This document shows, piece after piece, positions 1 through 64,000 of a stretch of 64,000 nt of DNA (its first letter is position 1; every line of letters begins with the position of its first letter). The position numbers and the translations under genes were made by a program. The notes under the pieces are model-generated. The model was not told where the DNA came from and did no database searches. It saw nothing but the letters and a program-made list of their open reading frames with translations. Source of the stretch: an uncultured bacterium (GTDB lineage Bacteria > Verrucomicrobiota > Kiritimatiellia > RFP12 > UBA1067); contig CADCOC010000035.1 in NCBI GenBank assembly GCA_902802945.1, positions 1 to 64,000 of the forward strand. The letters run 5' to 3'.

Positions 1-99
1 GCCGTGCAGGTCCGTCGCGTCGCTCACGGCGCAGGACAGGTTCGGAATGTGCCCGTCGGCGTACTGGTCTACTCCGACAAACAATGCGTGTCGTTTCAT
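1..99 (-). CDS. Caspase-like protein, N-terminal fragment (cut by window edge)
   Basis: Only the first 33 residues are in the window. They read MKRHALFVGVDQYADGHIPN and onward, and are identical in protein to the start of the caspase-FGE gene at 5346-7127. This is the first beta-strand of a peptidase C14 (caspase/metacaspase) domain. The DNA of 1-160 is a near copy of 7029-7190, so this is a recent paralogue. The catalytic His and Cys lie outside the window. It has its own promoter-like TATACTAT box at 165-170. Confidence 0.75.
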   Translation of the reverse strand, partial: MKRHALFVGVDQYADGHIPNLSCAVSDATDLHG

Positions 100-164
100 G
101 GTCTGTACTTCCTTGATTGCTCAGGCCAACTGTGTACGGATGTCGTGTGCTGCATGACGATGAT

Positions 165-170
165 AGTATA
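165..170 (-). promoter_or_regulatory. -10 element (TATACT) upstream of the first caspase
   Basis: On the minus strand the sequence reads GCTATACTATC, followed after a few bases by GTCATGCAGCA. The same arrangement occurs upstream of the caspase at 560-3445 (box 3511-3516) and of the caspase remnant at 8598-8732 (box 8778-8783). The spacing to the start codon, about 65 nt, is alike in the first two. No convincing -35 hexamer is visible. Confidence 0.5.
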
Positions 171-194
171 GCACATTTTCGCGGACCTTGATCC

Positions 195-480
195 GTGATT
201 GGCTCGCACCGCGTAGAACGGGCTGCCGGCCCGTTCATTCCCTGAACGCGCAAGCTGCGCGTTCTACGGGAGGGTCGCGCTCCTGCGCGACCGCCGTTCC
301 GCACCGTAATCGCACCGGCATCCCTCGCGCCGGTCGGGCACAGCAAGCTGTGCCCCTCCCGTGTGGGAAGCAGCCGCCCACGGGAGGGGCGCAACTTGTT
401 GCGCCCGTCGTTCCGCACCATGATCTTACCGGCGCCTCTCGCGTCGGCGGCGGTCGCGGGGCGACCGCCCTACCGATTCT
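195..480. repeat. Array of six GC-rich palindromic (REP-like) repeats
   Basis: A non-coding stretch between two caspase genes made of consecutive perfect hairpins. Arms are 216-223/229-236, 244-251/257-264, 273-280/285-292, 336-343/348-355, 387-395/398-406 and 449-457/461-469, with loops of 2 to 5 bases. Stem sequences differ. A flanking unit beginning GTTCCGCACC recurs (from about 295 and from about 409), indicating internal duplication. The last hairpin, with stem GGCGGTCGC and flank CCCTACC, is the same family as the units inside the gene at 57961-58074. No transposase is nearby. Confidence 0.8.
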
Positions 481-559
481 CGCGGCGCGCGCGCGGCGTC
501 GCGGCGGCCCGCTCCGCTTGGGCCGCCCTGCGCCACCGCTCGCGCTATTGCTCCGCCCC

Positions 560-3445
560 TCATCCGCGCGGTCCTGCGGAGCAACAGAGACGGAAGCCGA
601 AGTGGTTGCTGCGGTAGCCGGGACGGCAGTAGTTGTAGCGATGCGCGGAGCGGCAGTAGAAGGCTTTCTCGTCCCAGTTTCCGCCGCGTATCATACGGCC
701 GGGACCCGAAGCAGGTCCTGTCGGGTCGACGACATCCCCGCTGTGGTCACCATACCAGTCAGCGCACCATTCCCAGACATTCCCATGCATGTCGCAGAAT
801 CCCCATGCATTCGCACCATAGCGGCCGACCGGCGTGGTCTTCTTAAGGTACGGCCCCTTGTTTTTAGTTCCACATGGATGATTGCCGTCGCAGTTCGCCC
901 TGTCGCCGTTCAGGGCGTTCCCCCAGTAGTAGGCGGTCGTCGTCCCCGCCCGGCAGGCATACTCCCATTCCGCCTCAGTCGGGAACCTCGCCTCCCCGCC
1001 CAGCTGCTGCTTCACAGACGATTTTACCTTTTCAATGAATTCCTCGCAATCGTCCCACGAGACAGTCTCCACCGGCAAGCGCGCATCGCCCTTGAACTCT
1101 GCTGGATTATTCCCCATCACGCTCTGCCACTGCCCCTGCGTGACGGGATACTTCCCGAGCCAGAAGCCCTTCGTCAGTTTCACGCGGTGGAGGACTTCGT
1201 TGTCATATCGCCCTTCTTCACTTTCCGGACTTCCCATCATGAACTCCCCAGGTGCGCAGTAGATCATCTCCATCTCTGCTCCGCACGGCAGCACGAGCGT
1301 CTTGACATCGCCTGTCTTCGGAAGCGCCACAAGCCGCGCCTTCTCCTCTGCCGCACGACGAGCATGGACTTTTGCCGCACAATCCGTACAGCATTTCTCT
1401 TCCTTGGAGAAGTGGTCCTTGCAGAGATGATCCCGACCGCAGACCTTGCACTTGAACGTATTGGTGATCTCGTTGTAGGTCCCACAATCGGGGCATACGA
1501 CCGTAGCAAATCCAACACTCGCGTTACGACTATCGTTCTCCGGCAGCTTCTCGCCACCTCTCTTGACCCCTTCATTTTTGAGTTTGCCCGAGAAATGCCC
1601 GTGTATTTCATACGTACCACCCCTGTTGATGATATCGCCGCTCATGGATTTCTCACATATAAACGAGCCGCCGACACCAATCACGACATTGCCGTAACAC
1701 GAACCATTGCACGTGAGCGCTGCATTATCGCCTATGCGCGCATTTCCTGATAATCCCTTACAACTCATCGCCCCGCCCACGCCAATCTCAGCGTTCCCAT
1801 AGCATGTCCCCTGGCAGACCAATTCCGCATGCTTACCAACATTTGCGTTCCCAGACAGCGATGTACAACGAAGGTTCCCTCCCTCGCCGACATTCGCATC
1901 GCCATAGCATGTCCCCTTGCAAATTCCCCTTGCATTACGTCCGACACAAATATCTCCTGAAACGGACGAGCATCTCAATTCAGCACATTCCCCCATCTCT
2001 ACCCCCCCATAACATGAGCTACTACAATCCAACATTGCATGAGGCCCCAATCGGGCGTCACCCGAAACAGACCTGAAATTCGCCCTTCCATATTCCTGGA
2101 TTTCGACATTGCCCCGGCACGAATCCTTACAAACCAGCCGTGCGTTCTTCCCTACATACGCATCCCCTGAGACGCCTTCATGTAGCTGCACCGTCTCCCC
2201 ATCGGGAACTTTTACATCGACACGTTCTCCATCGGCTTGCAAAGCTTCCTTCATGGCGTTGGCACTTCCACTGGCACTCGCTTTCATGAACCATAGCAAT
2301 GCTTGCAACTCATCCTTTGCAACGCCTTCTCCGGTCCTGTACATGCGGGCAACCTGCAGTTGTGCCCCGGAATGGCCATCATCTGCCGCTTTTTTGTACA
2401 ACTCAAAAGCTTTTATGAGATCCTTCTGAAAACCATTTCGCCCATGGTAATAGTTTTCCCCCTTCTCGAATATCTCTTGCACCTTTTCCTGTTGTTTCAC
2501 CAGTACGGCATCCTTACATTCGGTACAACAGTTATGCTCTTTCAGAAAATGTTCCAAACATATATGGTCCTTGTCACAAACCTTGCACTTGAAAGTCTCT
2601 TCAATCCGATTGTGTTTTCCGCACACAGGACAAACAACAAATGCAGGGGTGGTGGTGGCCGTCGGCAAGGTGGGGGATGGCATGGCTACGGATACAGCCC
2701 CATCCAGCAGAACGATGCCGGATGCGTCTGGCGGTATCGTGAAGAGCGGTTCCTGCCTGCCAGAAAGACGATATTGGGCAATGAGCCCTCCCATGCGCTT
2801 GCCGAGGTCTGCCCGTAGTGCCTCAAGGTCGAGGCGGTGGTGGGCGTCTGCAAACGAGGTGATGGAGCCGAGAAAAGCTGATGTGAAGAGTCCATGGCCA
2901 AGATCCGAAACCTCTAATGCCTTCTGTCCCTCCGAACAGGCGGTAAGGACGATCTGGCACCCCGAATCGGAAGTAGGTTCCTCCGCCTCATGGATAAGTG
3001 CGAGATCGCGTCCGGTCACGCCCGTGTCGGCGCCACGTGTCGCACGGATGTCGTTCTGACAGGCGTCCAGCACCAACATTCGGTTCCAGGGGCCGCGCAT
3101 CCGTTTCTTGAGCTGGCCGACGGGCAACCCCGCATACTCGTCCTCGAGGTCTGCGAACTCATCCTTCGCGCAGACGAGAACGTGGTTCTCCTTAACCCGG
3201 AAACCGTGCCCGGCGAAGAAGAAGAGAAACAGGTCCCCGGGGCCAAGGCCGCGCGTCATATCCTTCACCGCGTCCACAACTTCCGGCGAATGCTTCGGAT
3301 TGATCAGCTTCTCCACACGGTCGAACTTCAGCAGATGGCGGAACACACTCGCCAGTTCCGTCGCGTCATCCGACGGGTAGTTCAGGTTCTGGATTGTCGA
3401 ATCGGCGTAGTTGTTGACTCCGACGAATAAGGCGTGGCGTTTCAT
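560..3445 (-). CDS. Caspase - zinc ribbon - Sel1 - beta-helix - zinc ribbon - FGE-like fusion protein
   Basis: 961 residues. The N-terminal peptidase C14 domain (1-250) has the expected dyad, His80 in FFFAGHGF and Cys129 in VLDACQND. A four-knuckle zinc ribbon follows (272-310), then a Sel1-like segment (about 329-400). About five 35-residue repeats (424-620) with glycine, SGxA and CxxxC signatures resemble a bactofilin-type right-handed beta-helix. A second zinc ribbon (651-691) precedes an FGE-sulfatase/C-type-lectin domain (708-961). The Cys pair used by true formylglycine-generating enzymes is not conserved near the C-terminus, so recognition of a ligand is more likely than catalysis. The last ~40 residues differ sharply from the paralogue at 5346-7127 although flanking DNA is nearly the same. 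It lies in the caspase series with its own promoter-like box. Function inferred: a protease effector with a multimerising or sensing C-terminus. Confidence 0.85.
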   Translation of the reverse strand: MKRHALFVGVNNYADSTIQNLNYPSDDATELASVFRHLLKFDRVEKLINPKHSPEVVDAVKDMTRGLGPGDLFLFFFAGHGFRVKENHVLVCAKDEFADLEDEYAGLPVGQLKKRMRGPWNRMLVLDACQNDIRATRGADTGVTGRDLALIHEAEEPTSDSGCQIVLTACSEGQKALEVSDLGHGLFTSAFLGSITSFADAHHRLDLEALRADLGKRMGGLIAQYRLSGRQEPLFTIPPDASGIVLLDGAVSVAMPSPTLPTATTTPAFVVCPVCGKHNRIEETFKCKVCDKDHICLEHFLKEHNCCTECKDAVLVKQQEKVQEIFEKGENYYHGRNGFQKDLIKAFELYKKAADDGHSGAQLQVARMYRTGEGVAKDELQALLWFMKASASGSANAMKEALQADGERVDVKVPDGETVQLHEGVSGDAYVGKNARLVCKDSCRGNVEIQEYGRANFRSVSGDARLGPHAMLDCSSSCYGGVEMGECAELRCSSVSGDICVGRNARGICKGTCYGDANVGEGGNLRCTSLSGNANVGKHAELVCQGTCYGNAEIGVGGAMSCKGLSGNARIGDNAALTCNGSCYGNVVIGVGGSFICEKSMSGDIINRGGTYEIHGHFSGKLKNEGVKRGGEKLPENDSRNASVGFATVVCPDCGTYNEITNTFKCKVCGRDHLCKDHFSKEEKCCTDCAAKVHARRAAEEKARLVALPKTGDVKTLVLPCGAEMEMIYCAPGEFMMGSPESEEGRYDNEVLHRVKLTKGFWLGKYPVTQGQWQSVMGNNPAEFKGDARLPVETVSWDDCEEFIEKVKSSVKQQLGGEARFPTEAEWEYACRAGTTTAYYWGNALNGDRANCDGNHPCGTKNKGPYLKKTTPVGRYGANAWGFCDMHGNVWEWCADWYGDHSGDVVDPTGPASGPGRMIRGGNWDEKAFYCRSAHRYNYCRPGYRSNHFGFRLCCSAGPRG

Positions 3446-3510
3446 GATCTACCTCCCTTTGGCTGGTTTGGCGAAGCGGATCTGGATCTCTTTTGCTGCA
3501 TGACGGGGAT

Positions 3511-3516
3511 AGTATA
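3511..3516 (-). promoter_or_regulatory. -10 element (TATACT) upstream of the 961-residue caspase
   Basis: Minus-strand GCTATACTATCCCC followed by GTCATGCAGCA, matching the elements at 165-170 and 8778-8783. The start codon at 3445 is about 65 nt downstream. It shows that this gene is probably transcribed separately from its upstream neighbour. Confidence 0.5.
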
Positions 3517-3597
3517 GCAAATCTTCGTGGTTCGCAAAGTTCCCGTTCCGCACGCATGTGGCACCGTGGCGCGATACCACATACCGCCGCGCCCTCA

Positions 3598-5301
3598 TCA
3601 ACAAGGTCCGGTGGAACAGGCAAGACGGAAGCCATAATAGTAGTCAATCTGGAAACCCATCCAACTGCCGAAGTCGCTACCAGTGTCCGAAGGGGTGCTG
3701 CCAAACCGATAAGGCGATGTACAACTAGTATCACCATTTCGACAACTTCCCCCACGCAATACACGTCTCTCCCCCGAAGAAGAACCGGTAGGGTCACACA
3801 CCACGTAGTCAGAATAAGAATCATGCCAATCCTGGCACCATTCCCAAACATTCCCATGCATATCAAAAAAGCCCCAGTCATTAGGCCTCTTTTGGCCAAC
3901 AGGATGTGTTTCTTCGCCACTATTTTTATCATACCACCCCATATCATCAAGGTTTCCACTTCCTGCATATTTCCACATAGTCCCCGCTCGACAAGCATAC
4001 TCCCACTCCGCTTCCCACGGCAATCGCACTTCATAATTTACACAACCGTTAAGTTTTCTTATGAACCCTTGGCACATATCCCATGAAACGTGTTCTACAG
4101 GGCGAGTAGCTCCTTTAAAGCGCGATGGGTTATTGCCCATGACACTTTCCCATTGTATTTGCGTGACAGGGTATTTCCCTAGCCAAAAACCTTTCGTAAG
4201 TATGACCGTATGAACAGGTTTCTCCCATTCGCCTCCCATTGTGAAACTCCCTGGCGCACAGTAGATCATCTCCATCCGTACGCCGCTCGGGAGTACCAGC
4301 GTCATCGAGTCGCCAGTCTTGGGCAATACTGCAAAATGGCCACTTTCGGCCGGTTTCATGTAGGCTCTCGCTCTCGCCGCGCAATCCGCGCAACAGTTTG
4401 CCGACTCGTCATAATGCCGTTCGCAGAGATAGTCCTTACCACACACCCTGCAACGAAACGTATCGGCTATCTGGTTGTGCCTGCCACAGACAGGACAGAT
4501 GACAACAGGTTGAGATGTTATTTTCGTAACATTTTGACTGTACGTCAAGGATCCGCCTCCTTGAATCAGAACAATGCCAGGCCAATTGCCCGAATACTGA
4601 TCCTCCGGCATTTGCTCATCATGAGAAAATTCCTGCATCTTATTAACAACAAGGCGCATAAATGGCTTGTCAAACACCAACTCCCGCCCACCTCGCAGAC
4701 ATTCGCTCATTACCTTGTCAATAGCCAACGAAAAAACTCCATGCTCGTAAGGTTCAAGCTCCATAGCGCACTGACCAGAACTACACGAGCGCCAAATTGC
4801 ATGTCCCCCATGGCACCTTACATCCCTGACTGCAGATTTTCCCATCATCTTTGACATCGGCACGAGATCGCGAGGACGCCCACCTCCTCGCTGTCCAGAA
4901 AAGGCATTGGATCTGCAGGCATCCAGTATGAAGATACGATTCAAGCCTCCCTGCCTCGTCGTATCGCGCAACATGGCAAACGACAACCCCGCGCTATGGT
5001 ATTGCAATTTATGGTAGAAATCGTCTTTGCAGAAAAGACGTTCATCGTCACCCGGCGCAACGAAGCCGTGGCCGGCGAAGTAGAACAGGAACACATCATC
5101 TTCATCGTCCATGTCCTCTATCATTTTTGCAACCTTATTCTCCACATCACTTCTGGTGGGGCTGGACATCAACACAGCGTCGTATCCGATGGCCTTAAAC
5201 TGCGCAAAAAGCAACGCCGCGTCATTCTCAGCGTATCGCAGATCCTGTATAACGGGATCCCTGTATTCGTTCACTCCTACAAACAGTGCCTTGCGCTTCA
5301 T
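3598..5301 (-). CDS. Caspase - zinc ribbon - FGE-like protein
   Basis: 567 residues. Peptidase C14 domain with His78 (FYFAGHGF) and Cys129 (FILDACRS). A zinc ribbon at 269-307 has four CxxC/CxxH knuckles. An FGE-sulfatase/C-type-lectin domain fills about 325-567 with the family motifs WEYACRAGT and HGNVWEWCQDW. Its end (LRGGSCRNGDTSC) is unlike the two other FGE paralogues and lacks the spacing of the FGE catalytic cysteines. Codon use is more AT-rich than in the neighbouring caspase genes, suggesting a different history. The ATG at 5301 is preceded by GGAAAGGG. The gene sits 45 nt after the end of the next upstream caspase and is probably co-transcribed with it. Confidence 0.85.
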   Translation of the reverse strand: MKRKALFVGVNEYRDPVIQDLRYAENDAALLFAQFKAIGYDAVLMSSPTRSDVENKVAKMIEDMDDEDDVFLFYFAGHGFVAPGDDERLFCKDDFYHKLQYHSAGLSFAMLRDTTRQGGLNRIFILDACRSNAFSGQRGGGRPRDLVPMSKMMGKSAVRDVRCHGGHAIWRSCSSGQCAMELEPYEHGVFSLAIDKVMSECLRGGRELVFDKPFMRLVVNKMQEFSHDEQMPEDQYSGNWPGIVLIQGGGSLTYSQNVTKITSQPVVICPVCGRHNQIADTFRCRVCGKDYLCERHYDESANCCADCAARARAYMKPAESGHFAVLPKTGDSMTLVLPSGVRMEMIYCAPGSFTMGGEWEKPVHTVILTKGFWLGKYPVTQIQWESVMGNNPSRFKGATRPVEHVSWDMCQGFIRKLNGCVNYEVRLPWEAEWEYACRAGTMWKYAGSGNLDDMGWYDKNSGEETHPVGQKRPNDWGFFDMHGNVWEWCQDWHDSYSDYVVCDPTGSSSGERRVLRGGSCRNGDTSCTSPYRFGSTPSDTGSDFGSWMGFQIDYYYGFRLACSTGPC

Positions 5302-5345
5302 TTCAAATTATCCCTTTCCTTAATTCCTTATCGTCCTCGCGCTCC

Positions 5346-7127
5346 TCATCCGCGCGGTCCTGCGGAGCAGCAGAGGCGGAAGCCGAAGAGGCTGTCGCGG
5401 AGGCCGGGATTACGCCCGATGCGGTACGCGGAGCGGCAGTACCCGGCGAAGTCGCCACAGCCGCCCCCGCGCAGGACACGGCCGCCGCCCGCGACTGGCC
5501 CTGTCGGGGCAACGGCATCACCGCTGTAGTGACCATACCAGTCAGCACACCATTCCCGGACATTCCCGTGCATGTCGGCGAATCCCCACGCATTCGCGCC
5601 ATAGCGACCGACCGGCGTAGTCTTTTCCAGATACGGTCCCTTCTTATCCGTGCCGCACGGATAATTGCCGTCGCAGTTCGCCCTTTCGCCGTTCAGGGCA
5701 TTCCCCCAGAAGTAGGCGGTTGTCGTACCCGCCCGGCAGGCGTATTCCCATTCCGCCTCCGTCGGGAACCTCGCCTCGCCGCCCAACTGCTGTTTTGCAG
5801 CCGATTTGACCTTATCGATGAAAGCCTTGCAATCGTCCCATGAGACGTTCTCCACCGGCAAGCGCGCATCGCCCTTGAACTCTGCTGGATTATTCCCCAT
5901 CACGCTCTGCCACTGCCCCTGCGTGACGGAACACTTCCCGAACCAAAAGCCCTTCGTCAGTTTCACGCGGTGGAGGACTTCATCATCGAAACGCCCTTCT
6001 TCACTTTCAGGGCTGCCCATCATGAACTCGCCTGGCGCGCAGTAGACCATCTCCATCTCCGCGCCGCCCGGCAGGACGAGCGTCTTGACATCGCCCGTCT
6101 TCGGCAACGCCGCAAGCCGCGCTTTCTCCTCCGCTTCCCGACGCGCCCTTTCATCCGCCGCGCGACGAGCCTGGACTTTTTCCGCGCAGTCCGTGCAGCA
6201 TCTCTCGTCCTTGGAATAGTGCTCCTTACAGAGATGGTCCCGACCGCAGACCTTACACCTGAACGTGTTGGTGATCACGTTGTACATGCCACATTCAGGA
6301 CACGCCACCGGCGCCGTGGCCAACGAGGGCACGGACGATGGCGTGAATTGTGGTAGCGTGGTCTGTGTGACAGATGCCGAAGCGAGACCGTCAAGCAGGA
6401 CGAAGCAAGAATTACCTGTACAGCTGAAACGGGGGCGCTGCTCCGTGGGAAGGCCGAAGCGGGCGGCGATTTCGCCCATCCGCCGGCCAAGGATCAGACG
6501 GAATGCGTCGGAGAGATCGACTCGGGAGTGCGTCCCTTGCGCCTCCTTCAGCAAATCCAGCATCGCCACCGTGAAGAGGCCATGCCGTCTCTCGGAAAGC
6601 TCCGCAGCCGTCTGCCCCGCGTCGCAGCTCGTCACGATGGTGAGCGCTCCGCCGCTCCTGTCGGACGGCGCCTCGTGGATCAGCGATAGGTCACGCTCCG
6701 CGATTCCCTCGCCGCCGCGCGTGGCGAGAATGTCGGACTGGCAGGCGTCGAGGAGGAGCGCGCTGTTGAAGGTGCCGGAAAGGCGACGCTTGAGCTGTCC
6801 GAGCGGAAGGCCGTCGTCCTCGTACTTCACGTCGTCGTAGAGGTCGTTCGAGCAGACCAGCACATGGTTCTCCCCGACGCGGAATCCATGCCCCGCGAAG
6901 AAGAACAGGAAGAAGTCGCCGGGGCCGAGGTCGGCCGTCAGGTTTCGCACCGCACTGAGAACTTCCTTCTTCCCCGACGGGTTCGGAAGCAACTGCACCT
7001 GGTCGTAGCCCGCGCCGTACTTGAAGAAGCCGTGCAGGTCCGTCGCGTCGCTCACGGCGCAGGAGAGATTCGGGATATGCCCGTCGGCGTACTGGTCGAC
7101 TCCAACAAACAATGCGTGTCGTTTCAT
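5346..7127 (-). CDS. Caspase - zinc ribbon - FGE-like protein
   Basis: 593 residues. Caspase domain with His80 (FFFAGHGF) and Cys129 (LLLDACQSD). Zinc ribbon at 276-314, a short charged alpha-helical linker (320-340, rich in Arg, Ala and Glu), then an FGE-like domain (340-593). The FGE part is almost identical in DNA to that of the 961-residue paralogue until the last ~120 nt, where many NNC codons differ, and then the two reconverge. The N-terminal 33 residues are the same as those of the partial gene at 1-99. The likely role is a caspase effector with a lectin-like recognition head. A TATAAT-like box at 7203-7208 precedes it. Confidence 0.85.
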   Translation of the reverse strand: MKRHALFVGVDQYADGHIPNLSCAVSDATDLHGFFKYGAGYDQVQLLPNPSGKKEVLSAVRNLTADLGPGDFFLFFFAGHGFRVGENHVLVCSNDLYDDVKYEDDGLPLGQLKRRLSGTFNSALLLDACQSDILATRGGEGIAERDLSLIHEAPSDRSGGALTIVTSCDAGQTAAELSERRHGLFTVAMLDLLKEAQGTHSRVDLSDAFRLILGRRMGEIAARFGLPTEQRPRFSCTGNSCFVLLDGLASASVTQTTLPQFTPSSVPSLATAPVACPECGMYNVITNTFRCKVCGRDHLCKEHYSKDERCCTDCAEKVQARRAADERARREAEEKARLAALPKTGDVKTLVLPGGAEMEMVYCAPGEFMMGSPESEEGRFDDEVLHRVKLTKGFWFGKCSVTQGQWQSVMGNNPAEFKGDARLPVENVSWDDCKAFIDKVKSAAKQQLGGEARFPTEAEWEYACRAGTTTAYFWGNALNGERANCDGNYPCGTDKKGPYLEKTTPVGRYGANAWGFADMHGNVREWCADWYGHYSGDAVAPTGPVAGGGRVLRGGGCGDFAGYCRSAYRIGRNPGLRDSLFGFRLCCSAGPRG

Positions 7128-7202
7128 GGTCTGTACTTCCTTGGTTGTTCAGGCCAACTGTGTATGGATGTCTTGTGCTTCATGGAGTGATAGTCGTTTT
7201 TC

Positions 7203-7208
7203 ATTATA
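7203..7208 (-). promoter_or_regulatory. -10 element (TATAAT) upstream of a caspase-FGE gene
   Basis: The minus strand reads GATATAATG about 75 nt before the ATG at 7127. The gap 7128-7309 holds no gene I can support. A clear -35 box is not visible. Confidence 0.4.
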
Positions 7209-7309
7209 TCAACCTTATTCCTTGTTCACCTAATCGCGTCTCGTCGCGCCCGCGACGCCTCGTCTCATGCACGGGTCGCATTGCTCTTGTCCCTTCTGAT
7301 TCGCATGAT

Positions 7310-8584
7310 TTAGGCCTTTTTGGCAGAGCCCTCAGCCACCTCTAACATGGCGGTCAGTCCTCCTATTTCGTCGAAATAGGACTTGACCGACGGGGAGTCG
7401 GCGAACTCGTCTCCCTTCTCTTCCCCAAAAGTCTGATTGGCTGAGATCATACGCTGAATCTCGTCCGGCATCGTCGCCATCGCGTTCTGCAAGTCCACCG
7501 ACGAGGAATTATAGCCGATCAGCCCGACCTCATTCATCTCGTCCACGATCTGCATCGTCGTCTCCAGCGCGGTTAAGTAATCGACCTGGGCAATGAGCGA
7601 ACCAGCGAGACTGGCGTGCATCTTGGCGCGCTGCGCACACTGGTCGGACTGCCGCATGAACAGCTTCCTGTCCGCAGGAAGAGTATCGGGCGAGAACGTC
7701 GTAGTGCGGTAATCCAGCGCCAACGATTCCTCCGCCTCGGCCTGATTTTCGTATTCCTTGGCCTTGCACTTTAACTCCCAAATCTTGTTGCGGACGTCAG
7801 AGGTCTTGATCTGCGCCGGCTTGATGCCGAGCGCAGCCATGAGTTTTTTGCCGACAGATTCGTTTCCCATCATATCGCTACCTTCCCGCTTACGCAAAGG
7901 GGCTCGGAACATCTGCTTAACAACCTCAGACGTCTTGAGTTTGATCTTCGCGAGCACTTCGTTTGCGTCATCCTGGTCATTCTTGGCCAACTTGGTGCAG
8001 TATTCGTCGTACAACGCGCTCAACTCGGCCGTCAGATTCTCGGTCTCATCGCCGTCGGCTGCCTCGGAGATGGCCGTGCCGTCTTCACCGAACGAGTCCT
8101 CCAGACCGTCGATCTCGGCCATCTCGTAGGATCCATCGCCGCCAATCGCCGACATCTGGCGAGCGAACAACTCAACGCTCATGTCTCTCGGCAACTGCCT
8201 GTCGCTGAAGACATCCATGTAGAAAGACTTGAGCATCTTGATCCGCTCGGCCACCCCGCAGATACCATTGAGCATGTTGAGCGCCGAAGAAAGCGCATTC
8301 GCGCGCTTCGCCGCAATCACGCCGCGCTGGAGCGAAAGCCCGCGGGCGACTGGGGATCGGGCGACATTCGCCTCCACAGACACGGCGTCGCGATACTCAT
8401 TTGTAGCCTCAGTCAGTTCCCGTTCCCACACGTCCGCGAGATGCTGCGTCGCGCGGAGTCTTGACACCATAGTTGACAAGTCAAGGTCTTTGATCGGCTT
8501 CTTCTGGACGTCCAGTATCCATCCGAATGCATCTGAGATGATTTCCATTCTTTTACCTTCTTCCTTTTTTGATTTCTTGAACAT
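7310..8584 (-). CDS. Helical coiled-coil protein, possible tandem ESCRT-III-like protein
   Basis: 424 residues from the ATG at 8584, chosen because GAAGGAGG lies just upstream. The frame is open for 19 more codons, but without a ribosome site. No known catalytic motif. It is almost wholly alpha-helical, with a basic start (MFKKSKKEEGKRM) and two helix-rich halves (about 30-150 and 235-400) separated by an acidic linker (about 155-200). Each half has the charged, methionine-rich heptad pattern seen in the four small ESCRT-III-like proteins at 25.5-31.7 kb. The second half is DYLTALETTMQIVDEMNEVG-like. The assignment is inference from pattern, not a measured match. Alternative: an unrelated coiled-coil scaffold. 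It lies between caspase genes. Confidence 0.5.
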   Translation of the reverse strand: MFKKSKKEEGKRMEIISDAFGWILDVQKKPIKDLDLSTMVSRLRATQHLADVWERELTEATNEYRDAVSVEANVARSPVARGLSLQRGVIAAKRANALSSALNMLNGICGVAERIKMLKSFYMDVFSDRQLPRDMSVELFARQMSAIGGDGSYEMAEIDGLEDSFGEDGTAISEAADGDETENLTAELSALYDEYCTKLAKNDQDDANEVLAKIKLKTSEVVKQMFRAPLRKREGSDMMGNESVGKKLMAALGIKPAQIKTSDVRNKIWELKCKAKEYENQAEAEESLALDYRTTTFSPDTLPADRKLFMRQSDQCAQRAKMHASLAGSLIAQVDYLTALETTMQIVDEMNEVGLIGYNSSSVDLQNAMATMPDEIQRMISANQTFGEEKGDEFADSPSVKSYFDEIGGLTAMLEVAEGSAKKA

Positions 8585-8597
8585 TCCTTTGCCTCCT

Positions 8598-8732
8598 TCA
8601 CAATTCGCAAGCCGGGGGGCAAGGCGACTCCTTGCGCGCATCCGCTACGCAGAACCGCAGGTCTCTTATGGCATGATCTTCGTAATGATCACGGTCGATG
8701 TGCATGGAGTGTTTTTTCCGGGTGTTTTCCAT
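8598..8732 (-). pseudogene. Remnant of a caspase gene (N-terminus only)
   Basis: A 44-codon frame with a good ribosome site (GAAGGAAGG) and its own TATACTAT promoter box (8778-8783). From residue 8 it reads HSMHIDRDHYEDHAIRDLRF, close to HSLHIGIDRYNDPQIRDLPF at the start of the intact caspase at 12384-13103. It stops just before the ribosome site of the next gene, and both catalytic residues are missing. It is a truncated paralogue that may now act only as a leader peptide for the gene at 7310-8584. Confidence 0.65.
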
Positions 8733-8777
8733 AAAATGATTCCTTCCTTCAAGAGATGCCTGTTGCATGACAGGAAT

Positions 8778-8783
8778 AGTATA
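8778..8783 (-). promoter_or_regulatory. -10 element (TATACT) with GTCATGCA motif
   Basis: Minus-strand TTATACTATTCCTGTCATGCAACA, the third copy of the caspase-upstream element. It now drives the caspase remnant and the downstream coiled-coil gene. Confidence 0.5.
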
Positions 8784-8849
8784 ACAAATTTTCGCAGTTC
8801 GTGGCTCACGGTGCCGGCTTGTTCCGATTGGTCGCGCTTCGTAGAACGG

Positions 8850-9200
8850 CAGGCACCCGAACCAGACGGGCCCCGTCCCGATGAAGAAATTGGCTATCTG
8901 CCCGAAAAAGGTCCGGCGGCTCTCATGCGTCACGTGGCCGAGTTCGTTCCCCGACAGACGGAACGGGACGAACTCGACGATTCGCGTTCCGGTGAGGATG
9001 CATCCAAGTGCATGCCCCGTCTCATGGCAGATGACACCGGGTGCCACGAAATAGACATACGCACGCCCAAAGCGGCCATACCCATCCCCGCGAAGCCGCT
9101 GGCTTGCAAACCACATCATCGTCGCCAGCGCGAACACGCCGCCGAAGAGAATGACGATCTCGAACATCGCCCGCTCTATTGCTGAAGGAAGATAGGCCAT
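8850..9200 (-). pseudogene. Truncated membrane metalloprotease (HETGH, M50-like)
   Basis: The first ~117 residues match the intact protein at 15913-16719, including the zinc site HETGH and the stretch ending TGPVWFGC. Homology stops abruptly at about 8850. The following bases include CGTAGAACGGCAGGCA, resembling the end of the hairpin repeats at 0.2 kb. The frame then runs on, by chance, through the promoter of the caspase remnant. About 150 C-terminal residues with most membrane segments are lost, so it is probably non-functional. It starts 36 nt downstream of the end of the 1046-residue kinase-caspase gene... that is, just before it in transcription order is that gene's stop at 9236. Confidence 0.6.
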
Positions 9201-9235
9201 GTTCCCTCTATTTGTGCGTTCCGTACCGCATGAGA

Positions 9236-12200
9236 CTACTTGGCATCGAATTCCTTCATGAACATTTTGATCAACGGCTCTGGATCCAGTCCAACGCACT
9301 CTGCATATAACCTGACCATTCCCCGTCCGTAAATAGGGGCAGGAATCCGATGATAGTCCCCATTTTCCAGTTCCTTCACAAAATCCTGCAAGTTCGTTTT
9401 TTTCGCGACCTGTTCAATTGAATAGCCCTTTGCCAGACGTGCATTTCGTAAACATTCTCCCAGTTTCTCCGATCCTAACGTACATGATCTCTTGTCGTCT
9501 GCCTTATCTACAGTCATTTGCTGTTCGATTTGATCCTCGGCAAGTTTGGACAACCTACGCTCGACCTCTCTTGCATCCACGAGACGCATTGACAAGTCAG
9601 GATGAGTCATTTGTACGAGCAGATCATGCAAAATGGAATTCTTTAAGATGATTGGATCAGAAAGGTTCGGCGGCGACATATTTCTCGCTCGCTCAAAGAA
9701 AGGAGAGTATGCGGCCGCCCCTAATGGCAGGCGCGGATAGGCCGTCTTTCCCGTCAAAGCCTCATACAGACAAAGTCCTAGCGCATAAATATCTGCGCCA
9801 GGGCCTCCTCTGTTGTCTGTTAGCACCATTTCTGGTGGCATGTAGTCTAGCGTCCCCGGAACCTGTCCTGAAGTCACTGTACCCCTCATGTCGCGAGCAA
9901 TTGAAAAACCCATGATTGCCACACGCTCTGGATGTCCTTTGGGATAATAGAGATTTGAGGGCTTGATATCGCGATGTATAATCCCCTCAGAATGAAGTAC
10001 AGAAAGTCCATGTGCGAAATGCGCGAATGCCAACAACGTCTCGCGAAACGGTAACGCTGCGCCGTTATCGTGCTTGATTGCATCGCGGAGCGAACTGCCA
10101 GGCATTCCGGGAAGGTACTCCATTACGATAAAAAACTCATGGTTACCTGTATAGTTCAAGGTGAAGGAGTCGATGATATGCACAAAGCAAGGGTCATCAA
10201 ATTTTTTCAGGATCTTCACCTGGCGGTGGAAACGGTCAGCGTAGTTGGGCTTCAGGAGGTGCTTAACGGCAACAATACGGCCGGTCTGGATATGACGAGC
10301 CTTGAACACCTCGCCAAAGCCCCCCTTGCCGATGAACTGTAGCAGACGGTAGACGTTCTGCCCGTTTGTTAGTTGGCGGTAGCGTATCGTCTTTAGATCG
10401 GCACGGAATTCGTCGAAGTCGCCGTATCTATGTTCCCTCCTAATCGCGAGCGCACGTGATAGCACCTCGTCTGCGTGTGCCAAAAGTCGTTTCACGCGCC
10501 CATGTATCTTGATCGGATTCTCCCCATCAGAGAAAGCGTTGGTCCAACGGGATGTCCATAAGAAGATAACCCGTGCGTGGTCTCCCTCAATGTGTTGATA
10601 TGGCATCTTGCCCGTCAACACCTCGTGAAATACGACTCCTACCGAGAACACGTCGCTCTGTACGTCACCATGGAACTTGGAATCGATGAAGTCGGGGGCC
10701 ATGTAGTCCAACGAACCTATAATGTTGTTTGGAGGGGTCTTTCTCGTCGTCGAGCCACCCGTTTGATTCGCAAGCTCAAAGTCAATAAGCTTCACGGCCT
10801 CGACGCCACCCTTGACGTTAAGGCACACGAATATGTTTCCCGGCTTCACGTCGCGGTGGACTATCCCGTGCGACGATATGCAAGAAAGACCGGAGAGTAC
10901 AGATTCGACAATCATTACAGCTTCGTCGGCATCGAGACCGGATGGATAACGGACCAGCCTGTCTTTCAAAGTCTCGCCAGTCAGGAGCTCCTGTACGACG
11001 ACATGGAGATTGGTGAAGGTGCCCTGTTCCGAGAAACAGCCAAAGTACTTCACGACATTCGGATGGTTTAGGTGGGCGAGGTCATTCGTGCGCTTCACTA
11101 TCCGACACCAAATATTCTTATCCTCATCCTGAACGGCCATTACCTTAAGCGCAACCAGCGTGCCCACCGGCACAAGACCATGTACGTCCTCCACGCACTT
11201 CGCCTTATACACAGTTCCCTGCGCCCCAGCATGCGTCTGTATGGTCTCAAGCACCTTAAACCCACCAATCACCTTACCAGAACAATCCCCGACTTGAATA
11301 GGCTTGCCATGTGCAAAACTTCCAATTGTGGGCGCGTCATTCACAGCACACTGTGACTCCTCATGCGTCGCAGTATTCAACTCTGCCCCCTCGCGTGCTT
11401 TACGTTCTGCTTCGGCCTTACGCTCCGCCGCCTCGCGCGCCTTACGCTGTGCGGTGGTGCATTCGGCACAGAGGAAGGTAACCTCGTCCTGATGGCGCAG
11501 GCAAAGGTTGTCACGTCCGCACTCGCGGCATTTGAAGGTGTCCCTCGGGTCGTTCTTCTTGCCACACACCGGGCAGGTGACAAACGCCGGGGCGGAGACG
11601 TATGCTGTCGTGGGAGGCGGCGGTTGGGGATCCCGATTGGGTGCCATGACGTCGAACAGGTAGAACGCCTCGCCGTTGGTCTGGAAACAGGGGTTCTGGG
11701 TTCCCACCACGCTGTGGGCCGAGAGGATTCCGCGCATGCGCGAGCGGATGCCGGCGACGAACTTCTCACCAAAGGGCGTGGCGCAGAACGAATCGTCGCC
11801 GAGCATGTCCATGACCGCACGCGTGAAGACGCCATGGCCAAGGTCGTCGAACTCCATGGCAGGGCAGAACCGGTCGCACGAGCGAAGGACACAACAGGTT
11901 CCGGCATGCACTTTCGCGTCCGGGAGCGAGACGAGCGCCAAATCGCGGGTCTCCGCGCCCCGGTTCTCCACGCCGGCGAAAACGTCCGTACGGCAGGCGT
12001 CAAGCAGAAACGCGCGGTTGCAGCCGCGTCCGTTCGTAAGCTCCTCCAACAGATCAACGGGGATGCCGGCCCGGTTGTGCCGAAGGTAGGCAAGGCGGTC
12101 GTTTGCGCAGATCAGCAGATGGCTGCCGTCCGGCGCAGTAAAGCCGTGGCCAGCGAAGAAGAACAGGAACACGTCGCCGGGGCCGAGGCCGGACGACTTA

Positions 12201-12376
12201 CGCTCGACGGCGCCGAGGACCGCGTCCGCCTTGGGATTGGACAGCACCTCGACCTCAAAGCCTCGCGCGGCGAACGCACCCGAAAGCGCCACCGCGTCCG
12301 ACAGCGAATAGCGGAGGTTCTTGAATGCGTTGTCAGCGTAGTCGTTGATCCCGACGAACAATGCGTGCCGCTTCAT
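9236..12376 (-). CDS. Caspase - zinc ribbon - double Ser/Thr kinase - HTH fusion protein
   Basis: 1046 residues. Caspase domain (1-245) with His77 and Cys128 (FLLDACRTD). Zinc ribbon (268-306) and a charged helical linker (310-335). First protein kinase domain (about 371-660) has a degenerate glycine loop, Lys411, HRD 507-509, Asn514 and Asp532 in DFE. Second kinase domain (676-940) has an intact glycine loop (GKGGFGEVF), Lys705, HRD 801-803 and Asn808, but MGFS where DFG should be, so the metal-binding Asp is Gly823. The C-terminus (971-1046) is a RodZ/HTH_25-like helix-turn-helix. Kinase-2 is therefore likely a pseudokinase or an atypical kinase. The gene ends 7 nt before... and is preceded by the small caspase (12384-13103), an operon-like 7-nt spacing. 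Inferred role: a phosphorylation-controlled protease switch. Confidence 0.85.
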   Translation of the reverse strand: MKRHALFVGINDYADNAFKNLRYSLSDAVALSGAFAARGFEVEVLSNPKADAVLGAVERKSSGLGPGDVFLFFFAGHGFTAPDGSHLLICANDRLAYLRHNRAGIPVDLLEELTNGRGCNRAFLLDACRTDVFAGVENRGAETRDLALVSLPDAKVHAGTCCVLRSCDRFCPAMEFDDLGHGVFTRAVMDMLGDDSFCATPFGEKFVAGIRSRMRGILSAHSVVGTQNPCFQTNGEAFYLFDVMAPNRDPQPPPPTTAYVSAPAFVTCPVCGKKNDPRDTFKCRECGRDNLCLRHQDEVTFLCAECTTAQRKAREAAERKAEAERKAREGAELNTATHEESQCAVNDAPTIGSFAHGKPIQVGDCSGKVIGGFKVLETIQTHAGAQGTVYKAKCVEDVHGLVPVGTLVALKVMAVQDEDKNIWCRIVKRTNDLAHLNHPNVVKYFGCFSEQGTFTNLHVVVQELLTGETLKDRLVRYPSGLDADEAVMIVESVLSGLSCISSHGIVHRDVKPGNIFVCLNVKGGVEAVKLIDFELANQTGGSTTRKTPPNNIIGSLDYMAPDFIDSKFHGDVQSDVFSVGVVFHEVLTGKMPYQHIEGDHARVIFLWTSRWTNAFSDGENPIKIHGRVKRLLAHADEVLSRALAIRREHRYGDFDEFRADLKTIRYRQLTNGQNVYRLLQFIGKGGFGEVFKARHIQTGRIVAVKHLLKPNYADRFHRQVKILKKFDDPCFVHIIDSFTLNYTGNHEFFIVMEYLPGMPGSSLRDAIKHDNGAALPFRETLLAFAHFAHGLSVLHSEGIIHRDIKPSNLYYPKGHPERVAIMGFSIARDMRGTVTSGQVPGTLDYMPPEMVLTDNRGGPGADIYALGLCLYEALTGKTAYPRLPLGAAAYSPFFERARNMSPPNLSDPIILKNSILHDLLVQMTHPDLSMRLVDAREVERRLSKLAEDQIEQQMTVDKADDKRSCTLGSEKLGECLRNARLAKGYSIEQVAKKTNLQDFVKELENGDYHRIPAPIYGRGMVRLYAECVGLDPEPLIKMFMKEFDAK

Positions 12377-12383
12377 TACTTGT

Positions 12384-13103
12384 TCACCATAGTTTTACGG
12401 ATGGTCCAGACCACGACATTTCAATTGACGGGCACTGCATGCCGTTATCCTGACTGATGGCCTTTGCGTGGGCTTTGACAAGGGCGTAAACCGCATCAAT
12501 TGTCGGCTTCCCCAGTCCATGGGCTTCACGGAGCGCACGATCCAGAGCCCCCGAAAAGAGCCCATGTCCAAGAGATGCAACTTCCATTGGCATCTCTGGC
12601 CTCATGACGCACCAATACGGCCCCTCCATGTCCTCCTGCAGTATTAAATCCCTTGGGAATGATTCCGGCGATAGTTTGGGAACGGAAATCTCGCGCGTCC
12701 CCAAACCAGGCCTAGAACAGGCGTCAATGAAGAATGCGCAATCACACCCTTGTTCGCGAACGATCTTCATGAGCATCGCCAAAGGCACTCCATCAACGCC
12801 TTCTTGTATGAATTGCATCCTTGAATCGGCCGCGCCCAACAGGGCCTTGCCCTCTGTTTGAAACCCATGTCCGGAGTAGGACATCACAAGCAAGTCTCCT
12901 AAATTGAGCTGCGCAATTTCGCTCAGGACGGCGTCGAGAATTGATTTCCTTGTCGGATCAGCAATGACGGAAACCGAATCATAGCCTACGACATCCCGGA
13001 AGAAGGATGCCAGCAGTTCGGCGTCCGCCGTGCAAAACGGCAAATCTCTGATTTGTGGATCGTTGTAACGATCAATGCCGATGTGAAGTGAATGTCTTTT
13101 CAT
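12384..13103 (-). CDS. Stand-alone caspase-like protein
   Basis: 239 residues, only the peptidase C14 domain. His79 sits in MSYSGHGF and Cys129 in FFIDACSR. No zinc ribbon and no C-terminal partner domain. It resembles the decayed fragment at 8598-8732 more than the other paralogues. It lies 7 nt upstream of the caspase-kinase gene, so the two are probably co-transcribed and may work as a pair. Confidence 0.85.
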   Translation of the reverse strand: MKRHSLHIGIDRYNDPQIRDLPFCTADAELLASFFRDVVGYDSVSVIADPTRKSILDAVLSEIAQLNLGDLLVMSYSGHGFQTEGKALLGAADSRMQFIQEGVDGVPLAMLMKIVREQGCDCAFFIDACSRPGLGTREISVPKLSPESFPRDLILQEDMEGPYWCVMRPEMPMEVASLGHGLFSGALDRALREAHGLGKPTIDAVYALVKAHAKAISQDNGMQCPSIEMSWSGPSVKLW

Positions 13104-13143
13104 AATCTATACCTCCTTACTGTCATTGTTTAGCGGTTCATCA

Positions 13144-13395
13144 CTACCCGCCATTGTTACGGTCCGACGAACCTCTTATCCGTCGAACGCCCATTGCTAT
13201 CACTTTGAGCGCGAGAAAGATCGCCACACATATCACGGCGACCTCAACGACCTGCCCAGCCACCATCGAACCAGTCGCTGTCGCAACAAATCCAAGGGCA
13301 AACGGCGCGGCAAGATACCATGCGACGATGCCGATCAAGGCGACAAGTACAACCATCTTTGCGATTTCCACGCAACAGCAATTTTTCGTTTTCAT
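13144..13395 (-). CDS. Small two-helix membrane protein
   Basis: 83 residues. A Cys-rich start (MKTKNCCC) and two hydrophobic helices (about 12-42 and 44-66) are followed by a basic tail. A good ribosome site (AGAGGAAAT) precedes the ATG at 13395, which supports a real gene. No family recognised. It sits between two caspase genes in the same orientation. A membrane anchor or partner for them is possible but not shown. Confidence 0.6.
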   Translation of the reverse strand: MKTKNCCCVEIAKMVVLVALIGIVAWYLAAPFALGFVATATGSMVAGQVVEVAVICVAIFLALKVIAMGVRRIRGSSDRNNGG

Positions 13396-13461
13396 GTTAA
13401 TTTCCTCTTGTGGCCATGCCCTGCCCTTCAGCGCCGGCGCTCTTATTATACCAAAAACAAA

Positions 13462-15876
13462 CTATTCGGGGGGGGCATTTGGGCAAAATTCACCTCGGCC
13501 ATTCGTGGACGCTTCACGTGCCATCAACTGAAGATCATATCCCTGCGCCGCCGATTTCATATACCATTTTTCGGCCTCCTCATAATCTTTAGCTACACCG
13601 AGCCCCTCCTCGTACATTACACCAAGGATATACTGCGCCCGAGATTCTCCCTGATCAGCTGCCTTGCGGCACCATTTCACCGCCTCAACATAATCCTTCG
13701 CGACCCCTACTCCTCCATAAAACATCATGCCGAGATTGTATTGCGCACACGCATCCCCCTGTTCGGCTGCCTTGCGGTACCACTTCACCGACTCCAAGTA
13801 GTCCTGAGGGACACCGAGCCCCTTCTCGTAAAAAGAACCGAGCCAGCTTTGCGCCGTCGCATTACCCTGCTCCGCCGCCCGGCTGAACCACCTCACCGCC
13901 TCTACATAATCCTGCGGAACGCCATGGCCCTCCCTATACATCCAACCAAGGTTGTTTTGAGCAGAAGCATACCCCTTTTCCGCTGCCAGACGGTACCACT
14001 TCACCGCCTCAGCATAATCCTGCGGAACGCCACGACCTTTTTCATACATGAAGCCAAGCCGGTTTTGCGCTTCCGCCCACCCCTGTTCTGCCGCCTTGCG
14101 GTACCACTTTACCGCCTCGAAAAAGTCCCGCGAAACGCCACGCCCGTCCTCGTACATTTGACCGAGGTCATTCTGCGCTATAGGTTCATTTCCATCTTCC
14201 GCCGCCTTGCGAAACCATTTCACCGCTTCCAGATAATCCTGCTTGACCCCACGACCGTATTCATACATTCTACCAAGGTTGTCCTGGGCTATCGCATAAC
14301 CTTGTTCCGCAGCTTTGAAGAACCACTTCGCCGCTTCTTCGTAATCCTTTGTAACGTCGCCGCCTCGCATGTAGATGAAAGCCATGTCCATTTGCGCCCA
14401 GACATAACCCTGCTCCGCCGACTCGCGGTACCACTTCATCGCCTCCACGTCATCCTGTACCACGCCACGACCCTTATGGTACATGTCCCCTAGAAGTTTT
14501 TGCGCAGACGCATTTCCCTGCTCCGCCGCTTTGCGGAACCACTTCACGGCCTCCGCGTCATCCTGCAAAACACCATGCCCCTCCCTGTACATCCAGCCTA
14601 GGCTCTTTTGCGCAACATCATTTCCCTGCTCCGCCGCCTTGCGCAACCACTTCATCGCCTCGGCGTAATCCTCCTTGACACCACAGCCACTTAGGTACAT
14701 GCCGCCGAGGTTGGCCTGCGCATCCACATTCCCCTGTTCCGCGGCCATTCGAAACCATTTCTCGGCCTCGGCGCAGTCCTTTGCGACGCCATTCCCCTCC
14801 ACATACATCTCGCCGAGGGTATTTTGCGCGACGGGATCTCCCAGTTCCGCCGCCGCACGATAGCACGCACATGCCTTTTCGAGATCTTCCTCTACGCCAT
14901 TCCTTCCGTGCCGATAGTCGTCACCTTGCTCCAACAACCTCTGGGCCTTGGCGTCTTTTTCCTTCTTCGCGCATGACGTACACACACCTGCCGTATCTGA
15001 CAAATGCGCCATGCACAGGTGATCCACTCCGCAGGCACTGCACTTGAACGTGTCGGTGGCATGATTATGCCTGCCGCAGACCGGACAAAGGACGATCTGT
15101 GAGGCGGAAGCCCAATGTGCGGAGGTTGGGTGCCGTCCACCTTCGAGCAGGACCTGTGCCAGACCCGACTTAGCGAACTCTGGCGTCTGCACGACCGACA
15201 TACCCTCTCTCGTCGCAATGCAGCGCATCTTGCTCGTCACGGCATCGCACAGCGTCTCGCCAAGCGACAACTCCATCCCCTCGCTTCTAGACTGCCGCAG
15301 GACATCCATAAAGGCCAATGTAAACAGACCATGCCTGCGCGACTCGATTTCAACCGCATGCTCGTACTTGCTGCACGAGCGCAATACGTAAAACGCGCCA
15401 GGGGCATCTTCCTCTTTCGGGACCATATCGCCTATTGCGACCAGATCTCTCGTTGTCGTGTCTTCGCCCCTAGTTCCTGTCAGGAAATCTGACTGACAGG
15501 CGTCCAACAGGAACGCCCTGCCGAATCCACCCTTTCGCGTCTCCAGCTCGATGAGGTCGAACGGTATCCCGGCTCGTTGAAACCGCAGATGCGCATAGAC
15601 ATCGTCAGCGCAAAACAGCAGATGCTGTCCGGAATCCGTAAAACCATGTCCGGCGAAGTAGAAAACAAACAGATCTCCAGCCGTCATGTCGCCAGTCATC
15701 TTCTTGACGGCCTGGAACACATCTCCCTTTCCGGGATCTTCCAGCAAATCAGTCTCATACCCCAGCTCCTCGAAGATATCATGCATGGATATCGCATCCC
15801 GCACTGAACAACTAAGGTTGCGAATCTGCGGATCTTTGTAGTTGTTCACTCCGACAAAAAGCGCTTTGCGTTTCAT
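13462..15876 (-). CDS. Caspase - zinc ribbon - Sel1 repeat protein
   Basis: 804 residues. Caspase domain with His77 (FYFAGHGF) and Cys127 (FLLDACQSD). A zinc ribbon lies at about 263-303. Then come about thirteen 36-residue Sel1 repeats (about 320-790) of the form EAVKWYRKAAEQG...AQ..LG.MY..G.GV..DY. Sel1/TPR solenoids bind protein partners, so this is a caspase with a protein-interaction arm. The apparent tandem DNA repeats here are just the Sel1 coding units. It follows the M50-like gene by 36 nt. Confidence 0.9.
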   Translation of the reverse strand: MKRKALFVGVNNYKDPQIRNLSCSVRDAISMHDIFEELGYETDLLEDPGKGDVFQAVKKMTGDMTAGDLFVFYFAGHGFTDSGQHLLFCADDVYAHLRFQRAGIPFDLIELETRKGGFGRAFLLDACQSDFLTGTRGEDTTTRDLVAIGDMVPKEEDAPGAFYVLRSCSKYEHAVEIESRRHGLFTLAFMDVLRQSRSEGMELSLGETLCDAVTSKMRCIATREGMSVVQTPEFAKSGLAQVLLEGGRHPTSAHWASASQIVLCPVCGRHNHATDTFKCSACGVDHLCMAHLSDTAGVCTSCAKKEKDAKAQRLLEQGDDYRHGRNGVEEDLEKACACYRAAAELGDPVAQNTLGEMYVEGNGVAKDCAEAEKWFRMAAEQGNVDAQANLGGMYLSGCGVKEDYAEAMKWLRKAAEQGNDVAQKSLGWMYREGHGVLQDDAEAVKWFRKAAEQGNASAQKLLGDMYHKGRGVVQDDVEAMKWYRESAEQGYVWAQMDMAFIYMRGGDVTKDYEEAAKWFFKAAEQGYAIAQDNLGRMYEYGRGVKQDYLEAVKWFRKAAEDGNEPIAQNDLGQMYEDGRGVSRDFFEAVKWYRKAAEQGWAEAQNRLGFMYEKGRGVPQDYAEAVKWYRLAAEKGYASAQNNLGWMYREGHGVPQDYVEAVRWFSRAAEQGNATAQSWLGSFYEKGLGVPQDYLESVKWYRKAAEQGDACAQYNLGMMFYGGVGVAKDYVEAVKWCRKAADQGESRAQYILGVMYEEGLGVAKDYEEAEKWYMKSAAQGYDLQLMAREASTNGRGEFCPNAPPE

Positions 15877-15912
15877 GCTCTCTCCTCATTCATCTGATTC
15901 TCCGTGCGCGAG

Positions 15913-16719
15913 TCACCTTCGCCGCCGCCTTTCAGAGAAGACGCGGCGGACCAGCCACGCTACCGAAAGGATAAGCAAGTCAAACAGGAGCGCGAACAGA
16001 AGGAGAGAATGGAGGACAAACAGGTACGGCACCATGCTGTTGACGAACAGGCAAAACCATGCGGAGACGACGGGTATCAGGTTCATCAGCAGGATCACCG
16101 CGATAAGCGACACGAACCCGCGCCAGGTCGACTGCAAGTCAGGCGGGCTAAGCGTGATTTCCGAAGCGATGCAGAAGATCAGGTAGAAGCAGACGGGAAA
16201 GAGAATCGACCCCCAGTTTGACGGCGACAGGACTGTCCTCATCATCCACGCCGCTCCGCCTATAACGCTGCAACAGTAGCCCGCAATCGAACCACCTTGG
16301 GGTGACAATGCCTCAAGTCCTTCAAAGAAGTCCCTACCGCCAAGAAGCCGCGCCAACAGGAAGATCATCAAGCATCCAAACCAGACCGGCCCCGTGCCGA
16401 TGAAGAAATTGGCCATCTGCCCAAAGAATGTCTTGCGGCACTCATGCGTCACATGCCCAAGTTCATTTCCAGACAGGCGAAACGGGACGAATTCGACGAT
16501 CCGCGTTCCCGTGAGGAGGCATCCAAGCGCGTGACCCGTCTCGTGGCATATGACGCCCGGCGCCACAAAATAGATGTAGCGCCGCCCGAATCGGCTATAC
16601 CCGTCTCCACGTAGCCGCTGGCTAGCAAACCACAGCGCCGTCGCCAGCGCAAACACGCCGCCGAACAGGATTGCGATCTCGAATGTCGCCCGTTCTATCG
16701 CTGAAAGAAGATAGTACAT
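15913..16719 (-). CDS. Membrane zinc metalloprotease, M50B-like
   Basis: 268 residues. One N-terminal membrane helix, the zinc motif HETGH (His59, Glu60, His63), then three or four further membrane helices and an Arg-rich tail. This fits an M50B-like membrane metalloprotease, which usually cuts membrane-bound proteins or keeps regulators in check. A truncated copy lies at 8850-9200. The second metal-ligand Asp of classical site-2 proteases is not obvious, so the subfamily is uncertain. It lies between the DO-GTPase and a caspase. Confidence 0.65.
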   Translation of the reverse strand: MYYLLSAIERATFEIAILFGGVFALATALWFASQRLRGDGYSRFGRRYIYFVAPGVICHETGHALGCLLTGTRIVEFVPFRLSGNELGHVTHECRKTFFGQMANFFIGTGPVWFGCLMIFLLARLLGGRDFFEGLEALSPQGGSIAGYCCSVIGGAAWMMRTVLSPSNWGSILFPVCFYLIFCIASEITLSPPDLQSTWRGFVSLIAVILLMNLIPVVSAWFCLFVNSMVPYLFVLHSLLLFALLFDLLILSVAWLVRRVFSERRRRR

Positions 16720-16856
16720 AGGATTTACTGCTCGTCAGTTTCACCCAAAGTTCATTAGCGATTTGTCATTTGAAAACGTTCCCGCGCGGGACGACGCTCC
16801 GAGTATTCCGTCATTCATAAAGAGGTTGTGTTGGAGTTTTTTCAACTGGTTTGGGA

Positions 16857-18119
16857 TTAATGGTATAGGGATTCAATCCTCCTCTTAAGATGCCTCACAG
16901 CGGAAGTGGAGGAATCTGCTGAACATTGCTCATGCAATTTTCTCAGTTCTGAAATGTCATCCAATCTCTCAAAATTCTCAAAACCCGACAAAACCACCTT
17001 TAAGTCTTCTTTTTCTTTACTCAAGTAAGATACTGAATCCCTACGGTTCCTAGGAGGTTTAGCGAGTATTTCCTCTGCGCGTTTAACCATTTCCTTCGCG
17101 CTTCTAACAAACCTATTTATCGTGTCTTTCATTTCTCTCTTCTTTTTCTCTTCAGCTTCTTTCCTGCGCTTCTCGGCCTCTTCCTTTTCTCTATTCTTAA
17201 TTTCCTCCTCATGACGGCGCTTGGCCGCCACCTTTAGCGCCACTTGGCAGATCTTTCTTACAAGCGTATTAATCCCCAACATCAACGGCTGGCCGGACTG
17301 TCTGCGACTGGCAGGCACAGGGCAGAACTTAAGGATTTCTGCCTCTCCAATCTTTTTGATCTCCGTTTGAAATGCCGAAGACGTATATATTATCCGTTTA
17401 GCTTCAATCGCCGCACCACCAGTCAAATCCTTCAATCCATCCTCAAAACGCTTCTTGTCCTTATTCAACAAGGATTTGTACTGGTCGCATTGCGTAACGA
17501 CAAAGAGGATCTCTACATTTTCATTCGCCAGTCCATTCGACTTCTCCGCCATGAGCGAATAGGCGAACTGCATCCTTTCAGCTGACTTTCGCTCAAAAGC
17601 CAAAAGATCGGGAAAGTCTATCACGTCCTTTGCCGAAACCACTATTATCACGATATCCGCGTTGCTTATTTGGCTCCTAAAATTTGCCCCAATTTTGTCC
17701 TTGATTTCTGTTTCTGCGTTGCTTAACAAGGCCTTCTTCGCCTGTTCGTCAGCCAGGTCATATGCATCAAGAAATGTTTCGCCTGCAAAATCAGAGAAAA
17801 AAATTCGAGGGTTGATTTTAGGGGAATCGATCTGAAATCTGAATTTCTTAACTTCTTTTTCCGGAATAGTCGCCTCGGGCCAGGGATCTTCACCTATCTC
17901 CCTAGACCCATCACTAACATTGAAGCAGTTACGAGCATTGTTACGAATTTTTTTTGTATCCGCCCCCAAAAGGCGAACTGCAACACGGCTTTCGATGTCC
18001 TCGTAAACGGACAACGCCCATAAAAGCGTAGTCTTACCGGAGGCGATTGTGCCGGCTAGCACAATCGTGATGTCGGGAGAGTCCACACCCGTGTTTACGC
18101 TGTTATGGCTATTGGTCAT
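16857..18119 (-). CDS. DO-GTPase-like (double-GTPase family) protein
   Basis: 420 residues from the ATG at 18119, preferred because GGAAAGGACC precedes it. An upstream ATG at 18155 overlaps the previous stop. Walker A is GTIASGKTTLL (23-33), Walker B/switch is FFSDFAGET (about 110), and a base-recognition-like TQCDQY follows (about 220). After the GTPase domain comes a long charged coiled coil (about 305-345, RREKEEAEKRRKEAEE-like) and a helical tail. DO-GTPases are known as switches in bacterial NTP-dependent conflict systems, where they come with caspase effectors, as here. The preceding gene overlaps the longer start and is probably its partner. Confidence 0.65.
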   Translation of the reverse strand: MTNSHNSVNTGVDSPDITIVLAGTIASGKTTLLWALSVYEDIESRVAVRLLGADTKKIRNNARNCFNVSDGSREIGEDPWPEATIPEKEVKKFRFQIDSPKINPRIFFSDFAGETFLDAYDLADEQAKKALLSNAETEIKDKIGANFRSQISNADIVIIVVSAKDVIDFPDLLAFERKSAERMQFAYSLMAEKSNGLANENVEILFVVTQCDQYKSLLNKDKKRFEDGLKDLTGGAAIEAKRIIYTSSAFQTEIKKIGEAEILKFCPVPASRRQSGQPLMLGINTLVRKICQVALKVAAKRRHEEEIKNREKEEAEKRRKEAEEKKKREMKDTINRFVRSAKEMVKRAEEILAKPPRNRRDSVSYLSKEKEDLKVVLSGFENFERLDDISELRKLHEQCSADSSTSAVRHLKRRIESLYH

Positions 18120-18147
18120 ATTCAGGTCCTTTCCGCTCTGGCGACAA

Positions 18148-19053
18148 TCAGTCATTTACCCATCCCGTGCCATTGCAATGCGGACACGGATGCCTTCCAT
18201 GATGTTTCGGCCTGTCCACTTGCGTTCCGCCATACAGGGTGTAGTCATGACATTCGTCGCTCGATATGCCAATGTCGTTATTAATTGATTGAGGCCGACC
18301 AAACAGGCGTCCCAATATGCGTTCAAATAATTGCCGAAGGACACTGGCTGTTTTCGGACGTTTTTGGCAATCTTCCCCAGAAAAATTTCTTTTATTCCGT
18401 CCTTCATCTTGGACATTCTTCGTCCACCCCTCAATCTCCCTGCGGGTCTCCTCGCTGAATTCATTCGAGACATCTTCGCCAGAAGAAGGTGTTGGCGTCC
18501 TATCCACCTTCCGCTCTATCTTCACCTCCACTATCGGCTTTACGATGTCATTGCCAATATATACAATGACATCGCCGTCCTCGTGTGCGATCCAATCTCC
18601 AATCGATGAAAGAGCCGCTGGATCCACTGGTTCGGGACGTCCTTCTGAAGGCTGTACGCCACCTGACGCTCCGCCGCCGACATATTCGAAATTCGGAGGA
18701 AACTTGTTCGCTCGGGCATCTTCGCGGGGAATCGGCCGGACGAATACCTCATGCTGGAATATCAGCCTGAAGTCAATGTTCGCCGCCTCGTATTTCGGAA
18801 CGACGCCTATGACATGGTAATCAACGGTGCGCATATTGGAATCATAATTCGCCGCTTTGAGATGTCTGGCGAAAAAAACCCGGTCGCCATGCGTGAACAC
18901 GCAGGCTATCGGACGGATTTCGGCATCGTCGCCGGAAATCAGCCGTGCGTCAATCAATGACAAGTCCGTTTCCGAAAAGTGGCTTTTCGGCCAATGCCAC
19001 GAATAGCCTTGAAACGCCGTGTGAAAAGCCAAAGGTATTCTTATGCTGCTCAT
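18148..19053 (-). CDS. Probable GTPase-associated protein with C-terminal zinc knuckle
   Basis: 301 residues. The N-terminal region (1-110; FHTAFQGYSW, then a CVFTHGDRVFFARHL-type segment) is reminiscent of GTPase-associated proteins encoded next to DO-GTPases in conflict loci. I assign this mainly from context and a weak pattern. The middle is low-complexity and charged. The C-terminus ends in CPHCNGTG, half of a DnaJ-type zinc finger. Its stop overlaps the longer start of the DO-GTPase gene, and its start abuts the stop of the caspase at 19053-20348, so translation is probably coupled. Confidence 0.45.
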   Translation of the reverse strand: MSSIRIPLAFHTAFQGYSWHWPKSHFSETDLSLIDARLISGDDAEIRPIACVFTHGDRVFFARHLKAANYDSNMRTVDYHVIGVVPKYEAANIDFRLIFQHEVFVRPIPREDARANKFPPNFEYVGGGASGGVQPSEGRPEPVDPAALSSIGDWIAHEDGDVIVYIGNDIVKPIVEVKIERKVDRTPTPSSGEDVSNEFSEETRREIEGWTKNVQDEGRNKRNFSGEDCQKRPKTASVLRQLFERILGRLFGRPQSINNDIGISSDECHDYTLYGGTQVDRPKHHGRHPCPHCNGTGWVND

Positions 19054-20348
19054 TACGCCTCCTCAATTTTCAAACTGTCAATCACTTCGTCAACTACCAA
19101 AGCCGAGCCGGCGGCGCGTTCAGATTGCAACTCGGCCTTCAACTTCGCCTTCAGCATTTCCAATTCTGTCTCCAGTTCTTTGAAAACCGACCAAAGACGG
19201 TTCGTACGAGCCAGTCGCTCCATGCCTCCTGCTTTTTTAATGGCACGCACGTCTTCATCCGTCAGAGACGGGCAAATGACTACATGTGATTTTTTGCTAG
19301 AACCAGTCACAGCTTTCCAAGCAGACCTGCGGAAAGCCTCGCTACCGAACACGTGGTTTTCCCGATCTTGCCCTTCATACGTTCCCAGCCCCTGGAGAAG
19401 GAACAGATATCGGCTTAACGTTTCAAACATCGTGAACACGGCTCCTTCATGACCAGGCAGCCCCCCTTCCAATTCAACCGTCCAGTCGGAGATGGAAAAA
19501 TTCCGTTGCTGCATTGGTTCCTGGGCTTTTATCGGCGTCGAATTATTTGTATTTCCCGGAGTCGAGGCAGATGTTCTATTTAAAATAGGTTCTTCTGGCT
19601 TTTCTTTTCCGTCAAGAATCAGAACTGCGGGACCTTCCTTCTGCGGTCTCTGTTTGCAACTCATTTTATACTGTCTAGCAAGTGCCTGCATCCGCCTCGG
19701 AATCTGTCTATCAACGAAATCGTCGTTAATGACAACCTTGCTTTTATTGACGCTTCCTTCGGTCAACAGATCAAGCAATGCCTTAGAGAAAAGACCATGC
19801 CGGATATCGGGTATCTCGCCCGCGCATTGACCATCGTTGCAGGAACAAAGGATGGTCAACGCCCCAGAATCTTTCGTCCTTTCCCCAGCACCAGCCAGAA
19901 TCAAATCGCGCGTTCCCTGTTCCATGACACCGGACACACCCCGATTGGTCTCGAGGACATCCGTGCGACAGACGTCCAGCAGGAAAAGCCGGTTGAACGC
20001 CTTGTTCGTCTCGTACTTGAGACATTCCAGCGGAAGTCCGGCCCATCCGTGCCTGACGCGGTCGAGATTGTCACCCGCGCAAACGAGGCGGGGTCCGTCC
20101 TGCGTTTTGATGCCGTGCCCGGCAAAGAAGAACAGAAACTCGTCTCCAGCCTCAAGATCCTTCGACACATCTGTGACTAGATTCAAAATCACTTCGTCAT
20201 TGACTGGATTGACCAGAACCTCTGCACGGTCGAAAATTGTATGGAAGAAAGCATGCAACTTAATCGCGTCATTTACTGCGCCTTTAAGCTTCGAGATGGT
20301 CTGGTCGGAATAATCATCGACTCCCACAAGCAATGCATGTCGCCTCAT
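19053..20348 (-). CDS. Caspase-like protein with unique C-terminal domain
   Basis: 431 residues from the ATG at 20348, which follows GGAGGAGAT. The frame is open further upstream but overlaps the previous gene without a ribosome site. Caspase domain with His78 (FFFAGHGI) and Cys127 (FLLDVCRTD; the usual DAC is DVC). No zinc ribbon. A Ser/Thr/Asn-rich linker (about 255-290) leads to a C-terminal domain (about 295-431) that I do not recognise. That domain ends in an amphipathic coiled coil (ELETELEMLKAKLKAEL). It is the caspase closest to the ESCRT-like block, 4 nt after the TIR-like gene. Confidence 0.8.
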   Translation of the reverse strand: MRRHALLVGVDDYSDQTISKLKGAVNDAIKLHAFFHTIFDRAEVLVNPVNDEVILNLVTDVSKDLEAGDEFLFFFAGHGIKTQDGPRLVCAGDNLDRVRHGWAGLPLECLKYETNKAFNRLFLLDVCRTDVLETNRGVSGVMEQGTRDLILAGAGERTKDSGALTILCSCNDGQCAGEIPDIRHGLFSKALLDLLTEGSVNKSKVVINDDFVDRQIPRRMQALARQYKMSCKQRPQKEGPAVLILDGKEKPEEPILNRTSASTPGNTNNSTPIKAQEPMQQRNFSISDWTVELEGGLPGHEGAVFTMFETLSRYLFLLQGLGTYEGQDRENHVFGSEAFRRSAWKAVTGSSKKSHVVICPSLTDEDVRAIKKAGGMERLARTNRLWSVFKELETELEMLKAKLKAELQSERAAGSALVVDEVIDSLKIEEA

Positions 20349-20352
20349 TCTT

Positions 20353-21153
20353 TTATCTCCTCCGCTGCCGCGTTCCGTCGAAGACGACTCCGAAATGCTC
20401 GAGCCAGTCTTTCTCGGATGGGTTCTTTCCGTCATAAGGGATGTATTCCCATGCCAGAAGATCGGACGGGACCCTGCCCTCGGTTGCCTTCTCGTCGTGA
20501 ATGATGATCGCCGACTTGCCAAGCCCGATGGCGAGCCCCAGCTCAAAGAACACGTTGGGGTTGCCGCCAGTGATGTCCGCAACGATGACGCGCGACTCCT
20601 GTATCGCCTTGCAGATCTTGCAGACGAAGTCACCGGAGTACGTCCACCGGTCGGCGCGAAAAACACGCTTTTCCTCGATGCCGCGCGCTTTCCCGAGCCA
20701 TTCGATAAGTGCGTCGCAGGACTCCTTGCAGGTTGGCGGATCCCTGAATGGAATCGCGAAAAACACGTCGAACCTGTTCGGATCTATCTCCTGGAACATC
20801 TGGCAGGTCCGTCCGGCCGCCTTAGGACAGGGGAGCGCGTTTGAGGAATTGGTACGGCTTTCCAGTGTCCGCGCAATCGCCGACTTCATGTCGTCCGCCA
20901 GCCCCGCCAGATCACTAAGCGCGGCGGGACGCACGATTCCTACGGAAAGGCCGAAGTCTTCCTGGCGCACCTCGCGGGCTGGGAAGGTACAGGCGAGTGC
21001 CGTACCAGCCTCGCGCGCCAACTCGCTGTAGTGCAGGCAGAGGGCCTCGAATGCAGTCCTCCGCGTTTGACGCATTTGTGCCGCCGCGATTTCGCTTTCC
21101 AGTCGTACAAGACGCGACAGGATGCCATGTAGCGTTTCAGCACAACCCGCCAC
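20353..21153 (-). CDS. Nucleoside 2-deoxyribosyltransferase/TIR-like protein
   Basis: 266 residues. A helical N-terminus (1-110) precedes an alpha/beta domain with VFFAIPF (about 130) and ADITGGNPNVFFELGLAIG (about 190-210). That signature is shared by nucleoside deoxyribosyltransferase-like and TIR-like nucleotide-processing domains. The family cleaves N-glycosidic bonds of nucleosides or NAD, or serves as a nucleotide-binding sensor. Which applies here cannot be told. It is packed tightly between a membrane coiled-coil gene (3 nt) and a caspase (4 nt), so it belongs to the same operon. Confidence 0.65.
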   Translation of the reverse strand: MAGCAETLHGILSRLVRLESEIAAAQMRQTRRTAFEALCLHYSELAREAGTALACTFPAREVRQEDFGLSVGIVRPAALSDLAGLADDMKSAIARTLESRTNSSNALPCPKAAGRTCQMFQEIDPNRFDVFFAIPFRDPPTCKESCDALIEWLGKARGIEEKRVFRADRWTYSGDFVCKICKAIQESRVIVADITGGNPNVFFELGLAIGLGKSAIIIHDEKATEGRVPSDLLAWEYIPYDGKNPSEKDWLEHFGVVFDGTRQRRR

Positions 21154-21156
21154 AGC

Positions 21157-22758
21157 CTACTCCTTCATGAGCTTCTGGGTGATGGCGTCAAATTCCGCCT
21201 TCATGGCCACGTCGTCGAACAATGCGATTTCGGGAAGCTTAAGCTCAAGAAGCGCCGCGAAATCAGTCATGTCGGAGACGGCCCGCGCCCCGAACGAGCT
21301 GGCAATGTCGACGGACTCCCAGAAGCTGAGCGCGATTTCGTGGCGCTTTTCCGTGGCGGACAGCTTTTCCCGTATGATCTCCTCGTGGCGCTTGAGAATT
21401 GCCAAATACGCCTGCGCGGCCTTCAATGTTTTTTCGTTCGTGCCGGCAGCATGGAGATACGCCTTCTTCTCCTCTTCGGAACGGCCTTCGGCGGCGGCCT
21501 TTGTCTCGTTGCCCTTCTTCGCAGCCTCTGCGTTCTTCGCGACATCGACGATACCGTCGCGCCAGATTCCTGTCGCGGCCTTGTCGAGATACTGGCGGAA
21601 GCATTCAGCCTGGACGTCCAGCATCACGATGTACGCGCCGTAGTAGCGCTTCGCCGCCTCCGCATTGCCCTTTTCGGCGTCGACTAGCCCCTTGAGGTTC
21701 TCCACAACGAAGCCGATGTTCTTCGCGACGATGGCGTTGTCGATGAGCGCTCCCAGGTCCACGGTGAGGAACGGCGAGTTTTCCGGGAGAGAGAGACCGA
21801 TTTCCTTGAGATCACGCCGCACTGTCGCAACTGCTTCGGCGCGAGAGGTTTCCAGCGCAGCGAGCTCCGCCTCCGCCTTGGCGATCTTAGCGTCAAGCTT
21901 TTCGGACCGATCCGGATCAAGACCACGTTTCTCGCGAAGTTCCGAGAGATCCTTTTTCGCCGACGCGATTTTCGCATCCAGTTTCGTGACGCGCGCCAGT
22001 ACGGCGCGTGAATCGACGGTCAGCAGGTCATCCCGAAGTTTGGCAATCTGCTCCTTGATCATCTTGGAGGCAACGACCTTTCTGGCGCCAACCTTGCCGT
22101 TGGCCATGGCACGCCTATCCATGTCGACAAGCGCATCCCAGGCGGACACGATCTTTTCGGTACTGCGTTTGATCGGCTCCCAACGCTCAACGACGTTCTT
22201 GCGCAGGTACTCGCCCAGACGCCCGAAGTACTCATCGAACACAGACCCGGTATTTGCCAACAAGTAGAACGACAGCAGCGCAACCGCCATGCCTACCATG
22301 ATCACTCGCGAAAAAATCGTCACCTTCCGCGGGAGTAAAGCTGCCCGCAACAGTCCCAAGATGGTCCAGCCCACCCAGAAGGCAGCCGAATTAATATGCG
22401 CGCTGCCGCTGAACAGCGGACCGCAAAAGGTGAGGCTAAGGAACAACGGGAACAGCATGGTGGAACCGAACGCCACCCATGGACGCATGGAATCCGCGCA
22501 TTCAGTGTCGATTATCTTCATGAAACCTGGAAACCACACCACATATAATGCAACCGACATGGCAAATGCCTTGCAATATAGCAGCCACATTTCTTCCGGC
22601 GTCCAGACGGCCCACAGAAGATAGCGGGCGGCAAAGGCGAGTACGACTAGCAGGATTCCCTTTCCCAAAGCCCTCATGCTGGAGTTCATTATGGCAAGTG
22701 CCGCCGCTGGAAGCGCGATGGCCGAGACCAGAAATACTATAAACAAGAATGTCTGCAT
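21157..22758 (-). CDS. Polytopic membrane protein with cytoplasmic coiled coil and MIM-like tail
   Basis: 533 residues. About five or six hydrophobic helices occupy 1-175. A long charged coiled coil (about 205-330) and further helices follow. The last stretch LFDDVAMKAEFDAITQKL is almost the same as the end of the next upstream protein. Paralogue of 22828-24192: both share a YYGAYIVMLDVQAECFRQYL-type helix. I infer a membrane anchor for the ESCRT-III-like subunits, with a C-terminal helix that could dock on the MIT domains of the AAA ATPases. No family is recognised with certainty. Confidence 0.55.
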   Translation of the reverse strand: MQTFLFIVFLVSAIALPAAALAIMNSSMRALGKGILLVVLAFAARYLLWAVWTPEEMWLLYCKAFAMSVALYVVWFPGFMKIIDTECADSMRPWVAFGSTMLFPLFLSLTFCGPLFSGSAHINSAAFWVGWTILGLLRAALLPRKVTIFSRVIMVGMAVALLSFYLLANTGSVFDEYFGRLGEYLRKNVVERWEPIKRSTEKIVSAWDALVDMDRRAMANGKVGARKVVASKMIKEQIAKLRDDLLTVDSRAVLARVTKLDAKIASAKKDLSELREKRGLDPDRSEKLDAKIAKAEAELAALETSRAEAVATVRRDLKEIGLSLPENSPFLTVDLGALIDNAIVAKNIGFVVENLKGLVDAEKGNAEAAKRYYGAYIVMLDVQAECFRQYLDKAATGIWRDGIVDVAKNAEAAKKGNETKAAAEGRSEEEKKAYLHAAGTNEKTLKAAQAYLAILKRHEEIIREKLSATEKRHEIALSFWESVDIASSFGARAVSDMTDFAALLELKLPEIALFDDVAMKAEFDAITQKLMKE

Positions 22759-22827
22759 GTTTTCTCCTTTGCTTTCTTAGGACGGACGGAATGCCTGTCC
22801 TGACACTTGTCCAGACGATATTTCCCG

Positions 22828-24192
22828 CTATTCCTTGCGAAGTTTTCGCGTGATTGCGTCGAACTCGGCCTGAAGCGCCGAATCGTCAAAGAGCAGAAGC
22901 GGCGGGAGTTCAAGCGAGAGGAGCGCCTCGAAAGCCTCGTGGCTCGTCTTCACGATTGCCTTGAGATCGCTGGCGAGGCTAACGGTGTTCCAGCTGCTCT
23001 GCGCGACTTCGCGGACACGCTCAGCCTCGCGGAGTTTTGTGCGGATTATATCCTCGTACTGCTTCAAAAGCCCCAGATAGGCATTCGCCGCCTCCACCGT
23101 CTTCTTGTTCATCGCTGCGTTTTTCCTGAAAATCTCGCGTTCATGGTCGGTGAAGCGCGTCTGGGCCGCATTGGCGGTGTCGGAATGAATCGCCGCCTCT
23201 GCGCCCTGGAGGATTTCGTTGATTCCCTTGCGCCACTCGCCATCTTCGCTCTTTTCAAGATACTGCCTGAAGCCCTCGGTCTGCACGTCGATCATGACTA
23301 GATACATTCCGAAGTAGCGCTTAGCGGTGGTCAGGTCCTTTGCGTCAAGGAAGCGGCCAAGGTTTTCGACCACGACGGCGATGTCTTTCGCCACGACGGC
23401 GTTGTCGATGAGCGTTTCGACATTCACGGGGAATATGCAGCGCTCCGCAGCGTTACCGGGGATGTTCAACCCGATGCCCCGCAGATTTTCCATCACCTTC
23501 GCCGCCTGATTGGCGCGTTCTGCCTCAAGCTTCGCCTTCCTGTCCTTGATCTCTTTGATGCGCGCGTCATAAGTCTCGGACTCGTCCGGATGGCGGACGC
23601 GCTCGCCCTCAGCCTTTACTATTTCCTTTTGCGTCTCTGCGATTCGCTTGTCGAGTTCGTCAACTGCGGCGAGTACGTCATGGCAATCGACGGGGAGGAG
23701 CAACTCACGCACCCGGTCCAGCTGCTTGCGCTCGCTTTTGCTCGGTGGCTTGGGCCTCGCGCCCGGCTTTGCGTTTTCTTGGAATCGTTCTACCACGTTG
23801 CCGCACTCGGCCACGATCTCCTCCCAGCGCTTAGCCACATTGTCCCGGATGTCGGCGACGATGTTGCCGGAATACTCCACGCCGCCTTTGGCAAAGTAGA
23901 TGTTCACGGCGACTATGACGACGACGCTCGCCAGAAGCGCCGCCAGCGCAAGGATTACCGACGGGGGCCGCAGCTGTAGCGGGCGCACGCCGGCGTTCAG
24001 CAAGACGAAACCGACAAATACAAGAAGCTGATTCTTCTCCGGCAAGATGAATGCCAGGATCGTCGCCAGAACGATGCCGCAGAGTATCACCTTTCCAAGA
24101 GAGGAGAGCCGCGCGCGCACGATGATGGAAATCGTGTGTGCCGTGATAAGCAAACCAGCTATCCAAGCCAGTGCATAGAGTACCATAGTCAT
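22828..24192 (-). CDS. Polytopic membrane protein with cytoplasmic coiled coil and MIM-like tail (paralogue)
   Basis: 454 residues. Four hydrophobic helices (about 5-25, 34-50, 55-72, 77-100) are followed by a helical cytoplasmic part. This holds a coiled coil (about 160-250), a YFGMYLVMIDVQTEGFRQYL helix, and the tail LFDDSALQAEFDAITRKL. The tail follows the spacing of MIT-interacting helices (E..F..I..KL), though it is not a textbook MIM1. It directly follows a Vps4-like ATPase gene (33 nt), consistent with a physical link between the two. Confidence 0.55.
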   Translation of the reverse strand: MTMVLYALAWIAGLLITAHTISIIVRARLSSLGKVILCGIVLATILAFILPEKNQLLVFVGFVLLNAGVRPLQLRPPSVILALAALLASVVVIVAVNIYFAKGGVEYSGNIVADIRDNVAKRWEEIVAECGNVVERFQENAKPGARPKPPSKSERKQLDRVRELLLPVDCHDVLAAVDELDKRIAETQKEIVKAEGERVRHPDESETYDARIKEIKDRKAKLEAERANQAAKVMENLRGIGLNIPGNAAERCIFPVNVETLIDNAVVAKDIAVVVENLGRFLDAKDLTTAKRYFGMYLVMIDVQTEGFRQYLEKSEDGEWRKGINEILQGAEAAIHSDTANAAQTRFTDHEREIFRKNAAMNKKTVEAANAYLGLLKQYEDIIRTKLREAERVREVAQSSWNTVSLASDLKAIVKTSHEAFEALLSLELPPLLLFDDSALQAEFDAITRKLRKE

Positions 24193-24225
24193 GGCGATGT
24201 CCTTTCCTTTGCCCTCGGCAGTTTG

Positions 24226-25539
24226 TTATTTTTGTCCAGGCCTATATGCATGGTTATCCATCCACAACCGGAAGTCGTTCATGTCTTTCGGGGAAATCGA
24301 AGCTTTCACGATCTTGAAAGCTTGCTCAAAATCTTCTTGGGTCAAAGGGCGCTCTTTTTGAACTTGTCCCTTAATCTCGTCAATGGACTTCCAAGTGGAG
24401 ATTCCAGGGTTCATTTCCTCCTGCATCGATTGAACGGCGTTGGCAACAAGATTCTGCAAATCTCGTCCAGAAAAGCCCGCCGTTCTCTCATCTGCCGAAA
24501 GCCAATCTAACAAAACAGGGGTTGCGAGTTGATAACGCCTCAACTGCTTTGCGAGAATCTGCTTCCTTCCTTCAGCATCAGCAGCACCGACGAGGACAAT
24601 GTGTCCACCAAAACGCGAAAGCAGGGCGACATCAAGAGACCACGGGACATTTGTTGCAGCAACCGTAAGTACGAATGGCGGTTCGCTCTTTCCATCTCCT
24701 TTTGTCTTGATACCGTCCAGTTCGGCAAGTAGGGCACCAAATCCTGCGCCACCACCGCCGTTCTCTCGCGAGGGAGAGATGCAGTCGACCTCGTCAATGA
24801 ACACGAGAGAAGGAGCCTTGAATCTAGCCGACTCATATAGTAAGCCTATCGCCTTTTCCTCCATTCCCTGGTAGTGTCCTCTGACTCCCGAAAGTGAGAC
24901 ATCAAAAAACGTGCCGGCCCCACTTATGGAGTTCGCAAGCGCGGATACGAGAAAAGTCTTGCCTGTTCCCGGAGGGCCTATCATGAGAACCTTACCAGCA
25001 CCATCCGGTCTTGAACCGTCAGGACGGCGCATTACAGATTGTGCCAGTATCTTCTTCAGATCTTTCACAAGATCGTCCTGCCCACCGACGTCATCCCATG
25101 TTACACTAGTAGTCCTGAGGAATCCATCAATTTGAGCTATCAGCGTCGCCCCAACAGGATCCTCGGCAAGCTGCGCATGAAGACTGTCTTCAGGCCATTC
25201 GGCATCAATTTCGCAGTCTTCGTCATCCTTGGATTCACATGATTCACCTTCCTCGTTGCGATTCCAATCTCTTCCAACCCTCTTCGAACCGTCAGACGGC
25301 GATGCTACGGCTGATGATTTCAATACCTTTGCATTGCACTTGCCGGCCTGTTCCAGTGCCTTATCAGATTCCGCAAGGCGTTCGGAACGTGCCGAAGCAG
25401 ATGTTGCAACGCCCGCAGCCGCAATCCAGGCCTTGGCAAGAGACTCATAGGCCGAGGCCGCCTCGGCCCACTTCTTGCCTGCGTGAAGGGCTTCGGCCTT
25501 TTCGCGGCAAGACATGACCTGTTTAAGGATTTCGTTCAT
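24226..25539 (-). CDS. Vps4/katanin-like AAA ATPase with N-terminal MIT-like domain
   Basis: 437 residues from the second ATG (25539), better spaced from AGAAAGG than the first (25548). N-terminal three-helix region (1-74) with the MIT pattern (GKKWAEAASAYESLAKAW against Vps4 KNYEEALRLYQHAVEYF). Acidic linker 75-140. AAA core 145-375: Walker A GPPGTGKT (188-195), Walker B LVFIDEVD (245-252), ATNVPW sensor (295-300), SRF arginine finger (Arg309), pore loop GHYQG. The end (413-432, SISPKDMNDFRLWMDNH) resembles the C-terminal helix of the katanin/spastin/Vps4 clade. Inferred role: ATP-driven remodelling of the neighbouring ESCRT-III-like polymers. Sequence comparison is from memory only. Confidence 0.75.
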   Translation of the reverse strand: MNEILKQVMSCREKAEALHAGKKWAEAASAYESLAKAWIAAAGVATSASARSERLAESDKALEQAGKCNAKVLKSSAVASPSDGSKRVGRDWNRNEEGESCESKDDEDCEIDAEWPEDSLHAQLAEDPVGATLIAQIDGFLRTTSVTWDDVGGQDDLVKDLKKILAQSVMRRPDGSRPDGAGKVLMIGPPGTGKTFLVSALANSISGAGTFFDVSLSGVRGHYQGMEEKAIGLLYESARFKAPSLVFIDEVDCISPSRENGGGGAGFGALLAELDGIKTKGDGKSEPPFVLTVAATNVPWSLDVALLSRFGGHIVLVGAADAEGRKQILAKQLRRYQLATPVLLDWLSADERTAGFSGRDLQNLVANAVQSMQEEMNPGISTWKSIDEIKGQVQKERPLTQEDFEQAFKIVKASISPKDMNDFRLWMDNHAYRPGQK

Positions 25540-25559
25540 TGAAAACATCCTTTCTCAAA

Positions 25560-26198
25560 TCAAACCTCTGCGGGCATGAGCAGAGATTCGCTCTTCTTCT
25601 GGATTTCCGCCTGAATTTGCGCCTTCTTGGCAGAGTCCTGTTCCGCGTCGTACTTGGCGTAGAGCGCCATCAGTTCGTCCTGTCCATCTGACTTGTCCTG
25701 AGACAGCATGTTATCAAACTGTTGGACCGTAACATCCATCACATGCTTTAGATTTTGGCACTCTCTGACCATTGGTCCCAGCACCGCCTCCGTTTCCTGA
25801 AGTTCCTTCATGATCTCCTGAATGTCCATCTTGCCGACACCGGCGATGTTGCTCTGGGAAATCGTCTCGGAAAGTTCCATAAACGTTTCGGCTTTTTCAA
25901 GAGTCTCAAGGACGCTACCCAACTGATTCGCGAACCCAAGGGAGTTCTTAGCTTCCCTGATGCACCTCTGGTGCTCGGAGATGAGTTTAGACCTCTGTGC
26001 CGCGCTGATGCCGGGCTGAAAGGTCTTCTGGAGGGCGGTCTGGGCCTTCTTCTCGGCCATGGCGGCGTCGCGGTTGCGCATCTCCATGTTCTGGGATGTT
26101 TCGATAATCCGTCTGTGGATATCGTCAAGCGAGAGCGGTTTCTTCTTGGAAGATTCCGGCTCAACGAAAAGTTTCTTGATAGAAGTCAAAATTGACAT
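25560..26198 (-). CDS. ESCRT-III-like helical protein
   Basis: 212 residues. Basic, amphipathic start (MSILTSIKKLFVEP), a long first helical pair (28-95) and a methionine- and glutamate-rich third region (100-150; KMDIQEIMKELQETEAVLG). An acidic tail carries charged helices. Length, basic N-half, acidic C-half and helix layout match ESCRT-III (Snf7/CHMP) subunits. Alternatives are a PspA/Vipp1-type or unrelated coiled-coil protein. It lies 20 nt upstream of the Vps4-like ATPase gene. Confidence 0.55.
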   Translation of the reverse strand: MSILTSIKKLFVEPESSKKKPLSLDDIHRRIIETSQNMEMRNRDAAMAEKKAQTALQKTFQPGISAAQRSKLISEHQRCIREAKNSLGFANQLGSVLETLEKAETFMELSETISQSNIAGVGKMDIQEIMKELQETEAVLGPMVRECQNLKHVMDVTVQQFDNMLSQDKSDGQDELMALYAKYDAEQDSAKKAQIQAEIQKKSESLLMPAEV

Positions 26199-26237
26199 GG
26201 TCTACTGCCTTTCTGCTCGTTTGGTTGTCACTAAATA

Positions 26238-26891
26238 CTAGGCAAGAACAAGTGTGGAACCACCCGTCATAATCGCGGAAATCTGTTCCTGAACCTTCTT
26301 CGCCCCCGCGATGTCGCCCTTGATCGCGGTCTTCATCGTCAGCGTCCCCGTGCCGGACTTCTCGATGTTCCAGGGCGACGTGAACGCGGTGCTGCTCAGC
26401 GTGGCGGCGGACGCCGTGGGCGCGTAGAGCACGTCGTGCGGCCCATCTAACGTCACAATACCACTCAGCATCTCCTTGTTTTTCGCCATAAGTGTGTTCA
26501 TCTCTTCCCCAAGTGCCCTGAACTGCTCGGCGTTGCCCATTGCGGACTCCATTTGCGCCTTATGCTCACGAAGTGCCAGTGCTTGATCAAGGACGGAGGT
26601 GAATGTTTCAATCATGTTGCAGAATTTCCCGATCATCGCCATCCGCTGCGAGATAGACTTTGCTCGGCGCATCATCTGGACGCGCATGAGGGGGGTCCGC
26701 CTCAGGTTCTCCTCCACCGAGGACGATTTCTTCCATTCGGCCTCTAGTTTGCGCCACTGGAAGTCCAACGACGACCGCAGCGACTTGAATGCGCTTATAC
26801 GTGACTGGATGTCGGACTTCTCCGTAGAGCCATCTCCGGCACCTTGGACAAGCGTTTTGATGTCCGACAACATGTTTTTGAAGAATCCCAT
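26238..26891 (-). CDS. ESCRT-III-like helical protein
   Basis: 217 residues. It starts MGFFKNMLSDIKTLV, an amphipathic helix, like the paralogues at 28290 and 30981. A basic helical hairpin (30-95, with RRTPLMRVQMMRRAKSISQR) and a methionine-rich helix (100-150) follow. The C-terminal 60 residues are Ser/Thr/Ala-rich and less helical, and end KVQEQISAIMTGG. It fits the ESCRT-III layout in its first 150 residues. The tail differs and may be an autoinhibitory or binding element. Confidence 0.55.
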   Translation of the reverse strand: MGFFKNMLSDIKTLVQGAGDGSTEKSDIQSRISAFKSLRSSLDFQWRKLEAEWKKSSSVEENLRRTPLMRVQMMRRAKSISQRMAMIGKFCNMIETFTSVLDQALALREHKAQMESAMGNAEQFRALGEEMNTLMAKNKEMLSGIVTLDGPHDVLYAPTASAATLSSTAFTSPWNIEKSGTGTLTMKTAIKGDIAGAKKVQEQISAIMTGGSTLVLA

Positions 26892-26970
26892 TTTCTCTTC
26901 CTTTCTGGAGGTTGTTGATTTGTTCTAGGTTGAATGACGGATTTCTGCCTGAAATCCTTGCAAAAAAAAA

Positions 26971-28281
26971 TCATTCGTCATCTCCCGAATCATCAGCGTC
27001 CGCGTCGCCCGACGGGTTAGACAGCGAGAAGGCGCGGTTCCGGCGGACGATGTCGGGGTCCTTTGAAGACACCGGTACAAGCGCCTTGATGGACGCATCG
27101 AAATCGGCCTTCGTGACAGATTCCACCCGGTCCCATTCGGGGCTGCCTGGATTCAGGCCTTCACGGCGTTTGACCCAACGACGCCCGGCGCGCATCGCGG
27201 CCTCGTCGCAGACACCGCCGCCGTCGCCATGGTGCAACTCTGCGCCGCTGTAGCCCTCGGTGCGCTCCACGATGTCGTCGATGGAGACATCAGGCGCAAG
27301 CGGGACGTCCTTCAGCGCCGCTTCGACTATGGCGCGGCGCGTCTCGGCATCGGGCAGCCCCACGTGGACGGCAAGGCCAATGCGTCCGCTGCGGACAACC
27401 GCGCTGTCGATCATCCACGGGCGGTTCGTCGCGAGGATTACGAAGATTTGCGCGTCTCGCTTCGTCGCGAAGCCGTCCAGCTCCGCCAGGAACTGCTCGA
27501 CGATGCAAATCTTCTGGTTGCCGCGCTTGCGGAGAATGCTCTCGCATTCGTCGAGGAACACGACGCACTTCTTGTGCGAGTACGCCTCCTCGAAAAGCCG
27601 AGATACGTTCTTCTCGCTCTCGCCGACGTACTTGTCCTTCATCTCGCTCATCTTGCGGTAGAGGAACGGGAGGCCGAGTTCTCCGGCGACGGCGCGCGCG
27701 AACATCGTCTTGCCCGTGCCCGGCGGCCCGTAAAGGAGCAGACCCTTGCCATTCTTGATCTTCAGCGTCTTGTAGATGTCGGGGTGGCGGACAGGATTCA
27801 CGAGCGCATCCATCACGGCCTGCTTGGCCCCATCCAGGCCTTTAACATCGGCAAGGGTAATGCCTGTCGGGTTATTCTGTCCGGATTCGGCCGTGGGCTT
27901 GGGCTGATCACCTTGTTGAGCATCCTGTGTGTCCGTACGCTTTTGGGCTTTCGCAGCCGCTTCAGACTCAAAGGAAAGCTTCTGGGGGATTGTCGGCTGA
28001 GCGGCAAGACCCTTTGCCCCCACGCCAGAACCAGCGGTAGTGGTTCGCGCATGGGCGGGAGCTTTTGCCGCCGCTTCTAATCCGATTCTCTCCCAGCGGT
28101 CGCAGAGGGATGTCCAGCGGTCCTCCTCCGCTGCCGAGACAAGGCCTGACGCGAGAATCGCGCGATAGGTCGAAACTAGCGCTTGAGCGGCTTTGGCAAC
28201 GGCAGCCCAGTCGCCGACATCCGCCGCCCGCTGGGCGGCTGACTTCAAGTCTTCTTCGCGTTGGAGCAATTCGTGGAGCAT
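26971..28281 (-). CDS. Second Vps4-like AAA ATPase with N-terminal MIT-like domain
   Basis: 436 residues. Helical MIT-like N-terminus (1-74; GDWAAVAKAAQALVSTY), a Ala/Thr/Gln-rich linker (75-140), AAA core 143-375 with Walker A GPPGTGKT (185-192), Walker B VVFLDECES (Asp245, Glu246), pore loop YVG (218-220) and TNRPW sensor. The segment after YSGAEL carries an extra HHGDGGG where most members run straight into CDEAA. The tail is acidic (GDADADDSGDDE). Flanked by ESCRT-III-like genes on both sides. Two different ATPases in one cluster suggest separate recruiting roles or a mixed hexamer. Confidence 0.75.
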   Translation of the reverse strand: MLHELLQREEDLKSAAQRAADVGDWAAVAKAAQALVSTYRAILASGLVSAAEEDRWTSLCDRWERIGLEAAAKAPAHARTTTAGSGVGAKGLAAQPTIPQKLSFESEAAAKAQKRTDTQDAQQGDQPKPTAESGQNNPTGITLADVKGLDGAKQAVMDALVNPVRHPDIYKTLKIKNGKGLLLYGPPGTGKTMFARAVAGELGLPFLYRKMSEMKDKYVGESEKNVSRLFEEAYSHKKCVVFLDECESILRKRGNQKICIVEQFLAELDGFATKRDAQIFVILATNRPWMIDSAVVRSGRIGLAVHVGLPDAETRRAIVEAALKDVPLAPDVSIDDIVERTEGYSGAELHHGDGGGVCDEAAMRAGRRWVKRREGLNPGSPEWDRVESVTKADFDASIKALVPVSSKDPDIVRRNRAFSLSNPSGDADADDSGDDE

Positions 28282-28289
28282 GGCTTTTC

Positions 28290-28898
28290 CTACAGCTTTG
28301 CAAGAAGTTCCTCTAGGTGATTCACGGCTGCGGTATCCTTATCGCCCGCCAGCTTGGCAATCATGTTGTCGATGGCCGACGTCTTCACCCCAGAAACCGA
28401 TTCCTCGACCGAGACCATCTCGCCCAACGTCGCATCAAGCGCGCCAAGCATCTGGTCCATGAGCTGGTCCGCCATCTGGGCGTTATGGATGCCCTTCTGA
28501 AGATCCTGCTGCGCCTTGGCGACGTCAACAGATGAAATCGTGTTGCCCATTGCACTGCTCACCTCCGAAAGAACCCCGCAGAACTCCGTGTAGCCCTCCA
28601 TTTGGTCGGACTTTGTCGCGAAAAGGCGAACAGCATGGAGCATCCGCTGCGCGCGACGGCGCATGGCAATCGTAAGCGCTATGGAGTTCTTGATCGGACC
28701 TAGCATCGTCTCATCCCCTGTCCGCTTCGCATCGACAGCTTGGACCAAGTAGTCATGAAGATAACGATCTTGCTTCTTGATCTCAAGCGAGAACCTGCTT
28801 TGAAGGGCTCCCAGCTTGATTTTCCGTTGCATCGCCACTTCGGCAGGGTCGGGCCTCTTTTCAAAGATGCCAACAAGTTTCTTGAAGAATCCAGCCAT
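28290..28898 (-). CDS. ESCRT-III-like protein with C-terminal MIM1-like helix
   Basis: 202 residues and the clearest ESCRT-III candidate. It opens with an amphipathic helix MAGFFKKLVGIFEKR. A basic helical hairpin (24-98) and a segment SEVSSAMGNTISSVDVAKAQ (111-130) follow the CHMP pattern of alpha-3/alpha-4. A helix with QMADQLMDQMLGAL precedes the final NHLEELLAKL (193-202), which fits the LxxLLxxL spacing of MIM1 motifs that bind MIT domains. The gene lies 8 nt upstream of the MIT-AAA gene. The fold call is inference from pattern and needs a profile or structure comparison. Confidence 0.65.
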   Translation of the reverse strand: MAGFFKKLVGIFEKRPDPAEVAMQRKIKLGALQSRFSLEIKKQDRYLHDYLVQAVDAKRTGDETMLGPIKNSIALTIAMRRRAQRMLHAVRLFATKSDQMEGYTEFCGVLSEVSSAMGNTISSVDVAKAQQDLQKGIHNAQMADQLMDQMLGALDATLGEMVSVEESVSGVKTSAIDNMIAKLAGDKDTAAVNHLEELLAKL

Positions 28899-29476
28899 TA
28901 TAACACCTCCGTTTCAAGCAATCCGTATGTCCAGTCATCTTCGGGGATGTCCAGCAACGACGCTACCGTCTCCTCCACGGCACCAAAGCCCCCGCGGGTG
29001 GCGAAATCAGTACCAGCATTAAGCACTGCGGACTCCGACAACTCAATGGGGTTGCGAGTGACTATGACGAGCAGACGTTCCTTGCGGCCGCTCTCCGCCG
29101 TTGTCGGCCCAGAAACCAGAAAATCGGGAATTGGCAACAACTCCCCAGGCGCCGCGTATGTCTTGCCAGCCTCGATGTGATTGTCCGTCGTTGAAAGTTC
29201 CTTACACGGAAAGAGCTTTGCGAAGCGCCCGCTCGTACCGAAGTCAAACAATGTCAAGTACCCATCCATGTCAGACCGTAGTTCAAGCCGAAGCTTGTCA
29301 CCCACGGCAATTGAGTTAGATGGGCGTTGCGCTGGATTCACACATGGCGAATTTTTCTTCTGCAACGAAGATTTCGCCGTCATAGGTACCAAGGCACGTT
29401 CCATACCGTCCTCTTTCACGACCGTCCAGCTCATTTGCAGAGTCGGCCTCTTATTGAATGTTACAACCATATTCAT
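28898..29476 (-). CDS. DUF4384-type domain protein
   Basis: 192 residues. The core has the DUF4384 pattern: SIAVGDKLRLELRSDMDGYL (about 55-75), then LTLFDFGTSG, LFPCKE and an AGKTYAAPGE turn. DUF4384 domains are beta-sandwich modules often found beside or fused to caspases and kinases in bacterial signalling proteins, and a recognition role is likely. It shares one base with the ESCRT-III-like gene downstream, implying translational coupling. Confidence 0.65.
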   Translation of the reverse strand: MNMVVTFNKRPTLQMSWTVVKEDGMERALVPMTAKSSLQKKNSPCVNPAQRPSNSIAVGDKLRLELRSDMDGYLTLFDFGTSGRFAKLFPCKELSTTDNHIEAGKTYAAPGELLPIPDFLVSGPTTAESGRKERLLVIVTRNPIELSESAVLNAGTDFATRGGFGAVEETVASLLDIPEDDWTYGLLETEVL

Positions 29477-29495
29477 ACCTCCATTGCTGCGGTTG

Positions 29496-30965
29496 TCACG
29501 GAAGAATCAAATAAGAATTTACATCTGCCGCCCATTGGCACTTATTCATGCCCGTCAGTTTCGCCACCAAATCGGTTGCCTCCGCAGGGGAAAGCGCTTC
29601 TCCAAGTTTAGGCAATGTCTTACTCAACAACGGGTTGTCCGTAACAAGCGCCACCAGATGGTCAGTTCCAGATGAGGCTGATTCACGAAGCCCCGAAAGC
29701 ATTTGGCAAGACTCGTCAGCGACAAGCATCCGCTCTCCTTGTGCTATCCTCACGTCTTCTGGAAAATCCCGATTGGGAAGAAGCGGAACAATCTCATTAC
29801 ACTCAGAGACATTCAGTATTGTCAGGTATCCTTCGTGACGCTCACAGAAAATCGTCGATGAGAGAGTCTCGTTGTAGTGCAACACAGGCGTTTTCGCCGT
29901 AATTGGCTCAAGACTACGATCCCTAACGCCGATTGTACGTGTAGAGAACGAGGGAGCATTCTTTGCGAGAGTTACGCCTCCTTCTTTGCTTTTATCCTTT
30001 ACCAACGCAAGAAGACGCAACCCCGATTCCGCCCGCTTGGCATCCTTCAAAAGTTCCACAAAGGAACCTGACCCGGACTTAGCGACAGTATCTCCAAGGA
30101 CATTGGAAATCATCTCAAATGCTGCGAATGCAGCTTCAATGTCTCCGCACTGAAGTTTATTCTTCTGGGCATCTAATTCGGCAATCTTGAGTTCATGTAT
30201 TTTCTGCGCGAGTTCTTCTTCGCGTTTTGCATCGTTGTCGCGTTTGACCTGAGCAGCCTGCTCTTGTTTTTTGATGCGATCTTGCTCCGCTTTTACTAAG
30301 CTGTCAGTATTCGCGTTTTGGCTTTTGATTGCATAATCTCGCTCAGGGCTGACGAACTTCACGGACCTGACGACAAACTCAACGACAGCACCTTTGTCGC
30401 CATCCACAAAAAATGGCGTGCCATCTTTCGCGGACAGGGCATTTGTAAAGACCATCTCGGTCAGATTTCGTTCGCTTGCCCAATCCTCCATGTCGACTTT
30501 AAGGTCCTTTAATTTAAGCACCTCCATCGACGCATTGAGTATTTCGTCAAGCAACAGATTCTTTGGCACTGTGCCTAATGCCTTGACAAATGCGCTAGTC
30601 GTGAAAGGTGCTACTTTTGCATCCGAATAGTATTGCTCAAGAAACGCCTTCTGCTTCTTAATTTTCGCTTTACCGCCAATTTCCAGATACCAGTGAAAAC
30701 CGTCTTTCTCTTGGCCAAGTGGAATCCTAAAGAACAAGTCAAATGGATCGCACTGAACCGCAAAAAAACGGATGCCGTCTTTGCTTGGCAGATTCTTCGG
30801 ATCCACCTCCTCTGCACAACCATTCAAGCAAATGCCGAAAATTTTCTCCCCGTCGACAACGGCACCATCGAGGACATTCCTCGATTCCTTTGAAAACAGA
30901 CCCTTTTTGACCATCTCAGGCTTGACGGTCAACTTGCGAATGAGTGTTTGAAGCGAATCTGGCAT
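29496..30965 (-). CDS. Coiled-coil protein with DUF4384-like C-terminus
   Basis: 489 residues. The N-terminal beta-rich region (1-215; FFAVQCDPFDLFFRIPLG, then VVEFVVRSVKFV) is followed by a charged coiled coil (225-280). A helical stretch (285-340) leads to a C-terminal part (350-489) resembling DUF4384 (EGYLTILNVSECNEIVPLLP). The order beta-domain then coiled coil recalls SPFH/Band 7 membrane-scaffold proteins, but I cannot confirm this. It lies 15 nt from the small ESCRT-III-like gene upstream. Confidence 0.45.
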   Translation of the reverse strand: MPDSLQTLIRKLTVKPEMVKKGLFSKESRNVLDGAVVDGEKIFGICLNGCAEEVDPKNLPSKDGIRFFAVQCDPFDLFFRIPLGQEKDGFHWYLEIGGKAKIKKQKAFLEQYYSDAKVAPFTTSAFVKALGTVPKNLLLDEILNASMEVLKLKDLKVDMEDWASERNLTEMVFTNALSAKDGTPFFVDGDKGAVVEFVVRSVKFVSPERDYAIKSQNANTDSLVKAEQDRIKKQEQAAQVKRDNDAKREEELAQKIHELKIAELDAQKNKLQCGDIEAAFAAFEMISNVLGDTVAKSGSGSFVELLKDAKRAESGLRLLALVKDKSKEGGVTLAKNAPSFSTRTIGVRDRSLEPITAKTPVLHYNETLSSTIFCERHEGYLTILNVSECNEIVPLLPNRDFPEDVRIAQGERMLVADESCQMLSGLRESASSGTDHLVALVTDNPLLSKTLPKLGEALSPAEATDLVAKLTGMNKCQWAADVNSYLILP

Positions 30966-30980
30966 AGCGCGGAATCCTCT

Positions 30981-31655
30981 TCAGCTTTGGCTCGCAGAGA
31001 TGGTATGCTGTGGCCGTTCGGTCACATGTGACGGCTGGGCTGGAGACTGCTGCGGGGCGTCTTGAGGCTTCGTCGCTGCCTTCCTTGCAGCCAATTTGGC
31101 AAGGACCTTTTCACGATTGACATCTGCCGTGGCAGTTGACGACATCGTTCCGTCAAGCCTCTCGCCAGCTTCCGTCACACCATATAACCCTGCGTCAGCC
31201 GACTCCCCTTCACGGGCAGTCTCATCAATTATTTTCGCAATATCATCCATCGACTTCCCAGCGTCCCTCGCCGCAATAAGACGTTCCAGCGTCCTTTTCA
31301 TGATCTGACGGAGCTTCTCGTTGTCGCCCCAAGCCTTATTCAAACCATCGACACGCTTCCGGAACTCGGTCAAAACCTCCTCATTCGTCATAAGCGTTCC
31401 CATGACCATGTCTTTTTCAAGCCCATCCGGCAGAGATTCGTATTCGTCCATGAGCCGCTTGTATTCCAAATCCTTTTGCCGAATTTCCTCGCGGAGCTTC
31501 TCTCGTTCAGCAGCAATGGTCTTGCCCTTGCTCTGCAAGTCCATCACCGTATTCCTAATTTCGGCTATTTTTCTGTCAACCTCACTCAGCTGAGGTTCTG
31601 CTTGCTTGGCGTCGTCGGAACTCCCGCCAAAGAGTTTCTTTAAAAAACATGCCAT
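30981..31655 (-). CDS. ESCRT-III-like helical protein
   Basis: 224 residues. Amphipathic start MACFLKKLFGG, a long charged helical pair (23-95), a helix-rich middle (100-150) and a short helix REKVLAKLAARKA (about 181-193) that could serve as a MIT-interacting element. The end is Pro/Gln/Ser-rich. It has the highest coiled-coil content of the set, so a generic coiled coil is a real alternative. First of the ESCRT-III-like genes in transcription order. Confidence 0.5.
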   Translation of the reverse strand: MACFLKKLFGGSSDDAKQAEPQLSEVDRKIAEIRNTVMDLQSKGKTIAAEREKLREEIRQKDLEYKRLMDEYESLPDGLEKDMVMGTLMTNEEVLTEFRKRVDGLNKAWGDNEKLRQIMKRTLERLIAARDAGKSMDDIAKIIDETAREGESADAGLYGVTEAGERLDGTMSSTATADVNREKVLAKLAARKAATKPQDAPQQSPAQPSHVTERPQHTISASQS

Positions 31656-31691
31656 GATTTTTTCCTTTCTTTTTTACGTTTTGACACATTA

Positions 31692-33647
31692 TCAAACGAA
31701 AATGCGGTCGGATTCCTTGCCGACGGAACGGATTTCCTCTTTACCACCAAATCCGTGCCCGAACCAGAACTTGCGGGGCTCCTTCTCTTGAAGCGCGAGG
31801 ACAGCCGCTCGTACCCGACAGTCCAGGTCAATAACAGTTGAAAAATCCGGTACGCGCGCCAGCAAAGACTGCTTCAATTCCGACATTGACACGACGGCAC
31901 AGTCATCAAGAGAGAAAATTCCGACAATCGTCTCTCGGACGACGGGTTCTAATCGCGCCTCACGTTCTTGCAACACTCTCTCCGCGCGCTCTTTCCGCAT
32001 TTTTTCCTCGACCGCTAACGTATCCGCGAATTCTTGTTTAAATATCGTGCGCAATTTCGCGCGGTTCGGCGGCGTGTCGCGCAGGACTTCAAAAGGTTTG
32101 CGAGAGTCGGGAACGAGAACAGACGTTCCTGAGCGCAACAGGATTCCGTCCATGTCGCGAACTGGCCTGTCAAGTACGGCGGAATGCTCTGCCAGCCAGG
32201 CTCCAAACGCATCCGCAGGGTCTGGCGCAGCGACAGACGGCGTCCCCGCGCTAACCGATGCCGCAGGCAAACCCGCACCAATTGTGAATCCTTCCGAAAC
32301 CGCATGCTGTGAAGACTTTCCGAACCACGTCGGCCGTCCGGCAGCCGTTGCGCCCAAGGGAACGCTCCCACCAATGGATAGTGGCGTGCTGCCCCCTGCC
32401 GCCACGCTGGCATCAGGAAACTCGGACATGACAACCCCTTCCCGACCGTGAGCAACAATATAGGCGTATGGAATCAACGCATAACCCGGCATTTCCGGCG
32501 ATTCCGGTGCCCATTCCGTATCGCTCCAGCTGTTCCGCGCGATGAAGTAGCCGCCCCCTTGATAGGATGTATCGTCCACATAGCCGGCAAGACAGAGCGC
32601 ATGCCCCCCACTAATCTTATCAAGCTTCACCACGAGTTCAACGCCGTCCTCATACGCTTTGTAATCTCTGACTAAGAGATTACATCCAAAAACGGACGAG
32701 CCAACATACTCAATGGTCTCCTTTATTTTATCGCCGGCAATCTGCATCGCGACAACTTCCGCTCCCTCGGATTCGGGATCGACGCCGTTTGCCACCATGA
32801 TTTTTTCGACAAGCCCCCGAGGTGGCGGCATGACTTTTATATGCCAAAGCAACTTTGGCACAGGAATCACGCCAGTCCTGTGAACCTCGTCATCATCCCA
32901 GTCCGACGTGACAAGCACACCGGTATAGACCGGGAATCCAGCCGACAACGCCTGCTTGAATTGAAGCACGGAACCGTTGGAAAGGGTCCGCCAGTGACGG
33001 AAACGGTATTTCTGCGCAGAGGCCAGCTTGCGCTGAAGGGCCATGCCCTGTCCCTCGTTATCTGGATCCTCGACGTAGTTCCAGCTTTCGGGGTTGTAGT
33101 GCCATTCGGAGAGAGGGCAGATGCCATATTCCTCTATGGCATGAATGGCGTCGAGCGTGAAGGCCCCGTCCGTGAGGCTCTCAACCTTCCCCGGAGTGAC
33201 AAGCTTCGTGAAGTGAAAGAGCGACTGTTCCGAGAGTTCGACCTTTCTACCCAGCATGTACTCGCAGAGCGCGACAAGAGCAAAGGCAAAGCAAGCCCCG
33301 CGCTTGCTCTGGTTGCGAACAGGGAAAAAGCCGTCCATCAAGCGCACTGCCGGGGGAAGCCCAGCGAGTCCCGAGAAGTTGACTTCCTCGAATAAGGGAA
33401 CCAAAAGGCAATTGCAAAGCGGTGCATGTTCGGCTCCCTCCGGGACATTGCCTAGCACCATGCGCAGCATCTCCTGCCAGATGTCATCGCGGCTTATGGG
33501 CAGCTGAGTACCGCCGTCACCGCCGTCTGGTCCATCGGCTGAAAGACGGAACGCCGTTTGACCTAGTTGAAGTGCTGCAAGGGGAGTTCCCCCTTTCATG
33601 AGGGAACGAATGTCTAGCTTGCCTTCCTTTACGCTCTTAAAATGCAT
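31692..33647 (-). CDS. Papain-like cysteine protease (C1 family) with long C-terminal extension
   Basis: 651 residues. The protease region has Gln113 and Cys119 in RNQSKRGACFAFA, His349 in SGGHALCLAGY and Asn372 in ARNSWSD, the full papain set. No signal peptide, so it acts in the cytoplasm. The C-terminal part (about 440-651) holds a Gly/Ala/Ser-rich linker, a charged helical stretch and a final domain rich in charged residues that I do not recognise. Third gene after the sigma factor. It could activate caspases or process the neighbouring coiled-coil proteins (inference). Confidence 0.75.
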   Translation of the reverse strand: MHFKSVKEGKLDIRSLMKGGTPLAALQLGQTAFRLSADGPDGGDGGTQLPISRDDIWQEMLRMVLGNVPEGAEHAPLCNCLLVPLFEEVNFSGLAGLPPAVRLMDGFFPVRNQSKRGACFAFALVALCEYMLGRKVELSEQSLFHFTKLVTPGKVESLTDGAFTLDAIHAIEEYGICPLSEWHYNPESWNYVEDPDNEGQGMALQRKLASAQKYRFRHWRTLSNGSVLQFKQALSAGFPVYTGVLVTSDWDDDEVHRTGVIPVPKLLWHIKVMPPPRGLVEKIMVANGVDPESEGAEVVAMQIAGDKIKETIEYVGSSVFGCNLLVRDYKAYEDGVELVVKLDKISGGHALCLAGYVDDTSYQGGGYFIARNSWSDTEWAPESPEMPGYALIPYAYIVAHGREGVVMSEFPDASVAAGGSTPLSIGGSVPLGATAAGRPTWFGKSSQHAVSEGFTIGAGLPAASVSAGTPSVAAPDPADAFGAWLAEHSAVLDRPVRDMDGILLRSGTSVLVPDSRKPFEVLRDTPPNRAKLRTIFKQEFADTLAVEEKMRKERAERVLQEREARLEPVVRETIVGIFSLDDCAVVSMSELKQSLLARVPDFSTVIDLDCRVRAAVLALQEKEPRKFWFGHGFGGKEEIRSVGKESDRIFV

Positions 33648-33689
33648 TGATCCACCTCTATCGTTTGCTTGGCATGAAAAGAACAGCGG

Positions 33690-34304
33690 TCATTCCACCG
33701 CCACCGTGAACTCGCATGTGCGACTTCCCGCAACGGCCGAGATTTCATATCGGCCCCTCTCGACGCCCTTTATGACCGCCGCGCCAGCCCTGAACTCCCT
33801 GTTCTGGAGAAGGATAGCGCCGGTTTCGTCACGCAAAGACAGGAAAAACGGAAGGACGTCATGCCCGATATCGTCAAGTAGTTTGATCTTGAGGTTCGCC
33901 CCAGACGGAGATATTTCCATATCCAACATCATCGAACAACCGTCCCCCTGCTTCTCAAACGCCAGCTTCGTGGGCGCCTCGCCGCTCCGCCCATCGCCCA
34001 CCGCCCTTGTCGAGTACGCATAATTGGGAATGCCCGCAATGTCAAATCCCGGAATGACGGAGTCGACCCACTTGGCGAAGTTCCCGAATCCATCTTTCAG
34101 GTTTCTGGCAAGCGAAACGGTCAAATCGACGATTTTTCCGCCAAACCTCTGGCTGGCAATGTTAGCTTCACGGTACTCCCGCATGCATTCAGAAAGTACT
34201 TCGACGTATTTCCCGGATATTTCCGAATACGGCCGTTCTGCCGGCAGATCTTCCAGCAGAACCGCATCAGTAAATGGCGTTTGAATGTTATTCTTCATTT
34301 CCAT
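33690..34304 (-). CDS. Conserved protein of unknown function
   Basis: 204 residues, not recognised. The N-half (1-95) is helical, with a pattern of hydrophobic residues ending GFGNFAKWVDSVIPGFDIAG. The C-half (110-204) looks like a small beta-sandwich (LRDETGAILLQNREFRAG, then RGRYEISAVAGSRTCEFTV). No signal peptide or membrane helix. It lies 30 nt downstream of the sigma-factor gene and upstream of the protease, so it is probably the second gene of the operon. Confidence 0.5.
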   Translation of the reverse strand: MEMKNNIQTPFTDAVLLEDLPAERPYSEISGKYVEVLSECMREYREANIASQRFGGKIVDLTVSLARNLKDGFGNFAKWVDSVIPGFDIAGIPNYAYSTRAVGDGRSGEAPTKLAFEKQGDGCSMMLDMEISPSGANLKIKLLDDIGHDVLPFFLSLRDETGAILLQNREFRAGAAVIKGVERGRYEISAVAGSRTCEFTVAVE

Positions 34305-34334
34305 GTCCTCTCAATTGCGGTAGACGTCGCCACA

Positions 34335-34979
34335 TCAGCCTCTCTTACAAAGTTTTTTTCGAATATCTGAAATGACCCTACTGACGATGCAGCCGACATT
34401 TCCCGTTGTCAGACCCAGCTCCCCGGCTATCTCCTTTTCCGTAAAGCCATTCGCCCACATCCAGACAACCCGCTGCTTCTTTCTTTCGATTTTGCCAAGC
34501 TCCCTCTTAACATACGCAAAAAAGTCCGTGAGTTCGACCTGCATTTCGGGAGAAAGCGATGGTGTAGAGGACATCAGAAGTATCTCAGCTCCATGCGCCT
34601 CCCAGAATGTCGACACCCCGTCTGCTCCATATTCCGTCGCATCCCCAGCAACTTCAATGCGGAAGTTCCGCATCTGAGTCGTGAAATGGCGGTACGCGTC
34701 GTTCATGCAGTTTTTTAGGATCGTCCAGCACAAGGCATTGAAGTCGTCGATTTTCACTTCCACCGAATCACGGAAGATCGGAAGAAACTTGTCGTGTATG
34801 AATGAGTCCCTCACATGTTCGACAAAACCAGGAGGACAGTCAGGAAATTTCCGCTTGACCTGCCGTTCGATCTGATCGTATTTCGTGAGGAGATACTTGC
34901 AGACAAGCTCAAAAGCCGCCTCATCATGATGTAGTGCCCTGTCGACAAGTTCAAGGTCAAAATCAAATAGACACGACAT
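34335..34979 (-). CDS. ECF-type RNA polymerase sigma factor
   Basis: 214 residues from the ATG at 34979, chosen for the AGAGGAAGG 6 nt upstream. An in-frame ATG at 35012 lacks such a site. A sigma-2-like helical region (about 10-95, including FNALCWTILKNCMNDAYRHF) and a C-terminal sigma-4-type helix-turn-helix (about 165-205; KEIAGELGLTTGNVGCIVSR) are present. First gene of the cluster, so it may activate the operon. Its own promoter is not evident, and only 52 nt separate it from the end of the EF-G gene, with no hairpin between. Confidence 0.75.
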   Translation of the reverse strand: MSCLFDFDLELVDRALHHDEAAFELVCKYLLTKYDQIERQVKRKFPDCPPGFVEHVRDSFIHDKFLPIFRDSVEVKIDDFNALCWTILKNCMNDAYRHFTTQMRNFRIEVAGDATEYGADGVSTFWEAHGAEILLMSSTPSLSPEMQVELTDFFAYVKRELGKIERKKQRVVWMWANGFTEKEIAGELGLTTGNVGCIVSRVISDIRKKLCKRG

Positions 34980-35031
34980 GCTAAACCTTCCTCTTTTTGT
35001 TTCTTCTTGCATTCATGATTCTACGAACTCC

Positions 35032-37104
35032 TCAACGGGAGAGTAGCTCTTCGCGCACGGCGCGGGGGGCGAGGTCAAAGGTGTCCGGCTCCATCGAGTA
35101 GGACGCGCGGCCCTTCGTGAGCGAGCGAATGGCCGTCGCGTAGCCGAACATCTGCGCCATCGGGACGCGGGCATGGACGATCTGCATGTCGCCGCGCTGC
35201 TCCATGTCGAGGACGGTGCCACGACGCGCGTTGAGGTCGCCCAGCACTTCGCCCACGCTCTCCGGCGGGGTGGTGATCTCAAGCTTCATGATCGGCTCGA
35301 GGAACTCCGGCGCGGCAGCCTCGGCCGCCTCGCGGAAGCCCATCATGGCCGCCCCGCGCAGGGCGATTTCGTCCGAAACCTCGGGATCGACCAGCTCCAT
35401 GCCCGTGACAGCGGCGGAGAGGTCTGTCATCGGGTAACGCGCGAGCACGCCCGTCATCACACCGTCCATGAGCGCCTGTTCGAGGCACGCGGCGAGCTTC
35501 GGGTCCGGGAGTTCGTTCAACACGTCGCGCGCGACCTTCACCTCACGACCCTTCCCGCGTTCAAGCGGCTTCACCTCCACGGTCAGCGTTACGGCGTGTC
35601 GCTTGCCGCCGAGTTCGCGGTCGAACGTGAACGCCTTCACGGCCGGCTCGGTCACGGTCTCCAAGTAGCTCACCATCGGCTTGCCGACATTCGCCGCGCA
35701 CTTGAACTCGCGCTTGAGACGGTCCACAAGAATTTCAAGATGGAGTTCGCCCATGCCGGAGAGAATCGTCTGGCCGGTCTCCTCGTCCTGGCGCACCTGG
35801 CACGTGGGGTCTTCGGCCGCAAGCTCGTTCATCGCGTCCACGAGCTTGTCCTTGTCCGCCCCGCTCTTCGGCTCGATCGCGAGGAACATGACGGGCTGGG
35901 GCGCGGTGATGCGTTCGAGGTAGCAGGGCTTCATCTCGGAGCAGAGCGTGTCGCCGGTCGTCGCGTCCTTGAGGCCCACGATCGCGCCGATGTCGCCGGC
36001 GCGCAGTTCGTCCACCTCCGTGCGGTCGTCGGCGAAGAGTCGCACGATCTTCATCACGCGCTCGCGCTTGCGCGTGCGCGGGTTGAACACGTTCGCGCCC
36101 TTCTTGAGGACGCCGCCGTAGACGCGCACGAAGAAGAGGCGGCCGTAGGTGTCGGACGCAATCTTGAAGACGAGCGCGGTCAACAGCTCCTGCGGGTCGT
36201 GCTTGCGCGTGACGGGGGCCTCGGACTTGAGGTCCGTCGCCGCGACGGGCGGACGGTCCGTCGGCGCGGGAAGATAGTCAACCACCGCGTCGAGGAGCGG
36301 CTGGATGCCTTTGTCCTTAAACGCGGTGCCGCAGAGAACGGGCACGAACGCGCCGGCCACCACCTGACGGCGAATCGCACCGCGCAGTTCGTCCGCCGTG
36401 AGGTCGCCGTTCTCAAGATACGCCTCCATCACGCCTTCATCGAGGTCGGCGATCTTCTCGCACAGTTCGGCGCGCGCAAGCTCCGCCTCGTCCTTCAGCT
36501 CGGCGGGCACGTCGCCAACCGTGAAGTTCTTGCCCTCGCTCGCCTCGTCGTAGATGATCCCCTTCATTTCAAGGAGGTCCACGACGCCCTTGAAGCCATC
36601 CTCCTTGCCGATGGGCAGTTCCACGGGACACGCATTCGCCTTCAGCTTCGTGCGCAGCTCGTCCACCACGCGCGCGAAGTCCGCGCCCATGCGGTCCATC
36701 TTGTTCACGAACGCAACGCGCGGCACGCGGTAGCGGTCCGCCTGGCGCCACACCGTCTCGCTCTGCGGCTGTACGCCGCCGACCGCGCAGAACACGCACA
36801 CCGCGCCGTCGAGGACGCGCAGGGAGCGCTCCACCTCCATCGTGAAGTCGACGTGTCCGGGCGTGTCGATGATGTTGACGGTACGCCCCTTCCACTCGCA
36901 GGTGATGGCGGCGGACTGGATCGTGATGCCACGCTCCTTCTCCTGCACCATGAAGTCGGTGGTGGTGTCGCCCTCGTGCACTTCGCCGGGCTTGTGGATC
37001 TTCCCGGTGTAAAAGAGGATGCGCTCGGTCGTCGTGGTCTTGCCCGCGTCGATGTGGGCGACGATGCCGATGTTGCGTACGTTGGAAAGTGGCTTGTCGT
37101 CCAT
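35032..37104 (-). CDS. fusA: Elongation factor G
   Basis: 690 residues, full length. GTPase motifs: [15 protein letters not shown] (P-loop), RGITIQSAA (switch 1), DTPGHVDF (switch 2), [10 protein letters not shown]. All five EF-G domains follow, including the typical end SMEPDTFDL. It drives translocation on the ribosome. It follows the V-ATPase K gene by 6 nt, an unusual but clear co-directional coupling. An antisense open frame across it is a composition artefact. Confidence 0.95.
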
Positions 37105-37110
37105 AGTAGG

Positions 37111-37557
37111 CTACTTAATCGCGCCGAGCGCGATGATCGTGAACACCATCGTGAAGATGGCCACGGTCTCGACGATGCCGAGCGCGCCGAAATAGTTGGT
37201 GAGGCCCTGTCCCGTCTCGGCCTGCGCGTCGCACGCCGCGGCCGCCGCGCGGCCCTGGAAGAGCGCGGAGAGGCCAATGCCGAGGCCCGCGAAGATGCCG
37301 AGCAGCACGCAGGCGAATCCCGCGCCGGAGACGGACGTCTTGCCGAGCATGATGAACATGAGGATCATCCCGTACAGCGTCTGGGTGATCGGCGCGCCAA
37401 CGAGGCCGAGGAGGATGAACGGCGCCGGCTTGTTCGCGGCGTAGCACTTCTTCCACGCGCCCACGGCCGCCGAGGCCGCGAAACCCGTTCCGAACGCGGA
37501 ACCCGCCGCGCTCAATCCCAAGCAGGCAATCGCGCCCGCGACAATCATCGTATCCAT
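37111..37557 (-). CDS. atpK: V-type ATP synthase subunit K (membrane rotor ring)
   Basis: 148 residues, a duplicated two-helix hairpin (four membrane helices). The second hairpin keeps the ion-binding Glu in IVETVAIF. The first has Gln in its place, within APITQTLYG. The Thr-Gln pair, the later TGQG Gln and the Glu match the ion ligands known in the sodium-binding NtpK ring of Enterococcus hirae, so sodium transport is plausible. It follows subunit I by 29 nt. Confidence 0.9.
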   Translation of the reverse strand: MDTMIVAGAIACLGLSAAGSAFGTGFAASAAVGAWKKCYAANKPAPFILLGLVGAPITQTLYGMILMFIMLGKTSVSGAGFACVLLGIFAGLGIGLSALFQGRAAAAACDAQAETGQGLTNYFGALGIVETVAIFTMVFTIIALGAIK

Positions 37558-37586
37558 TTTTTGTTCTCCTTTTTGATTCTTTTGTT

Positions 37587-39350
37587 TTAATGCTTTTTGA
37601 AAGGTGCGAAGGCATATCCCGCCCAGGAAATGCCCTTGTGGTTTGAAAATTCAAGCGTGTTGAGACGCACGGCGTGGACGAGGATCGAAAGCCCCGCCAT
37701 CGCGAAGTTGAGTCCGTGCCCCACGAGCAGGATCAGCACGAGCGGCAGCCACTTGATCCAGAGCGGCAGGTCGAGCCCCACGGCCATGTCGTTGAAGTTC
37801 TGCGCCACCTTCACGGAGGCGAGCCCCACCGCGAACAGGCGCACATAGGAGATGATGTCGCCCAGGCAGCTCATGACGTTGAGCGGCAGCATACCCAACT
37901 CGATGCCGCGACTCTTCAGCTCGTTCCCCTTCAGCGTGAAACCGAACACGAGCGCGAGCGACACGCCGAGTTCCCAGTAGAGCCACGACGGGAACGACGA
38001 GAATATTCCCACGATGGAACACGTCGTCCAGTACATGAAGAACACGATGCCCGCCCAGCCGAACTGGCTGAGGCACACACGGTCGTTGATCATGGAGATG
38101 CCGCTCCAGACGCGCGCGAGGATGAGGTGTGAGGCTCCTATGGTGAAGCAGAGCAGCATCATGTTGTTGTAGCTCGGGTCCGCCAGCCACTTCACCGTGG
38201 CCCAGTCGTTCGCGAACGGCAGCCCCGCGCCGAACCAAGTATTTGAAAGGATGCCCCAGATCACAGTCGCCGAGCTGAACACGGTGAGAAGCGTGAGCCA
38301 GCTGCGCACAATCGCAGGACGGTGCCGCTTGTCGGCCACAGGCCTCGTCTTGACCCACCCCCACACCGTAAGCGCGAGGATGATCGCCCCGTAGCCGCCG
38401 TCGCCTACGAGCATCGCGAAGAAGAGCGAGAAGTAGCACATGAACGGCACCGACACGTCCGCCTCCGTGTAGCCTGGCGCGATGCCAAGTCCCTTGAATA
38501 GCGCGGCCACGGGACGGAACAGCTTCGGCGGGCGAATCAGCGTGGGGGGCGTCTCGTCCGGACGCACCTCGCGCAGCAGGATGCCCCATCCGCGCGACAC
38601 CGCCTTCGCGCGCAGACGCGGCACGGAGTCCACCGGCACCCAGCCCGTCACCCAGGAGACCTCACCCTGCGTGGACAGCACGTCGCGCGCCGCCGCAAAC
38701 GCCACCTGGTCCTTCAGCGCCGGATAGCGCGCTTCAATCGTAGACACGCGGGCGTTCGCCTCTGCAAGAGCCGCGCGGCACGCGGCCGCGCGCGCCTCCG
38801 CGGCCGCAAGGCGCGCCTGCGTGGCCGACAGCCTCTCGGACGGCAACGGCACCTCCGTCCATCCCTCCGGCAACTCTTCGCCGAAGAAAGCCTTCCCCTG
38901 CGGGGGATGTCCGCCGTCAACCGCAAGGCGCACCGGCACGCCCGACTTGCGCAGCGATTCCGCGAGCGCGGGGTCGAAGTCGCCGAACGGCGCGTACTTC
39001 CGCACCATCTGGCGCAGCGCCTCTGCCTCGTCCTCCGCCGCCTGGCGTTCGGCGTCCACCTTAAGAATCTCCTCGACGAGCGCCGCGCTCTTCGCGTTCT
39101 CCAGACGCGCGGCCACTTCTCCCTTCGGTGCCGGTTCGCCGACGTCACGTGCAGCTTCGCGCGCCGCCTTGGCGACAATGCGCACGGCGTGTTCCGCGTC
39201 GGCAAGCTCCTCCTTTGCGGACGCGAAGTCCGGCGAGTCCGCCGACGAGAGATCCAGGTGTACGCACCCGATGTCGCGCAGAGACTCCAGCGCCTTCACG
39301 CCCTCGCGCGCCACGCACAGGAGCGTCAGATGCTTCATTTCGACGATCAT
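37587..39350 (-). CDS. atpI: V-type ATP synthase subunit I
   Basis: 587 residues. A coiled-coil cytoplasmic N-half (1-290) precedes a membrane C-half with about seven helices, including MLVGDGGYG, VRLFAVGLAS and LNFAMAGLSILVHAVRL. It forms the stator that pairs with the K ring and carries the ion half-channels. Its ATG overlaps the stop of subunit D by 4 nt. Confidence 0.9.
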   Translation of the reverse strand: MIVEMKHLTLLCVAREGVKALESLRDIGCVHLDLSSADSPDFASAKEELADAEHAVRIVAKAAREAARDVGEPAPKGEVAARLENAKSAALVEEILKVDAERQAAEDEAEALRQMVRKYAPFGDFDPALAESLRKSGVPVRLAVDGGHPPQGKAFFGEELPEGWTEVPLPSERLSATQARLAAAEARAAACRAALAEANARVSTIEARYPALKDQVAFAAARDVLSTQGEVSWVTGWVPVDSVPRLRAKAVSRGWGILLREVRPDETPPTLIRPPKLFRPVAALFKGLGIAPGYTEADVSVPFMCYFSLFFAMLVGDGGYGAIILALTVWGWVKTRPVADKRHRPAIVRSWLTLLTVFSSATVIWGILSNTWFGAGLPFANDWATVKWLADPSYNNMMLLCFTIGASHLILARVWSGISMINDRVCLSQFGWAGIVFFMYWTTCSIVGIFSSFPSWLYWELGVSLALVFGFTLKGNELKSRGIELGMLPLNVMSCLGDIISYVRLFAVGLASVKVAQNFNDMAVGLDLPLWIKWLPLVLILLVGHGLNFAMAGLSILVHAVRLNTLEFSNHKGISWAGYAFAPFKKH

Positions 39351-39955
39351 GCGGCCTCCCCTTCGCCGGGCGACCGGCTTTTCGCGATCTTGCCGCGCGT
39401 GACGGCGGCCGTCTGCTCATCGCCGATGGCGATCTTGATCACGCGGATGTTCTCCCGGCACGCGGGAATCTTCACCTTCTCAAACAGGTTGACGCGCTGC
39501 GACGTCGTGCGCAGTTCCTCGGCGATGCGACGCTTCTGCTCCTCCAACACCACGCGCTCGCTCTGAAGCGCAAGGACGCTCGTCCAAGCAGACACGGCGT
39601 CGTCCATCCACGCGGGCGTTGCCCACAGGTCAATCGATTTCACGTCAGTGTCGATACCGTCAAACACGGGAATCTCGACGCCGGCGACATTCGCCTGCGA
39701 CGTGCGGATGTTCTTCACCGTGACCAAACCCTCCAGCTCCTCGCCACCCGTCGCGAACAGCGCAACCCAGCCGTCCAGATGCGCCCGCACCTCCCGCTCG
39801 CGGGCCGACACGGCGTCCGCCTTCGCAACGATTCCCGCGATTTCGCCCTGAAGCTGCTGCTTTTTCAACTGCAGCATGGGCAGAAAGCGCTGGAACCGCT
39901 TGAGCGCGTCCGTCTGAGCCTTCAGCTCCGTCTTTGTCAGTTTGATCTTAGCCAT
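39347..39955 (-). CDS. atpD: V-type ATP synthase subunit D (central rotor shaft)
   Basis: 202 residues, mostly two long antiparallel helices at the ends (KTELKAQTDALKRFQRFLP at the start; RVNLFEKVKIP near the end), as in the V/A-type D subunit. A TATACT box lies at 39983-39988, so this gene begins the D-I-K-fusA transcript. The catalytic A and B genes and the other stalk subunits are not in the window. Confidence 0.85.
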   Translation of the reverse strand: MAKIKLTKTELKAQTDALKRFQRFLPMLQLKKQQLQGEIAGIVAKADAVSAREREVRAHLDGWVALFATGGEELEGLVTVKNIRTSQANVAGVEIPVFDGIDTDVKSIDLWATPAWMDDAVSAWTSVLALQSERVVLEEQKRRIAEELRTTSQRVNLFEKVKIPACRENIRVIKIAIGDEQTAAVTRGKIAKSRSPGEGEAA

Positions 39956-39982
39956 CGCTAGTACACCGTTGGAAATAGGAGT

Positions 39983-39988
39983 AGTATA
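39983..39988 (-). promoter_or_regulatory. -10 element of the V-ATPase D-I-K-fusA unit
   Basis: The minus strand reads GGTATACTACTCC about 28 nt upstream of the subunit D ATG. It has the TATACT core seen at the tRNA, thi and caspase promoters. Confidence 0.5.
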
Positions 39989-40043
39989 CCCTTTTTACGG
40001 CGGGAAATCAAGTTTACGACTTGAATTAAACGCACTCTTTTGA

Positions 40044-40120
<77 letters not shown>

Positions 40121-40138
40121 GTGGTGAAAACGGCGAAT

Positions 40139-40144
40139 AGTATA
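40139..40144 (-). promoter_or_regulatory. -10 element of tRNA-Ala(GGC)
   Basis: The minus strand reads GGTATACTATTCGCCGTTTTC and runs into the tRNA 5' end about 19 nt later. The stretch is nearly the same as the one before the tRNA at 55076-55151. Confidence 0.6.
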
Positions 40145-40176
40145 CCGAATCCCCGCGCCGGATGCAAGCCGCAAAT

Positions 40177-42018
40177 TCAGATTTTTTGGGCGTGGTCACG
40201 ACCGATGTACTCGCAGGGCGCCTTTGACGCGCAGAGGCCGCAGATGAAACGTATGCCGTACCAGACATGCGAAAGAAAAACGCCTAGCGCCGTCAGAAGC
40301 CACATCAGCGGGTGCGTGGAGAATGCCGTAAGGAGCGTCAGCAGCAGGTAGGCCCCGATCGGCACCACGAGAAAAGCCATCTGCAGCACGGCCGCCCACG
40401 AACCAGGCACCGTTGAGATGCAGGCCACCGGCAACCACGCGATGAGATACGCGACGAACGCACTGGGGACGAAATAACTCGCGTGAAGCGAATTGGAAGG
40501 ATAGCGCTTGCAGAAGTAGCCACGGTGGAATGCATAGCGCCCCAGCTGACGGAGGTGCGGCGCAAATAGCGCACGGCGGTGGTGGTACACAACGATCCAA
40601 GGATCGTACACGATGCGTTTGCCGGAATCGATCACGTCCTTGCAAAGGAGCGTGTCCTCACCCGGCCAGAAGTCAGTGCGGTAGCCACCGAAGGAATCAA
40701 GCAGCGATTTCCTGACGAAAAGGTTGCAGCTTGGATAGTCGTCCACGTCACGCCGCACGCCGCCAGCTTTGTAGCGGTAGCGGTAGTTTCCGGAAACGAG
40801 AAGGTTTTCATAGACGCGCCCGCCTGCCTGGGCGAGGAATCCGTCCCCCGGCGGCGTCACGCCCGGACCGCCCACCGCGCCGATAGTCGGTTCGCTGAAG
40901 TACTTCACCGCGTTTTCAAGCCACCGCGCTTCTGGATAGGCGTCGTCGTCGATGAACGCCACCACGTCGCCCTTCGCGGCGGCTATGCCGGCGTTGCGTT
41001 TCTCCGCCGGACGCACCTTGCCCGTGGGGATGATGGAGAGTTGGAAGTTGTAAGTTGTAAGTGAAGAGTCGGATGGTAGTGGTTGGTCAGGAAGAACTAT
41101 CACTTCGAAGTCGCGGTAGGTCTGCTCGGCAAGGCCCTTGAGGCATTCGTCGAGCATCCACGATCCGGCGGGACACGCGATGACCACGCTCACGAACGGA
41201 TTCCTCTCCAGCGGCGGCGGCACCTCCACCTTGGCGTAGTAGTGCAGAATCCGCAGGCGGTAGAACACGGCAAGCGTGTCCGTCATCATCTCGCGGACAG
41301 TACGCGGCTTCAACGCGCCGAACTTCTGTCCGAAGCGGATCTCCACCGGTGCCTCGCTCACCTTCGCGCCGCGCTCGTAGGCGATGGACAGCAACTCTAG
41401 GTCGAACGCATACGTCTTCACGAGCATTCGGTCGAGTGCGTCACCGAGCACCTTGCGGCGGAAGAGCTTCATGCCTGTCTGCGTGTCGGTGACGGGCAGT
41501 CCCACCACGAGGCGCACGAGTCCGAAGTAGATGGCGCTCGCAAGTCGACGGTGCCACGGATACTGCACGGACGACTCCGGATGCCGCTTAGACCCGATGA
41601 CGATGTCGGACCCGTTCTTCGCCATCGAGTCGAAGAACTTGGGCAGCATCTTCGGAGCGATATCCAAGTCGCCGTCAAGCAGTAGCACGTAACTGCCCGT
41701 CGACGCCCGGAAGCCGGCCTTGAGCGCACTGCCCTTGCCGGCGTTCTTCGCGATCAGCACCGGACGACAAGCCGCGCGCGAGGCGTGGCGCGAGGTGAAG
41801 GTCTCCGCATACGCGCGTATCGCCTCCGCGCTTGCATCCGCGCTGCCGTCGTCCACCGGCACGAGCTCGTAGCGGAAACCGCCAGAGTCTAGGCAGGAGG
41901 CAACGGATTCCAGATTCTCGGCGATGGACGAACCTAGGTTGTAGACGGGCAGAATGACGCTAAGAAGCTCCCCTTCAAGGATCTTCCGCGCGTTCGACCA
42001 GTCCAACGAGTTCGCCAT
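40177..42018 (-). CDS. Double-domain family 2 glycosyltransferase, membrane-bound
   Basis: 613 residues. The first GT2 domain (about 15-250) is DPM1/DolP-mannosyltransferase-like: SVILPVYNLGSS, VPVDDGSADAS, LLLDGDLDI. The second GT2 domain (about 275-500) has VVIACPAGSWMLDECL, FIDDDAYPE and CNLFVRKSLL. Three or four C-terminal membrane helices (515-605) follow. Two transferases fused on one chain suggest building of a surface glycan on a lipid carrier. A single gene, 56 nt after htpG in... on the same strand, with no sugar-pathway neighbours. Confidence 0.8.
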   Translation of the reverse strand: MANSLDWSNARKILEGELLSVILPVYNLGSSIAENLESVASCLDSGGFRYELVPVDDGSADASAEAIRAYAETFTSRHASRAACRPVLIAKNAGKGSALKAGFRASTGSYVLLLDGDLDIAPKMLPKFFDSMAKNGSDIVIGSKRHPESSVQYPWHRRLASAIYFGLVRLVVGLPVTDTQTGMKLFRRKVLGDALDRMLVKTYAFDLELLSIAYERGAKVSEAPVEIRFGQKFGALKPRTVREMMTDTLAVFYRLRILHYYAKVEVPPPLERNPFVSVVIACPAGSWMLDECLKGLAEQTYRDFEVIVLPDQPLPSDSSLTTYNFQLSIIPTGKVRPAEKRNAGIAAAKGDVVAFIDDDAYPEARWLENAVKYFSEPTIGAVGGPGVTPPGDGFLAQAGGRVYENLLVSGNYRYRYKAGGVRRDVDDYPSCNLFVRKSLLDSFGGYRTDFWPGEDTLLCKDVIDSGKRIVYDPWIVVYHHRRALFAPHLRQLGRYAFHRGYFCKRYPSNSLHASYFVPSAFVAYLIAWLPVACISTVPGSWAAVLQMAFLVVPIGAYLLLTLLTAFSTHPLMWLLTALGVFLSHVWYGIRFICGLCASKAPCEYIGRDHAQKI

Positions 42019-42075
42019 GAGTTTTCCAGAGCCGGAACCCTTACCTCCAAGTAGCCGTATGCACGATGCGGTCCG

Positions 42076-43968
42076 TTACTTGAGCATAAGCGCCGTGAGG
42101 AGCTTCGTGAAGCGCGCGGGATCGGGAATCGCCGAGCCCTCCGCGATGAGTGCCTGATCGTAAAGCAACTCCACGGCGTCCTTCAGCTCGTCGCCGGAGA
42201 GGCCCTTCATCTTCGCGACGAGCGGGTGCGAGGCGTTGACCTCAAGCGTGCGTTTCTCGTGCGGCACCTCCTGGTTCATCGCCCGCATCATGCGCTCCAT
42301 CGAGGCGGAGAGCGCGTTCGCGCCGGCCACGAGACAGCACGGGCTGTCCGCGAGGCGCGTCGACACGCGCACGTCGGCCACCTGGTCCTTCAGCTGCTCC
42401 TTCACTGCGTCGAGGAACGGCTTGAGGTCGGCGGACGCCTTTTCGTTCGCCTCCTTCTCTTCCTTCTGTTCCTTTTCGCTGCCGAACTGCACGTCGCCCT
42501 TCGCGATGTCCACGAGCTTCTTGCCCTCGTATTCGCGGAAGGAATCGACCAGCCACTCGTCCACGGGATCGACGAAGAACAGCACGTCGCAGCCGTGCTT
42601 GAGCGCCTGTTCGAGCTGCGGCGAATGGCGCGCGTCCTCAATGCGGTCGGCGGAGAGATAGTAGATGTCCTTCTGGTCCTTCGGCATCGCCTTCACGTAT
42701 TCGTCGAGCGAGATTAGCTTGCCGGCCTCGGTCTTCGCGCTCGGGTAGAGGACGAGCTTCTTGATACGGTCGGCGTTCTCCCAGTCGGTGTGGATGCCTT
42801 CCTTGAGGACGCGGCCGAACGTCGTCCAGAACTTAAGGTAGGTCTCGGCGCGCTTCTCCTTCATCTCCTGAAGAGTGGAAAGAATCTTGGACGTGACGGC
42901 CTGCTTGATCTTGCGGATCACGGCGTCGTCCTGGAGCATCTCGCGCGAGACATTGAGGGGAAGGTCGGAAGAATCCACCACGCCCTTCGTGAAGCGGAGA
43001 TACTCAGGGAGGAGCATCTCGAAGTCATTGCCGATGAAGACGTTGCGCACGTAGAGCGAGAGGCCGTGCTTCGTCTGGGGCATGTAGATGTCCATGCCTG
43101 CCTTCTCCGGCAGGAAGAGAAGCGCCTTGAACTCCACCTGTCCTTCGCCGGAGAAGTGGATTGTCTCGAGCGGAGCCGTGTAGTCGTGCGTGAGGTGCTT
43201 GTAGAATTCGTCGTATTCCTCCTTCTTGACGTCCTTCTTCGGACGTTTCCAGAGGGCGACCATCGTGTTGAGGGGCTTCGGCTCCTCGGGCTTCTTCTCC
43301 TCCTCGCCCTCTTTCTTCTCCTCCTTCTTTTCAGGGAGGCCCTTGAAGAAGATCGGATAGGCGATGAAGTCGGAGTAGTTCTTAACGAGCTCGCGCACGC
43401 GCCACTCGTCGAGATATTCGGCGAAATCGTCGCGAAGATGGAGCATCACGCTCGTGCCGTAGTCGTCGCGCACGCCGTCCTCCACGGTGTATGCGCCCGT
43501 GCCGTCGCTCTCCCACTGGTAGGCGGCGTCGCCGCCGCGCTTCTTGGAGACCACGCGCACTTTGTCCGCCACCATGAACGCTGCGTAGAAGCCCACGCCG
43601 AACTGTCCGATCAGCTCTGGCAGGTTGGCGCCGCCCTTCTCCTTAAGCGCCGCACGGAACGCCTTCGTGCCGGAAGAGGCGATGGTGCCGAGGTTCTTCT
43701 CGAGGTCGTCTGCGTCCATGCCCGCACCGTTGTCGGAGATCATGAGCGTCTTGGAGTCCTTGTCCGCCACTATGTCGATACGCCACGTGGGGTTGTCCGC
43801 GACGAGTTCCTTCTGGGTGAGCCCGAGGTACTTGGCTCGGTCGATGGCGTCGGACGCGTTTGATATAAGCTCGCGGAGGAATATTTCCTTCTTCGAGTAG
43901 AGTGAATTCACGACAAGGTCGAGCATTTCCTTGATCTCGGCCTTGAACAGATGGTTCTTCTTTTCCAT
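42076..43968 (-). CDS. htpG: Molecular chaperone HtpG (Hsp90)
   Basis: 630 residues, normal for the family. The ATPase domain has FLRELISNASDAIDR, DNGAGM, GQFGVGFYAAFMV and GTSVMLHL. The middle domain has FIGNDFEMLLPEYLRFTKG and SREMLQ. A charged stretch around 220-245 (Lys/Glu-rich) marks the first linker. AAGAAGGA precedes the ATG. Confidence 0.95.
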   Translation of the reverse strand: MEKKNHLFKAEIKEMLDLVVNSLYSKKEIFLRELISNASDAIDRAKYLGLTQKELVADNPTWRIDIVADKDSKTLMISDNGAGMDADDLEKNLGTIASSGTKAFRAALKEKGGANLPELIGQFGVGFYAAFMVADKVRVVSKKRGGDAAYQWESDGTGAYTVEDGVRDDYGTSVMLHLRDDFAEYLDEWRVRELVKNYSDFIAYPIFFKGLPEKKEEKKEGEEEKKPEEPKPLNTMVALWKRPKKDVKKEEYDEFYKHLTHDYTAPLETIHFSGEGQVEFKALLFLPEKAGMDIYMPQTKHGLSLYVRNVFIGNDFEMLLPEYLRFTKGVVDSSDLPLNVSREMLQDDAVIRKIKQAVTSKILSTLQEMKEKRAETYLKFWTTFGRVLKEGIHTDWENADRIKKLVLYPSAKTEAGKLISLDEYVKAMPKDQKDIYYLSADRIEDARHSPQLEQALKHGCDVLFFVDPVDEWLVDSFREYEGKKLVDIAKGDVQFGSEKEQKEEKEANEKASADLKPFLDAVKEQLKDQVADVRVSTRLADSPCCLVAGANALSASMERMMRAMNQEVPHEKRTLEVNASHPLVAKMKGLSGDELKDAVELLYDQALIAEGSAIPDPARFTKLLTALMLK

Positions 43969-44005
43969 TTCTATCCTTCTTTCTTCAAACTAGTTATAAA
44001 TTCCA

Positions 44006-44091
44006 GCCACAAAGATCACAAAGTACACATAGCTCAGAACCTTTTCTTCTGATAGTTTCCATTTCTTTGTGGTCTTTGTGTCCTTTGTGGC
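44006..44091. repeat. Imperfect inverted repeat with CACAAAG units
   Basis: Arms 44006-44029 (GCCACAAAGATCACAAAGTA) and 44064-44091 (reverse complement: GCCACAAAGGACACAAAGAC) are separated by about 35 nt between htpG and the RNase P RNA gene. It could form a large hairpin and end transcription of rnpB, or be a mobile repeat. Confidence 0.55.
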
Positions 44092-44101
44092 TAAAAATCT
44101 C

Positions 44102-44500
44102 CATGGCGCCACGCGGCGAATAAGCCAGATTCTGTTCACCGCCTTGCGGCGGCTCCGGTCATTCATCTACGCAATCAACCCGGGATTTCACCGCACCTCC
44201 GTGTCGGAACCGGATTCCGACCCCTGGAGGGCGAACCGGACGGGCCGCCCGTTCAATCCCCTATTTGATCTTGCTCCGAGGGGGGCTTGCCATGCGGACG
44301 GGACTCTCGTCCCGTCCCGGTGGTCTCTTGCACCGCCTTTTCACCCTTACCGCCTTGCGGCGGCGGTCTGTTTTCTGTGGCGCTTTCCATCTGCGGCGAT
44401 TGCCGCCGCATTCCCGGCTTTGACGGCCGGGCCCTCTGCCCTGCGGAGTCCGGACTTTCCTCACCCTTTCGGGCGCGACCGGTCACACGCGCGGAGCCAT
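44102..44500 (-). ncRNA. rnpB: RNase P RNA (bacterial type A)
   Basis: On the minus strand the universal 5' P4 block GAGGAAAGTCCGGACTCC appears near the 5' end. The matching 3' block ACAGAATCTGGCTTAT appears near the 3' end, followed by a P1 arm (CGCGTGGCGCCATG) that pairs with the 5' start. The length of about 400 nt is right. It processes tRNA 5' ends. Open frames crossing it on both strands are spurious. Confidence 0.93.
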
Positions 44501-44511
44501 GGAGAAAATTG

Positions 44512-45252
44512 TCAAAGATCGCGGTAGAGGATGCGGCCGCACATCGTGCAGACCACCGGTCCCTGGACCGTTCCGCCGGATTCGATGATCTTCGCGTTGC
44601 GGTCCACGCTCTGTCCCACGAACGGAGGCTGCTTCATGTGGCAGCCATCGCACACGTCGTCGGAGTTGAGCAGCGCGACAGCGGGCCAGCGGCGCGTGCG
44701 CAGGCGCTCGTAGTAGAGGAGCGTGCGGGGATCCGCGTCGGAGACGGCCTTAGACCGCTCGGCGCGCTCCTGCTGCAGACGGGCGAGCTCGGCGTTCACC
44801 TCGGCAAGACGAGCGTCCAGATCGGCCACAAGACCGTCCACCCCGCCCTGCTCGGCGTCCACCTTCTCCTGCGCGACCGCGACGTTCTTCTCGAATGTCG
44901 GAGTTTCCTCCTCCAGTGCAAGCGCGCGGTTCTCGGCCGTCTCGGCCTCGCGCTCCAGCCCCTCGATCTGCATGATCGACTGCTGCATTTCCTTGTTGGA
45001 CTTGATAGACGTCTGCGCGAGCTTGAGCGTCTGTACCTTCGCGCGGATTTCCTCCGCTTCGGCCTCTTCCTTGCGAATCATGCCGCGATGAGCCTCGAGG
45101 TGGTTCTTCGCGAATTCGAGGGCGGCGTTCACCCCCGCAAGCCGGGCCTGTTCCTGCGCCTTGCGCTGCGGAATATCCCGTGCCTCGCGCTCCAGGTCGC
45201 GGATCTGACCGTCCGTGTCCTGAAGTTCAATCAACGGTTGTATCACATTCAC
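44512..45252 (-). CDS. Coiled-coil protein with C4 zinc ribbon (DUF164/CdsZ type)
   Basis: 246 residues from a GTG start at 45252, preferred because AGGAAGGA lies 8 nt upstream. The in-frame ATG at 45279 has no such site. A long coiled coil (about 10-175) with a turn near 85-90 is followed by a zinc ribbon CDGC...CTMC. The family is widespread and ill-characterised, with proposed roles in RNA or secretion-related regulation. It is 12 nt upstream of the RNase P RNA gene. Confidence 0.8.
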   Translation of the reverse strand: MNVIQPLIELQDTDGQIRDLEREARDIPQRKAQEQARLAGVNAALEFAKNHLEAHRGMIRKEEAEAEEIRAKVQTLKLAQTSIKSNKEMQQSIMQIEGLEREAETAENRALALEEETPTFEKNVAVAQEKVDAEQGGVDGLVADLDARLAEVNAELARLQQERAERSKAVSDADPRTLLYYERLRTRRWPAVALLNSDDVCDGCHMKQPPFVGQSVDRNAKIIESGGTVQGPVVCTMCGRILYRDL

Positions 45253-45372
45253 CGTAGTGTTCCTTCCTGGTCTTGTCAAAAAACAGATTGCGTATTTTAC
45301 CGAATCCGCCGCAATCCGTCAATCCCCCACCGCGGCTTTTGCTTTCACCGCCGCAGGGGATGTTCGTGAGCC

Positions 45373-46389
45373 CTACGCCATCTGCTTGAGGAAGCGGAGG
45401 TCGTTCTCGTAGAGCCAGCGGATGTCGGGGATTCCGTACTTGATCATCGCGATTCGCTCCACGCCGAAGCCGAACGCATAGCCGCTCACCGTATCGGGAT
45501 CCCAGCCGACGTGTCGGAACACGCGCGGATCGACCATGCCAGCGCCGGCGATCTCGATCCAGCCGGACTGCTTGCACACAGCGCAGCCCTTGCCCTTGCA
45601 GACGTGGCAGGTGAAGTCCACTTCCACGGACGGCTCGGTGAACGGGAAGAAATGCGGACGGAACCGCACCCCCGCGCCGTTGCCCATCATCTCGTTCGCG
45701 AAGTAGGCGAGCACGCTCTTGAGGTCCGCGAGCGAGACGGGCTTCGTATCGACGTAGAGTCCCTCGATCTGGTGGAAGTTCGCGCTGTGCGTCGCGTCCG
45801 TCGTGTCGCGCCGGTAGGTGCGCCCCGGACAGATCACGCGCACGGGCGGCTGCTTCGCGGCGAGCATCGTGCGAATCTGCACGGGCGAGGTCTGCGTGCG
45901 CAGAAGCTGGTCGTCCGTGAGCCAGAACGTGTCGCTGCGGTCCTGCGACGGATGGTGCGGCGGCGTGTTGAGCGCCGTGAAGTTGTTGAACGGCGTCTCG
46001 ATGTCGGGGCCGTCCGCCACCGTGAAGCCGAGCTTCCCGAAGATGCGCGCCGCGTCCGCGATCACGCGGCTGAGCGGATGCTCCACGCCGGGCTCGCCCC
46101 AGCGTCCGGGCAGCGTGGCGTCCACGGACTCCGCCGGACCCGACGCGCGCGCGCCCGCGCCCTTCGCGGCGAGGGCCGCCTCCACTTCCGCGCGCCAGGC
46201 CTGCACGGCCTTGCCGAACGCGGGACGCTCCTCCTTCGGCACGTCCTTCATGCCCTTGATGAGCGCGGGAATAGATCCGTTGCGTCCCACGTACTTGACG
46301 CGCAGTTTCTCGATGGCATCGGCGTCGGCCGCTGCCGCGATCTCCGCGAGCGACGCCGCCTTGCCCTGTTCTAGTTCTTCTAGTGTCAT
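45373..46389 (-). CDS. pheS: Phenylalanyl-tRNA synthetase alpha subunit
   Basis: 338 residues from the ATG at 46389, which overlaps the upstream stop (ATGA). The N-terminal coiled coil (1-80) leads to the class II core with motif 2 (GRTYRRDTTDATHSANFHQI), KGKGCAVCKQSGWIEI and motif 3 (GFGVERIAMIKYGIPDIR). It charges tRNA-Phe together with PheT, which is not in the window. Confidence 0.95.
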   Translation of the reverse strand: MTLEELEQGKAASLAEIAAAADADAIEKLRVKYVGRNGSIPALIKGMKDVPKEERPAFGKAVQAWRAEVEAALAAKGAGARASGPAESVDATLPGRWGEPGVEHPLSRVIADAARIFGKLGFTVADGPDIETPFNNFTALNTPPHHPSQDRSDTFWLTDDQLLRTQTSPVQIRTMLAAKQPPVRVICPGRTYRRDTTDATHSANFHQIEGLYVDTKPVSLADLKSVLAYFANEMMGNGAGVRFRPHFFPFTEPSVEVDFTCHVCKGKGCAVCKQSGWIEIAGAGMVDPRVFRHVGWDPDTVSGYAFGFGVERIAMIKYGIPDIRWLYENDLRFLKQMA

Positions 46390-48521
46390 TTTGTCTCTTT
46401 TCCGGTAACGGGTTTGCCAGCCTCGGGTGCCGCCTTGCCGGCGTCGCAAGCGGGCTTTTCTGCCGTGCATTCAGTCTTTTCGGCGGCGCACGGCTGGCCC
46501 TTGCAGCAGAACGGCCACACCTTGAGCTTCCAGCACACGCCAAGTGCGATGCCGACGACGAAGACGAGCGTCAGCAGCAGCTTCCACCAGCCGCCCTTCG
46601 CATACGGGTCACGCGCAACGGCCGCGCCCATCGGGAGCTTCGCGGGACGCGTGAACGTGCGCGCAAGGCCCATAGAGAAGTAGAGCGGACGGTTCACGGC
46701 CCAGCCGCAGGCGTTGAGGATCGCGCCCAAATCGCGTGCGCGCAGCTTGAACCACGCGAGGATCACGCTCGGCAGCGACACGATGAGGATTATCGCGGCG
46801 ATGCCGGCCGCGATCTTCCACGGCGGCAATCCCGCGATGAGTCCCACCAGTGCCGCACATGCCGCGCCGGCCATGCCAACGCCCACGCCGAGAGCCGCCA
46901 CGGAGCTCGCGATCGCCGCACCGTTCGGGGCGGGAGCCGGCTGTGCGGGCGGAGGCGTCGCCGCAGCCGCCGCTGTGGCGTCGACTTGCGTACCCACCTT
47001 GGCAACGGCCGCGTCCTGCTTCGAGGAGAGGAACTTCTTGCACTGTTCGGCGATCGTGTTGCCGATCTTCGCCCACGGCGCCCAGAACGCCTCCTTCAGC
47101 GAAACCTGCGACTCGACGACCTTCGCGATCACCGCGTCCCAGTCGTTGCCATCGCAATCGTAGAAGATGCCGTTGCGTCCCGCGTAGAGCGGTGCCGTGC
47201 GTCCGGCCGTGATCACCGCGCAAACCTCGCGCGTCTCGCCCGTTGCCTTGCGCGTGAGCTTCGCGTAGAGGAGACAGCACTTCGACTTCTCGGCGAGCGC
47301 GGCGTGCGCGCCCTCGTCCGCCACGTGGAAGCAGAGGTTGCATGCGCGGCCGTCGATGTAGAGCGTACCGGTGCGGAACACGCTGTCGCTCTCGGAATCG
47401 TAGAGGTTCGCCTGGTTCACGTAGTTGCAGAGCCACGTGACGAGGTTCACCGCGTAGCGCAGCGCGCGCGTGCAGTCCACGAGGCGCCCGTACTCGTCCG
47501 CGAGCGCGAGGTCCTTCTGGATGAGGTCGTTGACCTTCGCCTGCATCGCGCCGCCCTTCGTAAACTCCGCAAGCTTCTCTTCGCCCACGCCCTCCACGGC
47601 CAAGCCGGCCTTCGCACCGAGCCACGCCGCGTACGGGGCGAACTTCGCCTTAACGGCGGCCCAGTCGTCGCGCGAGAGCGACTCTGCTTTCTCCACGCCA
47701 AGCGCCGGCGCCACGGCCGCCTGCGCGAACGCGCGGAACTTGCCGAGCCACAGCGGATGCACGCCCTGCGTGAGCGGCAGCACGGGATCGGGCTCGTTCG
47801 TGACGAGCGGAAGATCTTCCGGCACCGTGAAGAACTCGTCGATCTTCGCCTCCACTTCCTGCAGTGCGGCGTAGCCAGCGGGCGTGCCGTCGCCGATCAC
47901 CGCAGCGTCCGCGCCCGCCGCCTTCCACGCGAGGTACGCGGCGGCGTCCGCGAAGAACGCATCCGCCTTCGCCTGGTCCGCGCCCATGTCGCCGCCGCGG
48001 TCCGGCACGCCGCCTTCGCAAGCGACGATCGCAGCGATCGCATCCGAGACCGCCGCATCGGACGTGGACTTCGGCGTGACGATTCCGTCGCCGTTGAGCG
48101 GCTGGGCGTTGAAGACGTCCGTCGTGCCTGTCACGTCCGCCAGCGTGATCTCCGTGGCGTCCGCCTTGCCCGCACGCAGGAGGATGTTCTTGAACGACTT
48201 GAGGAGCGCCTTGCCCTCGTCTGTCGAGTCATCAATGTCCGAAAGCGCGATTGAATCCTTGCGCGCAAAGAGGAACTCGAGGTTCTTGAAACGCGCGCGC
48301 ATCCACTCCACGGCAGCGCGCACCTCTGGCACGCGGATGCGGCCGTCGCCGTCAGTGTCCAGCAGTTTCAGCGTGGCGGGATCGAAGCGCAGACCGTCCG
48401 TCGACGCCGCGAGCACGGTCCAGAGCTTCTGGTCAAGCTCCTTAAGCGCCGCGAGGTCTTCGCCGTTCTCGAGCTTGACCTGCACGCAGCGCGCGGACTT
48501 GAAGAATTTCCATTTGTACAT
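46386..48521 (-). CDS. Large membrane-anchored EF-hand protein of unknown function
   Basis: 711 residues. An EF-hand calcium loop DTDGDGRIRVPE lies at about 55-66. A long middle region (100-520) without recognised domains includes ACNLCFHVADEG. Ala/Pro-rich linkers precede three membrane helices (about 545-575, 580-605 and 660-680), and a Cys/Lys-rich tail ends the chain. No signal peptide. It overlaps pheS by 4 nt, so it shares a transcript with it, an odd pairing. Confidence 0.6.
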   Translation of the reverse strand: MYKWKFFKSARCVQVKLENGEDLAALKELDQKLWTVLAASTDGLRFDPATLKLLDTDGDGRIRVPEVRAAVEWMRARFKNLEFLFARKDSIALSDIDDSTDEGKALLKSFKNILLRAGKADATEITLADVTGTTDVFNAQPLNGDGIVTPKSTSDAAVSDAIAAIVACEGGVPDRGGDMGADQAKADAFFADAAAYLAWKAAGADAAVIGDGTPAGYAALQEVEAKIDEFFTVPEDLPLVTNEPDPVLPLTQGVHPLWLGKFRAFAQAAVAPALGVEKAESLSRDDWAAVKAKFAPYAAWLGAKAGLAVEGVGEEKLAEFTKGGAMQAKVNDLIQKDLALADEYGRLVDCTRALRYAVNLVTWLCNYVNQANLYDSESDSVFRTGTLYIDGRACNLCFHVADEGAHAALAEKSKCCLLYAKLTRKATGETREVCAVITAGRTAPLYAGRNGIFYDCDGNDWDAVIAKVVESQVSLKEAFWAPWAKIGNTIAEQCKKFLSSKQDAAVAKVGTQVDATAAAAATPPPAQPAPAPNGAAIASSVAALGVGVGMAGAACAALVGLIAGLPPWKIAAGIAAIILIVSLPSVILAWFKLRARDLGAILNACGWAVNRPLYFSMGLARTFTRPAKLPMGAAVARDPYAKGGWWKLLLTLVFVVGIALGVCWKLKVWPFCCKGQPCAAEKTECTAEKPACDAGKAAPEAGKPVTGKETK

Positions 48522-48651
48522 TGTCGGTTCCTCTTAGGATTTCCTTTGGGTGAAATGACGCCGTTATTTTACCACAGTACCCCGCCCAAAACAAGCATTC
48601 ATGACAGTGATTCATGACGGCTTGACGCGGGGCGGGGAGTTGGGGTATACT

Positions 48652-48764
48652 ATTCGGCGTCCAAGACTGAAAAGCCATGCGATGGGGGGCACCACCTCGG
48701 GTGCCGCTTACGCTGGCTTTTTCTTTTTTCCGGGAAAGCCCCGGCAAGGAGAGGAGAACGAAAG
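48652..48764 (+). promoter_or_regulatory. Promoter and hairpin leader of the thiS-thiF-thiG-thiH operon
   Basis: TATACTAT at 48653 is followed by a short leader. It contains the hairpin GGCACC/GGGTGCC nested in AAAAGCCA...TGGCTTTTT, ending in a T-rich run: a terminator-like attenuator before the thiS ribosome site (GGAGAGGAG). I see no TPP riboswitch consensus (no CTGAGA core). Confidence 0.55.
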
Positions 48765-48959
48765 ATGTTGAAGATAAATGGCGAGGAGAAAGAGGCTGCG
48801 GGCCAGACGGTCGCGGCTTATCTGGCGTCGGCCGGCTTCGACGCCGCACGCGTCGTGGTGGAGCTGAACGAGACGATCGTGCCGAAGGCCCGCTACGCCG
48901 AGACGACGCTGCGCGACGGAGACCAGGTGGAAATCGTCTGTTTCATGGGAGGCGGCTGA
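48765..48959 (+). CDS. thiS: Sulfur carrier protein ThiS
   Basis: 64 residues, a ubiquitin-fold sulfur carrier with the C-terminal FMGGG end required for adenylation and thiocarboxylate formation in thiazole synthesis. Ribosome site GGAGAGGAG. It is followed by thiF after one base. Confidence 0.93.
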   Translation: MLKINGEEKEAAGQTVAAYLASAGFDAARVVVELNETIVPKARYAETTLRDGDQVEIVCFMGGG

Positions 48960-48960
48960 G

Positions 48961-49596
48961 ATGTCGCTCGACCGCGAAACATTCCGCTCCGCGCTCGTTG
49001 CGCGACACGGCGCCGCGCGCCAGGCGAAGTTCGAGGCCGCGCGCGTGGCGGTGTGCGGACTCGGCGGACTCGGCTCCAACGTGTCCATCGCCCTCGCGCG
49101 CGCGGGCGTGGGACACCTCCATCTCTTCGACTTCGACCGCGTGGAGCCCTCCAACCTCAACCGCCAGCAGTACGCGGCCGCGCAGGTTGGTCTATCCAAG
49201 GCCGAAGCCCTCCGCGCGAACCTCGCCGCGATCAACCCCTTCTGCGACGTCACAGCCGAGCCGGTGCGCATCACGCCGGAGAACCTCGCCGCGCTTCTCG
49301 CAAATGACGACATCATCTGCGAGGCGTTCGACCGCGCCGAGGCGAAGGCCATGCTCGTCTCGGGCGTGCTGGAGGCGTTTCCGGAAAAGCCGGTCGTCGC
49401 CGCGTCCGGAATGTCCGGCCTCGCCTCCGCGAACGCCATCACGACCCGTCGCGTCGCGAAACGCCTCTACCTCTGCGGCGACGGCACGACGGACGTCGAC
49501 GACAACCTCGGCCTCTACGGCGCACGCGTGCTCGTGTGCGCAGCCCACCAGGCCACCATGATCCTGCGCCTCATCGACGGCACGGACGAACCTTGA
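48961..49596 (+). CDS. thiF: ThiS adenylyltransferase ThiF
   Basis: 211 residues. Nucleotide-binding GLGGLGSN near residue 30, then LFDFDRVEPSNLNRQQY. It activates the C-terminus of ThiS with ATP. It is short for an E1-like enzyme, like the ThiF form found beside thiS-thiG-thiH operons. The zinc-binding CxxC pairs of longer E1 enzymes are absent. Confidence 0.9.
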   Translation: MSLDRETFRSALVARHGAARQAKFEAARVAVCGLGGLGSNVSIALARAGVGHLHLFDFDRVEPSNLNRQQYAAAQVGLSKAEALRANLAAINPFCDVTAEPVRITPENLAALLANDDIICEAFDRAEAKAMLVSGVLEAFPEKPVVAASGMSGLASANAITTRRVAKRLYLCGDGTTDVDDNLGLYGARVLVCAAHQATMILRLIDGTDEP

Positions 49597-49608
49597 AAGG
49601 AAAACGAA

Positions 49609-50382
49609 ATGGCAAACGAAACTGACACATTCACACTCGGCGGAAAGACCTTCACATCCCGCTTTATCCTCGGCTCGGGTAAATACTCGCTCGACCTCAT
49701 CCGCGCGGCGGTCGAACACGCAGGCGCGCAGATCATCACGCTCTCCGTGCGCCGCGCGAACACGCAGGAGAAGGAGAACATCCTCGACTACATTCCCAAG
49801 GGCGTCACGCTCCTCCCGAACACCTCCGGCGCGCGCGACGCGAAGGAGGCCGTGCGCATCGCGCGCCTCGCCCGCGAGCTCGGCTGCGGCGAATTCGTGA
49901 AGATCGAGATCATGCGCGATACGAAATACCTCCTTCCCGACAACCTGGAGACGATCAAGGCCACCGAGCAGCTCGCCGCCGAGGGTTTCACCGTGCTCCC
50001 GTACATGTACCCCGATCTCAACGTGGCACGCGACCTCGTGAAGGCAGGCGCCGCCGCCGTCATGCCGCTCGGCGCGCCCATCGGGTCAAATAAGGGACTC
50101 GCCACCGCGGACTTCATCCAGATCCTCATCGACGAAATCGAGTTGCCGATCATCGTGGACGCCGGCATCGGCGCGCCAAGCCAGGCCTGCCGTGCAATGG
50201 AGATGGGCGCCGCCGCCATCATGGCGAACACGGCCCTCGCCACCTCCGGCGACGTACCGCGCATGGCCCGCGCGTTCCGTCTCGCGATCGAGGCCGGACA
50301 CGACGCCTACCGCGCCGGACTCGGACGCGTCCTCGCGCGCGGCGCCGCCGCCTCCGACCCGCTCACCGGCTTCCTTCGCTGA
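49609..50382 (+). CDS. thiG: Thiazole synthase ThiG
   Basis: 257 residues, a TIM barrel. Motifs: [19 protein letters not shown] near the start, [17 protein letters not shown] (candidate catalytic Lys), [13 protein letters not shown] and [18 protein letters not shown]. It joins the thiocarboxylated ThiS, dehydroglycine from ThiH and deoxyxylulose phosphate into the thiazole. Confidence 0.95.
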
Positions 50383-50392
50383 GGAAACGAAC

Positions 50393-51658
50393 ATGAACGA
50401 CCCCAAACGCCGCGACCTGATCTTTGACGCGGACGGACTCTCCCCCGCCGCCCTCGCGCGCAAGCACCAGCTTGAGCGCGACCCGTCGTGTCGGACCGAC
50501 CCGATGGCGTACCTGCCCGGCATGGAGGTGATCGACTCCGACCTCAAGGACCGCGTGCGCGCGGCAATGGCGGCGTACGATCCGTCCCGCTACACGACGG
50601 CGGACGCGCGCCGTGCCCTCGAGCACGAACGCTGTTCCGTGGAGGATTTCCAGGCGCTTCTCTCCCCCGCCGCCGCGCCCTTCCTCGAACGCATGGCCGA
50701 ACGCGCCCGCGCCGAGACTGTCCGACACTTCGGCAACACGGTGTACATCTTCACGCCCCTCTACATCGCGAACCACTGCGAGAACTACTGCGTCTACTGC
50801 GGCTTCAACTGCTACAACCCCATCCGCCGCATGAAGCTCGACAAGGGACAGATCGAGCGCGAGATGGAGATCATCGCGAAGTCCGGCATGGAAGAGATTC
50901 TCCTCCTCACCGGCGAGAGCCGCAGCGTGAGCGGCGTGGAGTACATCGGCGATGCCTGCGAGCTCGCGCGGAAGTACTTCCGCCTCGTGGGGCTTGAGGT
51001 GTACCCGATGAACACCGACGAATACCGCTATCTGCGCGAACGCGGCGCCGACTACGTGACCGTGTTCCAGGAGACGTACGACGTGGAGCAGTACGAGAAG
51101 CTCCACCTCCAAGGACACAAGCGCGTGTGGCCGTACCGCTTCGACGCGCAGGAGCGCGCCCTGCGGGGCGGGATGCGCGGCGTCGCGTTCTCGGCGCTAC
51201 TCGGACTCTCCGACTTTCGCAAGGACGCCCTTGCAACGGCGCTCCACGCCTGCTGGCTCCAACGGAAATACCCGGAGGCGGAGATCAGCCTCTCGTGTCC
51301 GCGCCTCCGCCCCATCACGAACCACGCGGACGTCCGTCCCGGCGAGATCGGCGAGCGCGAGCTCTGCCAGGTGCTCTGCGCCTACCGTATCTTCCTGCCC
51401 TTCGCGGGCATCACCGTGTCCTCGCGCGAAAGCGCCTCCTTCCGCAACGGCATCACGAAGATTGCAGCGACGAAAGTCTCCGCCGGCGTCTCCACCGGCA
51501 TCGGCGACCACGCCTCGAAATATGGCGAAAAATCCACTTCTGAAAAAGAAGGCGACGAACAGTTCGAGATCAGCGACGCGCGCAGCCTCGCGAAAATGTA
51601 CGCCGACCTCGCGGGCGAGGGACTCCAGCCCGTCCTAAACGACTACGTCTACGTGTAA
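50393..51658 (+). CDS. thiH: 2-iminoacetate synthase ThiH
   Basis: 421 residues from the ATG at 50393, with GAGGAAA upstream. The longer open frame that overlaps thiG has no ribosome site. Radical-SAM cluster motif CENYCVYCGF, then LLTGESRS and FQETYDVEQYEKLHLQG. It cleaves tyrosine to supply dehydroglycine in anaerobic thiamine synthesis, in keeping with an anaerobe. Confidence 0.93.
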   Translation: MNDPKRRDLIFDADGLSPAALARKHQLERDPSCRTDPMAYLPGMEVIDSDLKDRVRAAMAAYDPSRYTTADARRALEHERCSVEDFQALLSPAAAPFLERMAERARAETVRHFGNTVYIFTPLYIANHCENYCVYCGFNCYNPIRRMKLDKGQIEREMEIIAKSGMEEILLLTGESRSVSGVEYIGDACELARKYFRLVGLEVYPMNTDEYRYLRERGADYVTVFQETYDVEQYEKLHLQGHKRVWPYRFDAQERALRGGMRGVAFSALLGLSDFRKDALATALHACWLQRKYPEAEISLSCPRLRPITNHADVRPGEIGERELCQVLCAYRIFLPFAGITVSSRESASFRNGITKIAATKVSAGVSTGIGDHASKYGEKSTSEKEGDEQFEISDARSLAKMYADLAGEGLQPVLNDYVYV

Positions 51659-51681
51659 GCCGCCCCGTCGCGTTTTCCGTT

Positions 51682-53454
51682 TCACTTGGTCTTTGGAAGC
51701 GCGATGGATGGATTCTTGAGGTCCGTCCAGAGCGTACCCTCGCCGGAGTGCAGCACGCGAATAGAGAGATCGGGAGAAAGCGATTCCACGAACTTGAGGT
51801 CCGCAAGCGACGACGGGGAGGCGAATACTTCGGCTCTGCGCTTCGCGCCGAGCGCCTTCTCGTTCTCCACAAGGAACATTGCCTTCGCCTCCGCCTCGCC
51901 CTGCGTACGCACGATGTCAGCCTTAATCTGCGCGGACTTGAGATTTATCTCCGCCACCTTCAGCTGGGCGTCCGCGCCGATGCCTGCGACCTCCTTGTCC
52001 CTTTCCGCGGCGATTGTGGCGACGATCTTCTTCGTCTCCTGTTCCGTTTCGCGCTTGAACTGGTCCACCATCGCAAGCTGCGTGTTGAGGAGCGCCTGTT
52101 TCTTCGCCGTCTCCTGCTGCGTCTTGTTGGTTAGGTCACGCTCCTTCGCGACGCTCGTCTCCTGAATCGGCTTGAGGATGTCCGCCGGCACCTCAACGTG
52201 GCGCACAATGGCGTTTCTGACGAGTATCTTCTTATCGCCGAGAATCTTCACCAACTCGTCCGTCATCTCCTTCTGGAACTTCTGACGTCCATCGCCGTCG
52301 ATGAACTCGCGCGCCTTGTAGCCCGAACCCTTCATGCGCGAGACGGAGAGAATCTGCGGAAGGATGATCTTCGAGACCACTGCCGGAAGGTCGCCGTACA
52401 GCATGTAGATACGAGAGATGTTCTCAGGCAGCAGCTCGAACTCCACAGTCATGTCGAGCATGATCGCGAAGCCATCCGAAGACGGGAACTGAACGAACTG
52501 GTTCATTCCGAACGCCACCGAATCGCTCGTCTGCACCGGCGGCTTCGCCGCAGCCGGTATCGGTGCGCCATAGCCATGCTGCCGCCCTCCTTGTTGTTGT
52601 ACGCTTGCTGTTTTCCTGGGGGCTACCTTCTTACGCGCAGCCGACGAACCGACTGGTGACTGCGATAAGTTCATCTGCGCCTCCTGCGCATTCAGTATTC
52701 CGAGATCGGCATTCGCGTTCATGTAGTCGGCCCGCTTCGCGATCTGGGAGGAGAGCGTGTTCTGCTGCAGCTCGGCGAGGCCGTTCGCGCTTGTCGATTG
52801 CGCCTTGGTGAGAACGACCGTACCGCTCTTGCCGACGATGGACACCTGGTTCATGCCGATTTCCACCACGTCGACCTGATACGCACGCGTGTTCACGTAG
52901 TAGAGCCCTGGTTGGAGAATTTTCTCAAAGACGCCCTTCTCGCCCGGCCCCGCGAACTTGCCCTCAGGGGCTGGCTTGCCCGTGAGCGAAGTCACCACGC
53001 CCGCATAGCCGATCGGGATGTTGATCGCGTCCTTCACCTCGATCTCGTATCCCTCAGGGTTGAGTCGGTACGTGCCCGGCCCCAGCACGCGGCGCCACAC
53101 GCCCTTGTAATCGTCGTCAGGCGCGATGATCTCACCGGGAGGGAGTTCCTTTCCGGTCTTGGACGTAACGATGCCGACCTTGCCGGCGGGGATGGTCGTG
53201 GCCGACACGATTGTCCAGTCGTTGTTGATCGGATTCAAGAAGTGGCGTCCCTCCGCGAGCGGAACACGCTGCACGCCCTTCTCGCCCGGTTCTGCGAGGA
53301 TGCGTCCGGGCGGAAGCTCCTTGCCGGTCTTCGTCGTCACTATCGCCATTTGCCCTTCAGGCACGTACACGCGGCATGTCGTCCATACGAAACCGAATGC
53401 CAGAACCACGACGGCGATTGCCGCCCCTGCGATAACTGCGATGGGATTCCTCAT
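51682..53454 (-). CDS. SPFH/Band 7 family membrane protein
   Basis: 590 residues. One N-terminal membrane helix (5-25). Repeated beta units of the pattern GIVTSKTGKELPPGEI (three copies within 35-200), an SPFH core (about 320-440) and a long coiled coil (about 440-540). Such proteins form rings or microdomains on the membrane. Its ATG overlaps the stop of the paralogue upstream by 4 nt. Confidence 0.8.
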   Translation of the reverse strand: MRNPIAVIAGAAIAVVVLAFGFVWTTCRVYVPEGQMAIVTTKTGKELPPGRILAEPGEKGVQRVPLAEGRHFLNPINNDWTIVSATTIPAGKVGIVTSKTGKELPPGEIIAPDDDYKGVWRRVLGPGTYRLNPEGYEIEVKDAINIPIGYAGVVTSLTGKPAPEGKFAGPGEKGVFEKILQPGLYYVNTRAYQVDVVEIGMNQVSIVGKSGTVVLTKAQSTSANGLAELQQNTLSSQIAKRADYMNANADLGILNAQEAQMNLSQSPVGSSAARKKVAPRKTASVQQQGGRQHGYGAPIPAAAKPPVQTSDSVAFGMNQFVQFPSSDGFAIMLDMTVEFELLPENISRIYMLYGDLPAVVSKIILPQILSVSRMKGSGYKAREFIDGDGRQKFQKEMTDELVKILGDKKILVRNAIVRHVEVPADILKPIQETSVAKERDLTNKTQQETAKKQALLNTQLAMVDQFKRETEQETKKIVATIAAERDKEVAGIGADAQLKVAEINLKSAQIKADIVRTQGEAEAKAMFLVENEKALGAKRRAEVFASPSSLADLKFVESLSPDLSIRVLHSGEGTLWTDLKNPSIALPKTK

Positions 53455-54980
53455 TTCGCACCTCCCTTCCCCTGCTGTTGCACGCTTGCCGGTTTTGCTC
53501 CGCCGCCGACATTCGACGGCCGACGATTGACGCCCCTAATCGGCAAGCCGAATATCTCGCCCGGCGAATCGCCGGTCACGACATCCCTCACCCGCGGCGC
53601 GGCCTTCTCATAGAGCTTCGCGCGCACGTAGTCGGCGTCGCCGCCGTAAGCGGCGACCTCCTGCTTGAGCACGTCCGCCGCGGCCTTAGTCTGCGTCTCC
53701 ACGACCTTGCGCTCAGCCTCGGCGACGGTCAGCTTCGCGGTGGCGTCCGCCTGTGCCGCCTTTAGTTCGCGTTCGGCGACCTCAAGCTTCGCCTCGGCGG
53801 CTATCACCTGCTCGGCGCTGCGCTGCTCGGCGGATATCTTCGCCTGAATCGACTCCGTCTCGGCGGCGACGCGCGCGCTGTTCTGCTCCGCGAGAGACTT
53901 CTGCCTCTCAAGCTCGGCCTGCGACTTCGCCTGGACGATCTGCTGCTCGATCTTGAGTCCTTCCTGCACCGCGAGTTCGCGGGCGCGTATGATGGACGCA
54001 ACCTCCTGCGGCGCGAAGATGTCGCGTATCAGCACTGAGTTGAGCGACACTCCCCACGGCTTGCAGACATCCCGTAGGTACTTCTCCAGCGAGTTCTGGA
54101 ACGCCTGGCGCGATTCGCCCACGATGAACTCCGTCGCGCTCTTCTTCGAACCCTCGATGCGCGAGAACCCGCGTGCGGCGGGCAGGACGATCTTCTGGAG
54201 GATGTCGTCCATATCGCCCACCTCGTGCGAAAGCATCGCCACCTTGTCGATCTCCAGGTTGAACTCAAGCGTGCCTTCGGCGTTCACGGTGAAGCCGTCA
54301 AGCGTGAGGAACGATATCGCGTCCGCGCCGCTCAGTTCGAAGCGCTGGCTCTGGATGTTCACGATCGAGACGGAATAGACGAACGGATTGAGCCTGTGCG
54401 TGCCCTCTTTCAGAATGCGAGGCGAAACCCCCTTCGCCCCGGGCTTTATGAGGAAGCCCGTGCCAGTGGCAGCGTCCTTCGCGCCGCCGGGCGCGAGTAT
54501 GTCGTCACCCGTCAGTTCCGTCACCACGCCCACGTACCCCGGCTTGATCGTGATGTCGTCGTAGAGCTTCACTTCGTAGGCGTACGGATTGATGCGGTGC
54601 TTGCCCGTACCCAGTACGTCGCGCAGGATGCCGCGCGTACCTTCCTTGGCCAGAATCTCGCCCTCCGGGAGGTCCTTCCCGAACTTGCGCACGAGTACGC
54701 CGAACTTCCCGGCGGGGATGTCAACTGTCTTCGCGTAGCGCCACTCCCACGTCCAGGGGTTGCGGAAATGGCGTCCTTCGGGAAGCACTTCCTCCTGGAT
54801 ACCCTTGTACTCCGGGCCCAGCGCGAGAATCGCCTCTGGCGGGAGGTTCTTTCCCGTCTTCTTGTACAGAATCGCGATACGGCCGTTTTCCGGCTCTATC
54901 CGCCACCCGTACCATACCCACAGCGAGAACAGGGCGAGCAACGCCGCCGCTACCGCCGCAATAGGTCCTTTTAACTGCAT
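53451..54980 (-). CDS. SPFH/Band 7 family membrane protein (paralogue)
   Basis: 509 residues from the ATG at 54980, 7 nt after AAGGAG. The longer open frame runs into the tRNA gene. An N-terminal membrane helix (5-23), beta units, an SPFH core with LEFNLEIDKVAML and a coiled coil rich in Ala and Glu (about 365-460). It pairs with the downstream paralogue, most likely as a hetero-oligomer (inference). A TATAAT box lies at about 55012-55017. Confidence 0.8.
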   Translation of the reverse strand: MQLKGPIAAVAAALLALFSLWVWYGWRIEPENGRIAILYKKTGKNLPPEAILALGPEYKGIQEEVLPEGRHFRNPWTWEWRYAKTVDIPAGKFGVLVRKFGKDLPEGEILAKEGTRGILRDVLGTGKHRINPYAYEVKLYDDITIKPGYVGVVTELTGDDILAPGGAKDAATGTGFLIKPGAKGVSPRILKEGTHRLNPFVYSVSIVNIQSQRFELSGADAISFLTLDGFTVNAEGTLEFNLEIDKVAMLSHEVGDMDDILQKIVLPAARGFSRIEGSKKSATEFIVGESRQAFQNSLEKYLRDVCKPWGVSLNSVLIRDIFAPQEVASIIRARELAVQEGLKIEQQIVQAKSQAELERQKSLAEQNSARVAAETESIQAKISAEQRSAEQVIAAEAKLEVAERELKAAQADATAKLTVAEAERKVVETQTKAAADVLKQEVAAYGGDADYVRAKLYEKAAPRVRDVVTGDSPGEIFGLPIRGVNRRPSNVGGGAKPASVQQQGKGGAK

Positions 54981-55075
54981 AGACATTCTCCTTGTTGCGT
55001 TGACGCGGATATTATACCACATCCGAATTGTGGCGTGGAGATGGCGACATGCGAGGGGGAAACATTTTCCGCGGA

Positions 55076-55151
55076 TGGTGGAGAAGAAGAGATTCGAACT
55101 CTCGACCCCCACGTTGCGAACGTGATGCTCTACCAACTGAGCTACTTCCCC
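55076..55151 (-). tRNA. tRNA-Ala (CGC)
   Basis: 76 nt with encoded CCA. Acceptor GGGGAAG/CTTCTCC with a G3-U70 pair, anticodon loop TTCGCAA (anticodon CGC), T loop TTCGAAT. All stems pair. Promoter box at 55171-55176. Confidence 0.95.
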
Positions 55152-55170
55152 GTGGCGGAAAACGGCGTAT

Positions 55171-55176
55171 AGTATA
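55171..55176 (-). promoter_or_regulatory. -10 element of tRNA-Ala(CGC)
   Basis: The minus strand reads GGTATACTATACGCCGTTTTC, nearly the same as the stretch upstream of the tRNA-Ala(GGC) gene. The remaining gap to 55321 holds nothing I can name. Confidence 0.6.
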
Positions 55177-55321
55177 CCAAACCCCCGCCGACTGCGCAAG
55201 GGGGCATTTCAGAAAAAAACTGTGCGACAATGCCTTGGGTGCGATTGCCGATTGTTGATCTGATTCACCCCGAGTACTCGCGTCTCGTCACCGAGGCTTT
55301 CATGCAAAACGTCCAAAGCGA

Positions 55322-57100
55322 TTAGAACACGGCGATTTCTGAAAGGCCAACGTGGCATCCGCCCTTGTTCACCTTCTCCACCGTGAACATCACCCAGCGG
55401 ACGGTCTTCGGCGGAAACTCGAACGCCACACCCTTCTTCGCATCGTCCGGCAACGCGCCCGTGCGGATCGCCGTGCCGTCGCTGAACACGAGAAGTCCGT
55501 CTTCGATGCGCACGATGTCGTTCGGACGGTCGAAGAGCCACACGCTGCGAATCGTCTGCGGCTTGTCCCAGTCGAGTCGGATGAACGCCGTGCAGGTCTC
55601 GTTCTTTGCAGCCCACTCGGCGGAGATGTCGTTGGGATAGCCGCCGATCACGCCGTCAACGGCGCCGGTTCCGCTGTAGTTGGGGAAGTCCGAGCTTGTG
55701 CGCACCTTCGCCTTTCGCGCAAGGTTCTGCGGGGAGAGAAGCGGATTCGGCGCGGGCGCGGCGGCGGTGCGCTTCTCGTCGGGCTTCACGAGGCGAAACT
55801 CCTGCAGACACATTCCATAGCGGCTGCCAAATGGTATGGACTTCAGGTTGGCGTCCTTCCGCTTCCACCAGTTCGCCGCGTAGCAGAGCCACATCGTGCG
55901 GCCGTCCTTCCCGTCGATGAACTTGGACGGGATGTTCACGAAATACGCCTGTTCACCGAAGTCCCGCATGTACGTGACGAGCCGCCACGGTCCGGTAATT
56001 TCATTCGCCTCCAGGATATACGTGTTGTACTTCGAGATCGTCGTGCGTCCGTCCGTCACGCACATCAAAAACTTCCGAAGCGCGGGATTGTACGTGGCCG
56101 CGACGCGGCCCATGCGGTCGCGCCATTCAAGGAGCGGCTTCATCTTCGCGAAGTCGCGCGTCCACTGCGCCTTGCCGTCTGCGCTGCGTCCCGCGAAGAA
56201 CTCGTACTTTGAGGCGTCGTTCATGTTCGCGATGGACGGCGTGACACGGATGAGGTATGTCTGGTCGGAGTTGATCCAGCTGTTGTAGGCGTAGCGACGG
56301 TTCTTTCCGTCGCTCGACCCCTGCACGACAAGATACGCCTTGCCGTCCGGCGAATGCTCCATGTTCTGGCCGAAATCGACAAAGCACGGACACCCGATCC
56401 TCACCGGCTCTCCATGTAGCCCATTCTCCCCGAACAGCGGCTTCTCCGGCGTACACGGCGTCTGCGTCCACGTCTTGCCGTAGTCCGTGGACCAGCGGAA
56501 GCCTACGAACGGGCCGAGAACCGGCCAGGGAAGTTCGCCGGTCTTCGCGTTGTACCCGCCGTGGGGATTCAGACAGTACGTGCCGTAGTACCACACGCCA
56601 TTGTGGACAAGGCTGCCGCAGGGATAGCGTCCCCTGTACGGACGCGCATCACCAACAAACACGCCGGCAGATGCGATTTTCAAGTTCATCGGATCATCGC
56701 CGACGATCTTCGCGTGGCCCGTCGTCGCATCGCGGCCTTTCCACGACCCACTACGCAGGCGTTCTTCCCTACCATCGGGTAGAGTCCACTCCACGCTGCC
56801 GTCCGTCCACGGCGAGTACATGTCGCCGTCCGACGCCCACGATGGATACCACGTGTCGGCCTTCGTGTATTCCGCGTGCCGTCCAGTGAACTCCACGCCC
56901 GAAAACGACTTCGACTGCGGAAACGGACAATCCTCCGGCGGCGTGGACGGCCATACGCCGAACCCATCCCGCTCCGTCGGCGCATCGACCAGACGCCGTA
57001 CGACATTCCCCGTCGGGCAACTGTCCTCGCCCGTCGCAGCCATCGCGCATACGGCGAGAGCGAAAATTACTGTACAACCAAACGAATACTTGTTTGCCAT
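55322..57100 (-). CDS. Exported beta-propeller-like protein with F5/8 type C (discoidin) domain
   Basis: 592 residues. Signal peptide (1-21, FGCTVIFALAVCAMA). A central region (60-445) of repeating strand units such as WSTDYGKTWTQTP and DGKAYLVVQGSSDG suggests a five-bladed glycosidase-like propeller (DUF4185-like). A C-terminal galactose-binding/discoidin domain (460-592; ARKAKVRTSSDFPNYSGTGA) follows. It probably binds or acts on host or plant glycans outside the cell. It lies 22 nt after the GH106-like gene. Confidence 0.65.
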   Translation of the reverse strand: MANKYSFGCTVIFALAVCAMAATGEDSCPTGNVVRRLVDAPTERDGFGVWPSTPPEDCPFPQSKSFSGVEFTGRHAEYTKADTWYPSWASDGDMYSPWTDGSVEWTLPDGREERLRSGSWKGRDATTGHAKIVGDDPMNLKIASAGVFVGDARPYRGRYPCGSLVHNGVWYYGTYCLNPHGGYNAKTGELPWPVLGPFVGFRWSTDYGKTWTQTPCTPEKPLFGENGLHGEPVRIGCPCFVDFGQNMEHSPDGKAYLVVQGSSDGKNRRYAYNSWINSDQTYLIRVTPSIANMNDASKYEFFAGRSADGKAQWTRDFAKMKPLLEWRDRMGRVAATYNPALRKFLMCVTDGRTTISKYNTYILEANEITGPWRLVTYMRDFGEQAYFVNIPSKFIDGKDGRTMWLCYAANWWKRKDANLKSIPFGSRYGMCLQEFRLVKPDEKRTAAAPAPNPLLSPQNLARKAKVRTSSDFPNYSGTGAVDGVIGGYPNDISAEWAAKNETCTAFIRLDWDKPQTIRSVWLFDRPNDIVRIEDGLLVFSDGTAIRTGALPDDAKKGVAFEFPPKTVRWVMFTVEKVNKGGCHVGLSEIAVF

Positions 57101-57122
57101 TATGTACTTCCCGCCAAAATAA

Positions 57123-60100
57123 CTATTCCGTTACCACGATCTTCGGATGCGTGAGGCGGAACGGCTTCGCCTCAAGCGTGTTCGCGCCGAGCTTGACGAA
57201 CTTGGTGATATCGACGCGGTACGGCGCGCCGATGAATCCGCCCGCGTAGGCGCCGTTCACCGTCACCGCCGCGCTCCTCTCGCCCTCCGTGCCATCGCAG
57301 ACGAGATACACGCGTGCGCCGTCCTTCAACGCCGGGAGCGTGAACCTGAGTTCCGTCGAAACGCTCTCCTTGTAGGGACTGCGCGTCGGACCCAGCATGC
57401 ACTTCTTCCACGGCTTGCCGCCGAAGTTGCGCACGATCTTGGGCGTGGCGAAGCTCTCGCCCGCGCGGGCGACTTGCCATGACTTGTCGTCCGTGCGGAA
57501 CACGCCGCCCGGCCACGTGAACGCCGCCACGAACCCGGCGAGCCTCGGCCTATTGCTTTCGGTGGGATACCTGTTCTCGGCCGCGACCGTGATTTCGTTG
57601 CGCCCGGCCTTGAACGTCAAGTTGGTACGCACTGGCACGCTCCATCCGTAGTAGAAGCCCTCGGCGCCTGGCGGTTGGTGGGCGACCTTCTCGCCGTTCA
57701 CATAGATCGCTGCCGTCGTGTCGCACGCGAACACGACCTGCGCCTCCTCGGCCTTCGCCAAGTCGAGCGTCGCGTGGAACTTCACATGTCCCCTCGCCAT
57801 CGAATTCGTCGGATGCCAAATCCACTTCGCGCCTTCAAGCGGCTTCACAAAATCCATCAGCGCGGCGTATTCAGGCCCCTTCTCAACCACCACGGGCGTG
57901 ACGGTCTCTTTCACGGTAGTCGCGACCACTTGTCCCTCTGAAATATCCGCACGCGGAAGCGGCGCGCGCGGGGCGCGCGCCCTACCATCAGAGACCGGTA
58001 GGGCGGTCGCCCCGCGACCGCCGCACACACCACCATCCGAGACCGGTAGGGCGGTCGCCCCGCGACCGCCGCACGGCCACACCACGAAAACCGTCTCGCT
58101 CGGCTCCAACGTCACCTTCACCATCCCATTCTCCACCGCGGGCCGCTCGACCGTACCCTGCATCGGGTTCCACAACTCAGCCTTATCCGCCGGCCACTGC
58201 GCGCGCACCTTCAGGTCGCGCCTGCGCTTGTCGTCCTGGTTCGCGATGAAGAGAATCGTGTCGCCGTCCTTCTCGTTGAGCTTCACCGCGAGCTTGCGTC
58301 CGTCCTTGGGGTCAAGCCCCTCGAAGTCGAATTCGCGAATGGCAAGCGGACGCCTCTCGCCGGGATATTCCTTCGCGAGCGCGGCGCGGAGTTGGGCTCC
58401 ATCCGGCTCCTTCTCAAAGAAGAGCGACGCTTTCTGCGCGAAGATTTCCGCGACGACCTTCCGCACGTCCTCCGCCGTCTTTCCCTGCGTCGGCGTGTTA
58501 CACGGCCTGATGCCGTAGCCCACCACCACGCCGCCCGCCTTCGCGAACGCGAGCGCCTTTTCAAGGACGGGGAACGGCACGTATTCCGTGGCGGGTAAGA
58601 CAAGAATGTCATACCACTCGACGCCGTTCTCGGACTGGAGCGCGGGACGCCCCGTGCGCGGGTTCTTTCCGATCCGACACGTCTCGACCGCGCCGTAGTC
58701 CATGAAGTCGCCGTCGAGCTGCGCATCCTGGATCGCGAACGCGAACATCTCGGGACGGATCGTCTTGCCGACGTGGTAGCTGATGCCGGGCATGCACTGC
58801 GCGATGCGGCAGATGTGTCCCGTGCCGGACAGCATGAGCGCGCAGCGGTTGTTGTAGTCCGCCCACACGCGGAAGAGCGGGAAGCGCGGCTCGTATCCGC
58901 CGTTGTAGAAGTACGGCGGGCAGTCGCTGTCGAGCGGCGCCTTCATGTTGAACGAATGCGGAATCAGGAAGCTGCATCCCTGGTACTGGAGCCAGTCGCA
59001 GATCCACTTCATCTGCGGATAGGAGAGGTTCTGTCCGTATGCGCCGAACGTCTCGCACCAGTTGAGCCCGCCGTTGCGGTTGTAGACGTGCGCCATGGAC
59101 GAGGCGTACTTCGGCATCTGTCCGCAGTCGATCTCTACGTTCCTCTTTTCGCGCATGTTGGAATAGACCTGGCGGCAGACGACATCGATGCCCGGCACGG
59201 CGACGTACTTCAGCAGCTGCATCACGTTCCCGCCGGAAAAGGTAAGATCGTAGTGCGTGCTGCCATGCTCGAAGAAATGTCCGCTCGAATAGACGCCGTG
59301 ACGTGCGCACCAGTCGCTGTGGCGTCCGTACATGGTGCGTCCCCACACTTCGACGTGCGCATCAAGGAAACGATAGCGCGCGCGGGCGTGGCGCTCGGGG
59401 TCGGCGATCCGGAAGAAGAGCGCGGTGATGAGCTCGCCCACATTGTCGCCACGCGCCGCGAACTCCCTTTCGAGCGCGGGGCCCCACCATCCCTTCGTGT
59501 AGGGCTCGTCGAAGAAGAACCCGGGGATCGTGCCGTCCTGGAAGGCGTCCTTGTAGCGGTCGTAGTAGGGCTGGTAGAACTTTTCGAGGAACCAGTCGAC
59601 CGCGGCATCGTCAAGTCCGTTCACGAGCGGGATCTTGCGTCCGCGCGGAAGCGCATAGACGTTGCCGGGATCGGCGACGGCCCAGCTGTAGACGATCACC
59701 TTGTTCCCGTCGGGACGCAAGTCGAACACGTTCTTCGAGACTTCGTTCGCGGTCACGCGGGCGATTTCGTTCTCTACCCGGACAGGCTCCTTGCCGCGCG
59801 CGTAGAAGGCGAACTTGATGTCGCGGCACTGGAACTCCTTCGGGATGGGGAACATGCACCCCATCCCCTGGCTCGGCAGCCAGTAGTCGTCGTAGACGAG
59901 CATCTTGATGCCGCGCTTGCGGCATTCGTCGAGGATGATGTCCACGTCGCGCCACCAGCTGTCGAGCATCCAGCCCTCGTGCGGACGCGACTCGATCGTG
60001 AGCGAACCCTGTCCGCTCTCCGCCACCACGCGCACGTAGTCGCGCAGACGCTGCTCGCTCTCCGTGCCGTGCATCCAGAAGAGCGGCCCCGTGTTCACCC

Positions 60101-60198
60101 GCGCCGCCCGCGCCTTGCGGCAGGACGAAATCCTCACGCAGCCCGCCAAACGCAACCTGCGCCGCCATCGCGACGACCATCATGGACAATGCTCTCAT
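57123..60198 (-). CDS. GH106-like glycoside hydrolase, 5' end frameshifted
   Basis: About 1,024 residues if the frame is repaired. A signal peptide with a good ribosome site starts at 60198 (MRALSMMVVAMAAQVAFGG). It is in a different frame from the rest, which resumes with NTGPLFWMHGTESEQ. The switch lies in a GC-rich run at about 60110-60125, where one base seems missing. The catalytic part resembles large family 106 alpha-L-rhamnosidases (GFFFDEPYTKGWWGPALERE; HFFEHGS). The C-terminus is a jelly-roll galactose-binding-like domain. An in-frame insert of ~39 codons derives from hairpin repeats (57961-58074). It may be a pseudogene or a sequencing error. Family call moderately sure. Confidence 0.6.
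57961..58074. repeat. Palindromic repeat array inside the GH106-like gene
   Basis: One hairpin at 57961-57981 and two copies of a unit with GGGCGGTCGCCCCGCGACCG (57993-58022 and about 58040-58070), the family found at 449-469. The frame stays open and encodes GGRGATALPVSDG twice, between the catalytic part and the C-terminal domain. The repeat unit is about 47 nt. Confidence 0.8.
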
Positions 60199-60211
60199 TT
60201 CCACATTCCTT

Positions 60212-61423
60212 TCAATACATGAATCCAAATAGCCAAAGCGGTATCTTGCTGCCGATGCCAACTTCAATGTCATCCGCCACGACAAAACTGTCGGGGATGT
60301 CCGCAATTTGTCCGAACTTCTTGCCCTTGCCGCCCACCTCGAAGAGCCATTTGCCATCGACAAGGAAATCACCCTGTATCGGATACGTCACCTCGAATCC
60401 TGCCGAACGGAGCTGATTGAGGAAGAACGTCTCCCTCGCGCAACCCGTATCAACGTCCCGAACAAGCGCATGCATCAGGTTCACGTTGTCGAGGAAAATC
60501 TTGTCCGGACGCGACATGTCCTTCAGCGACACTTTTTGTGACGACAGTAACTGAAGCAGCCCGGCGCGCGCCAACGCCTTCAGAATCTTGAGCCCCTGGT
60601 TCCGATCCGTCTCAAGTTCCCTGTAGAGCTGGGCCATCCGCGGCGTCTGCGGAACACTCTCCGCCAGCACCATAAGCATCTTCTTCGCCTTCACGATCGT
60701 AGCCACTGATACGTCGTCTATCGTCGGGTAGTCGATCTCAAGTATCTGGTTGACGGTTTCGGAAAGCCTGATGTCGAACTCCGCAACCCCTTCCTTGTAG
60801 AACGGGTAGCACCCATGCTTGAGGTAACGCCAGAAATGCTCCAGTATCCTTACTTTTCCGACAATCTCCGAGGCAATGGCCCGGTGATTTTCGAGAATAT
60901 CGGCGAGCGAACAGGGCTTGAAATCCAGCACCCCCTCGAACTTCAGGTATTCCCGAAACGAAAGACACGTCAACGTGTATGGAACCCTTCTGCGAGAGAG
61001 GTCTCCGCCCTTGGATTCCAGCTGGAGCATTGACGAACCAGTATAAACGACATTCAGCGACGGATAGGAATCGTAGATGTTTTTGACAATCGTCTGCCAT
61101 GATTTGAGGTGATGCACCTCGTCGAGGAACAGATGCGTTCCGCCGTGTTTCCAGTGCCAGTCCGCAAGGTCGATGACGTCATGCGCCGCGAACCAGAGGT
61201 TGTCGAGCGAAACGAACAGGCATTTGTCATCGGCGTCACCGAAGGCTTCGCGAATGTGTTGAAGCAAGAGCGTGGTCTTTCCCGTCCCCTTCGCGCCCTT
61301 GATGCAAATCAGGCGGCTTCCCCAGTTTACGACAGAAAGCAACTGTCGATGAAACGCCATAGGCGTCTCGTGAACAAGCCGCCTTGACGTTTCATACAAC
61401 CGTAAGACATCCTTTTCTTCCAT
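60212..61423 (-). CDS. AAA ATPase of the AAA_14/DUF4143 type
   Basis: 403 residues from the ATG at 61423 (GAGAGGA upstream). Walker A KGAKGTGKTTLL (near residue 40), Walker B THLFLDEVHHL (near 100), VVYTGSSMLQL sensor. The C-terminal part has the DUF4143-like region that often ends in a nuclease-like fold (FLVDGKWLFEVGGKGK). The function of such single-gene ATPases is unclear, and a toxin or defence role is possible. It lies between two sugar-hydrolase genes and has its own promoter with three palindromes. Confidence 0.8.
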   Translation of the reverse strand: MEEKDVLRLYETSRRLVHETPMAFHRQLLSVVNWGSRLICIKGAKGTGKTTLLLQHIREAFGDADDKCLFVSLDNLWFAAHDVIDLADWHWKHGGTHLFLDEVHHLKSWQTIVKNIYDSYPSLNVVYTGSSMLQLESKGGDLSRRRVPYTLTCLSFREYLKFEGVLDFKPCSLADILENHRAIASEIVGKVRILEHFWRYLKHGCYPFYKEGVAEFDIRLSETVNQILEIDYPTIDDVSVATIVKAKKMLMVLAESVPQTPRMAQLYRELETDRNQGLKILKALARAGLLQLLSSQKVSLKDMSRPDKIFLDNVNLMHALVRDVDTGCARETFFLNQLRSAGFEVTYPIQGDFLVDGKWLFEVGGKGKKFGQIADIPDSFVVADDIEVGIGSKIPLWLFGFMY

Positions 61424-61440
61424 GTCACACGTTCCTCTCA

Positions 61441-61520
61441 ATGTTTTCAAACACCATTCCCAATCAGGAAACAATGTTTTCAAACATTGTTTTTAACAGA
61501 AAAACAGTATTTCGAAACAT
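61441..61520 (-). promoter_or_regulatory. Three operator-like palindromes upstream of the AAA_14 ATPase
   Basis: ATGTTTTCAAACAC at 61441-61454, ATGTTTTCAAACAT at 61474-61487 and GTATTTCGAAACAT at 61507-61520 are near-palindromes spaced about 33 nt, i.e. three helical turns. A TATAAT box lies at about 61524-61529, so they sit between the -10 and the start codon, where a bound repressor would block transcription. Confidence 0.55.
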
Positions 61521-61709
61521 CGGAATTATATCACATCGAACTGCGGAGCGTCAATAAGGTATCGCCATCTTTCATGCAAACACGATTTCAATCGGAGCAG
61601 AAACTGCGTTGACGATGTGGAATTGACGCTTGATGGTGCGGCCGTTCGCAGTCCTACACCCTCCGTTTATTGCCGGATTTGCAAGGTTAATCATTTTCGC
61701 CGATTCTTT

Positions 61710-64000
61710 CTAGCGCTTGACTTTGTCCCCGCAACGTTCGCAGGGATAGGACTTGGGAGCCTTGTAGCCGGGCTTGTCGACAGGACGCAGCGCCTCGAAC
61801 TGGATATAGACCGAGTTCATGCGGATGTCCGTCACACCATTGGCGAGGCGGGCGTCCTCCTTCAGGAAGAACCGAATGAGATGCGTGGCGTGTCCCGGCA
61901 CCTCCGTCGAGTATCTGATTCCGTAAATGCCCTCGTCCTTCTGCCGCCAGAGGTCGCGCACGAGCCACTTCCCCTCGAGGCCGAGCGAATCAAAGTCGAT
62001 GGCGATGCGCGTGTCGTCCTCCGCGGTGTTGAAGAGCGCGAACACGAGAGACCCGTCGTGCATGGGCTTCGCCCACACCTGCGCGCGCGGCCCCTTCGCC
62101 ACAAGCGCCGCCTGCGCGCCGAGCTCGTCCTGGTTCACCTCGATCACCTCGTCGTTCGTCAGGAGCGAACGCGTGAAGTCGTCGAGCTTCGTCAGGTCGC
62201 AGCCGATGAGGAGCGGCGAGCAGAGCATCGCCCACATCGAGATGTGTGTGTACTGCTCGTTGTGCGTGAACGTGCAGGCATGCGTCTTCGTCATGCCCAC
62301 GGTGCCGATCCCACCGATGCTGATCGGCCCCACCATGAGCATGTCGGGGTCGTTCCACGCGCCGGGACGGGCGTACGGCCAAAGCGGAGCCTGTGCGTTG
62401 ACAATCCGCGACATCTGCAGGAAGCTGTCCCGGAAGTCGCCGCCCGTGCGCCAGCACTGCCCGCCCACGTTCTCGCCCCACGTGGACACGTTCGCCAGTC
62501 CGTACTGGCAAAGCGAGAACACGATGTCGCGTTTCTGCGCGGCAAGCGCCTCGCCCATCAGACGGAACGGCAACGTCGCGTTCTCCAAGGATGAAGCGCC
62601 GGCGACTCCCTTGTGGCTGTACATCCCATTGCGGAACCCCTTCCTGTTGTACGTGCAGAGATCGTACTTGAGGTAGTCGTAGCCCCAGTCGGCGTATGTC
62701 TTCGCGTCCTGCCATTCGTGTCCCCAGCTGCCCGTACACATGCCGCACGTGTAGGGGCCGGGCGAAGAATAGAGGCCGATCTTCAGTCCCTTCGCATGAA
62801 CGTAGTCGGCGAGTCCCTTCATGTCGGGGAAGCGCGCGTTCGGGTTGATGGTCCCGTCCGGCTTGCGCTCCGCGCCCTGGAGCGTCGTGTCGTCCTTGAA
62901 GCGGTAGGGATTGTTCTGCCAGAAGTCGTCGATGTTCACGTACGTCCAGCCGTGGTCGGCGAGTCCGCTCGACACCATCGCGTCGGCCGCGTCGCGGATG
63001 TTCTTCTCCGTGACCGCGAAGTTAAAGCAGTTCCACGAGTTCCATCCCATCGGCGGCGTGAGCGCGATCTTGTCGCCGACGACGAGCTTCCATTTCCGGC
63101 TCGCGCGGCCATGCGCGTTTTCCGCCGCGACGTCAAACTCGTACGTCCCCCGCTCCGCCACGGCCCCGCCGATGATTCCGCGCGCCGCGTCGAACGTCGC
63201 GCCTGTTGGCAGCCCTTCCACAGAGAGGCGCATCGGCCCCTCCCCCGTCACGGGAATTCGCCACAGGATGGGCCGCCCCGGACGCACGCCGAGGACGCGC
63301 GTGCCGTTGATGCGCGGCGCCTTGCCTGCCGACGGCGTGAGGATGCCGAGTTGCGGCGTTTTCCGCGTCCGCCGGGCGCTGAACGCGCCGCTGCCGGCGT
63401 TCGTGTAGAACTTCCCCGCCACGCGGTCGTACACGCCGATCGCCCCGTCTTTCGCCCTGCGCACGGGGACGATGTGGCAGACGAGTCTCCCGTTGCGCCG
63501 TACCTTGAATGCATAGAACCGCACGCTCGCGTGGTTGTTCCAACGCGTGAAGGCGCCTTTTTCGAACACGAACGAGGCGAAGAGCACGAGATTGGTTGGC
63601 GGCGAGAAGGAGCTTGCACATTCCATCATGCCCGCGCGCTTGCCGTTCACCGTACATGCGCGGCTGCCGTAGTCGACGACAATGTGGTAAAGAGTGCCCC
63701 CCGCCGCCGGACACTTCTCCGCGCCGGACGTTGAGGAGCCACGGTCGAAGCGGAAGCAGCCTGTGTCCATCTTCCCGGCGGAAAAGGTGTCCGCCGGACC
63801 GTCCACGCGGTCGCACCACAGAAACTGGTTGCAGCCGAATCCGTGTGAGAGGAACTTGACCGTCATCTCCACAACGTCAGAATCCACCGGCCGGAAGTCT
63901 GTCACGATGCGCTGTCCGGACAGCAACGCGTTGCCGTCTTTCCCCACGCTCGTATCGAGGTATTCAAGGTCCTGGTACCCGGCCACGACGCCCTGGGCGT
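61710..64000 (-). CDS. Alpha-galactosidase, glycoside hydrolase family 27 (5' end outside the window)
   Basis: At least 763 residues; the frame is open to the window edge, so the true start is not seen. A beta-sandwich (laminin G/concanavalin-like, residues 1-200 of the visible part), an Ig-like linker and a GH27 barrel: PPMGWNSWNCF, GLKIGLYSSPG, the nucleophile Asp in GYDYLKYDLC and the acid/base Asp in WNDPDMLMVG. The C-terminal beta domain is present. It removes alpha-galactose from glycans. It lies 286 nt from the AAA_14 gene, and I see no gene in that gap apart from its promoter. Confidence 0.9.
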   Translation of the reverse strand, partial: AQGVVAGYQDLEYLDTSVGKDGNALLSGQRIVTDFRPVDSDVVEMTVKFLSHGFGCNQFLWCDRVDGPADTFSAGKMDTGCFRFDRGSSTSGAEKCPAAGGTLYHIVVDYGSRACTVNGKRAGMMECASSFSPPTNLVLFASFVFEKGAFTRWNNHASVRFYAFKVRRNGRLVCHIVPVRRAKDGAIGVYDRVAGKFYTNAGSGAFSARRTRKTPQLGILTPSAGKAPRINGTRVLGVRPGRPILWRIPVTGEGPMRLSVEGLPTGATFDAARGIIGGAVAERGTYEFDVAAENAHGRASRKWKLVVGDKIALTPPMGWNSWNCFNFAVTEKNIRDAADAMVSSGLADHGWTYVNIDDFWQNNPYRFKDDTTLQGAERKPDGTINPNARFPDMKGLADYVHAKGLKIGLYSSPGPYTCGMCTGSWGHEWQDAKTYADWGYDYLKYDLCTYNRKGFRNGMYSHKGVAGASSLENATLPFRLMGEALAAQKRDIVFSLCQYGLANVSTWGENVGGQCWRTGGDFRDSFLQMSRIVNAQAPLWPYARPGAWNDPDMLMVGPISIGGIGTVGMTKTHACTFTHNEQYTHISMWAMLCSPLLIGCDLTKLDDFTRSLLTNDEVIEVNQDELGAQAALVAKGPRAQVWAKPMHDGSLVFALFNTAEDDTRIAIDFDSLGLEGKWLVRDLWRQKDEGIYGIRYSTEVPGHATHLIRFFLKEDARLANGVTDIRMNSVYIQFEALRPVDKPGYKAPKSYPCERCGDKVKR

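Follow-up and report, generated by a model that had tools for sequence, protein, structure and literature searches.

Background

ESCRT-III proteins perform membrane cutting in eukaryotes and archaea, and the locus described here raises the question whether a bacterial operon encodes a subunit of this type together with its own AAA ATPase. The window, which means the whole analysed stretch of DNA, comprises 64,000 nucleotides from the 5.8 Mb genome of a rumen bacterium (Kiritimatiellota), and among the loci found its closest named relative is a rumen Kiritimatiellae MAG. The original prediction took the gene at 28290-28898 for the clearest ESCRT-III candidate, having an amphipathic start, a basic hairpin and a MIM1-like tail and lying beside a MIT-AAA gene. 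That reading is partly upheld by our analysis: the predicted topology, the Foldseek ranking, the neighbouring ATPase and, above all, a Snf7 family occupying this operon slot in relatives outside the window favour it, while the word "clearest" and the MIM1 part are not supported. The gene product, P0001, probably belongs, as a divergent subunit, to a bacterial membrane module that resembles ESCRT-III/Vps4 and is connected with proteases of the caspase and papain types.

The P0001 gene and its orthologs

The gene and its parts are distributed as follows.

28290..28898, minus strand: P0001, ESCRT-III-like protein of 202 aa (ORF with ATG start and no internal stop; model; Foldseek)
28869..28895, minus strand: predicted a0, residues 2-10 (AGFFKKLVG), a short N-terminal helix of low pLDDT (AlphaFold2; helical moment)
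28548..28847, minus strand: predicted a1-a2 hairpin, residues 18-60 and 63-117, with the invariant G61 at its tip (AlphaFold2; ortholog alignment)
28422..28532, minus strand: predicted a3/a4, residues 123-159 (AlphaFold2)
28344..28382, minus strand: predicted a5, residues 173-185, inside TSAIDNMIAKLAGD (AlphaFold2)
28293..28322, minus strand: C-terminal NHLEELLAKL, residues 193-202, a hydrophobic LxxLLxxL and not a canonical MIM1 (motif test)

The reading frame is genuine and lies on the minus strand, which had been left unspecified before; its 202-residue product has syntenic orthologs, and the gene is not a chance one because it is conserved at the same position in two other genomes (40-42% identity over the full length). 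These orthologs were located via synteny by searching with the ATPases. They occur in a contig of Kiritimatiellae RGIG6996 (L072, genome G068) and in Victivallales RGIG3456 (L084), both of which have the order P0001, P0002, P0005-like, P0004-like and P0003-like ATPase with a caspase gene nearby. The start of P0001 overlaps the stop of P0007 by 1 nt and its end lies 8 nt from P0002, a spacing as in a translationally coupled operon; in relatives the gap between the gene of this slot and the ATPase is -4 to 35 nt. All the quoted sequence pieces were recovered in the protein, namely MAGFFKKLVGIFEKR at the start, SEVSSAMGNTISSVDVAKAQ at 111-130 and NHLEELLAKL at 193-202, and the basic element of the hairpin is MRRRAQR in helix 2. 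The amphipathic start is present as a sequence, but its helical moment is equalled by 13% of shuffles and so is not above chance.

Searching 59 relatives and 388 phylum genomes by sequence gave no further convincing member. P0001 matched neither Snf7 nor PspA (PspA_IM30) in Pfam and no ESCRT-III among PDB sequences. Its sole PDB sequence matches were to the phage coat protein 6n4v (2.7e-5, in two stretches; the related chain 1dwn at 0.13) and were judged spurious, coat proteins of this kind having a beta fold. An axonemal dynein match of the family profile (0.0024) was also rejected.

The Snf7 family in the same slot of relatives

Directly upstream of the P0002 relatives in L087 and L091 (Planctomycetota), L095 (Rhodobacteraceae MAG) and L073 (Kiritimatiellota) lies another family of about 215 residues, here called family B, whose hosts are Planctomycetota, other Verrucomicrobiota/Kiritimatiellota and one Rhodobacteraceae MAG. 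With a profile of four members, yeast Snf7 was the sole significant PDB match (8e-7). A larger profile of 26 members, found in 16 of the 388 phylum genomes, gave yeast Snf7 as the best match (8e-10), followed by Heimdall ESCRT-IIIB (1.8e-4) and CHMP3 (0.0075); it also matched a designed TPR-like chain over a 33-residue stretch (1.6e-6). Individually, 21 of the 26 members match Pfam Snf7 at E<=0.01, the member from L073 exceeds the Pfam cut-off (29.9 against 27.3 bits), and PspA is absent among the Pfam families matched. Judged by these sequence matches, family B is Snf7-type ESCRT-III. The clear ESCRT-III proteins occur in relatives and at other places of this genome; for P0001, having no Snf7 match of its own, the rank of clearest candidate is not supported. 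In the whole 5.8 Mb genome, the single ORF matching Snf7 at E<=1 is a family B member on contig C271 (L193). A second family B member of this genome, on contig C1 (L199), adjoins an AAA gene.

In four loci a single ORF encodes both the B-type domain and the ATPase, the former standing where the MIT-like domain would be.

L074:7720-9111: B-type/Snf7-type domain fused to an AAA core
L075:1256-2668: the same fusion
L076:7005-8417: the same fusion
L077:9455-10849: the same fusion

These fusions are a Rosetta-stone link of ESCRT-III to its ATPase in bacteria.

HHalign did not join the P0001 family with family B (0.6-0.7% probability). In a gapless profile comparison, the offset +1 was the best of 121 over residues 30-120 or 45-120, with permutation p of 0.009 and 0.002, respectively, hydrophobicity classes being kept, and it pairs the hairpin-tip G61 of P0001 with G60 of family B together with a common (D/E)FxGA motif. 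Since the region was picked after inspection and this offset is not the best over residues 14-160, the match is taken as modest support.

The neighbouring ATPase and its phylogeny

26971..28281, minus strand: P0002, AAA ATPase of 436 aa, 8 nt downstream of P0001 (Pfam AAA, 9.4e-36; model)
28057..28281, minus strand: MIT-like three-helix N-domain of P0002, residues 1-75 (model)
27007..27873, minus strand: AAA core of P0002, residues 137-425, with a family-specific GGGxC insertion in the lid (Pfam; structure comparison; alignment)

The model of P0002 consists of a three-helix bundle (2-21, 25-45 and 50-73, pLDDT about 90), a disordered linker (77-136) and the AAA core. Among structural matches of the core, archaeal Vps4 4d82 came first (Z 27.9, rmsd 2.2 over 264 residues), on a par with NVL and p97; by sequence, Cdc48/p97 came first. 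The claim of a MIT-AAA neighbour is thus borne out for the AAA domain and for a confidently predicted three-helix N-domain, but neither a profile nor any other sequence method recognised MIT in that domain. Its architecture and predicted bundle suggest a MIT-like identity. The MIT profile itself matched designed helical toroids and not MIT. A frameshift suspected in the lid was ruled out because orthologs have the same GGGxC insertion, and a PADLOC match of P0002 to IetA (6.8e-32), which covers the AAA core, was judged generic.

In the maximum-likelihood tree of the ATPases, the three P0001-linked ATPases group together (100/100) and are sister to the fused ATPases of L074-L077 (97/94), and both groups fall inside a clade whose remaining members are family B-linked (100/98). 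As is looked for in a Vps4, the relatives of P0002 are encoded beside ESCRT-III, with a Snf7-type gene directly upstream or fused. The tree contains no true Vps4 reference and its archaeal rows are mostly of the two-domain Cdc48 type, and therefore it cannot tell a Vps4 from a Cdc48 origin of P0002. From the nesting of the P0001-linked ATPases inside the family B-linked clade it follows that P0001 occupies the ESCRT-III slot; by position, P0001 is the ESCRT-III subunit of its operon, in a divergent form.

Predicted structure of P0001

The AlphaFold2 model of P0001 was built from an alignment of three sequences and is of moderate confidence (pLDDT 69). Helices are predicted at 2-10, 18-60, 63-117, 123-159, 166-170, 173-185 and 188-201, which is the ESCRT-III order of a0, long a1-a2 hairpin, a3/a4, a5 and tail helix. 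The a1-a2 hairpin, whose absence had been named as a reason to abandon the ESCRT-III reading, is predicted in the model, and the a5 region resembles SVEEMMANLE of the Snf7-type relatives. When the model was compared by Foldseek with 350,542 PDB chains, 15 of the 20 best rows belonged to the ESCRT-III superfamily. The names in this top 20 include Sulfolobus CdvB, CdvB2, Vipp1, CHMP2A(-CHMP3), CHMP1B and Loki CHMP4-7; probabilities for the CdvB/CHMP rows were mostly 0.85-1.0, and no E-value in this search was below 0.001. VIA-align placed BAR domains first at a Z of about 10, a value in the range of unrelated helical bundles and hence non-discriminating for long helical bundles, and gave Asgard ESCRT-IIIB a Z of 9.0 (rmsd 2.8 over 109 residues). 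Given these E-values, the BAR-first order and the non-discriminating Z, the fold evidence from the model is favourable, not conclusive.

The VIA-align order, along with the missing sequence link of P0001 to Snf7, would also suit a replacement of the Snf7-type subunit by a non-homologous protein, that is, a BAR-like or generic helical-hairpin scaffold which curves the membrane or tethers effectors and on which the AAA protein acts. We regard such a replacement as unlikely: the ESCRT-III superfamily comes first in the Foldseek ranking, the slot of P0001 and the ATPase phylogeny point the other way, and the gapless register aligns P0001 with the Snf7-type family.

The C-terminal tail and the MIM1 question

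The MIM1-like tail of the original prediction was not recovered. Compared with (D/E)xxLxxRLxxL, the C-terminus of P0001 fits neither the canonical nor the relaxed MIM1; it reads L-x-x-L-L-x-x-L with no acidic residue at -3 and no Arg. The LxxLLxxL core appears in 8.6% of shuffled P0001 tails, and the orthologs end differently, in EEVITQVLNGVKKVL and TEDTISKLINTTTN, so that the tail is weakly conserved. The a5-like AIDNMIAKLAGD is better conserved than NHLEELLAKL.

The tails of the companion family E, whose gene lies just upstream of family B in several loci, carry relaxed MIM1 motifs such as EISLEDRLREI (L095), EAELDSRLNAI (L073) and DDDFLKRLSDV (L191). Strict matches numbered 3 among 17 family E tails, where 0.13 were expected and 500 shuffle sets gave at most 2. 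The tail of P0006, the family E member of the window, does not fit the strict motif. In the Rhodobacteraceae MAG, the companion with EISLEDRLREI (L095:6600-7187) stands directly upstream of the Snf7-type and MIT-like AAA genes. The MIM1-like motifs of family E tails make it plausible that the module as a whole uses MIM-MIT coupling; a part of the P0001 tail in it is hypothetical. That NHLEELLAKL works as a MIM1 docking on the N-domain of P0002 seems quite unlikely to us, for its LxxLLxxL spacing, the predicted C-terminal helix and the motifs of the relatives' companion genes are countered by the lack of the acidic residue and the Arg, by the low conservation, by the frequency of the core in shuffled tails and by the better conservation of the a5-like element.

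The operon and its genomic setting

24226..25548, minus strand: P0003, second AAA ATPase (Pfam Vps4_C, PF09336, 22.0 bits, passing the cut-off of 21.3)
25560..26198, minus strand: P0004, helical protein of family D (ortholog comparison)
26238..26891, minus strand: P0005, helical protein of family C, conserved downstream of P0002 (synteny)
28898..29476, minus strand: P0007, DUF4384 protein, its stop overlapping the P0001 start by 1 nt (Pfam)
29496..30965, minus strand: P0008, coiled coil with a DUF4384-like C-terminal domain (Pfam, 16.3 bits, below the cut-off of 27)
30981..31655, minus strand: P0006, member of the companion helical family E (E 1.8e-5)
31692..33647, minus strand: P0009, papain-like protease (Peptidase_C1), a conserved part of the operon (Pfam; relatives' loci)
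7310..8641, minus strand: P0014, one ORF joining a family C with a family D domain, at a great distance from the main operon (family comparison)

A weak Snf7 match (16.4 bits) was obtained for the P0004 ortholog at L084:5355-5963. Matches of the family D profile to pentatricopeptide-repeat chains, over a short stretch, and weakly to VPS28 were set aside. The order papain-like protease, family E, ESCRT-III-like protein, ATPase and hydrophobic membrane protein, with DUF4384 genes nearby, is repeated in L185 and L194 and in part in L196 and L198; the hydrophobic protein, apparently multi-TM on ORF inspection, is conserved in the operon.

From 0.5 to 35 kb the window is a caspase island with at least four Pfam-confirmed caspase genes, three more having the same N-terminus, and with FGE-domain proteins, a kinase, a papain-like protease and helical genes; beyond 35 kb, ORF reading gives housekeeping-looking genes (EF-G, HtpG and similar). 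Caspase genes accompany the window, L072, L084, L095 and L191. DO-GTPase matches occur in L072 and, below cut-off, in L073 and the window, and, lying beside the module, they connect it with the conflict systems described by Kaur et al. 2020 (PMC7159879).

Several other features of the island were recorded. At 560-20666, seven genes share an N-terminus of the caspase type (MKR(K/H)(A/S)LxxG or a near variant); four of them were checked in Pfam, and the genes are variously fused to FGE-sulfatase, Sel1, kinase and HTH domains. The weak DO-GTPase2 match of the window (16857-19053; 16.3 bits, below cut-off) has a neighbour that is possibly a GAP1-like partner. Two paralogs at 21157-24192, adjoining P0003, combine hydrophobic segments at the N-terminus with a long helical part at the C-terminus, and Pfam gave this pair no convincing assignment. 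Closely similar membrane proteins are encoded at 8598-9299 and 15913-16719; the second has a weak Peptidase M50B match, and the first diverges from it in the C-terminal part. At the operon head, 34335-35012 encodes a sigma-factor-like protein with a weak HTH match, perhaps the regulator of the operon.

The proteases conserved in the operon and region, together with the resemblance of the AAA protein to p97/NVL, could also be read as a proteostasis or effector-release machine in which the AAA protein unfolds helical adaptors, licensing the caspases and the papain-like protease, and no membrane is remodelled. This we find unlikely, as the partner belongs to Snf7, a family of membrane filaments and not of substrate adaptors, and the hydrophobic, apparently multi-TM protein is conserved in the operon.

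Proposed mechanism and significance

For the favoured ESCRT-III/Vps4-like membrane module we infer the following course of action. P0001 would bind the inner membrane via its short N-terminal helix. Its a1-a2 hairpin and a5 would mediate polymerisation, both among P0001 copies and together with P0005, P0004 and perhaps P0006. Hexameric P0002, recruited through its MIT-like N-domain, would unfold P0001 or take it apart. In view of the papain-like protease in the operon and the many caspase genes around it, the module would most likely repair or remodel membrane, or hold and release effectors, in a protease-driven stress or conflict response. On the most economical view, a helical filament would sit on the membrane and be remodelled by the MIT-type AAA ATPase, its deployment following a protease signal of danger or damage.

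A wider proposal is offered tentatively, as something that may perhaps hold: Planctomycetota, Verrucomicrobiota/Kiritimatiellota and a few other bacteria would possess a complete machine of Snf7-type ESCRT-III and MIT-Vps4-like ATPase with MIM1-bearing companions, whose task would be the membrane side of caspase-linked immunity or programmed death and not division. If this is true, the machine would be a bacterial counterpart of ESCRT repair in pyroptosis. An operon uniting a Snf7-type protein, a MIT-type ATPase and proteases of the caspase and papain kinds would open three questions: by what route ESCRT-III acquired its ATPase partner, whether the partnership is ancient or reached bacteria by transfer, and whether a link of ESCRT-like repair to caspases existed outside eukaryotes.

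Comparison with known systems

The operon resembles eukaryotic and archaeal ESCRT-III with Vps4 (Snf7/CHMP, CdvB-CdvC) in the gene order of ESCRT-III followed by a MIT-type ATPase, in the predicted a0-a5 topology of P0001 and in the Snf7-family sequence in sister operons. It differs from them in that P0001 is divergent in sequence, has no canonical MIM1, is bacterial and is linked to caspase and papain-like proteases. With PspA/Vipp1, the bacterial members of the ESCRT-III superfamily, which have a membrane role in bacteria, P0001 shares, as predicted, the helical hairpin with an N-terminal helix; unlike them it has no PspA_IM30 match, family B matches Snf7 and not PspA, and a dedicated Vps4-like ATPase is present here. 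To our knowledge, PspA/Vipp1 systems usually have no dedicated Vps4 and are usually thought to work without it.

According to the comprehensive survey of Makarova et al. 2024 (PMC10936438), many ESCRT component homologs are identifiable in archaea and not in bacteria. No description of a Snf7-MIT-AAA-protease operon was found in the openly accessible journal papers that the search covered. The regions studied here have DO-GTPase, caspase and further effector-type genes in common with the DO-GTPase/caspase conflict systems (Kaur et al. 2020, PMC7159879); neither Snf7 nor Vps4 is named in the main text of Kaur et al. Ravi et al. 2024 (PMC11237479) described Vps4-like AAA proteins in bacteria, ACB74714.1 among them, and occasional Snf7 genes of bacteria that neighbour PspA or share an operon with AAA; next to the bacterial Vps4-like ATPase they reported snf7 to have given way to a TPR/6TM gene. 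Unlike in those systems, the Snf7-family gene here lies directly upstream of the ATPase or is fused to it, in the company of proteases.
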